DNA from: Branchiostoma floridae
Taxonomy: Eukaryota > Chordata > Leptocardii > Amphioxiformes > Branchiostomatidae
Reading direction: 5' to 3'
DNA length: 64,000 nt
Assembly (NCBI RefSeq): GCF_000003815.2
Contig: NC_049981.1
Location: 11,313,062 to 11,377,061 of the forward strand
The first letter of the stretch is position 1. The number at the start of each line of letters is the position of its first letter. The translations under genes and the position numbers were made by a program. Shown piece by piece: positions 1 to 64,000 of this stretch. A model generated the notes under the pieces. That model did not search any database. It was given only the letters and a program-made list of their open reading frames with translations, and had not been told where the DNA came from.

Positions 1-575
1 AAAACTATAAGTTCAACACAAGAACTCACGGAAGTCCTCCTCTTTCTCTCTTTTTCTTGCCTTTATATGAACTTCCCGCAGAAACTCCTGAAAGACGATA
101 CCAAAGATGAAAACTTATCTTAAAATTTCAGAAATTATTATTTTCGTCACCAAACGAAAGCATACAGTGAACTTTGGTGTTAATTGACTCAAAAATTTCA
201 CGTATTGAGAACAGTCACTATGGTAGCAAAGTATTTGGGATTTTTCACTTACCATCGATTAACAGCAACGCTGTCAAAGCAAGAATGGAAATGAGCCCAG
301 CAAGTCTAAAACGCCACATTCCGGTGGTATTGTCGCGACACCTGGTGACTTTGTGCTGAACTGTTACCGATTCTTCTAATCCTGGGTGGTGAACATCAAG
401 ACTATGTATTTCACGCAACCACAATATACACCACGACCCGGTTTAGTCAGACTGATTGTAGACTTGCTTCTGGTGTTTGGCACTGAAGCGTTCCGGACGA
501 ACAAACCGCTACATTCAGAACACTCGAACCATTCAAAACGTTCGGAAAATGTACACACTCATCGTACCAGATACA
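1..575. repeat. Segmental duplicate block, copy 1 of 3
   Basis: This block, holding the minus-strand exon pair and about 250 bp upstream of its ATG, recurs at about 2335-2985 and, in shorter form, at about 7330-7800. Shared landmarks are the second-exon tract, the first exon, a GTCGCGACACCTGG-type stretch beside the ATG and the text around 380-560. The copies differ by scattered substitutions and small indels. Confidence 0.6.
30..319 (-). CDS. Exon pair (copy 1) of an unidentified signal-anchor protein
   Basis: Gene not recognised. On the minus strand an ATG at 319 opens a 22-codon exon (319-253) starting MWRF, followed by a hydrophobic run rich in Leu, Ala and Ile, and ending at a GTAAGT donor. 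After a short intron a CAG acceptor opens a second exon (87-30) that is Lys/Arg/Glu-rich and ends at GTGAGT. The phases join cleanly (1 then 2). Two further copies lie at 2448-2726 and 7436-7707. The hydrophobic exon stays open in all three, with changes that keep its character, which argues for real coding sequence. A short N-terminus before a membrane segment suggests a type II membrane protein or signal peptide, as in Golgi enzymes; this is inference. Downstream exons would lie left of the window. Confidence 0.42.
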
Positions 576-596
576 CGTGACTTGTAGTTTTAACTG

Positions 597-1245
597 TAGT
601 ACTACACATCGTAGTCTACTACTATTAATAGTAGCTATATAGCCTACAGAGTTTTTCTGGGTGTAAACAGAAATGAAGTGTAGTCTACTACTGTAGTCTA
701 CTACACCCTCCGAGGCTGCAGTACTACAGTTCAGCGGACGTTCTATGAGAATTCGAACCGGGTGTAAACAGAAACAGTAGTAGACTACAGCTGACTGACG
801 TCAACCGCCTCAGTTGCCTCCTGCGGTGCATACGTTCTTGGCGAACCTGGGTCATGAACAACAGGATAAACACCTGCTGCATCATGACTATAATGGCACC
901 CGCCTCTCCCGTCATTTCAATCCGTCCGGTGGTCAAAATTGGCACTTTTGACACAACAGGAAAGATGAAGAAGACCAAAAAAATTGATCCTGTTCGATCT
1001 GGCGTAATTCAAAACGAACGCGTGTTCTATTTGGGTCATCTGCGGTCATTGTACTATTTTCTATTGTCATGGCCTATTTTTCAGGACGCCCTGTATTAGG
1101 AAATATAATAATTTTTCACAAATATAAGATTCCCGCGTCCGCCAAGTGTCAAAGGTCACATTCGGATCACTAACAGCAGGTGTCCAGCTAGGCTCCTTGT
1201 CAGTGAGTGTAAAACTACAGTAGTAGACTACGATGTGTTGTACTA
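597..1245. mobile_element. Non-autonomous DNA transposon with about 28-bp inverted ends
   Basis: The left end (from 597) reads TAGTACTACACATCGTAGTC. The right end (to 1245) is its inverted match with a few mismatches. The motif tagtctactac and its complement recur inside both ends (around 614, 677, 690, 775 and 1220). There is no transposase ORF, only short frames. It is about 650 bp, the size of a MITE. The family is not identified. Confidence 0.6.
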
Positions 1246-2016
1246 TAGATTCAAGAAACAAGTGTAAATTGGGCCTCAGCCTCAGTTCGTAGACCGCAAT
1301 TATTGATTAATAAGTATGGGAACGATCCTGGTAGTACGTACTATTTTCACACCACCATACCGTAAACTTCTTCCCTAGGATGGTATCAAGGTATCAATTT
1401 TTTTTTGTCAAAAATCACTTTAAATTTACATATCTGGGGTTTTGGCAGGGGCTCTGTGGCTATTTGGAATGCACGCCGCAGTTACAGCGTTTCAACATTT
1501 ATGGTAGATGACCGTCAGGACCTTGGCAGCGCGAGACGTATGTGAGCCAGGTGTGTGTCATCGCTAATTGATTTAACGAGGCAGCCAATAAGCGCACAAC
1601 ATTTAGCATAAGCGATGGCCTAATTGGCCAACTCGGGTACAGCCAATGAGGAAGGATCTTACAAATTAGCGTGATAATATGATATCGGGAGTACCATAGT
1701 GAGAAGTACACGGGAGTACAGGCCGCCGAAGAAATGTGTCAGAAGTATGTGAAAAACTGTACATCACTGTGCAGTGATTGAGACAGTATTGTATTTTCTG
1801 TAAAAAGTGTAGAGTACTTCTCCTTCATAGTATATCATAGTACATATTTTTCAGTGGCAAATCTACTTAACGTTACACTATGTTGGGAATCGTCCATTCA
1901 TGTTGGTTGTATATATTATGTAACCAGGTGCGCCAGTACATGAAATTACACAAAGGAAATACAGTAGAAGCCGTTTAATTGCACAGCCTATATGCCAGCG
2001 CATTTTATGCAATCAT
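1246..2016. other. Intergenic stretch with no recognised gene
   Basis: No ORF with convincing splice sites or known motifs is seen on either strand. The sequence is AT-rich and of mixed composition. It ends where the exon-1 scrap of the third aminopeptidase copy begins. Confidence 0.5.
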
Positions 2017-2051
2017 CGATGAGATGCACACCAACAAGTCGGACACCAATG
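2017..2051 (+). pseudogene. Exon 1 scrap of a third aminopeptidase N copy (copy C)
   Basis: About 30 bases are identical to the start-codon region of gene A exon 1 (8449-8478), covering the codons for His-Thr-Asn-Lys-Ser-Asp-Thr-Asn. One G is missing just upstream, so the ATG-GAG-ATG of gene A has become ATGAGATG. The match stops abruptly after AATG and the transmembrane and peptidase coding sequence does not follow. It is a truncated duplicate and cannot encode a product. Confidence 0.6.
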
Positions 2052-2447
2052 TAAACTGTGTTTACATGTGTTTTATTTCTCTTTCCCCAGCCCGGCTTTC
2101 TCCTCCTGGTCTTTCTGTTTACGGCGCCATTTCAGCCCGGTTTAAACATCCATATCAGGATGATCCCCACCAAAGCAAAAGATACCCCAACAATGGTCCA
2201 TATAGCCCACGGCCTGCATGCAAATACAAAAATTATTTTAAACAATTTAAATATATGACAATCATAAAGCAACATCATTTTCAATCTTAAACACGAGACA
2301 GCTAGACAAAATTGCTGAAATGTTAATATCATCAGACGTTAATTTGTCTAGGTCTCCAATACAGAGGCGTAGCCAAAATATTACTCTGTGGAATCGGATT
2401 TGTGATAGTCGCAGAAGAAAAACTAAAAGTTGAACACAAGAACTCAC

Positions 2448-2726
2448 GGAAGTCCTTCTTCTTCTTCCTTTTTCTTGTCTTCGTCTTCTCCTAAGGTACC
2501 CGCAAAAATTCCTGAAAGACGAGACCAAAAGATTAAAACTTATCTTAGGATTTTAGACATCATTATTTTGGTCACCAAATTTGGCATACAGTGAACAACG
2601 ATAAATTTCGCGTATTGAAAACAGTCACTATTGGTATTTCGGAATCAATTTTCACTTACCATCGATTAACAACAAAGCTGTCAAAGCAAGAATGAAAATG
2701 ATTCCCGCAAGTCTAAAACGTCGCAT
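2448..2726 (-). CDS. Exon pair (copy 2) of an unidentified signal-anchor protein
   Basis: Second copy of the minus-strand unit at 30-319. The ATG at 2726 opens a 22-codon hydrophobic exon (2726-2660) beginning MRRFRLAG and ending at GTAAGT. The second exon (2511-2448) has a CAG acceptor and GTGAGT donor, is in phase, and encodes an acidic/lysine run (EDEDKKKEEEE) where copy 1 is basic. Both exons are open. No later exon is identified between here and the window start, so this may be a working first part of a gene or a decayed duplicate. Function unknown. Confidence 0.42.
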
Positions 2727-3424
2727 TCCGGTGGTATTGCCGCGACACCTGGTGACTTTGTGCTAAACTGTTAACTGTGCATATGACCCTGAATGGTGAA
2801 CATCAAGACTATATATTTCAATAGCCACGATATACGCCACAACCGGTTTAGTTCGACTGACTGTAGACTTGCTACTGGCGTTTGGCACTGAAGCGTACTG
2901 GACGAACAAACCGCTACATTCAGAACACTCGAATCATTCGAAACGTTCGGAAAATGTACGCATTCTAATCGTCACCAGTCGAACCGCAGAGCTCTCCGTT
3001 CTGCGCAGCATTCTCTTCGAAAGGTCATAAGCCGGAACGCAGTTTGTCCTGGTTTGACCCCTTGCATGCGTATAAACAACTGCCTGTTGTGCAACAAAAA
3101 GACCTCAAACCTATATAATGTTTTAACTTTTTCACATCTACAGGATTTGCCCAGCACAGCCATGTGGATATTTATTCAATTATTGCATTGCAAAAGTTCA
3201 GCCAACGTTTTGGCCCCTGAAACAAAGCAATTTTCGGTCTGTGTATTTGTGATTATATTTTCTCCAGTTTGCCGGCGCACAGTCAGTTTTGTCCACAGTC
3301 GGACAGTCCAGTTCCTCACCTTCACATTGATACCAAACTTGAAGGGTAAATTTTAGGAGAAACGGTTTTGCCCCCAAATTAACTGCGAATAAAAGCTGCA
3401 TCACTAATTTGGTTTTCCTCCAAG

Positions 3425-3565
3425 AAAAAGTGGCACATTGGGAAGTCCCTCTACCAGCTGAAGATCCTCCCAAAGGACTCCTCCAACCGGTCGCATCCTC
3501 TTCGGCTGGCCGTCCCTGGGCAAAAGGACGTATTTCGGGTTTCCGGTCTACTGTCCTACAAGAAG
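3425..3565 (+). pseudogene. Exon 7-like fragment of aminopeptidase copy C
   Basis: A 47-codon open stretch matches exon 7 of genes A (13970-14104) and B (28404-28538). It keeps the SHPLxL core and ends in LLSYKK, where the Tyr corresponds to the M1 catalytic tyrosine. An AG acceptor precedes it. The 3' boundary reads AAG-GATCAC, so the donor is lost (gene A has GC, gene B has GT here). No exon 8 follows before exon 18 at 4411, so this is an isolated remnant. Confidence 0.6.
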
Positions 3566-3600
3566 GATCACGAGTTCTGGACATGTTGCGGCTATGAATT

Positions 3601-4090
3601 TTAAGTGGTAGATAGCTCTTGAAGCCGTGAGTAATATAAGTGGTATAGGTTTGGGCTCCCTAGCGGCTTGTTTTTGAACTGCAGGACAGGTTTAGTATCA
3701 GACTTTGAAAGTGAATAACTCAAGAAGGGGCTGACGGATTGTTATGATTTTTGGTATGCGGATAGGTTACGTGATGCTTCATATAATTACATGTAAATTA
3801 TGCGGATTTAAAGCTATTTTGCATGATTAATTGGGAAATTGTCTAAACATGCCCAATTCAATTATAGGACCATCGCAACATGTGACCTTTGTAACTGAGT
3901 AAGAGAATATTGATAGATATATATTATGCAAAATAAAGACCTAATTTGCATAATTAATGAGCAAATGCTTTAATGTCATTGTGGTAAGCTAGAGAAGATG
4001 ATCAACTGATATGATTTATGTAAATGAGGGTCTGTTTTGTAAAATCGATGAGAAGCATTTACATTATTAGTTCACCCTTCATTGAGAAGA
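3601..4090. repeat. AT-rich interspersed repeat in the copy C region
   Basis: A tract beginning near gtggtataggtttgggctcc (3637) is inverted-related to the segment at about 5693-5730 (caacctgctaggggaccc). It continues into AT-rich sequence with repeated gcataatta and ttatgcaaat motifs also seen at 5330-5590 and 29650-29860. This looks like one dispersed repeat family. Ends are not resolved. Confidence 0.4.
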
Positions 4091-4198
4091 GAACCCCTTT
4101 TGACAGCAATGCTCTCTGAACATTAATCGCCAGGCGAATGTAATACGACTATTAAAACCCATTAACAACAATCTTTAATACTTATAAACAATAAAACC

Positions 4199-4233
4199 GT
4201 CGCCATGGCAATAATTTTAATTGCCATGGCGAC
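4199..4233. repeat. Perfect 14-bp hairpin with 7-base loop
   Basis: The arms at 4199-4212 (GTCGCCATGGCAAT) and 4220-4233 are exact reverse complements around a 7-base AT loop. It lies between the exon-7 and exon-18 remnants of copy C. No gene context explains it. Confidence 0.7.
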
Positions 4234-5244
4234 ATTTTTAGTTATGTCATCCATACAAAAACGTACATAACAGTTACAAACATAGTATTACATACAAATA
4301 TACATTCATACATTAAACACACACACACACACATGCAAACGCTAATGAAAACATGACCTTCTTGGCGAAGGTAATAAGTAACTATCTAATCACTTCTGCG
4401 GGAGTTTTAGGACCAGAAGCCTGGTGGATTCTGGAAGATTCACGAAGGAAGACTTGCTGAAGAAGTCATTGAACTTGGTTATTAACTCTAAAGAAGAGAG
4501 GAAACTAGTGTTGGACTTTCTTCAAAACAACTGGGACTACATGATAGAAGGGTAAGCATAAACAAGTAATTGGACTCATAGAATTCTCGATCAATCTTCT
4601 GGTATTCTAGAAGCGGGTATGGCACTGGACGCAAGGGGAATCGACGCAAATTTTCTTGACATTTTCACGGTAATTGTTTGCGTAATTTGGCTAGTCCAGC
4701 TTTAGGATAGCCCAATTTCGTGCGTTGGAAACAAATGAAATTTTCCTTGATCTCTTAATGTGTGTAAATCGTTGACTATCTTGAGCAATGTTGACAAACC
4801 CCATTCTATTTCTGTCGTATGAAGCTCCACAGATCCTTCTACACTCATCCTCAGACTGACATGGGATTTCAGCACACACAAGGACTTGCGACAGGTAAGA
4901 TTTCCTGTGACAATGTTTAGCAAATAGATGTTAAACTAGTGTTAAGCCAGCCTGTCGGTTACACAGCCACTTGCTGTTGGGGTCTTTGGGGACTTCTCTC
5001 TAAAAGCCTGTAGCCAATCATCTCCAATTTAAGAGACCCTTTCCTGGAGTCACTAATAGGATCTCAGAATACTTTATAACAATACATCCAATAGGAACGC
5101 AGGATTGTCTGTCACTATGGAAACCAGTCATGACACTTACAGGTATAACACTGTGGCATCAGACAGTTCTCAGTCCGGCCATGTCAGTCATGTGTAAATC
5201 AATAGGATTAGTATAATCTCCTGAGTAACCATCAAGCTTCTGTT

Positions 5245-6015
5245 GGAAATATATTACAACCAACAAGAGTTCGGAGATCTCATATCTTCATGAAATAGTC
5301 TGATTATGTAAATGATTTCCACATTTACATAATCTATGCTTGGTTGTACATATTTAGATAACGTACTGTTCACAATGTTGATTGTGCAATAATTTCATAT
5401 TTAGAACAATTATAGCACTTTTACATTAATTATGCAAATTAGGGACGTATTTGCATAATTGATATCTGTTAATGTTCCACCAGCCACAAACTACATATAT
5501 GACAGGTATTCGAGTCCTACAATGGAAACACTATAAATATAGATTTCCCTCATTAATTATGCAAATTAAGTGACAGTTTGCATAATTTGCACTTGATTAC
5601 TCACATCTCTGTCTAAGCTTCCTTCATACCAAATATCATATAAATCTGTCGCTCCCTTGTCCAGTTATCCTCCTAAGAAGATGTTGATTCAGAGCAACCT
5701 GCTAGGGGACCCAAACATACACCACCTATTCCTTACGTCACAAGGTACCTGTTACCAAAAAAAATCAAGACCGTAGCACATCCAGGTCAAAAGATACAAA
5801 AAACTGAATTTCTGCTGCAGTACCAAAGTCACATATCAGGGGGCCCAAAATTGACCTTGACCTTCGTCTGTCCAACACCTACCCAAATACCTAATATCAT
5901 TGCAATCCATCCAGAGGCTCTTCAGTTATGCTGACCTCAAATATCCGGAAACATAAACAAACACACACACACAGACAGACACATCCAAAACTATATCTCC
6001 ATTTTTTCAAAATAT
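5245..6015. repeat. Interspersed repeat inserted in intron 19 of copy C
   Basis: Compared with the matching gene A intron (19091-19571), copy C carries about 750 extra bases between a conserved caccaagcttct/catcaagcttct block and the conserved ctcacgtgga block before exon 20. The insert is AT-rich and ends in a CA-rich tract (5955-5985). Parts resemble 29650-29870, 18290-18330 and 54190-54280. Inserted after the duplication, or lost from gene A. Confidence 0.5.
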
Positions 6016-6139
6016 ACAGATTAAACTCACGTGGACGGATTCATTTCCACAGTTTGAAGACTTCCTGACCGGCCATCCTGACATGGCGTCTCATTCTGAC
6101 GTCATCGGAGCGCTGGAGCGGACCCGCCAGCACATTCTG

Positions 6140-6465
6140 TGGAGAGAGCGGAACGAGGACGCCGTGAGGGGCTGGCTGGCACGGGAGCGGCATGGGAGCG
6201 GCACGGGAGGGGAACGAGGACGCCTTGAGAGGCTGGCTGGCACGGGAGAGACACGGGAGGGGAACGAGGACGCTGTGAGGGGCTGGCTGGTATACGGGAG
6301 AGACACGGGAGGGGAACGAGGACGCTGTGAGGGGCTGGCTGGTACGGGAGAGACACGGGAGGGGAACGAGGACGCCGTGAGGGGCTGGCTGGTACGGGAG
6401 AGACACGGGAGGGGAACGAGGACGCCGCGAGGTGATGGCTGGTACGGGAGCGGCACGGGAGGGGA
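6140..6465 (+). repeat. 50-bp coding minisatellite in copy C exon 20
   Basis: The landmark gaacgaggacg recurs at 6151, 6212, 6262, 6314, 6364 and 6414, a spacing of 61, 50, 52, 50 and 50. Each unit also holds gaggggctggctgg and acacgggagggg. Gene A has only two units at the same place (19671, 19721). Since 50 is not a multiple of 3, successive units are read in different frames, yet the plus-strand frame stays open to a TAG at 6470. Confidence 0.85.
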
Positions 6466-6903
6466 TATATAGGGTTATCTACAGTCATACTTACTGCGGC
6501 TTGTCTGACTTTTTACGTATAGCAAAATACGCTAACAACCTCATTCTGTTAGGGCTACGGCCAAACGATTTGACAAAGCGCTCGACGAATTTCATAGATA
6601 AAAAGGAATATTTTAACGTTTTGTGATTTGTTGCTTTTTAGTCTACCGAAAGATTCCATATTCCTATTATGAAATCAAGGGTTACACAGTCTCTAACTCA
6701 TCTCGCAACGAGGCAGAAACCTATAAAAGAAAATTAAGCTTTTGTACAAACTTGGTCAGTTTTCATCTGTTTCTTTTTGTAAATGTAGATGGCCCTACCA
6801 ATGCCTTTGCACGCGGCAAGTACTGTTAAGTTTCATTTACTATATTTAGAAGAGCAATAGGTACCAAGGCATTTCATTACTCTTTGTCTGACGTAGTTAA
6901 TTA

Positions 6904-7175
6904 TTGGTCATGAAAAAGTACTATCCGAGTGGCATGTGTAGTATTATGGTGTGTGCACGTGTTCTGGCGTAATTAGGTATTGGTTATGACAAGTGCTATT
7001 CCTGTGACATGTGTAGTATTATGTTGTGTGCACGTGTTCAAGTATCAAATATTGATATTATTGATACAATTAAAAAGTACTATTCCTGTGACACATGTAG
7101 TATTGTGTTGCGTGCACTGTTCTTGCGTAATTAAGCATTGGTTATGGCAAGTACTATAATTCCAGTGACATGTTA
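6904..7175. repeat. About 75-bp satellite, 3-4 units, downstream of copy C
   Basis: Imperfect tandem units contain ggttatgacaagtactatt, gacatgtgtagtattatg and gtgcacgtgttctggcgtaa. The same satellite follows gene A at 20150-20655. It was therefore part of the duplicated 3' flank. Confidence 0.75.
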
Positions 7176-7435
7176 AAACCTATATTGAAGCTTTTATTTC
7201 TATGTCATCACAGCTGTATATACCATCAGTTGTTTTTTATACATTGCTGACGTAACCCAGTTATTTAAAATCGAAGTTATAATGTACGCGGATTTCCTAA
7301 TATGTTAACATCAGTAGGCGTAAATCCGTTTATGTCTCCGGTACAGAGGCGTCGCCAAAATGTTACTCTGTGTCTGTAGAAGAGGATCTGTGATAGTCGC
7401 AGAAGAAAAACTAAAAGTTGAACACAAAAACTCAC

Positions 7436-7707
7436 GGAAGTCCTCCTCTTTCTCTCTTTTTCTTGCCTTCGTCTTTTCTTAAAGTAACACCAAAGATGAA
7501 AACTTAGAATTGTAGACAATATTATTTTGGTCACAAAACGAATACAAGCAGAACTTCGATAATAGTTGACTCAGAAATTTTACGCATTGAAAACAGTCAC
7601 TATATGGCAGCAAAGTATTTTGGGATGAATGTTCACTTACCATCGATTAGCAACAACGCTGTTAAAGCAAGAATAAAAGCGAGTCCAGCAAGACTAAAAC
7701 GCCGCAT
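7436..7707 (-). pseudogene. Exon pair (copy 3) of an unidentified signal-anchor protein
   Basis: Third copy of the minus-strand unit. The ATG at 7707 opens the 22-codon hydrophobic exon (7707-7641), MRRFRLAG start, with an intact GTAAGT donor. The second exon (best span 7477-7436) has lost the CAG acceptor and the first third seen in copies 1 and 2. The remaining 42 bp no longer keep the frame of the other copies. Exon 1 looks intact and exon 2 damaged, so it is called a pseudogene with modest confidence. Function unknown. Confidence 0.4.
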
Positions 7708-7814
7708 TCCGGTGGTATTGTCGCGACACCTGGTGACTTCGTGCTGAACTGTTAACGATTCGCCTGACCCTGAGTGGTGAACATCAAGACTTTAATTTCA
7801 CTAACCACTCTTAA

Positions 7815-8200
7815 ACATGCAGTTTTGACTGGATTTTTTGTACTCCGTCATCTCCACAGTACAAATACTATTATTTCCAGAAGTTATGCTTAGTTATCTT
7901 TAAGAGCCACACCCCCTAATAATATAAAGGCTACAGTGGCACGAGAGGCTGAAATTTAAAATGCTTCCGCTTAAACATAAAAATGCAGTTCTTTGTACTC
8001 TGTCATCTCCAAAATACCCATATTATAATACCCATACTCTGTCATGTCCACAGTACCCATACTATCACTTTTAGTAGTTATTTCAACACCGGTGTGCTTG
8101 ATTATCTCAAAGAGCCACGCCCCTAACCAAATAAGGCCACAGAGGCTGAAATTTAAAATGCTTGCTCCTTACCATAAAAAAAGCAGTTCTGACTGGACTT
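7815..8200. repeat. Imperfect tandem repeat of about 170-190 bp upstream of gene A
   Basis: The blocks tactccgtcatctccacagta, aagagccacaccccctaa and gaggctgaaatttaaaatgc occur twice in the same order (7848-7960 and 7997-8160). A third partial unit begins at about 8180 (gcagttctgactggact). It occupies most of the 730 bp between the copy 3 exon and the gene A start, so it lies in or next to the gene A promoter. No TATA box could be called. Confidence 0.6.
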
Positions 8201-8443
8201 CTCACGAATGAAGTTCATTTTCAAGTACCCATCTAGCTCATTGGATCTTTCTAAAAAAATGTGCTGCAACGGTAACCAAATAGAATTCAAAAGCACCGTT
8301 GGGTAACCCAGTATTCCTACCAAACTTGACCCCTCATCGCCATGTAATTTCTAACAATTTGAGTGAACTTTGCCCCTTGAGATCTTCGATGACTCTCTGA
8401 CGTCAGACGCTTGAGGACCATATTCCGCCCAGACAACGCTACG

Positions 8444-11400
8444 ATGGAGATGCACACCAACAAGTCGGACACCAATGCTCGAAGTACAAGGAAAAAGGTA
8501 GCGTACGTCGCAGTTCTTGCGCTAGTCATTATTCTCATATCTGTGATCGTGGCGAGCTTGGTGCATCGCAAGATCCTAGGCGACTCCTCGGTAGAAGACC
8601 CTCCGTGGCACCGTGCACGCTTGCCAAAGTCGCTCGTTCCTCAACATTACCGTCTGGAGCTGAAGCCGGACTTGGAAGCCTCCGTGTTTACGGGAGCGGT
8701 AGAGATCACCCTCTATTGTTTAGAACCCACGAGATATATTGTTCTCCATGCCAACCTGTTGAACATCACGGCGGACTCGGTATTCTTAAAGACATTCAGG
8801 GGAGGCAGTCTGACCCTTGAGGACTGGTTCCTTTATCCCAAGAACGAATTCTTGGTCTTGAAGTCCAAGACGTCGTTGGAAACCGGTCAGAGATACGTGA
8901 TTGGGATAAAATTCCAAGGACAACTTCTTGAAGACATGAGAGGATTCTACCGTAGTTACTACACGGCTAACTCCACTAGAAGGTACGTACGAAAACGTTC
9001 TTTAAGTTCTACCTCTAACTATTTTCTTGTGTTGAAACCACGAACAAAAGCTCATAATTCTTGAAACCCTGGCCTTCTTTGTTAAAGTATCCATTTGTTG
9101 CGCTACGGCCAAAATAAATCAAGGCACTAACGTTACATGCAGTTGAAAGCCATGACGAAAAAGGTTTACTATATTTGAAAAAAAAAAGACTATGCATGTA
9201 AAAACTATAGCAAATATAGGAGGTTTTCTGAGGATATTTGATAGACGATATTTCTTTTATACACTTCCAATGCAATTGTTTTTGCTGAGATGAAATGATG
9301 ATCTTAAGGTATATTGTTAATTCTGGACGGTCCCTACGGAAGCATGTCTGTCGTGCTTCACAGCGCTCTTTCCGAAGACCCAAGTGAACTTCTTAAGACG
9401 GATAATGTACTACTTAAGACAAATCGTACCTTCTTTCCGGTTAAGACTCGCCCCTGTTTACGCACGATAAGGATAAGACTGGTTCGGTTTGGTTTGGCTT
9501 GATACGGATCTCAATTAGTGACGGATATATCACTAATCTTCCTGGAGTCCGGGTGATTTGTAGTGAATCAACAACTCTAGACGGAAGGATATGCATAATC
9601 GCACACCGGGGCATGCCCCTACTCTTTTTCGGAAGATGTGGTGGGTTCGTAAACGAGATGTGGCTCTCCCCAAACCTCCATTTAACGTCTTATCCAAGGG
9701 ACTGCCCTGGCCGAAGCCGAAGCTAGGTACTCATTTTTTCACCTGAGTGGAAGTGAGAAAAGTTGTGTCACGTATAAGTTTTCCCATGGCAGGTTTCGAA
9801 CCCAGGATCTCTTGGGCCTGAGCCCAAAGCGCTGCCGATTTGGGATCGATGTATATATTAAGCCACGCGATCTCAGACTACAAATATATCTCTCGATTTA
9901 TTAGCTCAAGAAATACATAATAAGACATGCATCGTTACAATCTTTTCTAGAATGTTGATCAAAGCGACACGCAAAGAAAAAAAGATTCAATAGTAAAGGC
10001 TACAACAGTCTTAACTCTTGATTTATCCAGTATTTACTGTTTCTCATAATTTTCTCATTTTCTCGTTTATTGCGTTGAAGGAAAAGTGACCTCCCTACAG
10101 AGCATAACGTTAGATCTTTTTTTTCCAACTGAAGTTGTTTTTTTGGTAAGTGTACTATTTTCAAATCCAGAAAGACAATGAGAAGAGACAGCGAATGTAT
10201 TTTCCATTATGTATATGTATCTGTGTATATAGCCGGTATAACCGCCCTTCGGGGTAAAACACACCATTTTTTTTTACAGCAATACGTAATTTGTTTTCTT
10301 TCCTTTTATGTATATGTATCGGTGTATAGTCGGTATAAAAGCCCTTGTGTATCAGTATATATCTATATCTACAAATCCGCTATACAATCACGTCAAGCTA
10401 TAAGCGTTGTTTCAAGCTTATCTAATGAGGATACCAGTTACGTGTACTTGGTGGTAACGAGTTCTACTCCACAAAAGTTGTAGGCAAATTCGATTTTTGA
10501 ACACGACCAATCGTACATCTTAACTCTGGTAGTTGAGGGCATGGCTATTTCTTGTTCTTTTCTGAGCTGAGCTGAGCTTTGAATGCTATATTGGGATACT
10601 GTGTCCGTTGTCTCCTGGCATCCGTTCACACCATTGTTCGCGAAGCTTGGGTGCTTAGGAGCTGTCTCTGCCTTATACCGCAGGATGCGGTGTTTGTGTA
10701 AAACGTCATTACAACTGTGATGAAGCACTTGACGTGGATGGACTTGGTGATATGTAGTTAAGGGATGGTTTCACAACTTCCTGTGCCACGTCTATACGAA
10801 GTCATTTCTGAAGCGTTTGCATATAGGTCATCTCGCCAAAACGAATTTGTTGTGTTGTGTTGGTGATTTATCTTGTGGTGGTCTCGCACGTTCACACTTC
10901 TCTTCAAACAAAGTCAGTTTTTTTCAGCCTCTGTTCTTGACAAATTCTGTCTCATAACATCACGTAGTACGCTTTGTCAGTCACAAGACCTATTACAAAA
11001 TCATCATTCATCTGTAGTTATTTTCCAAGCACAACATGTCGTACGATTTTCACGTCATAAGATTTTCAAGCAGGCTGTGACAGAACCCATCGCCAACTAA
11101 AGATAAAGATCTAAGACAGCCGTTTGGAAGCAAGACTGCTTAATTTTGTACGACAGATCCAAGATTAGTCCAAGAATGATCTTCTTGCGTGCGCGATCGT
11201 ACGTCGATCGTGCGAAGAATGAGACTAGACCCTGTGGTATGTTGTACATTTCAGGTATCTAGCCGTCTCCCAGTTTGCCCCCATGGATGCCCGGAAAGCC
11301 TTCCCTTGTTTTGACGAACCCGCCATGAAAGCAACGTTTGACGTCACTCTTGTCCACCAATCAGAGCACTCGTCACTCTCTAATATGCAAATTCGGTGAG

Positions 11401-14400
11401 TTGGTCTACTGTCGCTATGTACATACGGAAACGGTTATAAATTGATAGTACGCAAAGCAATTAAAAAAACGTTATACAGTAAAGCGTCTATCAAAAGTAA
11501 TCTTCCATGTGGGATGAAACAATGTTGGTTTGGCGGAGTAATAAGCTATTTATCTTGTTCATCTTTGTTTCTTCAATGTTTTTTTACTAGCCAATCAGAA
11601 GTAAGATCTGGAGGCTGGGTGGCAGACCACTACTACACCACAGTGCGCATGTCCACCTATCTTCTCGCTTTCGTCATTTCTGACTTCAGTTTCAAAGAGG
11701 GCGTCACTGGTGTCCATGGTAACGTCACGGTAAACAACAACATCAAACTTTTGATATCATATATTGTAAGGTCAGTTTGACTTATATTAATGACCATCAA
11801 TGGTCCGTCTTGTATCTTCTATATATGATCTTCTATCAATGTCATAGCTATATGTGATTATTATTCATGAAGAAATAAAATGTCCTCCATCACAGAATTT
11901 GGAATCAATGTGATTTTCGACTCACTCGCTTCAGATGACTGACTCAATCGCTGTGAACATGTGACATTCTGCATGTGTGACGTCAGAAATGGGTCAAATA
12001 TTGTTGACACCGCCCACCGTCAAAAATCACGTATGTAGCACAGAGATTGGGTAAGAAGACTTAAGAACTCTGATTCACTCGAAAATCCATGTATGTCAAA
12101 TTATTAGGTTGGAGAATAGGTTTTGTTTTTCAAAATTTACTTGAACGACTCAAATAACAGGCTACATATGCTGATATGTAATCATAACAACAGCAAAACA
12201 ATTTAAGTGTGTGTCGTATCTATGAACCCTTTAACGTTATCCAGGGGTACTTCACGAAGTTGCTACTGCGTATGTGTTCTGGAGAGGATGTGTACCATTA
12301 ACACACGCATATTGTTGTAACAACTGTAAATCCCTAACAGCTCAGGGTATGGGCCCAACGGAATGCTGTGACTGGCGGAGAGGTAGACTATGCATTAAGC
12401 GTCGCCAGACGGGTCCTGGTGTATTACGAGAACACCTTCAAGATTCCTTATCCGCTGCCAAAACTAGGTATGTTTTTCCACACCTCGGTACATAAAGACA
12501 ACAAAGATTGAATCAAAATTGACTTCTGTAATACCAAAAATATATACAGCTAGGGGACCCCAAAACCTACAGGACACTATCTTCCAAGAGGCTCTACCAC
12601 CCAAACATCACGACCATGGCATATATCCAGGAGATATATAAACTTGCTCCTTCTCAAAAATAAAGAAGTTATTGTTTTGTATACCATGCTATGTTTTGTG
12701 TATTTTAAACCTTCCTGATCACTTAGCTAGCTATAGATTCCATAATTAAGGCAACATTTTTGTACAACTTTGTTTTTTTTTCGTCACACGCTCGCATCAC
12801 TTTTGGGGTGCACAAAAGATATCATCCATGCAATAAAATCGGTCTGGTCTCATATAACTTCATACCTTTGTACATTTTCTGTCTCTCTCTCGGTGTCCAG
12901 ACATCGTTGCCGTTCCGCAGATGGGCGTCCCCGCCATGGAGAACTGGGGTCTCGTAGTTTCTCACGAGAACAGGCTGCTCTACGCACCACAACTCTCGCC
13001 TGTGTGGAAGAAAGAAGCAGTGGCATCCATGATCGCTCATGAGCTGGCACACATGGTGATCTTTTTTGGTGCATTGTTTCCCGTTTGCTACTTTATGATT
13101 GCTTAATTTACAAGTATTTGCATATGTCGCTGAATGTAGCTATTTTAGCTATATTAGCCTATATTAGAATCTCTATTCTCCAGAAGGAGTGGCTTTCCAT
13201 CATCATTAGCTTATACAGATATGAATGATAGCACATAATGATGGCAATAGCAAATCTTGACATTTTTATCAAGCCATCACCCGAAGAAGAAACAGATACC
13301 TCGTACTATACTACTTACTCAAGTTTTTAAATGATAGCAATGATTGGTTGTGGTCTGCGTTTACGCGTGTAGTGGTTCGGGAACCTGGTGACGCCCGTGT
13401 GGTGGGATGGGGTGTGGCTGAAGGAAGGGCTGGCGACTTGGGCCGCAGTCAGAGGAGTGGACGCCGCAGAGCCGACATGGATGGTGGTGGGTTGCTGTAA
13501 ACGTTGGTCATGATTTGAGTCGTCACATGTATGCAAATTATTCTTTATTTACATTCTTGTGATAAATTAGTTGATAATTTTGATAGATACTCTGACATTG
13601 GAGTTCACCTGATTTTGAAACAGCACTGTTGTAGCAAGTTTTAACAAACTCCTAGAGTGTGTAACACAAACTTTCTGTAACTGGCCAGAATATCAAAGAC
13701 CTTCAAGAAAAACGGATCCGCTAGGAGGCGTGATTAGATGATGTGCTGTACTTTCACATCACGATTTCTGACCCAGACCTACCACAAAGGTGAAACAACC
13801 AGAGGGGCGAGTAGAACAGAAAGAAACAACATCCCGACTACAAAAGCACTAGTGCCCCTGGGCAAGGACGATAGGCAGTACTTAAACACCACTGTTACAA
13901 AGGGATGCTTAACATCAAGTTTGAAGAATTGGGCATTAAAATGCTGCATCACACTTTTTTTTATCCTAGAAAGAGCGGTACTTCGTGCAGTCCCTCCACC
14001 AGATCCTCCTAGTGGATTCGTCCAACTTGTCGCATCCTCTTCAGCTGACCGTCACCGGGCAAGATGACGTGGGACGGGTGTATGATCAACTCTCCTACAA
14101 AAAGGCAATACTTTTAATATTGCAGGAATAACAGGCATCAGATGGCAATGGATGCATTTTAAAGATAAACATTTTGATCCCAAAGAATGAAACTGCAAAT
14201 GAAACATATAATAGAAAGATAGTAGTTGGGCCTTCTTCAGGATGGCTGATCCAATGACTTTGATCACGTTACCTCAGGAACACGCACGTGACTGGGCTTA
14301 TGGGTCAAAGGTGCCTCAAAGTCGGTACCGCCCCCTCCCCTATCTCCGATGGTAAAAAGGTTTCATGGAGGTATTTATAACTTGTGTTGAGTCGAAAGTG

Positions 14401-17400
14401 TAAATATTAATCGTGCTACTGCGAACGCGTACGAAATAGCATTTGTGTTGATAAAATCACTCTTTAAGGACTCTTTAAGCTATATTGTATAATTAGACCT
14501 TATTAACAGATTTATTTTGCGGATACGACTCTTCCAACAGGGCGCTTCGCTGATGCGGATGCTGAACACCGTACTAGACGGAACATTCACCAAAGGGATT
14601 GTGGTAAGGAACGCATCGGGAAAATTGTAACAGCGAGTTTGTGTGGAAATCCTAATAAAATTTTTGTCAGATAAATGTTTGTGCAATGTTTTTGGGATAT
14701 TTTTTTCTTCAAATTTTGTATGATGACTGGCATGGTTAATTCATTTCCTTCCTGATCTCTACTCTAGAAGTATCTTCAAAAGTACAAATACGCCAACGCT
14801 GCACAGGACGACCTTTGGGAGTGTCTTACTGAGGTAAATGTCTTACTGAGGAAAATTTTACTACTGACGATTCCAGTTGTTGCTCGAATAAAATAAAGCC
14901 AACTTTTTTTGCAACATTCAAGCTGAACGCATATGAAAGTTAATGTGTGACGGTCATTAAACATTGTTGAGGTTTTATACAGTCTTCTGAAATTATAACA
15001 TGAAGTCTATATGAGTTGACCTGAACGGCAGTGTGAGAGCACATCAATCATCCCTCAATCGAGACGGGGGCCGATACCGACTACCAGGCGCCTTTGTCCG
15101 GCTGTTGACGTCACACTTCCGTTCAGTTCATGTGACCGACCGTTTGACTGCCGTATAGGCAGCCCAGGAGGACGGCCGTACCGACGTGCAAGTGAAAGAC
15201 GTGATGGACACCTGGACGTTACAGATGGGCTTCCCTGTGGTCACGGTCATCAGGAACTACAGCAACGGCAGTGTCACGGTCAGCCAACGTCACTTCCTGT
15301 ATGACCCGGAAGCAAACGTTCAAGAAAGTCTGCGCAAGTGCGTAATCTTCATTTTTTTGCCAGAAAAATATCTCGCCAGTTCTATATCTCGCCAAATCTT
15401 AATATTATTTGGCTTTCCCAAGATCTCATTTAAGTTATTTTCATTGCAGTAACGTATGGCAAGTGCCGCTGGCTTTTATGTCACGTGATAGCGGGAATGT
15501 GTCACGTGACAACGGGGCTATGTCGAGCCGTGACGTACTCTGGCTGAAGAAAAGAGAAGGTACATTTCTATAATCATTAACATTTGCCTATGGCATAAAC
15601 CTGCGGACATTTTGTTAATAAATATAGCGTGGCATTTTTTTGCATTGCAGATGAAAATAAAGATGCATAAGTGTTAATGCCGCATTGGTCTGCAGCACGT
15701 CTGGGGCCGCATCTGTTAGCAGCGACACCTAGCTGCAGTACGAGATAGAACCAGTCAGTATTGCCCTGAGGAAAGAAAACAGACGATCGCCGTAACATCG
15801 GCTTGAATAAAGCACTTGGTTGTGTGTGTACAAAGTCCTTGTTATCCGATGCACCATTTCTTTTTACATTAAACAACAATCATTGCTTCCTTTTTACCGT
15901 GCAGAAGACTTTCGTTCCTCCATTGATGCCAGTTCGTGGTTGCTGGCAAATACCAATCAGACAGGCTACTACAGAGTCAACTATGACGTCACTAACTGGA
16001 GGCTGATGGCGGAGGATTTAAACTCCGACAATTTTCAGGTCAATAATGTGAATCATTATCAGTTACAGGATAGAATGCACTCTTCAATCAGAGGATAAGG
16101 GTATGGCTTGTTTGGGCGTCTTTGAAAGTCTTTCTTCGAGCTTTTTTGTTTGCCATTTTTGGCCAGAGGTTTGGCTGGCAGAAAATATCCCCCCCCCCTT
16201 CAAAAATGCTTTAAATGTTGTTAAAAACCAGGCAAAGCCTAACTAATTTTCGTAGATAAAGAGATATTTTCTTACGTTACAGTATCTCGCCAATTTCTGA
16301 CCAATGTTTTTGTGCCCGTTTTTTCTAGAATATTCCTTCACAGAGCAGAGCAGGGCTCATAGACGATGCTTTTAACCTCGTCCGGTATGTACTGACTCCA
16401 GTATTAGATTCTGGAACGACCATTGGTTTTATATACGTCTATGGGTTTTGTTGAAAGTTACAAAAAAACATTATAGCCTTGTGTTGAGTATTTTTCAGGT
16501 CGGGTGATCTCGCACCTGCTGTCGCACTCAACCTCTCGCGATATCTGAAGCGAGAGCGTGAGTACCTTCCGTGGCTGGCTGCAGAAAGGGTCTTTGGGTA
16601 CTTGCACATGATGCTGGCTGATACAAATAGCAGTTCGGATCTGAAGGTGTGTGGTTCGTAAACCCTGCATGATATCCATAGTCATAGGAAAATATATCAA
16701 AGAATGCCTAGACGCTAGAAATCTCTGATTGTAATGATTGTAAAAGGCCATCTTCATACCATACTATGCACTCTTGTATTAAGTAGATTAACCTTATAGT
16801 TATGTATACTGTAGTAATTTGTTACTTGATGCCATACTTTGTACTTTGTGCAATTGTTGCGCAATAATATATACATGTAAAAAGATGGATAAATGATGAA
16901 GTAGTGTCACGGCCCTTGTGAGTGCAGTGTATCTAAGCCACGGTATACGTATTGGAAGGTGGAGTCCAACCCTCTCCTCTCACTGTCTTTTACCTCCCAT
17001 CAAAAGTATGGAACCCATTTTTACTCATGGGTGCAGTAAGGAAAGACATGCAAAGTGTCTTTTCCAGTGCCATCTGGAAATTATGCCAGGAATCAAACCC
17101 GTAACCTCTTTATCTAGCGTCTGCAAGACATTCGACGCCACTCAACGTAGCACACACGAGGCAAGGACAGCAAGGACATTTTTTTAAATTATCTTTTCAT
17201 ACTTTTTAAACGTGTAATGTTTACTTTATAACGGGTAGCTGCTCAGTTCGTGAGTGGCGTTTTTTTCTCTTTGGTGATGATCTTGACATGATTTTCAGTT
17301 TTACGTACAAAGCCTGCTGGCTCCTGTCTACCATGAGCTAGGATGGGAACACAGCGGAGAGCACACCACACAGTAGGTGGTAATCTAGACTGTTTTCCTA

Positions 17401-18439
17401 TAGGACGTGGTCAAGGAAAACTTCCACAAGAGACGGAATGAAATAGCGTGCATCTGTTCGAAAATACTGCCCTCCATTACGTGAAAACGAATGTGTAGCT
17501 TCGCTGTGTGTTCAAGTATGTTTCCACTGGCTCGGGTCCAAGTTTGTTCGTTGTAACCGTCTGACAGGCTGGCAGGAAGTGAATTATTACACATGGCCAA
17601 AAGTAAGGGCCCAAAGAAAGACATGTATCCTAATAGATTAGAGCATGCATTGTAATTATGTATATAAAATATTTTTCTCCAAGAATTCATAAAACTTTAT
17701 TTCACGGCGAAATTGAATCTTAGCTTTTTTCTCACCTCTCAGGTTGAACAGGTTGACAGTGCTGTCAATGGCATGTCAGTATGGATACCCAGAATGTCTC
17801 CAAGTAGCAAGGGGAAGAAAAGAGGCTCTCGACAATGGCGGCAGGTAGGGCCTAAGTTCTAGGCTGGAAAATACTACTGATTTTGTTGCTTTGAATGGAC
17901 GGTTTGCTGTGTGGAACGGAGTGTTATCATTTCCATAATTCCAACTACTGTTTATGTCCCTACTAGTTATTAAAAGAGTAAACTTCTCCTCGTATTTTTA
18001 CAGCGTGGAACCAAGCATGAAAGCAATCATTCTGCAATATGGCAGCAACCGCACTGGGTCAGGGCTAGTGGCCGCCATCTTGAACCGGTGAGGTGATATG
18101 AATTCACTGCAGTTTATCGACTGACACATTTTCTGACATGTTTTAGTGAATAGCTCTTTTCCAGTGCACTTGTCGTATAGCTCCTTGCAGCTGGTTGTGC
18201 CTGCAGAGTACAAAAACAAGAGCTATCAACCACTAAAAATCACAACCATTGCATCTCCAGAAGCTAGATATAAAACTTTCGAACGTTCCGCTGTAGTACC
18301 ATAACAAGCTGCTATGAGGCACAAAGTCTAACCATTACAATGTCTTACCCACATACCAAACATCAATACATACCATAAAAACGTTATGCAGTCCATACAC
18401 AAACGTACAAACATACATAAATGTACATACATACATTGT

Positions 18440-18477
<38 letters not shown>

Positions 18478-19736
18478 CACACACACATACATACATACAT
18501 ACATACATACATACATACATACATACAAACAAAAACATAACCTTTTTTTGCGAAGGTAGTAAGTAACTATCTATAATCACTTCTGTGTGAGTTTCAGGAC
18601 CAGGATCCTGGTGGATTCTGGACTATTCACGAAGGAAGACTTGCTGAATAAGTTAATGACCTTAGTTGACTCTAAAGAAGAGAAGAAACTAGTTTTTGAC
18701 TTTCTTCGAAATAACTGGGACTACATGATAGAGGGGTAAGTGTAAACAGACAATTGGACTCATGGAATTCTCGATCAGTCCTCCTGTATTCTAGAAGCGG
18801 GTATGTCACTGGACGCAAGGGAAAATTGGCGCAAATTTGCAAAGTTGACGCAATTTTCTAGCCTAATTTGCATCATCAGTTGGCCAGTCCAATGAGGATA
18901 TCCCAATTTCGTGCGAAAGAAAATAAATGAAATTTCATTGCTTTGATTGCTTAATGTGTGTAAATCGTTGTCTATCTTCAGCGACATTCACAACCCCCAT
19001 TTTATATCTGTCTTATGAAGCTCCACAGTTCCTTCTGGACTCATCAACAAGCTGACGGAGGAATTCACCACACACAAGGACTTGAGACAGGTAAGATTTC
19101 CTGTGACGATGTTTAACAAATAGACATAGTTAACCTGGCGACAAACTAGCCTGTTTTACTGACAGTCTCTTGCTCAAGTTGCTGTTGGGGCCTCCTCCCC
19201 AAAAGCTTGTCGCCATCTCCAAGTCAAGAGTCACCAAGAGGATCTCAGAATACTTAATCACTATAGCAATACATGTACATCCAATAGGAGCTCAGGATTC
19301 TTAATCATTACAACAATACATCCAATAGGAACTCAGTATTCTCTGTCACTATGGAAGCCAGTCACCTCTAACACTGTGGCAACAGACAGTTTTCATTCTG
19401 GCCGCATGTCAGTTATGTTTAAATCAATAGATCATAGTAGGGGGTCAAAGTAGGATGATCACAATTCTCCTGAGTAGCCACCAAGCTTCTATCTTCTGTA
19501 GAGATATTCTACCTAAAGGTTAGACAAAAAATAAAGAGATCAAGCTCACGTGGACTGATTAATTTCCACAGTTTGAAGACTTCTTGACCAGCCATCCCAA
19601 CATGGCGTCTCGTTCTGACGTCACGGCGGCGCTGGAGCGGATCCGCCAGCACGTCCTGTGGAGAGAGCGTAACGAGGACGCTGTGAGGGACTGGCTGGCA
19701 CGGGAGCGGTACGGGAGGGGAACGAGGACGCCGTGA
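8444..19736 (+). CDS. Gene A: membrane aminopeptidase N-like, M1 family
   Basis: Twenty coding exons: 8444-8982, 11255-11395, 11591-11729, 12341-12467, 12901-13055, 13373-13486, 13970-14104, 14541-14603, 14768-14833, 15159-15337, 15450-15559, 15905-16038, 16329-16384, 16499-16646, 17299-17372, 17743-17844, 18004-18087, 18598-18735, 19021-19090, 19572-19736; 912 aa. A short cytoplasmic N-terminus, one membrane anchor (about residues 19-41), then the ectopeptidase. It is expected to be a zinc enzyme removing N-terminal residues from peptides at the cell surface. Zinc site HELAH (362-366) with Glu385 in WLKEG; catalytic Tyr448 in LSYKK. Odd points: PAMEN (326-330) replaces GAMEN, exon 7 ends at a GC donor, and exon 17 is 84 bp against 171 in gene B, losing 29 codons. 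The ATG at 8444 was chosen because the frame upstream has only a TTG. Same exon layout as gene B. Ortholog identity (ANPEP or another M1 member) is not settled. Confidence 0.86.
8983..11254. other. Gene A intron 1
   Basis: A 2.3-kb intron between the anchor/N-domain exon and exon 2. It holds an antisense tRNA-SINE-like copy (9690-9860) and a local duplication of a tatgtatatgtatcngtgta block with a following ccctt (10200-10350). No further coding exon is seen. Confidence 0.6.
9690..9860 (-). mobile_element. tRNA-derived SINE, antisense
   Basis: Read on the minus strand, a pol III B-box-like GGTTCGAAACCTG (near 9793-9805) is followed by a tail containing a version of ttcactcacttccactcaggtg (9740-9760). 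The same tail order occurs in the plus-strand SINE at 60915. Diverged, with ends not resolved. Confidence 0.5.
15010..15137. mobile_element. Short foldback MITE in gene A intron 9
   Basis: The ends gacctgaacggcagtgtga (15018) and tcacacttccgttcagttc (to about 15130) are near-perfect inverted repeats. A related, partly inverted copy with ggtatcggcccccgtct lies in gene B intron 3 (26370-26440). No coding capacity. Confidence 0.6.
16900..17175 (-). mobile_element. SINE-like repeat, antisense, in gene A intron 14
   Basis: It contains aatcaaacccgtaacc (17091-17106), the complement of a B-box-like motif. A segment with ttactcatgggtgcagtaaggaaag resembles the tails of the other SINE copies in this window. 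Weak but consistent. Confidence 0.4.
18240..18545. repeat. Repeat with compound CA and ATAC microsatellite beside exon 18
   Basis: A dispersed repeat segment (18280-18330, related to 5810-5850 and 54190-54240) runs into (CA)n at about 18440-18486 and (CATA)n to 18528. Exon 18 of gene A starts 53 bases further on. Copy C has a shorter CA tract at the same place (4318-4333). Confidence 0.7.
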
Positions 19737-21662
19737 GGGGCTGGCTGGCAAGGGAGAGACACGGGAGGGGATAGGGTTATCTATACTCATACTTACGTCT
19801 GGTGTAATATTTGCAACCAGCAGGTACCCAATTTACGTGCTCGAGGCACCTCCTAGAACACGGGACCCCCGTTTTACGTCCCTTCCGGAATACGAATGCG
19901 TGAATTCTTGATCGGGCTACAGCATCCAGTCTTCCTTACAGCGGCTTGTCTGACAAGCCGTACTTTTTACGTATAGCAAAAATACGTCAACAAGTTCATT
20001 CTCATTCTGTTATACCACCAAGCGATTTGACAGATCGCCTGACTAATTTCATAGATAAAAGATGAATATTTTTACTGCGACTTTTGTGTGCTTTGTTGCT
20101 TGTTGAGCTATGGGTACCCAGGCGTCTTTGTCTGACGAAACTCAGTATTGATCATGAAAAAGTGCTTTATTCCAGTGGCATGTGTAGTATTATGTTGTGT
20201 CCACGTGTTCTGGCGCAATTAAGTATTGGTTATGACAAGTACTATTTCAGTGGCATGTGTAGTACTGTGTTGTGTGCACGTGTTCTGGCGCAATAAAGTA
20301 TTGGTTATGACAAGTGCTATTTCAGTGACATATGTGTAGTATTATGTTGTGAAACGCGTGTTCTAACGTAATACGTATTGGTTATGACAAGTACTATTTC
20401 AGTGACATGTGTAGTATTATGTTATGTGCACGTGTTCTAACGTAATCCGTATTGGTTATGACAAGTACTATTCCAGTGACATGTGTAGTATTATTTTGTG
20501 AAACGCGTGTTCTAACGTAATACGTATTGGTTATGACAAGTACTATTTCAATGGCATGTGTAGTATTATATGTTGTGAGCACGTGTTCTGGGGTAATTGG
20601 TTATAAAAAAGTACTATCGGCATTGGCACGTGCAGTACTATGTTTTGTGCACGTCTACAGCAAAAGTTTCGCCTTTCCTTTTTGAGCAGCAGCTATGAGC
20701 TTTTTTTTACACGTAATGTCGTCTGACTTGCCTTGATAACCTGACGTGGTGAATCACCATCAGGAACACTAGCCTGGCATCCATTGAACTCCGTTGGTCT
20801 TAGCCAAGAACCCGTCTTTGCAATCAGTTCTTGGATAGGGTTGACCGAGCCTAAGACTGGTGGATACTAGGCTATAGGAACATGGCTCAACTCCATGAGA
20901 TGAGCTGTGTGACATTAACTAGCACATGTCTTACATTACACCATACTGGGCTGCCAGGTATAGGATGGAATAATTGTTTCTCGTCATATTGCGTAACAAA
21001 AATGTTATGGACAATGAAAGATTAGAGTGCATGTGACTATGTAGAATGTATAAACAAAACAAAAAAAATAAACAAAAACAGTTACGGGGGAAAAAAGAAA
21101 CAATATGCATCATTCCGCGTAATTCGCTAGCAGACGACACACTAAACTACATACGAATGGAGCAAATAGGATCGTAAGTTATAGCAGAGTACACACACAT
21201 GTACGGACATGACTTCAGTATGTGGCCCTCATTTTCGGAGGTAACAAGCAAAACATTACGCTGGGAGGGGGGATACCAGCTTAGTCACGTTTGAAACCGT
21301 ATTCCGGTTACTGCAGCGCCACCTACCAGTGGGAATTCGAACCAGTCTTTATTGCCATGTAACTCAACATTCAACGAAGAGCTGTGTTATCCATTAAGCA
21401 TCACAATACGGCTGTTGAGGATGCCATATCCATAAACGAAGAATTCCCTCGCTGCAAATGGTTTGCCGATGTTTGACACACCTTATACCAAATACGCTGC
21501 CCTAATATTTGCATTGCCTCTGCCCGGGGTTGGTGTTGGCACGGTAGTGACGTCCTTAGATTTCATGTTTACATATCGCTGATAACATCTCGCCTTTACA
21601 ACATCATTCGGTCACTCTGTTGTTAACAAGCCAAGGACGTGATACCGGCGACTGTACAAGAA
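19737..21662. other. Intergenic region between genes A and B
   Basis: It opens with the end of a second minisatellite unit, then a 3' flank shared with copy C (19790-20050) that carries about 130 extra bases absent from copy C. The 75-bp satellite follows. AATAAA occurs at 20291-20296 inside the satellite and could serve as the gene A poly(A) signal. The last kilobase (20660-21662) must hold the gene B promoter; no clear TATA box was seen. Confidence 0.5.
20150..20655. repeat. About 75-bp satellite, 6-7 units, downstream of gene A
   Basis: The landmark gttatgacaagt recurs at 20229, 20304, 20381, 20455 and 20530, with diverged units on either side. Spacing is 74-77. Most units carry a gtgcacgtgtt or aacgcgtgtt core, so an E-box-like CACGTG recurs. 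It is homologous to the shorter array at 6904-7175. Confidence 0.85.
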
Positions 21663-24520
21663 ATGGAGAATTCCCAAGACAAGACGACTTCGAGACGGAA
21701 GAAGAAGAGTAAGCGTCTGCTGATCCTCTTGGTAGCGATCCTAGTCTTTGTGTTAGTAGCGGTGGCTGTAACAGTAGCCTTGCTGGTGTACCGGACGGAC
21801 CAGGAAGCCTCTTCGGGTGACCTGTGGCTGGAAAGCCGCCTACCGTCCTCCCTGGTGCCGCTACACTACCAAATCCAGCTCCAGCCTGATCTGAACACCT
21901 TTACTTTCACGGGAAGCGAGCAGATCTCAATCCAGTGTTTGGAGTCTACCAACTATATATTGTTGAACTCCAGACTTCTCAATATTACGGACGGATCTGT
22001 CTCTCTACAAACAGCCACAGGAGAGGATTTAAACGTTGAACGCTGGTTTCTGTACCCAGAAAATGAGTTCTTTGTGGTACAGTCTACACAGAGCTTACGA
22101 AAGGGAGAAAGCTACGTTCTGAGTGTGTCGTTCTCTGGCTTGTTAATGGACGACTTGCGGGGGTTCTATCGGAGCTCGTATTTGGACAGCCTTACCGGCG
22201 AGACAAGGTAAGTACTCAGTAAGAGCCGCACACAACCATAAAACCTACGTCACTATTGTTGTTATAGACGAAGGTGACTTTGCATAAGCCTTAAGCCAGA
22301 AGCCATAGGGCAAAAGTCATGCATTCATGTATAGGTTGTAAAACGTATAATATATCATAGGGGCTATGTTGGAAACAAAATTGTGCGGTTCCACGTGTGA
22401 AGTAACGTTATACATATATATGTCTACTTGCACCTATATAAAACTAGGTATAGTCGTCATAATTGGTTCAAGTGGACACGCCTCCAACTGAAGTGACGTG
22501 AGTGTTTGGGTCTAACGGACTATCTATATCCTTAACAACAAAGACTTGATCGCAATACAAGCAAAGTTTGACTTCAAAACTCGTTGATAAGTGTGGTGCC
22601 GAAAAGGGGGCGGGCATGCCGTAAAAAGCGCGCGCTTGTACTTAGTTCAAACACTTCCTTGACACAGAACACACACACGACATGAAAAACACGTAAAACA
22701 ATAAGTAATCGTTTGAAGGAACCGTCTGAATATTTGCTCCACTTTGGTGAAGTGACGTCAGCTGTAGATAGCGTGCGGTAAATCAAGTTTCCGAGCCAGA
22801 CGTATTTGTCAAACACAGTGGTTGTGTGAGCAGGTGTCACATTATATCGTCCCCCCTGGCGTGATTTCGTCACGGGGGGAGGAGGCAAATCTCAAGGTGG
22901 ACGAATTCGTTGTGACACCGGCGCGGTCTTAATTCGCGATTCATTTCCAAGAAAGCTTGTTGTATGTGTCGCGTATGCTTAACCTTGTACAATAAACTCG
23001 TTCATTGGCACATACTAGTGAAACCATATACTCATGAAATGTGTTGACAAGCGTATGAAATTGACCTTTTGTCCCATATCTGGACATACCGTATCAAAGT
23101 AGTGTCCGGGCAATTATTTTGGTAAGTGGCAAATATCACTCGTGTCAACACCATGCGTTACTCTAGATCCAACCAGGGAGTTTATAGAAGATTTATAGAC
23201 CCACATCTTATCACAAAATATAACGCAAGCGAATGAAATGGTCAAAAGTATAACGTAATGCTTACATTCCCTGTTTCCTAATCTGCAGCAACTGGTGAGA
23301 GTAGCAATGTAACGTACAAAAACACCATGTTAACCTTTGAATATATAATCTGTAGCGATATAGGGCAGTCCAAGAGTGGGAGGGGTGTACTGTGTGGCGC
23401 GCCGTGTGCATACTCCATCTGTCCTTTCCAACATTGCTTATCCCGAGATTATACTAAAAACAAACATGGAAAGTAGACAGTTTGTTGCGTCTTTAAATTT
23501 GTTAGATATGCTCTTGAATATACGTCTGGCAAAGTCTTCATAACTACGACTATTCTACTCTAGATTTGCGTCTAGCCTTAATAAAACGTATAGGTTTTAG
23601 CAGTCACACTCAACTTAGGTGAAACATGTTGCTTTTTTTAAGTATTGTAATGAGCCCTCTCTATTAATCTTGCTTTCCATCATGCAAACCGGGTAACCCC
23701 TAATCTCGAACCAGATCCACGGTGCGTAATGTATAGTATCAAACTTCCCGTATCAAACCTCCGGTGCCCGTTTGACTCCCTTAGCCGGCTACACTCCTTG
23801 GCAAGCTTTGATACTATCTTATGGCACCGTAGGATCTGCTTGGAGATTAGGTAACCCCTACACATATGTTAGGTTCTTTTTGTACAGTTTAACGCCTGGA
23901 CTCCCCCATACACGGGTCTAATATGATGTGAAAAACTCGTTACTTGCTATCGTTACACGTTATGTTGATCTGAAAGCTGTTCCCAAAAGCTGTTTTTAAA
24001 ATAGAGTATTTATGGATGGCAACGTTGGTTTCAAATTGCAATATTTTGAGACTTTGAAACTACCGCCCGTCTACTTTATATAGCAAAACATCCTGTTTTG
24101 AAAAACAACGTATATAGGTTACCCCAAGAATTAACTATTGCTAGATACCCTTGAAGCAATTGTATAATTTTTTCGACTTATTGGGACAGGCAGATGTTTT
24201 AGATCTGTCCTTAGCCTTGCGCCTGATTAACTCAACTATCGCACGCTGTTCACCAAATAGGCTTGGCAAAAGTCCAGGTCAAACGCTGTACTCACCGTGC
24301 AAGAATGTACGGAGTCAGGAGCCAGGTGCACAAAAGAACAGACAAGATATTTGAGCAAGAACATCATGCACTGCCACTTTGGCCCGAGTTGCCAAGACGA
24401 TGAGTTGGCAAATAGCCACACACAAGCACGCACGCGCGCACACTGGCACGCGCGCGCACACGCACAGATACACACTGACACGCGCAGACACAAAGAAACA
24501 CAGAAACATACACACACACG

Positions 24521-24602
<82 letters not shown>

Positions 24603-27600
24603 GGCGCGCACACACATGCATGGTTACGTCCACTAAACCAAAGGTTAATAATGCCCCTGGACCACAGACCAGCCCGGTATCCCCTATTAATAATAAATCT
24701 CATAAGTCACGAAAACAGATCAACACCAGAACTTCACCTTTTCCTCCCGGCGGAAACAATTTCCGGCTCCTGCGACCTTCCCGTAGAGAGCATGTGTAAC
24801 CTATGCGATCTTATCTACCTGTGTTTGGGCGTCAATCTAAAAATTTCATACGACTAAGGGGACACACGTGCTACGTACCCTGGTCTCCAGACATATTTAG
24901 CTCCCGGCACTTCTGCATTTGCGGAGAGGACAGAAGAGACTCACTGCAATACGGCCAGGCTACACACGTGCGGCAACTGCCTGTTTCTTTGTTATTACCT
25001 CCATGAAAAATGGAGGTATAGTTCTTGGCCCAGTTTGTTTCTTTGTGTTTCCACAGTAGTAACTTGAGAACCTCTGGAGAGATTGTGATGATGTCTATGG
25101 GTGGGTACGTGTTGTAAACACGGCGATCTATTAACTGGATTTGGGTTCTCTGGCGCCTGGCCTTGGTACTACAATAGAGCCTCCGTTTTTTGTATCTTTT
25201 GTCCTAGATATGCTATGGTATTGTTTCACACGAAGATTTCGGAAGTCCACAGTCTGTCAGACTTTGAAGTATGCATCAATGTCCTTTATATTACAAAGTT
25301 GTTATTATCTTGACGTTTACCGTTTCTAACAGATTACCGACATCAGGGAAAATCTACTCAATGGTGTATGTTTGACATTCTCTCTGTAGGTATCTTGCTA
25401 CAACGCAGTTTTCTGCCATAGACGCCCGGAAGGCCTTCCCGTGTTTCGACGAGCCCGCCATGAAAGCCACGTTTGACGTCACTCTCGTCCACCAATCAGA
25501 ATACACGGCTCTTTCCAATATGCCGATACGGTACGTTATATTTGTTTTCATTCATCATTTCAACCATAGTTTTGTTACGGAAGACCCTACTCGCCAATAT
25601 GTGTTATCAATATCGCTTGTTTGTCTTCGAATGTTTTGAGTCTGTTTCCACTGACTGGATCCAACATTGGCCAGGAAAATGATGCATATATAATTATTAT
25701 TGAACTGAAAAATGGTAATTATATAATTGGAGACTTGCAGAATTGTAAGGCTGATTTGTAAGAACGCTTATTGTACAAGGTCCAAAGTTGATGCTGCAGG
25801 CTTAGTCAAACAAGTGGGAAATTTCGAATAATAAATGAAAAAAATAAATCTACATAAACTGTAAATCTTTCACAAGGAAAGGCCCTTGATGTCACGGAGG
25901 TATGAGGTCTTGAATTTCTTGTTTGATTATGCTGCAGTCAGTCAGATGTAAGAGAAGACGGGTGGACAGCGGATCACTTCGATACCACAGTGCGCATGTC
26001 CAGTTACCTGGTCGCCTTCGTTATCTCAAACTTCACCTACAGGGAAAACGTCACTGGTCTCCATGGCAACATAACGGTAAGTTCTAATTTTCAATTGTGC
26101 TTTTCATTAATTGCTGGTGGATGCTTTCTTTTCTGTTTTCTGACAAGCTCTTGTTTCTTTTTATCAATTTTATTTTCTTTTTTTCCACTGTTGTCTTCTG
26201 TTGTCCTTGGGTTATGTCACGAATCGTATTAAGGTTTACGTAGTACAAAAATGACAAATGTACACACTATTTCGTACACAAAGAAGAGCGCTCACTGACA
26301 AGATGTCAGTTAGTCCTCTGATCCATCTCAAGCTGAAATGACCCGAAGCCTATGTCAGGTGACCTGAACGGAAGAGTGATGGATGTGTAACGTCAACAAG
26401 GTACCAGACAATCGGTATCGGCCCCCGTCTTTGCTGACCTCTTTAACTCGAGGGGGGGGGGGGGAGCGTTGCACCAAAATCGCGTTTGTATGCGCTTAAC
26501 AAGTTTTGTAAAGCTTCCATGTAATGATGTTTCCTGCAGTTGAAAGTGTGGGCCCGCCCAGACGCTGTTGAGAACGGTGAGGTGGACTACGCCATCGCCG
26601 TGGCCTCCAAAGTGCTGACGTACTACGAGGAATACTTCGGCATCCCTTTTCCTCTTCCCAAGCTTGGTAAGTAAGATATGGCTAGACAAGTATGTTATTG
26701 CAGCTTTTATAAAAAAAAAAAAATGCTCACCAAGTTGCCGGCCGTATCCATCGGCCTTTATAAGAAATTTGACCCACTTTCCTGACGCGCAAGAATCTTC
26801 GTGACGTCTGACGTCAGGAGTGGGTCAAAGGTGTCTGGAAGTTGATACCTGCCGCCGTTCCGGTTTAACGTGGTTTAACGCAAACTTTTAAGTATCGCAC
26901 AAACATATGCTAGTTTTCATTCTAAATAAATTACCATTGGTCTTCATGACAAGTGAAGTGCAGTCAACATTGAGCAACTCAGTTGCTGATTTTCATCACT
27001 AAAGTTCTAGCCCAACCGTCTAAGTTCATCAAAATCCCCTCGAAATTTAGATAATGAAGAGTTCCATATTTTCAGGGATACCGTTCGAATGACTTACCTA
27101 TCTAATATTGTAGGGCGGAAGTTTCTTATCATATTGTGTTTCCTCCAGACATGGCGGCGATTCCCGACTTCCCTTTCGGCGCCATGGAGAACTGGGGTCT
27201 CATCACTTATCGCGAGACTTCGCTGTTGTACGACCCTTCCGTCTCCACGGAGGCAAACAAACAAAGGGTAGCTGTTGTTGTAGCCCACGAGCTAGGACAT
27301 CAGGTGAATATATTTACCAACCACAGTCGTACAGCAAACAGTATGTCCAGAGTTTAAATTTTCGATCCAGTGAAAAGCATCAACTACAACACTATATGTA
27401 GGGGATGGGGATTTGTACTGACCCATGCTTCTACTCGCTTAAGCTCAGCTACCCTCCCGATGTATTCTTCCATCAAGGATTGCCACAGCTTCGCTTCAAA
27501 ACTTCCACCCATTTCTTTGGCAGACGAACATTGCTGTCTTCTTACGAAGTCTCCTGTCATTTTATCATCACCAAATCTCCGCTGGTGAAAGAAAGATTCA

Positions 27601-30600
27601 GTCAGTTCCCGACACTGCTGTTCCTCCCTTCCCTACCCCTGCTGTCACGTAGTGCACGCAACCCCTCACTAACCCCTCACCCCTTCCATGTCCCCAACAA
27701 CAGTGGTTCGGAAACCTAGTCACAGCGGAATGGTGGGACGACATTTGGCTCAACGAAGGCTTCGCCAGTCACGTTGAATACCTTGGGGCGGCACATGCGG
27801 AGCCTGATTGGATGCTGGTATGTGACGTGTCCGATTCCTATTGGATGGCAGTATGACACGTGGTCTTTCTCGTTTTTGTTGTCATGCGCAGTGGTTTGGG
27901 AATCTAGTGACCCCTGCGTGGTGGGAGGATCTATGGTTGAAGGAGGGTTTTGCCAGTACAGCTGAATATCCCGGTGTAGACTTCGTGGAACCAACGTGGG
28001 CCATGGTAGGTTGTAACGAGTCTTCTTTGTCAGAAAAACAACATCAAACCGACGACACTAACAATAATTTCTTGAAAGGTTCTACTGCACGTGTAACGTT
28101 ATATCATAGTAGATCATGGCATTACATATGTCTGTGTCGAAGCGAATGGTTATGGTACTGAAACTAAAATAAAGTTAAAGTTGTTTAATACATAACAGAA
28201 GGAACGGACAAAAACACAACACAAGTAAGTATGATTCTAAGAAATACAACCTCAGCAAATCTAACATTGACAAAATGAAAACATATGCAATTTTAAAAAC
28301 GTTTCAAAGGAAACGCGTAAAGGAAGAAAATGGCGAATACCGTTCTTCATTCATTAAGTTTTGAGACAATCAATAATTTGTGGATAACAATTTTATTCTT
28401 CAGGAGGACCAGTTTCTGGAGGAAGACCTACATCCGGTGTTCGCCCTGGATTCCCTCAGTACGTCCCACCCCATCTCCCTCCCGGTCAACCATCCCGACG
28501 AGATCTCCCAAATATTCGACACCATCTCCTACAGTAAGGTATGGGCATATCTCTAGACAACGCAAGGGATGCTGGGATGGCTGCATTTCCTCCTCTGTAG
28601 CTTGATTGCTTACTTGCGTTTGTAGATCCCGTATCTAGAAGTGTTGAAGAGAAATTTCATTACCCATATTGATTATACGACAAGAAATGAATCCACCACT
28701 TCTATGTCAATATTTTATGCATATTAAAACTCATGACTCAATGAGTAGTGGATCGGATGCATCAGGTAGTTCGTGGCGTCCTCCGTCTCGGTTCAACTTG
28801 TTTTCCCTTCCTTTTCCAGGGAGCGTCCATAATCCGGATGATGAGTTCGTTCCTGGGCAGCAGTTATACCAAGGGCATAAAGGTAAATGTTGGAACTAAA
28901 GCTGAAACTTAAATATCATGATCAGTATCTAAGTTGTTGATGAATGAAACCTTTACCCAAAATGGACAGCCATGTGGCGAGTTTGATCCAGATTGTGTCT
29001 CTCTTTCCACGTGTACAGAGCTACCTGGAGCGCTACCAGTTTGCGAATGCTGTGCAAGACGATCTGTGGAATTCCCTCACAGAGGTGGGTCCAGATCTCT
29101 GAGCTAGTTCACCTTTGTCAGCGGGGTAACCTAAAGCCATGTAGTTTAAAAAAAAGGTTATTTATAATTCAATTTGGGCTATCAAGTTATTGCAATGCTT
29201 TCAAAATGTTGCAGTTATTTTCACAGTATTGCACCGCTCCGTCGAACCGACATTACTTAATACCCTATTTGAAAGGGGTACAGATACATTGTGTAAAGGT
29301 GAACCAGCGTTACATTTGGAAAAATGAAATATTTTAAACTCGTACTAGTATCACGTTCTTAAAGACTAAGAAAAAAAGGATTGATTGAAGAAAAAAACAC
29401 ACACACAAATAGGTTTGGTAAATCTTTCAGGCAGCCCAGGAGGACGGCCGCACCGACGTGCAGGTGAAAGACGTGATGGACACCTGGACGTTACAGATGG
29501 GCTTCCCTGTGGTCACGGTCACCAGAGACTACAGCAACGGCAGGGTCACGGTCAGCCAACGTCACTTCCTGTATGACCCGGAAGCAAACGTACCAGAAAG
29601 CCCGTACAAGTGCGTATGTTTCAACTTACGCACAGAGTTCAGATACCTCGAGCTCATATACCTCCATGAAATGATTTGATTACGCAAATCACTTACAGAT
29701 TTACATAATCAATGCCTGAATATACACATCTTTAACATACTTGCCCATGTCACAAGTATGGAATTCCCATCATCTATCACGTAGATGAAATATGACACTT
29801 TGGCATTAAACATGCAAATTAAGTCCATATATGCATATATGTCCATAGATGCACCAAAAACAATACTTCCATTTTTTTGGACATGACGTCACTGTGAGCA
29901 TAACGACCAGGTCCTAAAACTCTATCTTGTCTTTGTCACTGTATTTCTTTATTCAAATTGTACAGCTGTTTGTGATTCTATTACGATAGGTAAACGACTT
30001 GCTCTCAAATCTACACTTTAACGTCGTGTTCCTTCAGCTATGTCTGGCAGGTGCCACTGACCTACACAACAGGAGAAGACATGAACTTTGCTGACCCTCC
30101 ACAGACGTGGATACGCGACAAAACAGGTTAGTTCGAAAGTAGATGCCTGCAAAACACTTAATTTTTAAATCAAAAGGCAATTTAATGAATCATGATAAGG
30201 CTTTGAATCAATGTTTTGAACGAGATGTGACCGAATGCATATCAGAAAAATTTTGTTACACATTTGTGAGGATCACACAATGGGAACATAGCATCCCAAA
30301 TCCTACCAATCAAAAAGGTAATATTTATGAAGATAAATCAAGATAATGTAAAACTTTAGGGTCACATAATCTCATCCGTGAACATTCTAGGTCACAACAC
30401 CATAACACAGCCCGCCATGCCTAGTGTCCGAAAAGTCCAGTTTAAACAATTTCTACACCACATAGAAGAACATGGCGCGAGCCGGGCCTGTACAGGTCTA
30501 GCACACTAAAAGTGGACCCACGTCGCATGCCTGTGTTAGTGGCTTTTGCCCTGTATTAAATTAAGACTTGTCTCTATTGTGGGAAGCAGAGACACTGGTT

Positions 30601-33600
30601 GTTTAATTTTGTTTTCATTTGTTACCTGCAGAAGAATTCCCGTTGTCAGCAGCACCTACAAGCTGGTTGATCGCCAACGTTAACCAGACGGGTTATTACC
30701 GGGTTAACTATGACATGGCTAACTGGGAACTACTCACCAACTTCCTGATGAGCGATGACTTTCAGGTAAATATATAAAGAAAACAAACAAAAACGAACAA
30801 TAGACAGAGGGTAAAATCTTTAAGAGGATATTGAGGCTATGTCATCAAAAGTGATTTTTCTAACAGTGAATACGACTTTTTTCCAGGCTATTCCAGTCGC
30901 TACAAGGTCTGCCCTTATTGACGACGCTTTCAACATTGCGCAGTAAGTGGCTATTCTTGCTAACGAGAACTTTATAGTCCACCTTATTATTCACTACATT
31001 TATTAATGATAAAGAAATCAGTAGCAACAGGTACTAAAGTTTCTACATCTATATGATGCAAAAAATATGGCGGGGCTCGAAACGAACTTTGGACACAGCA
31101 AGCATACATCATAACAATTTCTTACCAACTCATCCTCTTCGTCCCTAGATAGACATAAGGCCGTCTGTACGTTGATTAAAAATTTGATGCAAAAATCTAG
31201 GCTTCTATTGATGTTTTTGTTCCAGATCTGGCGGCCTCAGCACTGTGATAGCTCTTGACCTCTCGCGATATTTGAGACGTGAGCGAGATTACCTGCCATG
31301 GGCGTCGGCCAGTCGTGCTTTTGGTTACATCTCCAACATGATGGCGGGGACAGGCAGCAGCCAACACTTAGAGGTGGCAAAAATACCAACTTAACAAACA
31401 TGAAACAAACGAAATTCCCGTTGATACAAAACTAAGACTTCAAGTTTCTTTGATATAATTTCTCCTAGATTCTCCTTGAGCCATTTTTTTGACCGTTAGA
31501 CAGAATGTGGTCTTCATATCTCCATATCTATAATTCAGACTGTAATTTCCAACACAATTACTGGACATTTCGACTGTACAACACCAGTCTTTGTCAAGGA
31601 ATGAATCACAGACGTCTCTTTGTGCAGATTGCAGACACGTGACTCACTGAGTAGCTGGCCAAATGTAGCAGATAATCTGTAGCGTCCTCCGTCTCTATTC
31701 ATCATATCCTTGACAAAGACGTATGTTGTGGGTACAGCCAGAAATTCCAATTACTTCCTTACTAGAAGGTAATTCTTTTTTATAAATTGTACCAACACAG
31801 GTGAATTTTCAAGTTAATCTCATTTGGTACCGAATGTTTCCCCGTTGTAGAGATACGTGTTGAACCTGGTACTGCCTGTTTACAACACATTGGGATGGGA
31901 GGATACTGGCGGCCATCTAGAGAGGTGATTTCACGAATTGTGTTTGTTATATGTTTGTGCTGCTGCTATGTGTGTTCGTTTGTACTGCTGCTATGTGTGT
32001 TCGTTTGTACTCGTGTGTGTTCAAGTGTGTTCGTGTTTCAGTGCTCATGTGTGTGTGTTTGTTTGAGTGTATTTGTGCTCTTGTGAGTGAGTCTCAGTGT
32101 TATCATGAAGGCATGTGTGCGTGTGGCATAACACACCAGCTACGCACATGTGTGTAACATCCATTGGCATAATACCGGTCGGTTTACTGCAATTTCTCAA
32201 GCAATGCTAATTTGGCAAATGATCAACGCATCATTTTCTCCAGTTACATGTTGCTGTTACAGCTTACCTTTGCCACTTCTTCTGTGTAAATTATTTTGTC
32301 TCTCTGGTCCTGCTAAAAACATAGTATCGTAATTGGAACACACCGCGGAATTGCACGGAGAACGGGCGCGTGGTTGGAAGGGGGTGCACTATACCGGCCG
32401 AACGAAACACGGCACAATTAACTGCCGCTATGTACCTTTATACATCCTCTGTCGTTCCTTTCTTTCCTGTTAGTAGTTGCACAAAACAAAAATCTGCACG
32501 AGCATACAAAAAGTCATGAGAAAATGGGCGTATACTGACAAGAATTTTCATTTAATTTTGGTCCGTCACAACCGCTATGACGTAAAACTTTACTGCTGGC
32601 CGTAGCATTAAAAATGGCGGGAAAATGGCGGCGTACGTTCAATTTGACCCATTCAGCCGTAGATCCGGGCGATAATGCAACGGTTCCTCACACTTTTACA
32701 CGAGTTGTAGGTCACCAAAAGAAATTCAAGATTGCTGTTGAATCATGCTCGTCTTGTGCCGTGAGCACATGTGATTATTATCTACAAATCTGGCGGTGAA
32801 CGTGACAGTGTGTTCGTCCCACGACGAGCTCGCCTGCCCCGAAAATGACCTGAAAACTTTTGGCCTTGTTGTCTTCGAATGCATTGTTATCGATGCTTTG
32901 TAAATGGTGTATTGGACACCTAGATGTCTGAAGTGTGCATACCTCAGAAATAACTATTGTTGCATGTGTAGATCTCTTTAAGTTCCACTACTTTTAATCG
33001 ACCGGTATAAGGCTTATGACCGGTATTATGCCAATGCATGTTACTTGATGTTTGTGTTTTCCTTTGGGTGTGTTCGCGTGTGGCTTACTAGTATAAACAA
33101 ACTTCATTACATGGGAATAGCAAAAGTCTAATCTCTGATATACAGCACCAAATATTTCCTGTGCATATTCGGTGGTATCGTTAGCATTTGAAAAACTTTT
33201 TGTTTGTTGTAACTGCCACAGATATAACCGGATGACGGCCTTGTCTTTGGCATGTAATTTCGGCTACAACGGCTGTCTTCAAAACGCTTCACAGAAGTTC
33301 TCAGAATGGCGAGGAGGGGGCAGGTAATCCCTTAACGTTTCTACTCGTATCCTGTGCATGTAGTTATAATCAGGATGCAACATTTTTTTATTTTAAAGCC
33401 AGTGACGTTTAAGCACATTCATGACAACATCGAACATGTCCTCCATTTTTATTATGGTGCATCATGGGTATATATAGGATTGACGTCACAAGCAACGGAA
33501 TTGCGAAAACATCATTCACGTTTTCATTGATGTCAGCTAAAAGTTCAATAAAAAGGGTAATTAGGTATTTTTTTCTATTTTCCCTTTCTTCTGTATACCA

Positions 33601-35759
33601 CCATGTGTAAAAATTAATGCTTGGTTTTCTTTCTCTGTAGCGTTTCTCCGAATCTAAAACGCACTGTGTATTGCTATGGGATCGCGAACGGTAATGAGAA
33701 TGACTGGAACTTCGCCTGGCAGAGATACCTCAGCACGGACACTGTTGCGTCCGAGAAGGCGCTCCTCCTGTCGGCTTTAGCGTGCACTGCAGACCAATAC
33801 GTACTCAGAAGGTACCTACCGAAGCAGTGCTCCTGGCAAAGGAACTAACACTGACATACATCAAACCATATCTTACGATTTGATATAGGTGCAAGACAGC
33901 GGCAAAACGCTTCAATGCGCTCACAGACCGTTATACTTTAGTACATGAAAAGTAATGATGACTTGATTTGTTATATGTTGTAAGATTCGTGTTCAGCACC
34001 AAGGACAGAGCCATAGGGAAGTTTTGCATGCTGTTCATAATAGCTCGGTAACAGCCGTGTTCCTCAATACTGTAAATGCAGAAATGTTCGCGATGGATTA
34101 ATGTTCGCGGTTTTCGCGGTGACCACTTCACCGCGAATTTAAAACCACCGCGAACATTTTTCTATTCTGATATTAGATTGCAGTCTATGGTGTTACCGCG
34201 AACTTAAATCCACCGCGAAAAGTCCCTTTTCCCGCTACCGCGAAATTAAATCCCCGCGAACTTAAATACATTTACAGTATATCAGCCAATGATTCACATT
34301 ATAGCAAAATGACATGGAATATGTGTCTTGGCCGCTACATATTGGCCACGTATCACTTATTGACCACTTTGAGAGCTGTATTTCTCATGCTCATGATAAA
34401 GATTAGCTGGTATGGGGGGGGGGGGGGGTATACAACCAGGGACATTTTCAGGCCATTTCTTATCACTGATGACCACTATTGTCATGCTTAGATATCTGGA
34501 TTGGACCATTGACTCCACAAAAGTTCGCAAAGGTGATGCACTCAACACCATTGTGTCCATCTCTGGTAACAAGCTAGGGAAGGCCATGGTATGGACCTTT
34601 CTAAACCAGAACTGGGACTATATCTTCGACAGGTGAGGATCCACTGTTGTTGTTATACTGTTGTTGTTACTATTTTTGAGTGGGCCAGCTACTCTTTGCT
34701 AGCTAACAGCTAGGTGCTGATTTGGGGGAAGCCTACAATTGGCAGGGCTAAATCAAGGGTCGAAAAGGCAGCCTGTATACATTTTTGGACATGTGCTGCC
34801 TACAAACCCCAATACCACTGTAATTGACCCAGTTGCAGCCATTGAACTGAGAAGGACCCATCCTTTTTTTAATAAATGGTTTCTTTAACGTGCTCAAGCT
34901 GTGGCCTTCCTCAATTTAACGTCCTTTCCAAGGTATAGTCCTGACCAGGTATAGTCATGTACTCATTTTCACCTGGGTGAAGTTGTGTACTGTGCCCTTA
35001 CCAATGGTATGGGAGATATCAGGTTTTTTCAATCAGTATCACTATAACTGATGTGAAAACATGCAAGCTTCCTTAGGATATTTATTGTTTATATTAACTG
35101 ATGTAAGTTTTCAATAAGGATACATTAAGGTGCTAAGAAATTTGTAATGTTTTGAGACTTTGGTGCTTCTACTATATGCTGATGACTATGTTTTTTCTAT
35201 AAAATGTACTTTTTCTAGTTATGGAGGCTCACTGTTTGGCCTTACCGGCCTAATTCTGGGTGTCACAGAGAACTTCAACACAGAGGAAGAACTACAGCAG
35301 GTACAAAACCTTGATAGTTTGTGGAGATTTTTTTCCTCTTTTATGTGCACTGTATATACTAGGCATTGTATTGCCATTTTGGGCCCCAAGAAGGCAACAG
35401 AAATGTATATTATTAGTATATTAAATACAGGAAATGAGATAGCCTAATTTGGGACCTTTTACCTGACTTCCTGTCAGTGCCCACAACAAGAAAACACACA
35501 CACAGCCATACCTAAAATTTACCTGCTGTTTGACAAAGGTAGAAGACGAATTTCATCAAAACTACCTTTTATTTTCTATCTTTTCCTCTTACCGTAGATG
35601 CAAGACTTCGTCACCAGTCACCCAGAACTGGGCACAGCTACACGAGCATTTCAGCAGGCCCAGGAGAGAGCCAGGGCTAACATCAAGTGGAGACAACAAA
35701 GCGAAGACGATGTTGCACAGTGGCTAGCAGACAACCAGAGAGAAAGTGCTACACTTTAA
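21663..35759 (+). CDS. Gene B: membrane aminopeptidase N-like, M1 family
   Basis: Twenty coding exons: 21663-22207, 25390-25530, 25938-26076, 26540-26666, 27149-27303, 27704-27817 (6a), 28404-28538, 28820-28882, 29019-29084, 29431-29609, 30038-30126, 30632-30765, 30887-30942, 31226-31373, 31851-31924, 33222-33323, 33641-33811, 34492-34632, 35219-35300, 35598-35759; 940 aa, a usual length for aminopeptidase N. A basic cytoplasmic tail (RRKKKSKR), membrane anchor at about 20-42, then M1 domains I-IV. GAMEN at 328-332, HELGH at 364-368, third zinc ligand Glu387 in NEGFA, catalytic Tyr450 in ISYSKGAS, and GYYRVNYD near 605. It should cleave neutral N-terminal residues from peptides at the cell surface. 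All phases close. An upstream GTG adds nothing, so the ATG at 21663 is used. A second exon 6 (27892-28005) is annotated separately. All active-site residues are present. Confidence 0.92.
23691..23858. mobile_element. Foldback MITE in gene B intron 1
   Basis: The left arm (gggtaacccctaatctcg... to cacggtgc) and the right arm (gcaccgtaggatctgc... to ggtaacccc) are imperfect inverted repeats of about 34 bp. A second inner pair (tagtatcaaactt / aagctttgatacta) extends the palindrome. No ORF. Confidence 0.6.
24415..24606. repeat. (CA)n microsatellite with CGCG-rich edge
   Basis: An alternating purine-pyrimidine tract of about 190 bp, mostly CA with acgcgcgc interruptions at 24430-24490. Long reading frames here on both strands are artefacts of the repeat. 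Confidence 0.95.
27892..28005 (+). CDS. Gene B alternative exon 6b (zinc-ligand exon)
   Basis: A 114-bp, 38-codon exon lies 74 bases after exon 6a (27704-27817), with the same length and phase 0 at both ends. It has a GCGCAG acceptor and a GTAGGT donor. It begins WFGNLVTP like 6a (WFGNLVTA) but reads WLKEGFAS instead of WLNEGFAS and ends EPTWAM instead of EPDWML. It supplies the third zinc ligand (Glu) of the M1 site. Its LKEG and GVD...EPTW features resemble gene A's only exon 6 (13373-13486). Using both exons would add 38 residues with a second EGFAS, which no M1 enzyme is expected to tolerate, so exclusive use is likely (inference). Confidence 0.75.
31535..31750 (-). mobile_element. Penelope-like retroelement 3' fragment
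   Basis: A 71-codon minus-strand frame contains [19 protein letters not shown]. This matches the conserved end of the GIY-YIG endonuclease of Penelope-like elements, where NRDGG followed by RYxL and a terminal LL is typical. It continues into a hairpin tract ending cgaaatgtcc, also found elsewhere in the window. Only the end of the element is present. It lies in gene B intron 14, antisense. Confidence 0.55.
34067..34280. mobile_element. Palindromic MITE with CTGTAAATG ends (copy 1)
   Basis: The ends ATACTGTAAATG and CATTTACAGTAT are exact inverted repeats. The interior repeats ccgcgaac and gttcgcgg many times and folds on itself. TA flanks both sides, consistent with a TA target duplication. 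It lies in gene B intron 17, and a diverged copy is at 50836-51238. Confidence 0.75.
34860..35025 (-). mobile_element. SINE-like repeat, antisense, in gene B intron 18
   Basis: It contains catgtactcattttcacctgg and ggtgaagttgtgta, the complement of the conserved tail of the SINE at 60915 (cttcacccaggtg). The tRNA-like part is degraded. Confidence 0.45.
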
Positions 35760-35835
35760 CAATCAATTTCACAGATATATCTTACAAACAGCAATGAAGT
35801 AGTGTAAGTTTTAAAAGATAATCTCAGCTTGTACA

Positions 35836-35895
35836 AATAAAATTATGGTACTTTTGTGTCTATCTTGTTGGCAACCTCTTGTGACTGGCAATAAA
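35836..35895 (+). terminator. Poly(A) signals of gene B
   Basis: AATAAA at 35836-35841 and again at 35890-35895, 77 and 131 bases after the TAA stop. Either could end the gene B mRNA, giving a short 3' UTR. Confidence 0.6.
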
Positions 35896-35936
35896 AGAAG
35901 CAATGGGCAAGTTTTATATTTTTTGTTTCCATACAG

Positions 35937-35942
35937 TTTATT
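35937..35942 (-). terminator. Candidate distal poly(A) signal for the ceramide synthase gene
   Basis: AATAAA on the minus strand, 42 bases beyond the second gene B signal. It would end a minus-strand transcript entering from the ceramide synthase gene. A nearer minus-strand AATAAA occurs at about 39379-39384. Which is used is not visible. Confidence 0.25.
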
Positions 35943-38756
35943 CAGGGTAATTGTACATTCATACTGGCAATAAATTGGTGAACAAAATTGCAGAAGTACA
36001 AAAACAGAAGGGTAATTCTGATGGTAAAAATAAAGAAATTGAAGTCAACATCACAATAGCAGCACACAATTTACAGAGGTAATATAAACACATCACTCAT
36101 TCATTGTGCATTCATGTGTCGCCTTAGCTACATGTATTATCACTGAATCTTTACTACATGTATAAACAATCACAGAAATTATCATACAAGCTTTCTCCGG
36201 GACATACACATTTGCCTCAAATCAGAAAAAAAATATGATGAAGTATATATTGTTGGGTGATCTGCAATAGGTACAATGTATACATAGCATACAAATCTAA
36301 GCATTCAATACTACATTCTTGTTATTTCTGTACTACTCATTTAAGGATACCTAAAAGTCATCATAAAAGGCTCCACCCTTGAGGTATAGCCAAAAACAAT
36401 ATGATCACATCCATTTCACTTGTTTCTTGTTGAAAGATGCAACTAAGCAGAGCAACTCAAACCTACACAACTCGAATGATGCAGTTTTGGAGGAAACAGT
36501 GGGCTACATGAAAAGCATTTTCAAGAAAGAGATTACTAATAGTACATTTAATAATGTGCATGTAAATTGTGTCATTTCTTCTGGCTGCTTGCTTGATTTG
36601 TGAATATAGTTTAAAATCAGACAAGAATTGAAAGTTATACATGTAAATAGGAAAGAAGAAAAGGCAATGGTAGCAAACTGATGGTCACAAATATTTTGAA
36701 ACATGCTCCAAGAAACAAGAAATGAAATTGGTTTAGCCTTATTCTATTGTACAAGCAAACAATCATGCATAAAAATGAACAGAATGAATATTTTACAGCC
36801 TTAAACATACACAAAATTGATTTATTTGTAAGGTACACTATGAGGTGGAATATTTTAATGAAAGAAACGAAAACAAAGAAATATAATTTTGGACAGTGTT
36901 GTGTTGCTTATCCAAGCATGATGGGGGAGGGGGTGAAACAGATGGTAGATTGTCTGACCTTTGTTACGTTATCAAGGTCACACATTTTTGTGATAGTACA
37001 GCAAAAAACGGTTTAACCAGGGGGGGGGGGGTCGACTGAAAAGAATGCAAATTTGGAGAATGCATGTACAACTGAAAGATATACAATACTTTGTAAAGAT
37101 TTTGTTCATATTTTTTTACTTTCCAAAAACACCAACTGATCAAAGAATATTCCACCCCTAACAACTGAGTGTATTGCACAAAGTTGAAAACAAATTAAAT
37201 AAAAAAATATGACACAAACGTTGTCCTCATATCAGTCTTAAAGACTAGGAGTAAGAGCAAAACATTTGGCCGGAGTTCATTGTGTAAACTTGAAGTCATT
37301 ATTTACAAGTGTGCACAACTCTAAATAGGTGTTAGAAGCATGTTACTATTGTTACATCTATGTTTGCACATTACAATACTAGTATTGACGACTTTACTAA
37401 ACCATCTACAACACATTTCAATATGCTGTACCATGGCTATTCTAAAATGCTCGGGTGGGGTGTGGGGTAAATTTATGAGTTGATGAATTGAATGTAATGG
37501 CAACAATGCATCAATACTGAAGTAATTGTTGATAAAGTGATAAGAGAATCAAGAATTCCCAGTGAAAACGGGCAATGAAAACACTTCTTTTGCCATGAGA
37601 TCTAGAGAGATAAGGGGGAGGGGTGCAAGACATACTTGTATGGTTGCAATAACTTTGCCCAGTATTGTGACATTTCCTCAGGATTTTTGTCAAAGAACTG
37701 TACTTTTAAGAGGTGCAGGTATTCCATGACAAACAACACAAGATATCATCAATGTCCTGTATAGCATCAATAAATTGCTGGATTATGTATATCGAGCCAT
37801 TCATTCCTGAAAGTTTAAAACAATGGGAGGGGGGCAGTACGCACATCACAAGTTGTCACTTACATGGAGTTAGTTATGACCTTCCAGAAAATGGACCCAT
37901 CAGCATCAACTCCTTCCCCCCTTTGGCATCAGAAAAAGAACCACAAATTTATGTTACCATCACAGGATTATAGAAGGCAGCATTTAGCTTAGGTATGGCT
38001 TTCATAATTACATTTATGTCAACACAAAGCAAGGCATTACTGTTCACAAAAAACACTCCGCTGGACCTTATTATGAAACATTTAACATGTACATTTTGTA
38101 TTACAAAACTCTGTGTGGCATGCAGTGGTTTAACCTGACATATTGTCAGAAAACTTGGAGCAACTTAATCATTATTCTATAGATTTTCAACTGCCAAATG
38201 GTTTACTAAGTGCTATTATCATGTGATTTTCACAGTACTCATGTCAATAATAATATACTTACTAATAGCAAGAAAATTAACCTCTGACATGGCAACAAAT
38301 ATCGGCTTATGAGGCAACAATATAATCCTTGTTGTTTGTTGCAAAATATTAGCATTATGCAACACATGCTCAGAGCTAAACAATCCAGTTTTATGCCAAA
38401 TTTCAAGTCGTAAGCCATTTAAGATCTTTTAAGGTAAGGGTTGCATTTGGGACATGTATGTGACATTGTGTACTTTCGTCCATAACACAAAATATAAATT
38501 CTTAAAGATCAGAATGCTTGAATGTACGCTTTATAGGGAATGTACATAAGACCCGTTTTAGGATAAAGTGTAAGACTGTCCAATTGTCAGTCTTTGTTTA
38601 AAGGGACTGGGGTGTTTTTTTACAATAATAATAATCAATATACACAACATATCCTGATCAAACATACAACCATTCTGGTCAGTTGCATAACCATGAGTAA
38701 AACTACCATTTTATACAAATCTCAAACAAGCATCTAAAAAATCAGGTCATAGCCCT

Positions 38757-38828
38757 AGGCTTCATGGGTAATGGTGTATCATGGGTAATGGTGCATCATG
38801 GGTAATGGTGTATTGTGGGTAATGGTAA
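38757..38828. repeat. Short tandem repeat, about 20 bp unit
   Basis: atgggtaatggtg recurs at 38764, 38783 and 38802 with a fourth diverged unit (gtgggtaatggt). It is local and unremarkable. Confidence 0.8.
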
Positions 38829-41581
38829 ACAGTAGGACGGATTGTGATGAATTGTAACGGTAATCCAAGAGAAACTGTTGCCAACTCAGACAATAACACC
38901 AGCTAGGAGTTATGCCCTGAATTTCAGTTCCAACTTGACTGATATATATAACTTATCGGTACATGAGACATAAGATTTTGCACCATGAGCTACACGCCTT
39001 TCCACAAAAGAAGGAAACAGCTTCCAGAAGAAACAAGGATTCCAGTTAGCTTGCTGACTTCAAAATTCATAGCCAGCTTGATGACTTAACATGCGTCAAA
39101 TCTTCTTTGATTGTAAAAATGTAGCAGATGTCATAGCAAGCAGACCAGATATTGTACACTACAGTATCATTACCATTTGCTTCATAGATACAGAACACAA
39201 AAACATGACCTATTCATCTAAGACAATGGAATTATCAGTTTGTACATTCAGTGACATTATTAGCTATATTAGATAATGACATTATGTTGACTCGTCTTAC
39301 ATGTTTAAATCTAAAGGGAGTTTGCAGAGCATGGCTATGTAATTCTATGCTTTCAATGGAACTACATATAAAGCAGTTTTATTCCACAGACCTACGTGTT
39401 GTTCTATACATTTTATGCTTTCTGTCTGAGGAGTTCTGCAATGCTCCTACAGGCTTCGTGGAGAAATTACGTAATGTTCTTTCATGTCAGGAGCTAAGCA
39501 CTATTTCACTTTACTCCACGGAGCTCTGCATTATTCTAGTACATGTATACTCCACAGAGCTACCCTACATTTGTACCATGAAATTTCACATCACATTTTA
39601 CATCAAGTGAAAGGAATCATTCTCGGACTTGAGATTTCATTCCCTTTCAAGTTTCAGACAGTCGCACTTGCCAGCAAAAGACCCCTCATTTCAGCATGAA
39701 TATCACGTTTTTCTTCTTCAACAATTTCAATTTTACTTCATATCCGTTACCTTTATGTATTTTCAGACTTCTGGAACAAGCCTGCAGTTGCTTTTCCACA
39801 TTTCTGTGATAGAATTGTGAATTTTTACTCAAGAAAAGAAATTTTCATTCTAGCAAAATAAGGAATCCAGTGAGAGCAAGAGGACCAGCAATTTACATGT
39901 GTTATCAGACGTCTTTGGGAAAGTCTGGACTCAACTTACATACATAATTTTTTTTTTCCTGGAAATCTCAACAACATTAATCCTACTTATTCACAGACAG
40001 AATATTCAGTGCATAGCCACAGGTTATGCCAAATACATCAAATCCTTTTTACAACATCATAACCCAAACATTTTCCTTACACATGTACCCTGCCAACTTG
40101 TAAGATGAACATCCTTTTTGTGCCAGAAAGTTAAAATGATTTGCAGTGCACAATTCGTATTGCACTCAGACAGAAAAGCGACAGTGCCCTTGCTATCTCT
40201 CATCACTTCACGTTGGAAAGCATCTGTCTACAAGATATTTCAGGGGCAAACATATGTACAATTATTTGCAAACTGTAGAATGGACAAGGAGAACAGTCTA
40301 CTTGGCTTTTCTAAGGATGGCTGACACAATCGCAACGGTCTTTGAAACCTGGAAAATTTCACACGGTAGCGTGAAATCTACTACTAAAAGTTTTTTTCTG
40401 AACGTGGGTCGTGATAGTGGACTCCATAAGATTTTGTTTGGATCCCCTGGAATAAAATCAGCTGCTCTTTCAATATTAACAACAATTCTGTAAATACGCA
40501 TTCAAACTTCACAATGGACCCGTAGAAGGATCAACTTTTTGCTTAATTTTGGACAAGTTTTGGAAATGTTCAGCTATTTTCTTGGCATCATAAGTACACA
40601 TACAGTTCTTCACCAACATCATCACAATAGCCAACAGGCATCCTTTTGGGTGGTTACAAATGAAATCATCTCCTTTTACTCAGTTTTAGATAGAACTTTA
40701 CAAATTGTGTTTCCTGACGGCTGTCATGACTTCCCTAATCACACGACCTGTCACATGATCCCAGGTCACATGACCAGTCACACGACTTACAGATCACATG
40801 ACCATCCATTCCACAGCATGAAATGGCAAAGGCAGCAAACACTGGTGTGCTGTTGGGCATGTATTATATTGTTCTTTTAATCTTAGACTAATAATTCCAA
40901 ATACCCAGCTAGCTTAGATTTGACGTGGCCTTTGTGTTCAAATTGCTTTATGGTATGGAATGACCTCAGTTACAGTAGCCAGTGACATGACCTGGTCATA
41001 TCATCATGAGATTATCTAACCAATCAAAACCTATATACATCACATGACCGATCACATGACCTTGCAGCAATGCAATTGGTTGCATTACCGCAAGATTGAA
41101 TGACAATAATAATGACACAACATAATACAACTGAAATGAAATGAACATAATATAATTTCTAACAATAGTTGTTGACCTTGGCCATGAAGGTCGCCTGAGA
41201 AGTGGTATCATCACTACTCCATGGTTGCTTTTGGTCGTTGCCTTTTGATGACATTGTTCTTTGTTTCATCATGGCTGTGGTTGTCCTGTTTAGCGTTCCT
41301 GGAAACACAATTTCATAGGTTAGCATACTACAGGTTAGTACTCTTTGTGAGCCAAAGATTTGAACCTTTAAAACTGTGTAACCTTCCTGTAATACATCTT
41401 ATGCAGAATCCAAACCATTGATTGGATAGCATGCTGTCATTACTCATGGCAGAACTGTGTGATTGGTTGGGCTGCGTCAGGTAACCAAAATCACCAGTGT
41501 GGTTCGTCGATGTAGGTTAGACATCCAGGTAATAAGATACACCAAAAAGTAGTTACTCAAGTAACTGGATATGGTTTTGGA

Positions 41582-41645
41582 AATGGTCAGACGTTTCGGA
41601 TAGTCAGTGACACTGACAAAGGATAGTGGATTCTATCCGAAACAT
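41582..41645. repeat. Structured repeat with hairpin ending CGAAACATCTGACC
   Basis: ggatagtggattctatcc forms a 6-bp stem with loop tggatt, preceded by CACTGACAAA and followed by GAAACATCTGACC. The outer segments ggtcagacgtttcggatag (41585) and ctatccgaaacatctgacc are also inverted. Related hairpins lie at 42051-42090, 44300-44345 and 31575-31625. Confidence 0.5.
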
Positions 41646-41727
41646 CTGACCGTTGCTTGAGTAACTACTCAAGTATTATTAATACTATTTATAGAACAAA
41701 ACAGCACACAAACAGTCCACATGACAC

Positions 41728-44700
41728 TCACCCATTCTCCAATGGCCCATTCGGCCCATTCTTGACCTTCGGACTCCCGTTCATGAGCGGTGTTTCTTTT
41801 GAGCCCGTTTTCTTGGGTTTTGTTTCGATGTCGTCTTCTCTGATGTCGTCCACTGATGACATCTGTCCCGTCAGCACTCGGAACAGGAAGAGCATGATGA
41901 ACTGAAGAAAAGAGATGGAGGAAAAAGTTCAACAGACATATTCCCTACATTGTATGTCTTTATAAAAGCCTCCACAAAATCCTGTAAAAATTTGTCTTAT
42001 TACATATCTGTAATTTGGACAAGACAGTATCAATTCAGATTCATTTTCAGTCACTGATGAAAGACAGTGGATGCCATTTGAAACGTCTGTCTCTGAAGAG
42101 AATTTCTCCAGCTGCTTGATTTTCTTTGTACTACGTAATGTTGTACTGGATGTCATCAATGAAGGACAATTGTCAGAATGTTACTAATGACTTATAATAA
42201 TACATAGTCTAATAGTATGCTTTTGTGCTTTTGATAATTTGATCTGTAAATATCATTATGACTGGAGCATACCCAGAGCACAAGATATCAGTACTGGAAG
42301 CAGTGCTGTGGAAAGCTGCCGGGGGTTCAAAATCTTATCACCAATGCTTCTTGACCTACACCTTCCAATTTACATATAAGCACACACACACAGACAATAA
42401 CATAACTCACCGAAAACCAGTAGACGTTCATGACCAGGAGAACCCACAGCAAGACGTTGAAGAACAAGTAGAAGGGGAGGTAAGGGACGTAGATTCTACT
42501 GAGGTGTCCCGTGGAGTACAGCACCTTCAGGGGGAACCAGTACAGTCGGAACACAAACCTGCATGGAGGGAGGGGAACCACATGCTTATTAGTAGCCTGA
42601 CTAAATCAAGCTTCTAGCAGCCCTTCCACTGGTCAGGCCTCTAGAGGGTAGAGGCCCAATCAGCCACTGAGGGGAGAGATTGGTGTAATCTTCACACAGG
42701 GTAATAGAACGTACCAAGCACAGTAGGGGCATCTTCACTGGATAGTTTTAAAGAGCATTTGCATGACAGGTTGTTCAGTGTAGTATAACCAGCTGCTGCC
42801 GCACGGCGTGCCTGCGAAACAGGTGTGTTATGCTGAAGGGCGGTTATGCTGGCTATAAACATGTAGATACAGATACAGAACCTGGTACATCTTGTAAGTA
42901 GGAGCAGGATTCAGAACGTTGAAATGCTGCAATATGCAAGGGAGTATCAGACAGCGCTGCGACCAAAGTAGTAGTCAGTATGCACAGGGAACATAAAAAT
43001 ACACGTCAGTAAATAGTTTGCATGTTTGCAAAGCAGTGATGAGTCTATAAGAAAGCATCAGTACAAGTGTTAGGAATGATTCTGGTGTTAACTTACGAAA
43101 GCCTATTCTGCAGTCTCTGTCCATTAGCATTACAAGCCTTCAAGATATTGCTTAATAGCTGAACTTTGTTTACACACATTTGTGTCCTTTTTTACTGTCA
43201 ACATTGTCCCTCTTTCAACCACTTCATAAGTAGGAGACATTACGGATTATGCATTTATTATGAGTTAGTGGTACATGTTAGTTTTCATGTATGTAAATTT
43301 TGTCCTAGTAGTAGTCCAAATATACTAAATTCTGAAGTAAGTGTTGTAAGTTTTGCATTCAACATTATTTGAGCCTTGGCAACATTCTGAACCAGTATCC
43401 GTCATTCCAGTTTTTTATTTCACAAAAATTTGTTGCCAAGAACTTCAGAGGTACAAAATCTGTTGATCAGGGTTAAACTCAGCTGGCCTTTGTAGGCCCT
43501 GGAGACAGTTAGCCTGGTATCCAGCCGTAATATAGCTTCCGAGTCTCTTCTCTCCTCTCTGGCAATTGCCAGAGACAGTCTAGCATTCATGATGTCCCAA
43601 TCCAGTTTTACATTACTGCTACAGAAACACACAAACTAAAAACTATACATCCAGATTTCAAGGGGGTAATAAGGAAAAAGAACTTCATGACAGCATCTCT
43701 TTTCCTAGGAAAGAGACAAATACAAGCACAGTGTGCAGGTTAGACTTTACAGGATATACTCTCTTCGGTATCATCATGCTGTGTTTGTAACACACATGTA
43801 CTAATAGGTTTGTTGTACCGTAATTTGCCTGTTTAGTCTACTCTGAAAAATTCAACATGAAACAATTAATGTACTTCAATGAAAACCCAACACTCATACC
43901 NNNNNNNNNNNNNNNNNNNNNNNNNNNNNNNNNNNNNNNNNNNNNNNNNNNNNNNNNNNNNNNNNNNNNNNNNNNNNNNNNNNNNNNNNNNNNNNNNNNN
44001 CAGAGTTGGGAAGGGGTGTGGGGTGCAGGGGGTGCCTGCCCCAAGGGGGTATAAGTTGATCGCCCCCCCCTTCCGTGCCCTCAGATGAAACATTCCAAAC
44101 AACTGAAAACAAAACATTTGAAGCATGGGAGCATGCCTTGTTTTGAACTTGTTGAGACTATATATTATTTGATATACATCAGTCACATTGTTCCAAAATG
44201 TCTAACTTTCTTTAGTGCTTTAAAATTAAGGGGAAAAAATCATATCAGCCTTCTCTTGTTCAGATACAAGTCAATCTCTACAACTGGATAAAAAACAGAG
44301 ATTTACTTTTTGAGACGTTTTGAGTGACATCCATCACTCTTCTTCAGCATCACTAGAATGAACTGGCAGAACAATTCAGCCTTCTCTTGATTCCATGAAG
44401 TACACCTTTATCTTATTCATTCTATTCCACCTTTAAACCTTGTTTCTGTAACCTACCAGGTGAGCCCAAACATGCCGCAGCCGAAGTTGGAGAGGTGGTC
44501 GTTCATGGCGTGGTACTTCCCGCCCCGGTTTTTGAAGTAGACGTTGACCTTGGTACACTCCAGGAATATGTCCGTGATGTCGTGTAGCCAGATCACCAGG
44601 ACGCCAATGTTGTGATACCTGTCAATCAATGTCGATAACTCTTAATTTGAATCCATTACAGTTATCTAAATATATACAGCTAAAGTGCCAGCGATTTGAA

Positions 44701-46310
44701 ATTTGCTCTATCCTCCCTGTAGAAAGAGTCTTCTCTGAAAACTTGTGGTATGCAATCTTTAAATCAATTTCCTACTACATGTACTGTATGCTGTTTTATG
44801 GGCAAAATTAGCCATGGGTTGTTACATCGCAGAAAAGATTTTAAGCCATACTAGCTGAAAAAAATCTTTTTACACAACTGCCAAGTGTTATGTTCAATGG
44901 GGTTTCTGTGACTATCACCTTCCTCAGGGAAATTCTGACTGGTTCACACTGCACTGCAGAATAGGTGTCGCTGCTTACAGATGTGGTCCCGAACATTAAG
45001 TATTTACGTGTATACATGATAGTTAATGCATTGTTTACAATGTAGTCCCAAACATTAACAGGTGTATCATAATGTATACATAAATGTTGTCAAGTAACAA
45101 TGATAACAATGCAACAATTATTATCTACTTTTTGATAAGATTACACATTTTCAGTACAGACCAATCCTTGATGTGAATGATAGAGAACAATTCAATTTCA
45201 CTGTCACTTTAAATTACAGTAATATGTTTAACTACTGACAGAAGGGACAAATGATATATCATAACTTGTAAATCACATGAGCTCGACGTTAAAAATACAA
45301 GGCTTAGAGATAATCAGATTTGCCTTAAACTAATACTACAAAGCTTCCAGCATCAGCAAATTATGTCTAGGATATGCGATATACAACATTCTAATGGGGT
45401 TGGGGATTTGAGTTGTATATGCAAGCATTCCAACTGTTCATGAAAGCATTTGTCTCATTGGCCAACAGCAGCCCTGACTCACCTGAAGATGTATGAGAAG
45501 CCAATGAGAGACAGGGTAAGAATGTGGTGGATGAGCATGACCACAGAGTCCTTGCGCCAGGCGTCCATGTAGAGCACTGCATAGATGGAGTGCAGATAGA
45601 AGCTACACTGCACCAGGTACAGGGCATAGATGTCCGTGGGTATGGACATCCCCTTGTGCCAACCTGTGGAACAACACGGAATATAAATATTCTAAGATTA
45701 GAAAGGCCACGTTTTGGTTGAAAATGTAAGATGTCTCCGACCAAGTAAGTTACCTTTTGTCAAGCTAGTCACATACGATACAATAGGATTAAAGAAGAAA
45801 TTACAAGAAAAAATAAATAGATAAAAAAAAACTGATACAGACACACACAATGTACACACCAGAGCTGTCTCTAGCTTTACATTTTTTTGTTCCACTCATT
45901 GTTAGGGAGCCCATGCTGCTGACTTCGTTGCTAAAAATGTCTTTCTAAGCTTATGAAAATACATCATCAATTGTTTCATGTCATTTTTGGGACGGAGGGG
46001 GTAAATTTTCTTTTCATCAAATCAAGCTGATACAGAAGAACGGGTTCTGGAGACAGCACGCACGCACGCATGCATGCAACATACACACACTGGAGACAGC
46101 AAGCACGCATGCATGCAACACACACACACACACACACACACTGGAGACAGCACGCACGCATGCATGCAACACACACACACACACACTGGAGACAGCAGGC
46201 ACGCACGCATGCAACACACACACACACACACACACACTGGAGACAGCACGCACGCATGCAACACACACACACACACACACTGGAGACAGCACGCACGCAC
46301 GCACGCATGC

Positions 46311-46345
<35 letters not shown>

Positions 46346-46394
46346 GAGACAGCAGGCACGCACGCATGCAACACACACACACACACACACACAT

Positions 46395-46432
<38 letters not shown>

Positions 46433-49400
46433 ATCATTCTACATGTCCCTCACCTGTCCATACAGAAGCAGGGTCCTGGAAAAAGGTGTACCCCTTGCCG
46501 AGCAGCAGGTGGGATGTGTACAGCCAGGACATGGAGTAGAACAGCACCTTCCAGGCACTCTCAGGCATCTTCTCCTGCTCCTTCTTAGGGAGGTTGGCCC
46601 AGCGACCCCACGGCTGCACAAAACATCAACATGTCAGTTAAGCTAGCTTGTAGGTGGCGTGCCTAGTCCAGTGGTTAGCAGCCCTGTCTCTGGAACTAGG
46701 AGCTGCAAGTTCTATTCCGTCTGTGTCGCTCATTCAACATGTACTACCTGAAACGGTTGCAGTGCTTGAAGAAAAGAGCGAAGAAATTTCTCTTTCAAAC
46801 CTTTAAATACTGTACATTTAAATTTTAAGACTGGCCGACAGCTGCCTACCCTGCGTCAGGGATCCCAGCAGCAGTATAATCTAACCATGGATAGTGAAGT
46901 GAAGTGAGTGACATACTGCATCTGTCTTCTCTGTCATGACCAGTGGAAGACTAGCTCTTCTGTAGGATAAACTGAATCGACATCGCTTTCCTTTTCCTTA
47001 GCTTTCTACACACACCTTCAATTGATTTGCTATACATGGTTTCAGCACCATCAGGGGTTATTCAGGAATATCTTACAAATGGAAGCACTGCTGTTTCCCC
47101 CTTTGATGGTTTGGGGTTTACCCTATGGCTTCTATGATTTGAACTCGCTTATAGCAGCCTGCCCAACATCCACTGGCCCTGGGAGGGGCCAGTTACAGCC
47201 CTGGAAAGCAGAGTTTGTGTTACACAGACTACTGTCAGATGGGTCACAGTTGAAGACTCTGGCCACATGTGACCTACATGTAACAGTATCAATGTGGTCA
47301 ACTGTGAATTCCATGCTTGTCAAAGAATCTGCTTCCCATGGTCAGGGGGTGCATGGCTACAGCATGGGGTGGAGTGCCCTTTCTCTGTCAGAATTTAATA
47401 TTTTTTTTTTGATAGATCATATATCAAAGTATATTCTGGGAGGAGATGACCACTACCGTGTGCAATATTGAAGAATGTTAAGACTTTAGAATCAATAGTG
47501 TAAATGTTGCGTTAGACTAAACATTTATATTCATTATCTACACATGTACATTATCATTTATTTATTCATTTATCTAGATGTTCATTATCTATTTGTATAC
47601 ATGTATGTACTAGGTAATTCATTTGCATAGACTTGTTTCTTTATACGTATAGTTGTAGTAGACCTTACAAAAGTCGCTGTGCTTATATTGTGGCAATAAA
47701 GATTTCATATAATTCTAATATTGGGTGAGAATCATAAGAGTATGTGTACAAAACAACATATTCTGTTATCACATATCTGTTAGAAATTGTCTGTTTGAAA
47801 CTTGTGGCAAATTTAGATTTCTCACAGGGCAACCTACATGCATACAAATGTAATTCAATTGCCTCAAAGAAAACCAGGCTACATGTATAACTTATCCAAG
47901 AGGCTGGGTTGCCTTCTTGTTGGACACGCACCATGTGACCATGTATACACTGACTATAATTCCCTAATTGGCATTCAACTTTAGCTAGTTGGGGTGGGAA
48001 GCCACAAGATCTAATGGAAATACAGGAAATACGATCATGCCACAGAATGCCAGGCTAATTATATTAAACTGAACATAATGCCGCCATGGCCCAGAGAGCC
48101 ATTGATTGCCTGTTGCATGATTAACACCAAGCACACAGACAATCACTGGGCTTTAATCTAATTAGGCTAGACATGTCAGTCATCTTATAGGGAGCAGGGG
48201 TTGCCTAGCAACAAAAGAGGTCACATCCTGGAGGACTGATTGGTTCTACAGATCAGGCTGATAAAACCAGGTCAGGAGTTGAAATACTGTAAATCGTGAA
48301 ATTGTTCCAGAGATTTTACGTTTGCATGTTTTACGGTGACCCATTGACAGCAAAAAACTTTTGTTTTCTGCTGACTAAACAGTACTTACAGTTACTATAC
48401 ATTGTACAGTATGATGTATTAGAGGCACTTGTTGCGGTGAATACACAACACTCTAATTTCTAAATAAAAGCCATTTTGTAGTACCACCAGCATGTACCGC
48501 ATTTTTCTTATCAAGGATACAGTCAAACCTGCCCGAGCGACCACCTCTTCTCAGCGACCACCTGGCCATTTCGACTGCTTTTTCTCGGTCCCGATTTTTT
48601 TCCCCATTGACGTCAGCATTAAGCGACCTTTTCTCAACGACCACCTGGCCAACGCGACCGCGACCGGCCCAAATTGGGACCAGGGTTGTAGCCAGCCTGA
48701 AATCATTTTCAGTCCCCTTGATTTTGAATTGGAATCCTATCGAGCACCGAAGGCATGGCATGACGTTGCGCATCATTTCTAGGGGGTCTGGGTCCCAGAA
48801 AAGTTTTTAATCAAGACCCTCTGAAACACTATTTCCTGCATTTTGAGGTGCAAATTTTGCTTGTAGACTAAGCTCTATTTGGGTTCAGGTTTTTTTTTAT
48901 ATCTTTACATATCAATTTTTGTCTGTCCCAGGGGACGGAATGGGGAAAACTTTTTTCAGTCCCCAGCTGCAAAATTCCTTCAAAGGACTGAATGACAGGT
49001 GCTGGCTACAACCCTGATTGGGACCCATAACAACCGTATCATTTTCAAAATTGAGGTTTTCATCGATTTTTTATGATAACTAGCGCGATTTTGTGCCGAT
49101 ATCGGCCAGTTTTTTGCGTCGAATTTTGACTACCATTACGATGCTATGTTAAGAATAAAGAGGGCAGCGGTCAATGGATGGGTCAATGGGACAGGCTACT
49201 GTAATATCGGAGGAAATTTCGTGGTAAAAAAATCCGAATTTAGTTGTTACAGAAGTTTTTTTAAAAATCTATATCATTATAAAGTGAACGAATGCTGAAA
49301 CGTTTATAGCCTCATACCTTTTTCCGGAAGATCCGTGTGAGTGCATTTGTCCACCTGTACTGTACATTTACCCTTGGGTAATTTTGTACGCTATCGGGAC

Positions 49401-52400
49401 GTACCAGGTATCAAATTTGAAAGGTGCACCGTAGTTATTTCAGATACGGCGATCAAGAACACAGCGACGCATAAAGGCTTGTATGCTAACTGACAGGATC
49501 AGAATTCCCTTACTGTCTAAAACGTTAGTGTACAAATATTGAGCTTTAAAACACTGTATCAAATAAAAGTTCGATAAAAGCTTGGGGTTAAATTTACAAT
49601 TTACAGTGTGCGTATTGTATTTGACATTAAAGACCTCGCTTCTTTGTGTGCGTGCAGTGTGCTTGCTATTTGCCATTAAACACAACAAAAACCTTTTATA
49701 GTAAATTATACTTTGCATCGGGCATGTTTTGAGTCGATACTCTTCTCAGCGACCACCTGTCCAAATCGACCGCTTTTTCCCGGTCCCCCGGGTGGTCGTC
49801 TTGGGCAGGTTTGACTGTAGTTCAGGCTTGGAGCTGTGCAGGTATTTCTGAGGCATTCATCTCAAGTTGTGAAAACAGATGCTATTTGGCCTAATTAGAT
49901 TTTAGACCGAATTCTCTTAGAGAATACACTCAGAGTAATACAGGAACTTAGACCTCAAGTTGACTAATACTAGGAATATGTTTCTATGACAACGAGAACT
50001 CATTACTTATCCCTTGGACGATGCTACAGCCCCAAGCTTAAACCAATAATGTCTGAGTTAATGCCATATTTCTCAGAGCTTTCACCTATTTTAAGTATTT
50101 ATTTTTTCTCTAGACCATTACCTTACAAAATTACATGTAACAGGCTTCAGGATATTCTATTTCCTGCTTTTGAGCCCGAGTGTCACAAACAATCCTGTTA
50201 CTGAAGTGCATTTTGTACATGGCACTCAACGCTTTTTGAAGTGTTATAACATTACACTCTTATAGTTATCCACTCCCAGCAACTTGTGACTTCACCTACA
50301 TTTGCAGGTTACTGAGTAGATTTGGTGTCTGTAGTCAGTATGATTCAAGAATGTCTTCCTCTACAACTACAAGATTAGAATATTACATGAAGCTGTAGTT
50401 ATGAATGGGGCTGTTAGGGGGCGCTCCAAAGAGCCATCCTGAAGGAATTGTACTGTCACATGTGAGAACGTGCATATCTTATCAGATGTACACAACTCAG
50501 AACACATGCTGGACTTTGAGTTGGACTTTTAACTGACCAGATCTACATGTGCATTCTTGAGCTTTGCCCTCAGGTCAAACTTAGAGATTGTAAAATGTCA
50601 CTAATTCAATAATTGTAAGGCAGTCTGCAATGAACCATGAGACCACCCCTCCCACATTAATTATGATATGTCCCATTACATAAAGGTCAACTGCTGACCT
50701 TCAAGTTATCAAAAATTCAGTTGTTTTCAGTTTGCAGCTCACAAATTCCGTAACATGGTAAAATTCAAGAACTTTCAGCATCTCCAAATTTTTTTATTTT
50801 AATGATTTGACCTGCGTGGTGAGACATCCTGTGAAATACTGTAAATGTAAAAATGTTTGCGGCAATTTTACGTTCATGGTTATCGCTGTGATCGCTTCAC
50901 CTTGAACTCAAATGAACCGTGAAAATGTTTGTTCTGTCTTCTCTTTGCCTATAACAACTTCATGTATGTACTGTAGAGTGTTGGAGGCACCTGTTATGGT
51001 GAACTTGAAGGCACAAAAAATACTAACAAAGCACAAATTGGACACAAACCCAATATTTGAACATTGAATACATGACTGGGTGATTTCTATTCTAACTTGC
51101 TGCCCTGCCCATAAAGGTTCCATTACTGACTACAGTATGTGACTTAAGTGCTAGCATGACTCAAAACCACAGCGAAACACCCCATTTTCTTCCTACCATG
51201 AAATGCATCCCTACGAACTTAAATGCATTTAACAGTACCTGCAGAGCTACATGTATCACCAGGACCCATCCCTCTATCCTGGGACAGAAATTTGCTTGTT
51301 GGGGACGGACAAAAATATCATATAGCAATCAGAACATCAAACGATGAAATTGATACAAATGTATTTTCATAGAATCATAAGCTCAAAATGATAGACCTAA
51401 CAATGAAAATTAACAACATAAGTGGGACAAATCAGAAATTAAAGCTGAAGACAGCACTCGGTACTTGTGAACTTAAAAGCATTGGAAAGATTTGAAAATC
51501 TACAGTAGTTGGTGTCAGAAGCCACTGATCATGAGGTTAGACAAACAACACTGATCCACCCCATACACCATGGCATGAACTGGTACTGGGTACAAAGTCT
51601 GTACCTGGTCAACCCTAGCACACAGACCCTCAGGCACAAGGGCAAGGGTTATCTAGTGGTCACAAGGCCAGTGAAAACACACATGCTGAACAAGGAATTT
51701 TCTTCATCTACATACACATGACATATTTTGTATATGCAGCACAGTTAAACCTGTACAACTCCTGACAACATGACTGACATACAGTCAAACCTGTACTTGT
51801 GATAATATCTACATGTTATATATAAGGACCCCCCATTCATATACAGTAAAACCTAAGTACTAAGTTGAAGTACAGGCAAAAACCTGTATGCTTTAGCAAA
51901 ACAAAACTTCCAGGAATCCTACGTACTGACACTATTTTTTTCTGGAACATTCATCAAAAACATTACATTGTTTTCCTTGTGCTAAGCACAGTCCTACACA
52001 CAACATGCTGACACATCAGAACAGACAGGAAACCAATGTCATGTCAAGGACACCATCAGCATTTTTTCATTAGTCACTACTCTGGGTTAGGATTACGCTA
52101 GTAAGGCTTCAATGATTTGTCTATGCCATAACAATTTAGGCCAAGGACTACATATGCATGTACTGTATACATAAGTCTTAATGCTTGGCTTTAAAAATAG
52201 TGCTATATACACCTGTACACCAGACCAGAGCTGCACTTGTAAAAATATGTTAGGCTCAGGTTAAAAATAAAACAGTTCCGGACTAACAAATAACTTGCTC
52301 TCGCTTATAATAAATATTCCCCTTCGATTCCTTACTTGATAGTAAACCATTTAAATCTTCCATAGATCATGAAAATTATGCTGGTGAAAGTTAATTGTTG

Positions 52401-55400
52401 TTTTTGTGTTTTTATTGATCTTTGGGTTGGCAATGTCTAGGATTCCAGCAATGTTTAGGATTAGGCACGATCTAGACACAGTTTTTCCCGATATCGGCGA
52501 GCATACAACCTCTCGCCGACAGCTTTTTTCAGCGTCTAGATGGAACTGCAATATCGCCATAAAGATATCGGGAAAATTTCTCCAGAAAGGTCCAGACCAT
52601 TCGCCCGATAGCTTAGCAGGGATCCCCGATAGCTTAGCAGGGGTCCCCGATAGCTTAGCAGGGGTCCCCGACAGCTTTCGCGCGTGTGTAGATGTGTCCC
52701 GACTTCGGGAGGGCTCATTAGCATATAATGCGGGCTCATTAGGCTATATAGCTGTTTATGAATGCAAGCGCCACGGGTGTCCCGCAGCCAACGTTCTAGA
52801 TCCCTCACGACATCTCCACAGATATCGGCAAAAACTGTGTATAGATAAGATTGTCCCTTAGCCCCAGCTTGGACATGTTGTAAGAAACTAAGAAATTCGT
52901 CATTTCGAATAGTGACATAAAGCCAGCAGTCCTGTGTATATTGTGTATTGTAGTTTAAGCCTAACTAAGCTTCAAGTCCTTTCACGTTAAAGAACCCAAC
53001 ACACTTATCAAGATTAGGAGATGACCTGGTATATTTGGCTAAACATCCAAGCATTAGCGAAGCCACATTGCACTTATAGGGAACGAAAAAAACATCACGC
53101 TCTGTCCTCAGTCTGAGGTTTGTCCGCTTACATGAGATGTTTAGAAATACTGGCAGGTAAAACTAACTAAAGATGTTTCTTGTCTCAGAGTGTTGAGCGT
53201 ACTCCAGACCGCTATTCTAACTGACACCCAATAAGGAATCCGAAATACTTCACATAGCAAACTTCCTCTGACCTCCCTTTGACACGACAGTTGCACAAAT
53301 GAATTCAATACAAAAGCTCACATTAAACAACACACTACAGCTGTTTAAAACCAGTGTTGTAGCCTTTAGTAGATGGGTATGGGTAGATTGCTTGCTTTAC
53401 ATTTCAGAGGTTATAGGTTCAACTCCCAATGCTTCTATCTATGTTTCTAAATTAAAGACCTGCAAATCTTTTTGATTGCAGAGAAAATATTTCACATGTT
53501 ATTGTACATAGAAATTGAACACAAACATTTAGATATCAGCCAAATATGTGGAGTAAAACAAAATGACTTCCTCTCTGAGGAATGCTGAAGTGACGGATTG
53601 GTCCCTAGGAGCAGGAAGCTGCTATCATATGGTGTCATGGCTACAATTTTGCACCATTATCAAAATGCGAAAAAAATATTTCACGAGTTAATACTACATG
53701 TTGGTATATGTAAACCGGACCCGTCTTTTACAATCACTGACATATGCAGGATTAACAAATTGACTTCCTGTCTGAAGAATGCTGAAGTGACCGATCGGTC
53801 CCCATACATTTTTGTACCATTATCGAGATGAGAATAAAATTTCATACGTTGCTACATATTGGCAAATGTAGACTGGTCCCAGTCTAAACAAACCGACTTC
53901 CCCTCTGGGAAATGCTGAGATGACTGATTGGGCCCTGAGAGCAGGAAGTTGCTATCACATTGTGTCATGGCTACATTTTTGTATCATTATCAAGATGCAC
54001 CTGTCCTTACATGATAAAAACCTCCCATAGAAAATCATCGACCCAAACTGGGTTGTCTACACACGACAACTGGGTCTGCAGCTAATCAGTACAGACAACA
54101 ATGTCCAGAGACGTCAGATCAAATCTGTCTCACAAAATAGCACATTCAGTTACTGTAACACTACTAACAGCATCCATGCAAAAAATGGTAGTTCTGCTGT
54201 AGTACCAAGGATAGCTGCAAGGAGGCCCAAACCTGACTTTGACCTGTCTTCCCAAGACCTACGCCAAAAATAATATCTCCATTTATCAAATTTTGTCCCA
54301 CACATCTGTTCAAGGTGCACCTATGGAGTGGCTGAAAACTGGAGAGGGTTACACGCACTTCACACACGCCTTGTGAACACAACAACGGTACTGAAACAAA
54401 ACCTGCGCTTTATAGTTCCAGTGGCACCTGAAACTGGCACACTCTTACCGGGTCAAAACACAAACTTAAAGCCTTTGGGCTGGACAATCCTGTATAGGTG
54501 CTTGAGACATTCCGAGAATGTTATTTCTGTGCATGTGCCACTCCCCACTCCTTCACAACTTTCCTGTGGAACCCATGTTGAGAGGTGCTTGGTACCTAAT
54601 CCTGTAACCTACATTCAGCTAATACAACCAGGGCTGAGTAGCTAAAAAAAGATAGAGATACAGTTACTACTACTAACTAGATACCGTCGTTTAGGTACAC
54701 ATTACTTGGTTAGGTACAGAGGTTTAGGTACAAACATGTCATGTCCCCTATCTAACTTAAAGTTCACAATTGTTTAACACTTTTTAAAGGCTATTAATCA
54801 CTCTATTGGACAAGGTGAAGGTGTAAATCTAGTGCTACACATACAACATTATATGCATTTTACATACATGATGTAGCTTTACTACACATCTCTACATCTG
54901 TACAGGTAAGAAAAACACAGGTTTGATTGTTTATGTTTCTGAACATCTGAATGATGTAATGTAAAGGAAAAAACATGTATATCACAGTAGAAAGAATTCT
55001 TTTCTCATTCATCATTGGCCTCTCTTTGTTTTCCGACATTTGTTTACGATTCACTGTCTGTTACACCTGTCCATCTTATCATCATAACAAAGGAAGCCCA
55101 GAGGCTGTTTTCGGAAGTGTAATTGCTGTTTTCCTGTCTATTTCTGTCCTTGTTTACAGTTTGCTGTAAATACCTGTAGGTTTGTAGGGATTTCATTTTG
55201 TGGTAGGGAGGAAATGGAGTGTTTGCTGTAAGTGTAACAGTTAGAACATGGGACGAGGCCTGCTTTGGGCCAATAGGGTCGCTCCGCCCATAGGGGTTTT
55301 AACCCCCGAGTTCTGAACATGGCCACTAGCCCGAAGATTCTCTTCTTTTTTTTCTCAAGATGAATCAGGCACAATATATATTCAGGATATAATTGCATTA

Positions 55401-58400
55401 TGACCTGAGTTAGAGTCTCTATCTTACTCTGAGTGAGAATGAGAGATTGTGTCTCTGCCACATGGTGCTTTCATCCTGTCTAATAACCTGGGCAATTGAG
55501 TGAGCTGACCAGTGGTGAAAAGAAAGTGTGGTACTATGAAAAATGTGTGGTTCTATTTTATGCAAATAAGTTCATAGTACCAGACTTTTTTTCATAGCAC
55601 CACACCTTTTTCATAGTACCACACTTTTCTGCACTATGGGGATATAAACACAGTAATTGAACTGAAGGGCTCTGATTGGATGAGGGGTAGTGGCCATGTT
55701 CTAAGTGTTTTTAGTGTGCAATTGCGAATGAAACACAGAACAAGCAATTTCGCAGTGGCTTTCAGTTCGGGTGAACTATGACTTAGTATGAGGTTACTGA
55801 AAAAACATTTAACCACTGTGAAAATTTGTTACATTTACGGTACATTATGCCAAAAAGTTTACACCTCTGTGTACATATTCTTACATTTGGAAGGAAGCTT
55901 GATTTTAAAATGCTATAACAATATAGGGCACAATTCATTAAACTGTTAGTACTGAAAATATACCTTAGTAAGAAACCTACAACAGAGTCACAAAGAAATA
56001 TATAACTAGACAGGAAATAATTTCTCAGAAAAGCATAAATTGTTCCCTGTAGTCTTAAAAAAAATTATGTCAACCTACCCGCACACAATTCTATACCATT
56101 AGGCTAACCCTGTATCGTAGTATTGTGCGCGAGTAAAAAACATAACAACCTATATTTGCTTGTTTTTTTGGCCAGTCTTAAGATATATTATATCATTAGA
56201 CTTCCCTATAGCATTGTGGGCGAGTAATAAAGAACATTGGTCTTACTTACAAAAAAAGCTAATATCTAAGATTCTAACCCAGGCTCTGATTGTCAATAAC
56301 TACAGAAGAGGAAAGAAGAAGGACACCACAATAATGCTTTAGGTGCACAGATACAGTAATACAAACATATACTTATAGGCAACCTTTTAAGGTTAAAACT
56401 TATATCTGAACTCAACCTTGTCCTTCACCTTAAGGTTATGTTCTGGTATACAATCCATGTTGCAACAACAGGTCGTTGCTTAGCAACACTAGTAATTCCC
56501 TTTCAAAGATCCTTGAATGGTCGATAGAGATCAATATTATAAGAGGTTTTTGTACTGAGCAAACATGACTGCAAGAGTTGGGGAGGGGAGAATATGTATG
56601 TCTCTACTATACTAGTCTACAGTACAGGACATAAATATCTGCACCACTTACTCATGATGCCTGTACCTGTAGCATAGAGTACCTGTTTGCATGCCTGTAC
56701 AATTCTGTACGTGTAGAGTACTTGTGCTCATGCCTGTACCTGTACATGTAGAGCACATGTGCTCAAGCCTGTACCTGCTGTGTATGTAGTGTACCTGAGC
56801 TCATGCCTGTATATGTAGTGTACCGGAGTACATGTAGTGTACCTGTATGTGCTCACGCCTGTACCTGTACATGTAGAGCACCTGTACATGTAGAGCACCT
56901 GTGCTCATGCCTGTACGTGTACATGTAGAGCACCTGAGCTCATGCCTGTACCTGTACATGTAGAGCACCTGTGCTCATGCCTGTACGTGTACATGTAGAG
57001 CACCTGAGCTCATGCCTGTACCTGTACATGTAGAGCACCTGAGCTCATGCCTGTACCTGTACATGTAGAGCACCTCAGCTCATGCCTGTACCTGTACATG
57101 TAGAGAACCTGAGCTCATGCATGTTCATGTAGAGTACGTACCTGTGCTCATGCCTGTACCTGTACATGTAGAGTACCTGAGCTCATGCCTGTAGTTTAAG
57201 TGTAGAGCACTTGTTCTCATGCCTGTCGTGTACTTCCAAGTATCTGTGCTCATGCCTGTACCTGTTAATGTTATGTAGTACACCTACATGTGCCCAGACC
57301 TAAATATTTGCAATGGTTTTAAGTCTGCAGTGAAGAGGTTACTGCAAATACCCTCAGGACATAAAACCACCGTGATATGTCCACAATTTGCAGTTTATGT
57401 ATAACATACATATACACGTACACACAGAGTAATACTAATATAGGTACAAGACATTTTACTTTTCTGCACTACCTGACTGTTCAGTTCCCAAAAAAATCAG
57501 TCCTGAAGATCTAAATATATCTATATATCATATGAGTTCCTTCAGGATAGTGACACAAATATATCAATAGCCAACCTTGTCCTGAGTAGGGTCATGCTCC
57601 TATAAGCAGTGCAAATCTCCCATGACAAGTTTGAAAAACTGCTTAGGGCCAAACCAAATTAATCTATTTGTTCTAACAATTGAAAAAAATTATGTTGAAG
57701 CAGAAGACCAACTGATCATATGAGGAAAGGCTCAGGGTCCGAGGAGAAAGTTTTTTCATGGAATGTGTATGTATAATGTAGTAACACAATTTTTTCTCTC
57801 ACTTGTCTCAGCCCTTTTTGACCTCTTGTTATCCTTTTTTGAAAATAAAGGGCGGCCATTTGAAAAAGCTTTCACTTTTTCAGCCATCCTTGTACAGTTA
57901 TATTCGTTATCTTTTATTTTCTGCATTCATTGCTTTCTCAGGCAAATGAACAATGCACAAATAAACAAAATGGCAGTGAACTCAATGAAATGCATTGTTG
58001 GACCATAGGTGAGAAAACCAATCCGAGCGACCACGCCTTACATGCAACATGTACCCTGAATAAGGTAGGGTTTCAAATGTACTCTCCAAGCAGATGTTAG
58101 GCTATCGCTGTTTTTTTAAAAACATTTTTAGGCATTTCTATCAGGCTTTCTATTTTGTACATCAGGAAAACAGTACAACGGTAGAAAGTCAGATACAAAC
58201 GCCTAAAAAAAAAAAACGCAAAAAAAAACAGCTGGAGCCTAACCTCTGCTTGGAGAATATTTCAAATGTAAATATACCAAATCTAACAGTCTTTCTGTTT
58301 TTCTTGGGTTTTGGCATTTCTATGCAAATTCAAACCTTCCTTTAAAATGCAAACCTTCCTTTACACATGAGTTTCTCCTTTTGAGGCATACTGAGCCATC

Positions 58401-60715
58401 CTCCTTTTGAGCCAGTGCAATTTTCCAATCTTTTAATAAAACATATCAATCCCTGGATTTTTTTTCTGCTCGGGAACGGGCAAGGTTGAAAACGGGAGTA
58501 TTAATCTATTTTTTCTCTTCAACGTTCAATAATAAGGTGGAAATGTTTTCATTTGTCACCTATTTTTTAGGCAATTCCAACGCGCTTGCCATGCAAATAT
58601 GCCCTCCCCTTTAATTTCTATCTCCCACACATGAAATCAAATTCACTGCTTATTCATCAAAATCAAATAAATAACTGGTGTCAATATTCGCTTCCACCCG
58701 ATATTGTCATCAGATAATACATGAAGAATATCATCTGTGGCTCCCACATGGGTTGTTGTAATTTCATCAAATTGGAAATGATAATATTCAAAAGTAGAAA
58801 CATATCTTGCTGGTACAATGACTACCACATCTGAAGAAGGGACTCCCATTTTACACATGTAATGTTATACAAGTGTGAATACACTAAATGGTAAGGGAAA
58901 CACACCCTTTAAATACATGTACTGTTGCACTTTTCGAGTCCTCTCTCTTATAATTCCGCCTAGGTGCAATGTATAAATAATTCAGTAGAGCTAACCCACG
59001 GGACAAGGGTGGATTCCAAATGATTTTTAAAACCATTTGAACCATTCACATTTACAACTTTGTAACAGTAGCACAGGATAATGATAAAAAGGTCTGGGAC
59101 TTTTAAATGGCCCTTTAAAATTTTTAAACATCAAAATATGTCATAAATTTTATATTTCAGTTATGCATTATGATGTTATCATCAAGCTGGGGTGTCTGAG
59201 AATTGAGAATAAACACACACTAACATGGGTGCTGTCTATGTGTAATTTAGCATTACCGAATTATGCATTCGTGATATTATCAAGTCTAATTATGCAGTCT
59301 GTGGCATCTTCATGGTACCGTAAATTATGACACATGTGCGTGAATAGTGAATTTGGTGATGCCATGCTTTTGTTATGCACCATATATTTTTCAAGGTCTC
59401 AAATACTATGACTATGAAAAATGATTTTACATTACTGAGAATAAAGTCTACTACACAAAATCACTGACATGTCATTTTTTCAAATTACAACAAAGGTCAC
59501 AGATCATGTAACCTTTGTTTGTTGTGTTTCTTTCTATATATGCAGACCAAAGTACGAACCAATATTCCACGTTATCAAGTAATGGTGGACTTTGACATTT
59601 GGCTGCCCGCGTGATCGCCAGATTTAATCAATACGCATCACTATAGACGTCAACGGAACATGACATCTGTCCTGCCTTTCTATTGGCTACAAACATAAAC
59701 GAGAAATATACTACGCTGTAAAAAATCTTGTCTTGAAAATAATCATGTGTTAGAATAAACTATATACATAATGTACATAGCATATCTGGATGGGCTAATA
59801 ATCAATAATTATATTTAGAAACGTTATCAAAATTATGGAGAATATCAAAATGTTGACAAACATAATGACTTTTAAAAGAATCTTCTTTTTTAGTTCTATT
59901 TTTTACATGTTACACTGTATATATATTTTTCAAATTACACAAAGAAATTGTCTTTGTTTGATTGGAACCTGTGATACTGGTGATTATGTACATATCACCC
60001 GGGTATTTATGTAAAATAATCCCCAGGGGAGGGCATTATGTTTTTCTACGTGTGTTTTTTCACGGTGATTTTCATGCCGAACAAAAGGCACTTTCACCTG
60101 ATCAAGGAAATCCCCTGCTAGAAAAAACACTTTGTGTATTTACAAAGCTTTTCAAACTCCTGTCCGACAGGGCGGAAACAGGTGCAGTTCAAATAAGAAT
60201 TCTGACTTTTTTCTACAACAAAACAGAAGCGAACATGTTAGGAATATAACGGCGGTTTTAGTGACTCGCGGGCGGTGGAAAATGTAACTTGTCTGCCCGT
60301 CCCTGAGGGATGTTACGCTCTACCGGAAAAAAACAGGATGTCGTCTTGACACGAACATGGGCGCCTCTCCAACGGTACCCCTGTACACAAGCTCTATGTC
60401 TTACCTAGAAGAACTGTACGCTAGAAGGAACATGTCGGAATGTTTGTATATTACTACTGCGTTGAAACATGGTGAACGTACCTTGAACCCGTAGTTTGTG
60501 GCGACATAGCGAACCACGGTCCACGCCGCTGCGAACAGAACAAGCAGCGCTAGATCCACCTTGGTGACGAAGCCGTACTCGAAGACGTCTTTGATGGAGT
60601 CTTGTAGCGTGGCTGCTCCTTCGTAATCTCTCAGGTAGCCTGTGATGGCCGTGTAGACTGAGCGTGCCATGTCCAGGTAAGCCGGCATGGCCCTGTGTTC
60701 TCCTACCGCCGCCAT
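41728..60715 (-). CDS. CERS1: Ceramide synthase 1 (TLC domain)
   Basis: Six minus-strand coding exons: 60715-60482, 46613-46454, 45663-45483, 44618-44457, 42558-42411, 41901-41728; all phases close, 352 aa (human CERS1 has 350). The ER multipass enzyme joins a fatty acyl-CoA to a sphingoid base; vertebrate CERS1 prefers C18-CoA. Visible features: MPESAWK before the first TLC helix; the Lag1-motif core with MLIHH (His about 177-178), GFSYIFRYHNIG and LHDITDIFLE (Asp about 205 and 208); FRLYWFPLKVLY; and an acidic DDIREDD tail after the last helix. No homeobox domain, as in CERS1. Start: the ATG at 60715 has a good context (AAGATGG) and matches the family length. An in-frame ATG at 60763 would add 16 residues. 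Intron 1 is about 13.9 kb. An assembly gap lies in intron 4. The paralog call rests on overall resemblance recalled from the family. Confidence 0.9.
42048..42092 (+). repeat. Hairpin repeat with CTGATGA and GAAAC boxes
   Basis: CACTGATGAAAG is followed by a short stem (agtgg / ccatt) and then TTTGAAACGTCTG. It is the same order as in 41582-41645. CTGATGA and GAAA are the two conserved core boxes of hammerhead ribozymes. No cleavage-competent fold is demonstrated. Confidence 0.4.
42690..42890 (+). mobile_element. 3' end of a CR1/L2-like LINE
   Basis: A plus-strand frame ASSLDSFKEHLHDRLFSVV ends in TAA at about 42787. It has the look of the last residues of CR1/L2-type ORF2 (SLxxFKxxLxxRL). 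It is followed by a short 3' UTR and an (AGATAC)n-type tail at 42872-42886. 5'-truncated, within ceramide synthase intron 4, antisense to the gene. Confidence 0.5.
43901..44000. other. Assembly gap (100 N)
   Basis: Exactly 100 undetermined bases in ceramide synthase intron 4 (42559-44456). A round 100 usually stands for unknown length. Poly-C sequence follows at about 44063. No expected coding exon appears to be missing. Confidence 0.97.
44300..44348 (-). repeat. Hairpin repeat, minus-strand copy
   Basis: Read on the minus strand it has CTGAAGAA, then gagtga / tcactc (6-bp stem, loop tggatg), then AAAACGTCTC. It is the same arrangement as at 42048-42092 with one change in each core box. Confidence 0.45.
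46040..46433. repeat. Compound repeat: ctggagacagca units with (CA)n
   Basis: Seven to eight units of ctggagacagca(c/g)gcacgcatgcaa are each followed by a CA run of variable length, ending in a pure CA tract at about 46397-46431. It lies in ceramide synthase intron 2, about 20 bases downstream of the exon 2 donor (46453/46452). Long frames here are repeat artefacts. Confidence 0.92.
46650..46765 (+). mobile_element. tRNA-derived SINE fragment
   Basis: An A-box-like tggcgtgcctagtccagtgg (46653) and a B-box-like gcaagttctattccgtctg (46704) are spaced as in a tRNA gene. Too diverged to be a working tRNA. It lies just upstream of ceramide synthase exon 2, antisense to the gene. Confidence 0.45.
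48518..49819. mobile_element. Non-autonomous DNA transposon with TA target site
   Basis: The left end CAGTCAAACCTGCCCGAGCG (48520) and the right end, its inverted match CTTGGGCAGGTTTGACTG (to 49817), are flanked by TA on both sides. The motif agcgaccacctg recurs near both ends. TA duplication suggests the Tc1/mariner type. No transposase frame. About 1.3 kb, of which about 0.34 kb is a nested insertion. Confidence 0.75.
48681..49016. mobile_element. Nested hAT-type MITE with 8-bp target duplication
   Basis: The ends CAGGGTTGTAGCCAGC (48681) and GCTGGCTACAACCCTG (to 49016) are exact inverted repeats. ATTGGGAC occurs directly on both sides (48673-48680 and 49017-49024). An 8-bp duplication and CAGGG ends fit the hAT superfamily. 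336 bp, non-coding. It inserted into the older element at 48518-49819. Confidence 0.85.
50836..51238. mobile_element. Palindromic MITE with CTGTAAATG ends (copy 2)
   Basis: The left end atactgtaaatgtaaaaatg and the right end acttaaatgcatttaacagta match the element at 34067-34280, as do inner words such as gttcatggttatcgc and cgcttcacctt. Longer and more diverged than copy 1. Confidence 0.6.
52469..52846. mobile_element. DNA element with about 26-bp inverted ends and 21-bp inner repeats
   Basis: The left end atctagacacagtttttccc and the right end (gatatcggcaaaaactgtg... to 52846) are inverted repeats with few mismatches. Inside, cgatagcttagcagg(g/a)tcc repeats every 21 bp (52607, 52628, 52649, partial at 52670). 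A plus-strand frame crosses it as 7-residue DSLAGVP repeats, which is probably incidental. Confidence 0.6.
53562..53998. repeat. Three imperfect tandem units of about 140-200 bp
   Basis: gacttcctctctgagg (53565), gacttcctgtctgaag (53760) and gacttcccctctggga (53899) each start a unit. Each continues with atgctgaagtgac, a ggtccc or ggccct box, and acattttt-gtaccattatc. Units 1 and 3 share gagcaggaagctgctatcac, which unit 2 lacks. Confidence 0.65.
55522..55628. repeat. Long hairpin repeat (about 107 bp)
   Basis: aaagtgtggtactatgaaaa and tttttcatagtaccacactt are inverted, and the inner pair gtgtggttctat / atagcaccacac extends the stem. A short AT-rich centre (atgcaaataagttc) forms the loop. Its size suggests a miniature foldback element. 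Confidence 0.65.
56660..57290. repeat. 35-bp minisatellite in ceramide synthase intron 1
   Basis: About 15-18 units with a core of gctcatgcctgtacctgt and acatgtagagcacctg. The central part (56860-57180) is most regular and the flanks more diverged. It is CTCATG/ACATGT-rich and partly self-complementary. Confidence 0.85.
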
Positions 60716-60748
60716 CTTGCTTCCTGCTAGGATGAAGTCATCAGTCGA

Positions 60749-60756
60749 TGACGTCA
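60749..60756. promoter_or_regulatory. CERS1: CRE-like palindrome TGACGTCA at the ceramide synthase 5' end
   Basis: A perfect 8-bp CRE consensus lies 34 bases upstream of the preferred ATG (60715). If that start is used, it is in the promoter or 5' UTR, where CREB/ATF sites commonly act. If the ATG at 60763 is used, it is coding. By sequence match only. Confidence 0.3.
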
Positions 60757-60914
60757 TCACCATACGTCACCTGGACTGAGTCAAGGCTGAGTAACACACT
60801 GTACACAGGGATCACATGTCTTTCTTTCTTGCTTACTGTTTGTTTTTTGTTTTCTTGGTTCTAGCTTTCTCTTCCTTCTTATTGTGCTCATTACAAATGT
60901 AGTTGTTGGCGTTG

Positions 60915-61175
60915 TGTGTGGCGTAACTGGTAGAGTGTTGGACTAGGAACCGAGAGGCCCCAAGTTCGATACCCGCCGTGCCCCCGACGTTGTGCCCTTG
61001 GGAAAGGCACTTTACACGACCTTCCTCACTTCACCCAGGTGTAAAAATTGGGTGCCTTAAGCTTCTGTGTGGACTTTATATGTACTCCCTGTATATACTC
61101 TAATGCACTCTCTCCGAAAGCCAATATAAAACACACACAAAAAAAAAACACACCAAAAAAAAAAAAAAAAAAAAA
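60915..61175 (+). mobile_element. tRNA-derived SINE with A-rich tail
   Basis: The A-box region gtggcgtaactggtagagtg and the B-box aagttcgatacccgcc are tRNA-spaced. A conserved central segment follows (ttgggaaaggcactttacac, then cttcacccaggtg), ending in a CA/A-rich tail (61128-61175). This central block is shared by SINEs of many invertebrates. It is the best-preserved copy in the window. Confidence 0.7.
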
Positions 61176-62478
61176 CAAGCAAAAAAATGTAGATTAGCTC
61201 TTTGCATCAGGATTTATTTGTAGTCTCCAACCAGACATGTCACCTGGATGAAAAAAAAGAAGACTTTGGCCAAATAGGGACAAGTAAGTGGCCATGAGAT
61301 TTCAGTAAATCTTTTGTGGTCTATCCAGTTCACTCCTACTACACTTTTATTCCTATACTTGGCTTAAGTTTCCTATTACTATTCGGCTAGGCGGGAGTCT
61401 TGTAGAGAGTACTACTACTACTAGCGACTAAATTTCTTTGGGCGCTCTTTCTTTCTTTCTCCCTCCATTCCTTATTTCCATCCTCATTTCAATCCTTTCG
61501 GCTTTTTCCCTTCAGCGTCTCTCTCTTTGAGTCTTTTCTCCTACTTTCTTTCTCTTTTCCGTTCTGGTGTCTGTTCTGTGTTCATCTTTTTCCAGTTCTA
61601 CGTGTCCAGTCCCATGTTAACCATCCCCAACCCCAGTATGCGTTGTTCCATGTCGAAATCTATCACGGACAGACCAAGGGAAAGATCAAAGATCAGCAAA
61701 CAAACAACAGACCACACTGGTGTATACGTATACAGATAAGATTATCATCAGCAAACATATCTAATTATTTATTTATATATTTATTTATCTACATATACGG
61801 GGTTGCTTCAGAAAGTATTGCCTTTGTTTATTCGCCTTCCAAAAGACAGAGAATAGAACTATGCAGCAATATCAAATGACTGAACCTTCTGCCCTGCTCC
61901 TATCAAGTTAAAAATCAACTGCCCACGCACATGATAGCACGTGATATGTGTGTTGCAGTTTTGATTATATCTGCTAGAGGTCACTGTGAGGCGGTCAATG
62001 AAGGGTGCCGGCGCCGTTGCTCAGCTCAACTTGCCGGACTATATTGTTTTGGGTTGACCGCAGTAGGAAAGACTCTATCCTTGTTGAATAAGTGAATACT
62101 AGTAATAACCTTACTATATCTCGAGGATTTTTACACCCCCATCAGATAGTAAAAAGGCCCGATGAGCTGTTTTTAGCCTACAGAACCAATCGTCTATCTG
62201 CAAACTAGCCGTAATACTATTATAGAATTTTCTTGCACATATGTTTGATAACAGTGGACAGAATAGGTTAGCATTTGAGGGTAAGTTTGTAAGGCTTGAA
62301 GTTTTAATTCTTGAGATAATGATACATTTTCCTCCCCTCTCCCATTTATCACTGGGAAATATTGTACCTGTAAGTCACCCCTATGACTTACACTGAACGA
62401 AAAACAAAAGCATCGCTTCTGCTTGAACTTTTGCAGTGATGTATTCAATTGAATTTCGCGACATTGCCTTCATTATAG
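61176..62478. other. Intergenic stretch with no recognised gene
   Basis: CT-rich low-complexity sequence (61440-61580) and AT-rich unique sequence. No splice-bounded frame is seen until the exon at 62479. Confidence 0.5.
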
Positions 62479-62709
62479 GTATCAACTGTGATCGGCTTTC
62501 AGAAAGAATTGAAGACGACGACGTTCTTGCCTGCCCAGGAAGTGACTGATGTTGTACAGAATAAGTTCACTGGGTCATTCACACGTCACGAAACACGAGC
62601 TCATCAGACCTTCTATAGCTGTCTGTCACGTTTGTGGTACCAACTCTTCACAGATAGTGGACTGCGAGAGACAGTGTTGTCAAAATTCTGTGACCCTCGA
62701 AGATTTACG
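62479..62709 (+). CDS. Isolated 77-codon candidate exon, gene unknown
   Basis: Not recognised. A 231-bp open stretch is bounded by a TTATAG acceptor and a GTAAGG donor, phase 0 at both ends. It encodes a soluble-looking, mixed-charge segment with phrases such as FQKELKTTTFLPAQEV, RLWYQLFTDSGLRE and FCDPRRF. There is no start codon context and no membrane segment. Base composition is more balanced than its AT-rich surroundings. No partner exon is found up to 64000 or back to 61176, so the gene would have large introns or this is a remnant. Supported only by the frame plus two splice sites. Confidence 0.35.
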
Positions 62710-63394
62710 GTAAGGCTGTGCATCGAAATATCTTTTCCTTGTGAATGAGCTTTCAGCAACGCTTTCATGAGCTCCTTGGTATAGACACTAGACGTCATAT
62801 CAAAGAACTCTGAAGTACCATTTCTTTTGGCAATTTGGTGAAATGTAAGCATGTTTCAGGTTATCTCAGGTTGATGGTATAGTATATGGTTTATGAAATA
62901 TAATTGACTTTTGTCGTTATTAGATCCATCTCCCTGTCAGCTGTTTATTTGTAAACCTGGGTCAGGGGGTCAAAAGTGCACGCGTCCTGCTGACTAGTCG
63001 TATAATTAGTTACTAGGGACCATTGCAAAATAGACTACCTCCTGAACGCACGTTCTTGTCACCAGAACGCCTGAAAGGTGAAGTATGATGGCGTTTTTGT
63101 CTATAGCTACAGTGATTAGACCAACAGTGTAGGTGTTACAGCCATGATAGCTTATTGTTACAGCCATGGTGGATAGGGCACCATAGCATTACAGATATGA
63201 TAGATGACATATTGTATACAGAACAGGTGTTGATGTACCTTATTAAACCAGGATCCCGCCATATTTAGATATTAGTCATGTGACCAAACCATTAAGGAAG
63301 TTGTTTAGACACAGTAACCAATAGTAGACTAGCTCAGGTGTGAGCAGTTAGTTGGAGCCATATTTGAACTGCACAGACGCGGATCAGGCTCTTA
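62710..63394. other. Intergenic stretch with no recognised gene
   Basis: Mixed sequence with a short acagccatgrt repeat near 63140-63170. Nothing supports a gene. Confidence 0.5.
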
Positions 63395-63777
63395 GAGTAG
63401 AGTAGAGTAGAGTTGTTTCAGCACGGTAGGAGTATCAACTCCAGTTTGGCCTGCTCTTCAATTCAGGGTACTGACATTGTCGGTCTTAGGGGATGGTCCA
63501 GTGCCTTATAGTTGTATACGACAGGGTGGTCTTTCATGTGTTTGTCAAATCTTGTTTTAAAACCGTCCACAGTTGGTGCCATCACTACTTCCTCTGGGAG
63601 ACTGTTCCACCAGCTGACGACCCGATTCGTAAAGGAGTATAGCCGTGTATTTGTTTTCGCCAAGGATCTTTTTAATTTCAACTGGTGACCTCTCGTTCTT
63701 GTTTCTACAGACACGTGGACTAAACATGGAGTGTCATGTAGTCCTTTCTTGGGGTTAGTACTATAGTAGACACACAT
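63395..63777 (-). mobile_element. 3' end of a CR1/L2-like non-LTR retrotransposon
   Basis: A 104-codon minus-strand frame contains TRGHQLKLKRSLAKTNTR followed by FTNRVVSWWNSLPEEVV and DGFKTRFDKH. This is the highly conserved C-terminal end of CR1/L2-type ORF2 reverse transcriptase proteins. After the stop, a short 3' UTR ends in a (CTCTA)n repeat (63395-63413 on the plus strand as tagag units), as is usual for these elements. 5'-truncated, so not mobile by itself. Confidence 0.8.
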
Positions 63778-64000
63778 TGTACATGTAGTATAGCCGTATT
63801 ACTGTAATTACCTGTAACTGTAAGTCCTGTAAAGAGGCCATTGAGAATATACTTGTGTATTCCATTGTATAGCCTTGGATAGTAACGCAAGTGGCCCTAC
63901 TCCCGACTCACTTAGTATGTCCCACACGAACGTATTGTTGTTTTGTAAAGATGCATTTGGCATTAAACCCTTGTGACCTGAGCTTCATATTATCTTGTAC

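Follow-up and report, generated by a model that had tools for sequence, protein, structure and literature searches.

Two alternative zinc-ligand exons, probably used one per mRNA, in an amphioxus M1 aminopeptidase gene

An aminopeptidase-N-like gene of the amphioxus Branchiostoma floridae (gene B) carries two neighbouring versions of the exon that supplies the glutamate ligand of its zinc site. This raises the question of whether both versions serve the gene, one at a time, or whether one is a leftover of duplication, and of what the second version would change in the active site. The window analyzed here is a stretch of 64,000 nucleotides of contig NC_049981.1 (positions 11,313,062 to 11,377,061, forward strand), and the positions below are those of the window. 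Our best explanation, which we consider likely, is that the two exons, 6a and 6b, are old tandem-duplicated alternative exons of a single M1 gene, with one of them included in each mature mRNA. The features on which the argument draws are listed here.

8444..19736, + strand: gene A, a tandem paralogue upstream of gene B, with an open M1 frame that runs through 20 exons and encodes 912 aa
13373..13486, + strand: the single exon 6 of gene A (A6), which shares its Pro and Lys with 6b
21663..35759, + strand: gene B, a 20-exon aminopeptidase-N-like M1 gene of 940 aa with either exon 6, as read from exon joins and phases
27149..27303, + strand: exon 5 of gene B, with GAMEN and the HELGH zinc motif, ending in phase 0
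27704..27817, + strand: exon 6a, the canonical zinc-ligand exon (WLNEG), with a weak acceptor
27818..27891, + strand: the intron between 6a and 6b, 74 nt, the shortest in genes A and B
27892..28005, + strand: exon 6b, the variant zinc-ligand exon (TPAWW, WLKEG), with a strong acceptor
28404..28538, + strand: exon 7 of gene B, joined in phase 0 to 6a or 6b alike

Gene B has AG/GT borders and consistent phases across its 20 exons, with no internal stop in the form containing 6a or in that containing 6b. Residues 54-936 of the 6b form align with residues 5-903 of chain 8wde_D (E 1.5e-228), and exon 6 aligns ungapped; we take this chain and 4fyq to be human aminopeptidase N. Like aminopeptidase N, gene B keeps GAMEN, HExxH, the ligand Glu and SYSKGAS along its full length. 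Its GAMENWG and SYSKGAS stretches align with the GAMEN exopeptidase motif and the catalytic Tyr segment, respectively, the choice of the catalytic Tyr within SYSKGAS being our assumption. In contrast to aminopeptidase N, gene B has two versions of the zinc-ligand exon, a Ser at the Gln213 site and, in exon 6b, a Lys at the Asn410 site. Its N-terminus, judged by eye, is a hydrophobic anchor. By motifs and profile, gene B is classed as an M1 zinc aminopeptidase (PF01433), and peptidase activity is predicted for its isoforms.

The initial annotation had presented 6a and 6b as intact, interchangeable exons, and its description matches exactly: both are 114 nt long, phase 0-0 and open, with AG before and GT after, and they lie 74 nt apart. 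Either exon places the zinc-ligand Glu (of WLNEG or WLKEG) 18 residues past the HELGH of exon 5, the spacing that defines the M1 family, and either gives a complete 940-residue enzyme. The Lys that had been noted in 6b in place of the Asn before the ligand (WLKEG versus WLNEG in 6a) is there as well; it is not private to 6b, as exon 6 of gene A likewise has Lys. These adjacent and homologous exons, equal in length and phase, encode segments that are identical at 23 of 38 residues. The likeness is more than chance, since each 38-residue segment alone exceeds the Pfam Peptidase_M1 cut-off of 27.7 bits (51.7 bits for 6a, profile positions 79-114; 49.9 bits for 6b, positions 79-115) and 6b on its own finds aminopeptidase N chains of known structure (best E 2e-13).

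The history of the pair is bound up with gene A, which the initial annotation did not mention. Genes A and B share 51% identity across 884 aligned residues, and gene A, itself apparently intact, has no exon 6 other than the one of the Lys type. Trees place genes A and B as sisters, with support of 92/90 from eleven other exons and 76/79.6 from nine, and give gene A a branch length of 0.62 versus 0.13 for gene B. When rows were re-read from the DNA, 6b grouped with A6 (96/90; 90/89 without the longest row), a grouping that dissolves once the columns with Pro and Lys are left out. In AU tests, trees constrained to join 6a with 6b had p values of 0.034 for typed rows and of 0.11 and 0.085 after the rows had been re-read from the DNA; the constraint joining 6a with A6 had 0.025 and 0.027. 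A search of introns 5 and 6 of gene A returned no relic of 6a, equally high scores being reached by 139 and 35 of 200 shuffles. The simplest reading of these comparisons would be that the exon duplication predates the split between A and B, and that gene A may afterwards have lost 6a, leaving the Lys type alone.

A different origin, which we regard as unlikely but far from negligible, is that 6b came into gene B as a copy of gene A's exon, through gene conversion or an unequal exchange, and did not arise by duplication within an ancestral gene. This rival concerns origin, whether or not 6b is used, and does not conflict with the best explanation. It draws support from blastn, which at E 1e-3 ties A6 to 6b (77.6% across 58 nt) and not to 6a, and from exon 10, whose 93% identity argues that exchange between A and B does happen. 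Exon 10 stands out among the 14 equal-length exons of the two genes, of which exon 2 is 80% identical and the remaining 12 are 49-72% identical, and it has probably undergone recent gene conversion. However, 6b and A6 are identical at 72 of 114 sites, within that 49-72% range, so any exchange at exon 6 must be old. Over the full 114 nt, moreover, A6 is nearly as close to 6a (70 identical sites) as to 6b (72), 6a and 6b themselves sharing 70.

Some minor features of this region may be recorded here. The exon 10 match between A and B (window 15159-15337 and 29431-29609) stops close to the exon borders. In gene A, the intron after exon 7 would begin with GC and not GT (window 14105-14106), and PAMEN replaces GAMEN (window 12901-13055).

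Whether 6b is a working exon depends on how it has changed. The two exons differ at 44 of 114 sites, distributed as 8, 10 and 26 over the three codon positions (chi-square p 0.0013). Exon 6b keeps 18 of the 21 residues common to 6a and exon 6 of gene A, and it has three private residues, compared with six in 6a and five in A6. Neutral simulations starting from the 6a sequence, with 3000 runs per number of changes, preserved as many residues in 32% of runs when 10 changes were made, in 6% with 15, in 0.2% with 22 and in 0% with 44. The simulation thus favours selection on 6b solely if the exon has gathered about 20 changes of its own, as 10-15 changes would make its conservation mildly unusual or not unusual at all. 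Half of the 44 differences gives about 20, a share that suggests this number and does not prove it. Decay is also a poor description of 6b because its fit to the M1 profile equals that of 6a and 18 of the 21 common residues are kept. The exon therefore looks selectively constrained, not decayed, and the constraint anticipated by the initial annotation has its apparent signs in the third-position excess and in the residues kept relative to the simulation at 22 changes.

These figures bear directly on the reading in which 6a alone is used and 6b is a silent leftover of duplication, rarely or never spliced and open by chance. The gene works on 6a without 6b, and the conservation of 6b would not be striking had it gathered just 10-15 changes of its own. 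We nevertheless find this reading improbable. The exon has the fewest private residues of the three and retains the common ones to a degree matched by 0.2% of the 3000 neutral runs at 22 changes; both of its splice sites exceed the median score for genes A and B, and the paralogue, gene A, relies on an exon of the Lys type.

The splice sites of the pair are unequal on the acceptor side. The acceptor of 6a scores 0.6 bits, with one of 38 acceptors lower, and that of 6b scores 9.49 bits, with 71% lower; the donors score alike (7.98 for 6a, 8.16 for 6b). Both the donor and the acceptor of 6b lie above the median for sites of the two genes. By acceptor strength, 6b may be the easier choice, despite the good branch-point motif that precedes 6a by 31 nt.

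The intron between the exons measures 74 nt, and all 38 other introns of genes A and B are at least 112 nt long. A simple matrix made for this analysis puts the best usable branch-point candidate of the 74-nt intron at 39 nt from the donor, which leaves 35 nt to the acceptor; another motif scores equally, but at 8 nt from the donor it lies too near to function. In a human survey of mutually exclusive exons, a distance of <50 is treated as potential steric interference and applies to 57 clusters, or 9% (PMC5740500). Mutual exclusion of 6a and 6b is the likeliest reading, since the intron is the shortest of both genes and its branch-point candidate falls within this published steric limit. RNA docking among the three introns gave nothing beyond shuffles, the observed energies being reached by 92, 7 and 50 of 100 shuffled versions, and nonsense-mediated decay does not enforce exclusion because both exons together, at 114 nt each, stay in frame. 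The 74-nt intron may also be spliceable, which counts against exclusion. The claim of the initial annotation that one exon is chosen per mRNA is plausible as far as the intron geometry goes, and exclusivity itself is what we infer from that geometry.

Inclusion of 6a and 6b jointly in some or all mRNAs, with a 38-residue insertion as the result, is a reading that the open frame allows, the length of each exon being divisible by three and its ends in phase 0. As the initial annotation pointed out, such an mRNA would carry the zinc-ligand segment twice. This would repeat the whole segment in a fold that aligns ungapped to aminopeptidase N over exon 6, and it would require splicing across the shortest intron of either gene, with its usable branch-point candidate at 39 nt. 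We judge joint inclusion very improbable.

Amphioxus genomes are highly polymorphic, and two haplotypes of one exon could in principle have been assembled in tandem, an artefact that is hardly credible given 44 differences in 114 sites with a third-position excess and one exact copy of each exon in a genome search. It was rejected on this divergence and because the stretch 27300-28410 holds no tandem repeat and the flank is not repeated. The idea that 6b is the remnant of a second whole gene was likewise dropped, as no other exon of gene B is duplicated at E 0.01.

The main active-site change in 6b is Asn410 to Lys, directly adjoining the zinc ligand Glu411, in what we take to be human aminopeptidase N numbering, which agrees with the alignment to 4fyq. 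Prokaryotic relatives provide a comparison, in a set consisting of the best 80 of at least 539 confirmed candidates, selected with patterns overlapping exon 6 and therefore an uneven sample; enzymes of the PepN type would presumably fall outside it. Within these best 80 relatives, position 410 is Asn in 77 and Lys in one of 78 readable loci, and position 401 is Pro in 12 of 78 and so not rare. At the likely partner site, two residues past Gln211 and hence at the Gln213 position, 64 of 68 readable loci in the same best 80 have Glu and four have Gln. Gene B has Ser at this site and gene A has Ala. The one Lys-bearing prokaryotic relative (L046) has Glu there, as in the Glu121-Lys319 pair of PepN.

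Elsewhere in the amphioxus genome, the eight pattern-matching loci have Glu or Gln at the partner site; they amount to six genes because two pairs overlap, and among those six genes one partner-site residue may read into an intron. Six other M1 genes each have one 38-codon exon 6 with AG/GT borders. Position 410 is Asn in five and Thr in one of the six other fully read exon-6 copies; of three partial or weak copies, two have Asn and one has Ser, and the motif is lost from a further, very weak match. Two more exon-6 matches lie at C3:17358018 and C180:27266. In another paralogue (L089, contig C3), whose exons 5 and 7 closely resemble those of gene B, a 3300-base run of N between these two exons (3743-7042) masks exon 6.

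Escherichia coli PepN offers a comparison for the Lys itself. It presumably has, as 6b does, a Lys directly before the zinc-ligand Glu, and we take its Glu121 and Lys319 to correspond to the partner site and to the position before the zinc-ligand Glu in genes A and B. A salt bridge between Glu121 and Lys319 is described as pivotal for activity and stability in a title within the reference list of PMC12190285. Genes A and B differ from PepN in having Ala and Ser, respectively, at the Glu121 site, and a bridge of the PepN type therefore cannot form in them. Both sites have changed in genes A and B, one of them being restored by 6a. The earlier suggestion that the two isoforms differ in S1-side chemistry gains some weight from the PepN bridge and from the Ser (gene B) or Ala (gene A) at the second site.

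On the preferred reading, the 74-nt intron would be too tight for 6a to be spliced to 6b, so that exon 5 would be joined to one or the other. A regulator would set the ratio of joining to 6a, with its weak acceptor, and to 6b, with its strong one. The 6a isoform would be a near-canonical aminopeptidase N. The 6b isoform would have Lys beside the zinc ligand and Ser where the partner site is usually Glu or Gln, and we hypothesize, given the changes at both sites and the restoration of one by 6a, that it should recognize the first residue or the amino end of a substrate differently. As judged from DNA alone, the main idea of the initial annotation is likely right.

Exons 6a and 6b belong to a well-known kind of exon pair, and the zinc-ligand segment of an M1 peptidase is an unusual place for one. 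The exons 2 and 3 of alpha-tropomyosin are tandem-duplicated and mutually exclusive. Human mutually exclusive tandem exons, as described in PMC5740500, are likewise equal-length homologous neighbours encoding the same stretch of a fold, and the 39-nt distance from donor to branch point in gene B falls inside the <50 criterion used there. The amphioxus pair differs from them in carrying a catalytic metal ligand, in staying in frame on double inclusion and in being known from sequence. In ketohexokinase, also an enzyme, each isoform contains either exon 3A or exon 3C, and the C form has the greater affinity for fructose (PMC6464065). That enzyme has another fold and chemistry, and its exon choice is seen in tissue RNA-seq, whereas for 6a and 6b the choice is predicted. 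A literature search, mostly without subscription papers, found no report of such an exon pair in an M1 peptidase among the papers listed, and the word "peptidase" is absent from the text of the tandem-exon papers PMC5740500, PMC9741552 and PMC9013439.

If both exons are used, one gene would yield two zinc peptidases that differ in the metal-ligand segment. The pair would then be a natural test of the effect of position 410 on substrate choice. A splice choice in gene B would also match a fixed state in its tandem duplicate A, so that other amphioxus genomes could be used to test which came first, the exon duplication or the gene duplication.

A second case of tandem active-site exons is present in the genome. 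A tblastn scan of gene B's 20 exons against eight M1 genes, six of them covered as 9.9-kb stretches, gave 96 exon-by-gene matches and tandem exon copies at two places: 6a/6b, and a triplicated exon 5 in an M1 gene of contig C6. The latter comprises three GAMEN/HExxH exons of 155, 158 and 155 nt (C6:25034089-25034638; L092:3590-4139), all open and AG/GT bordered, with two 41-nt introns between them. Two copies together would shift the frame. The triplet looks younger than 6a/6b, as it forms a 199-nt tandem repeat with 82% matches. A broader reading, which we offer tentatively and would not favour at present, is that M1 peptidases here repeatedly diversify their catalytic centre by tandem active-site exons, with splicing and gene duplication trading places. 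It would embrace the Asn/Lys switch of 6a and 6b together with the triplicated HExxH exon, gene A having fixed Lys and gene B having kept both. Within the window, a third M1 copy lies in pieces at about 3389-6465: one stretch resembles exon 7, and the others are C-terminal exons whose tail is repeated several times.
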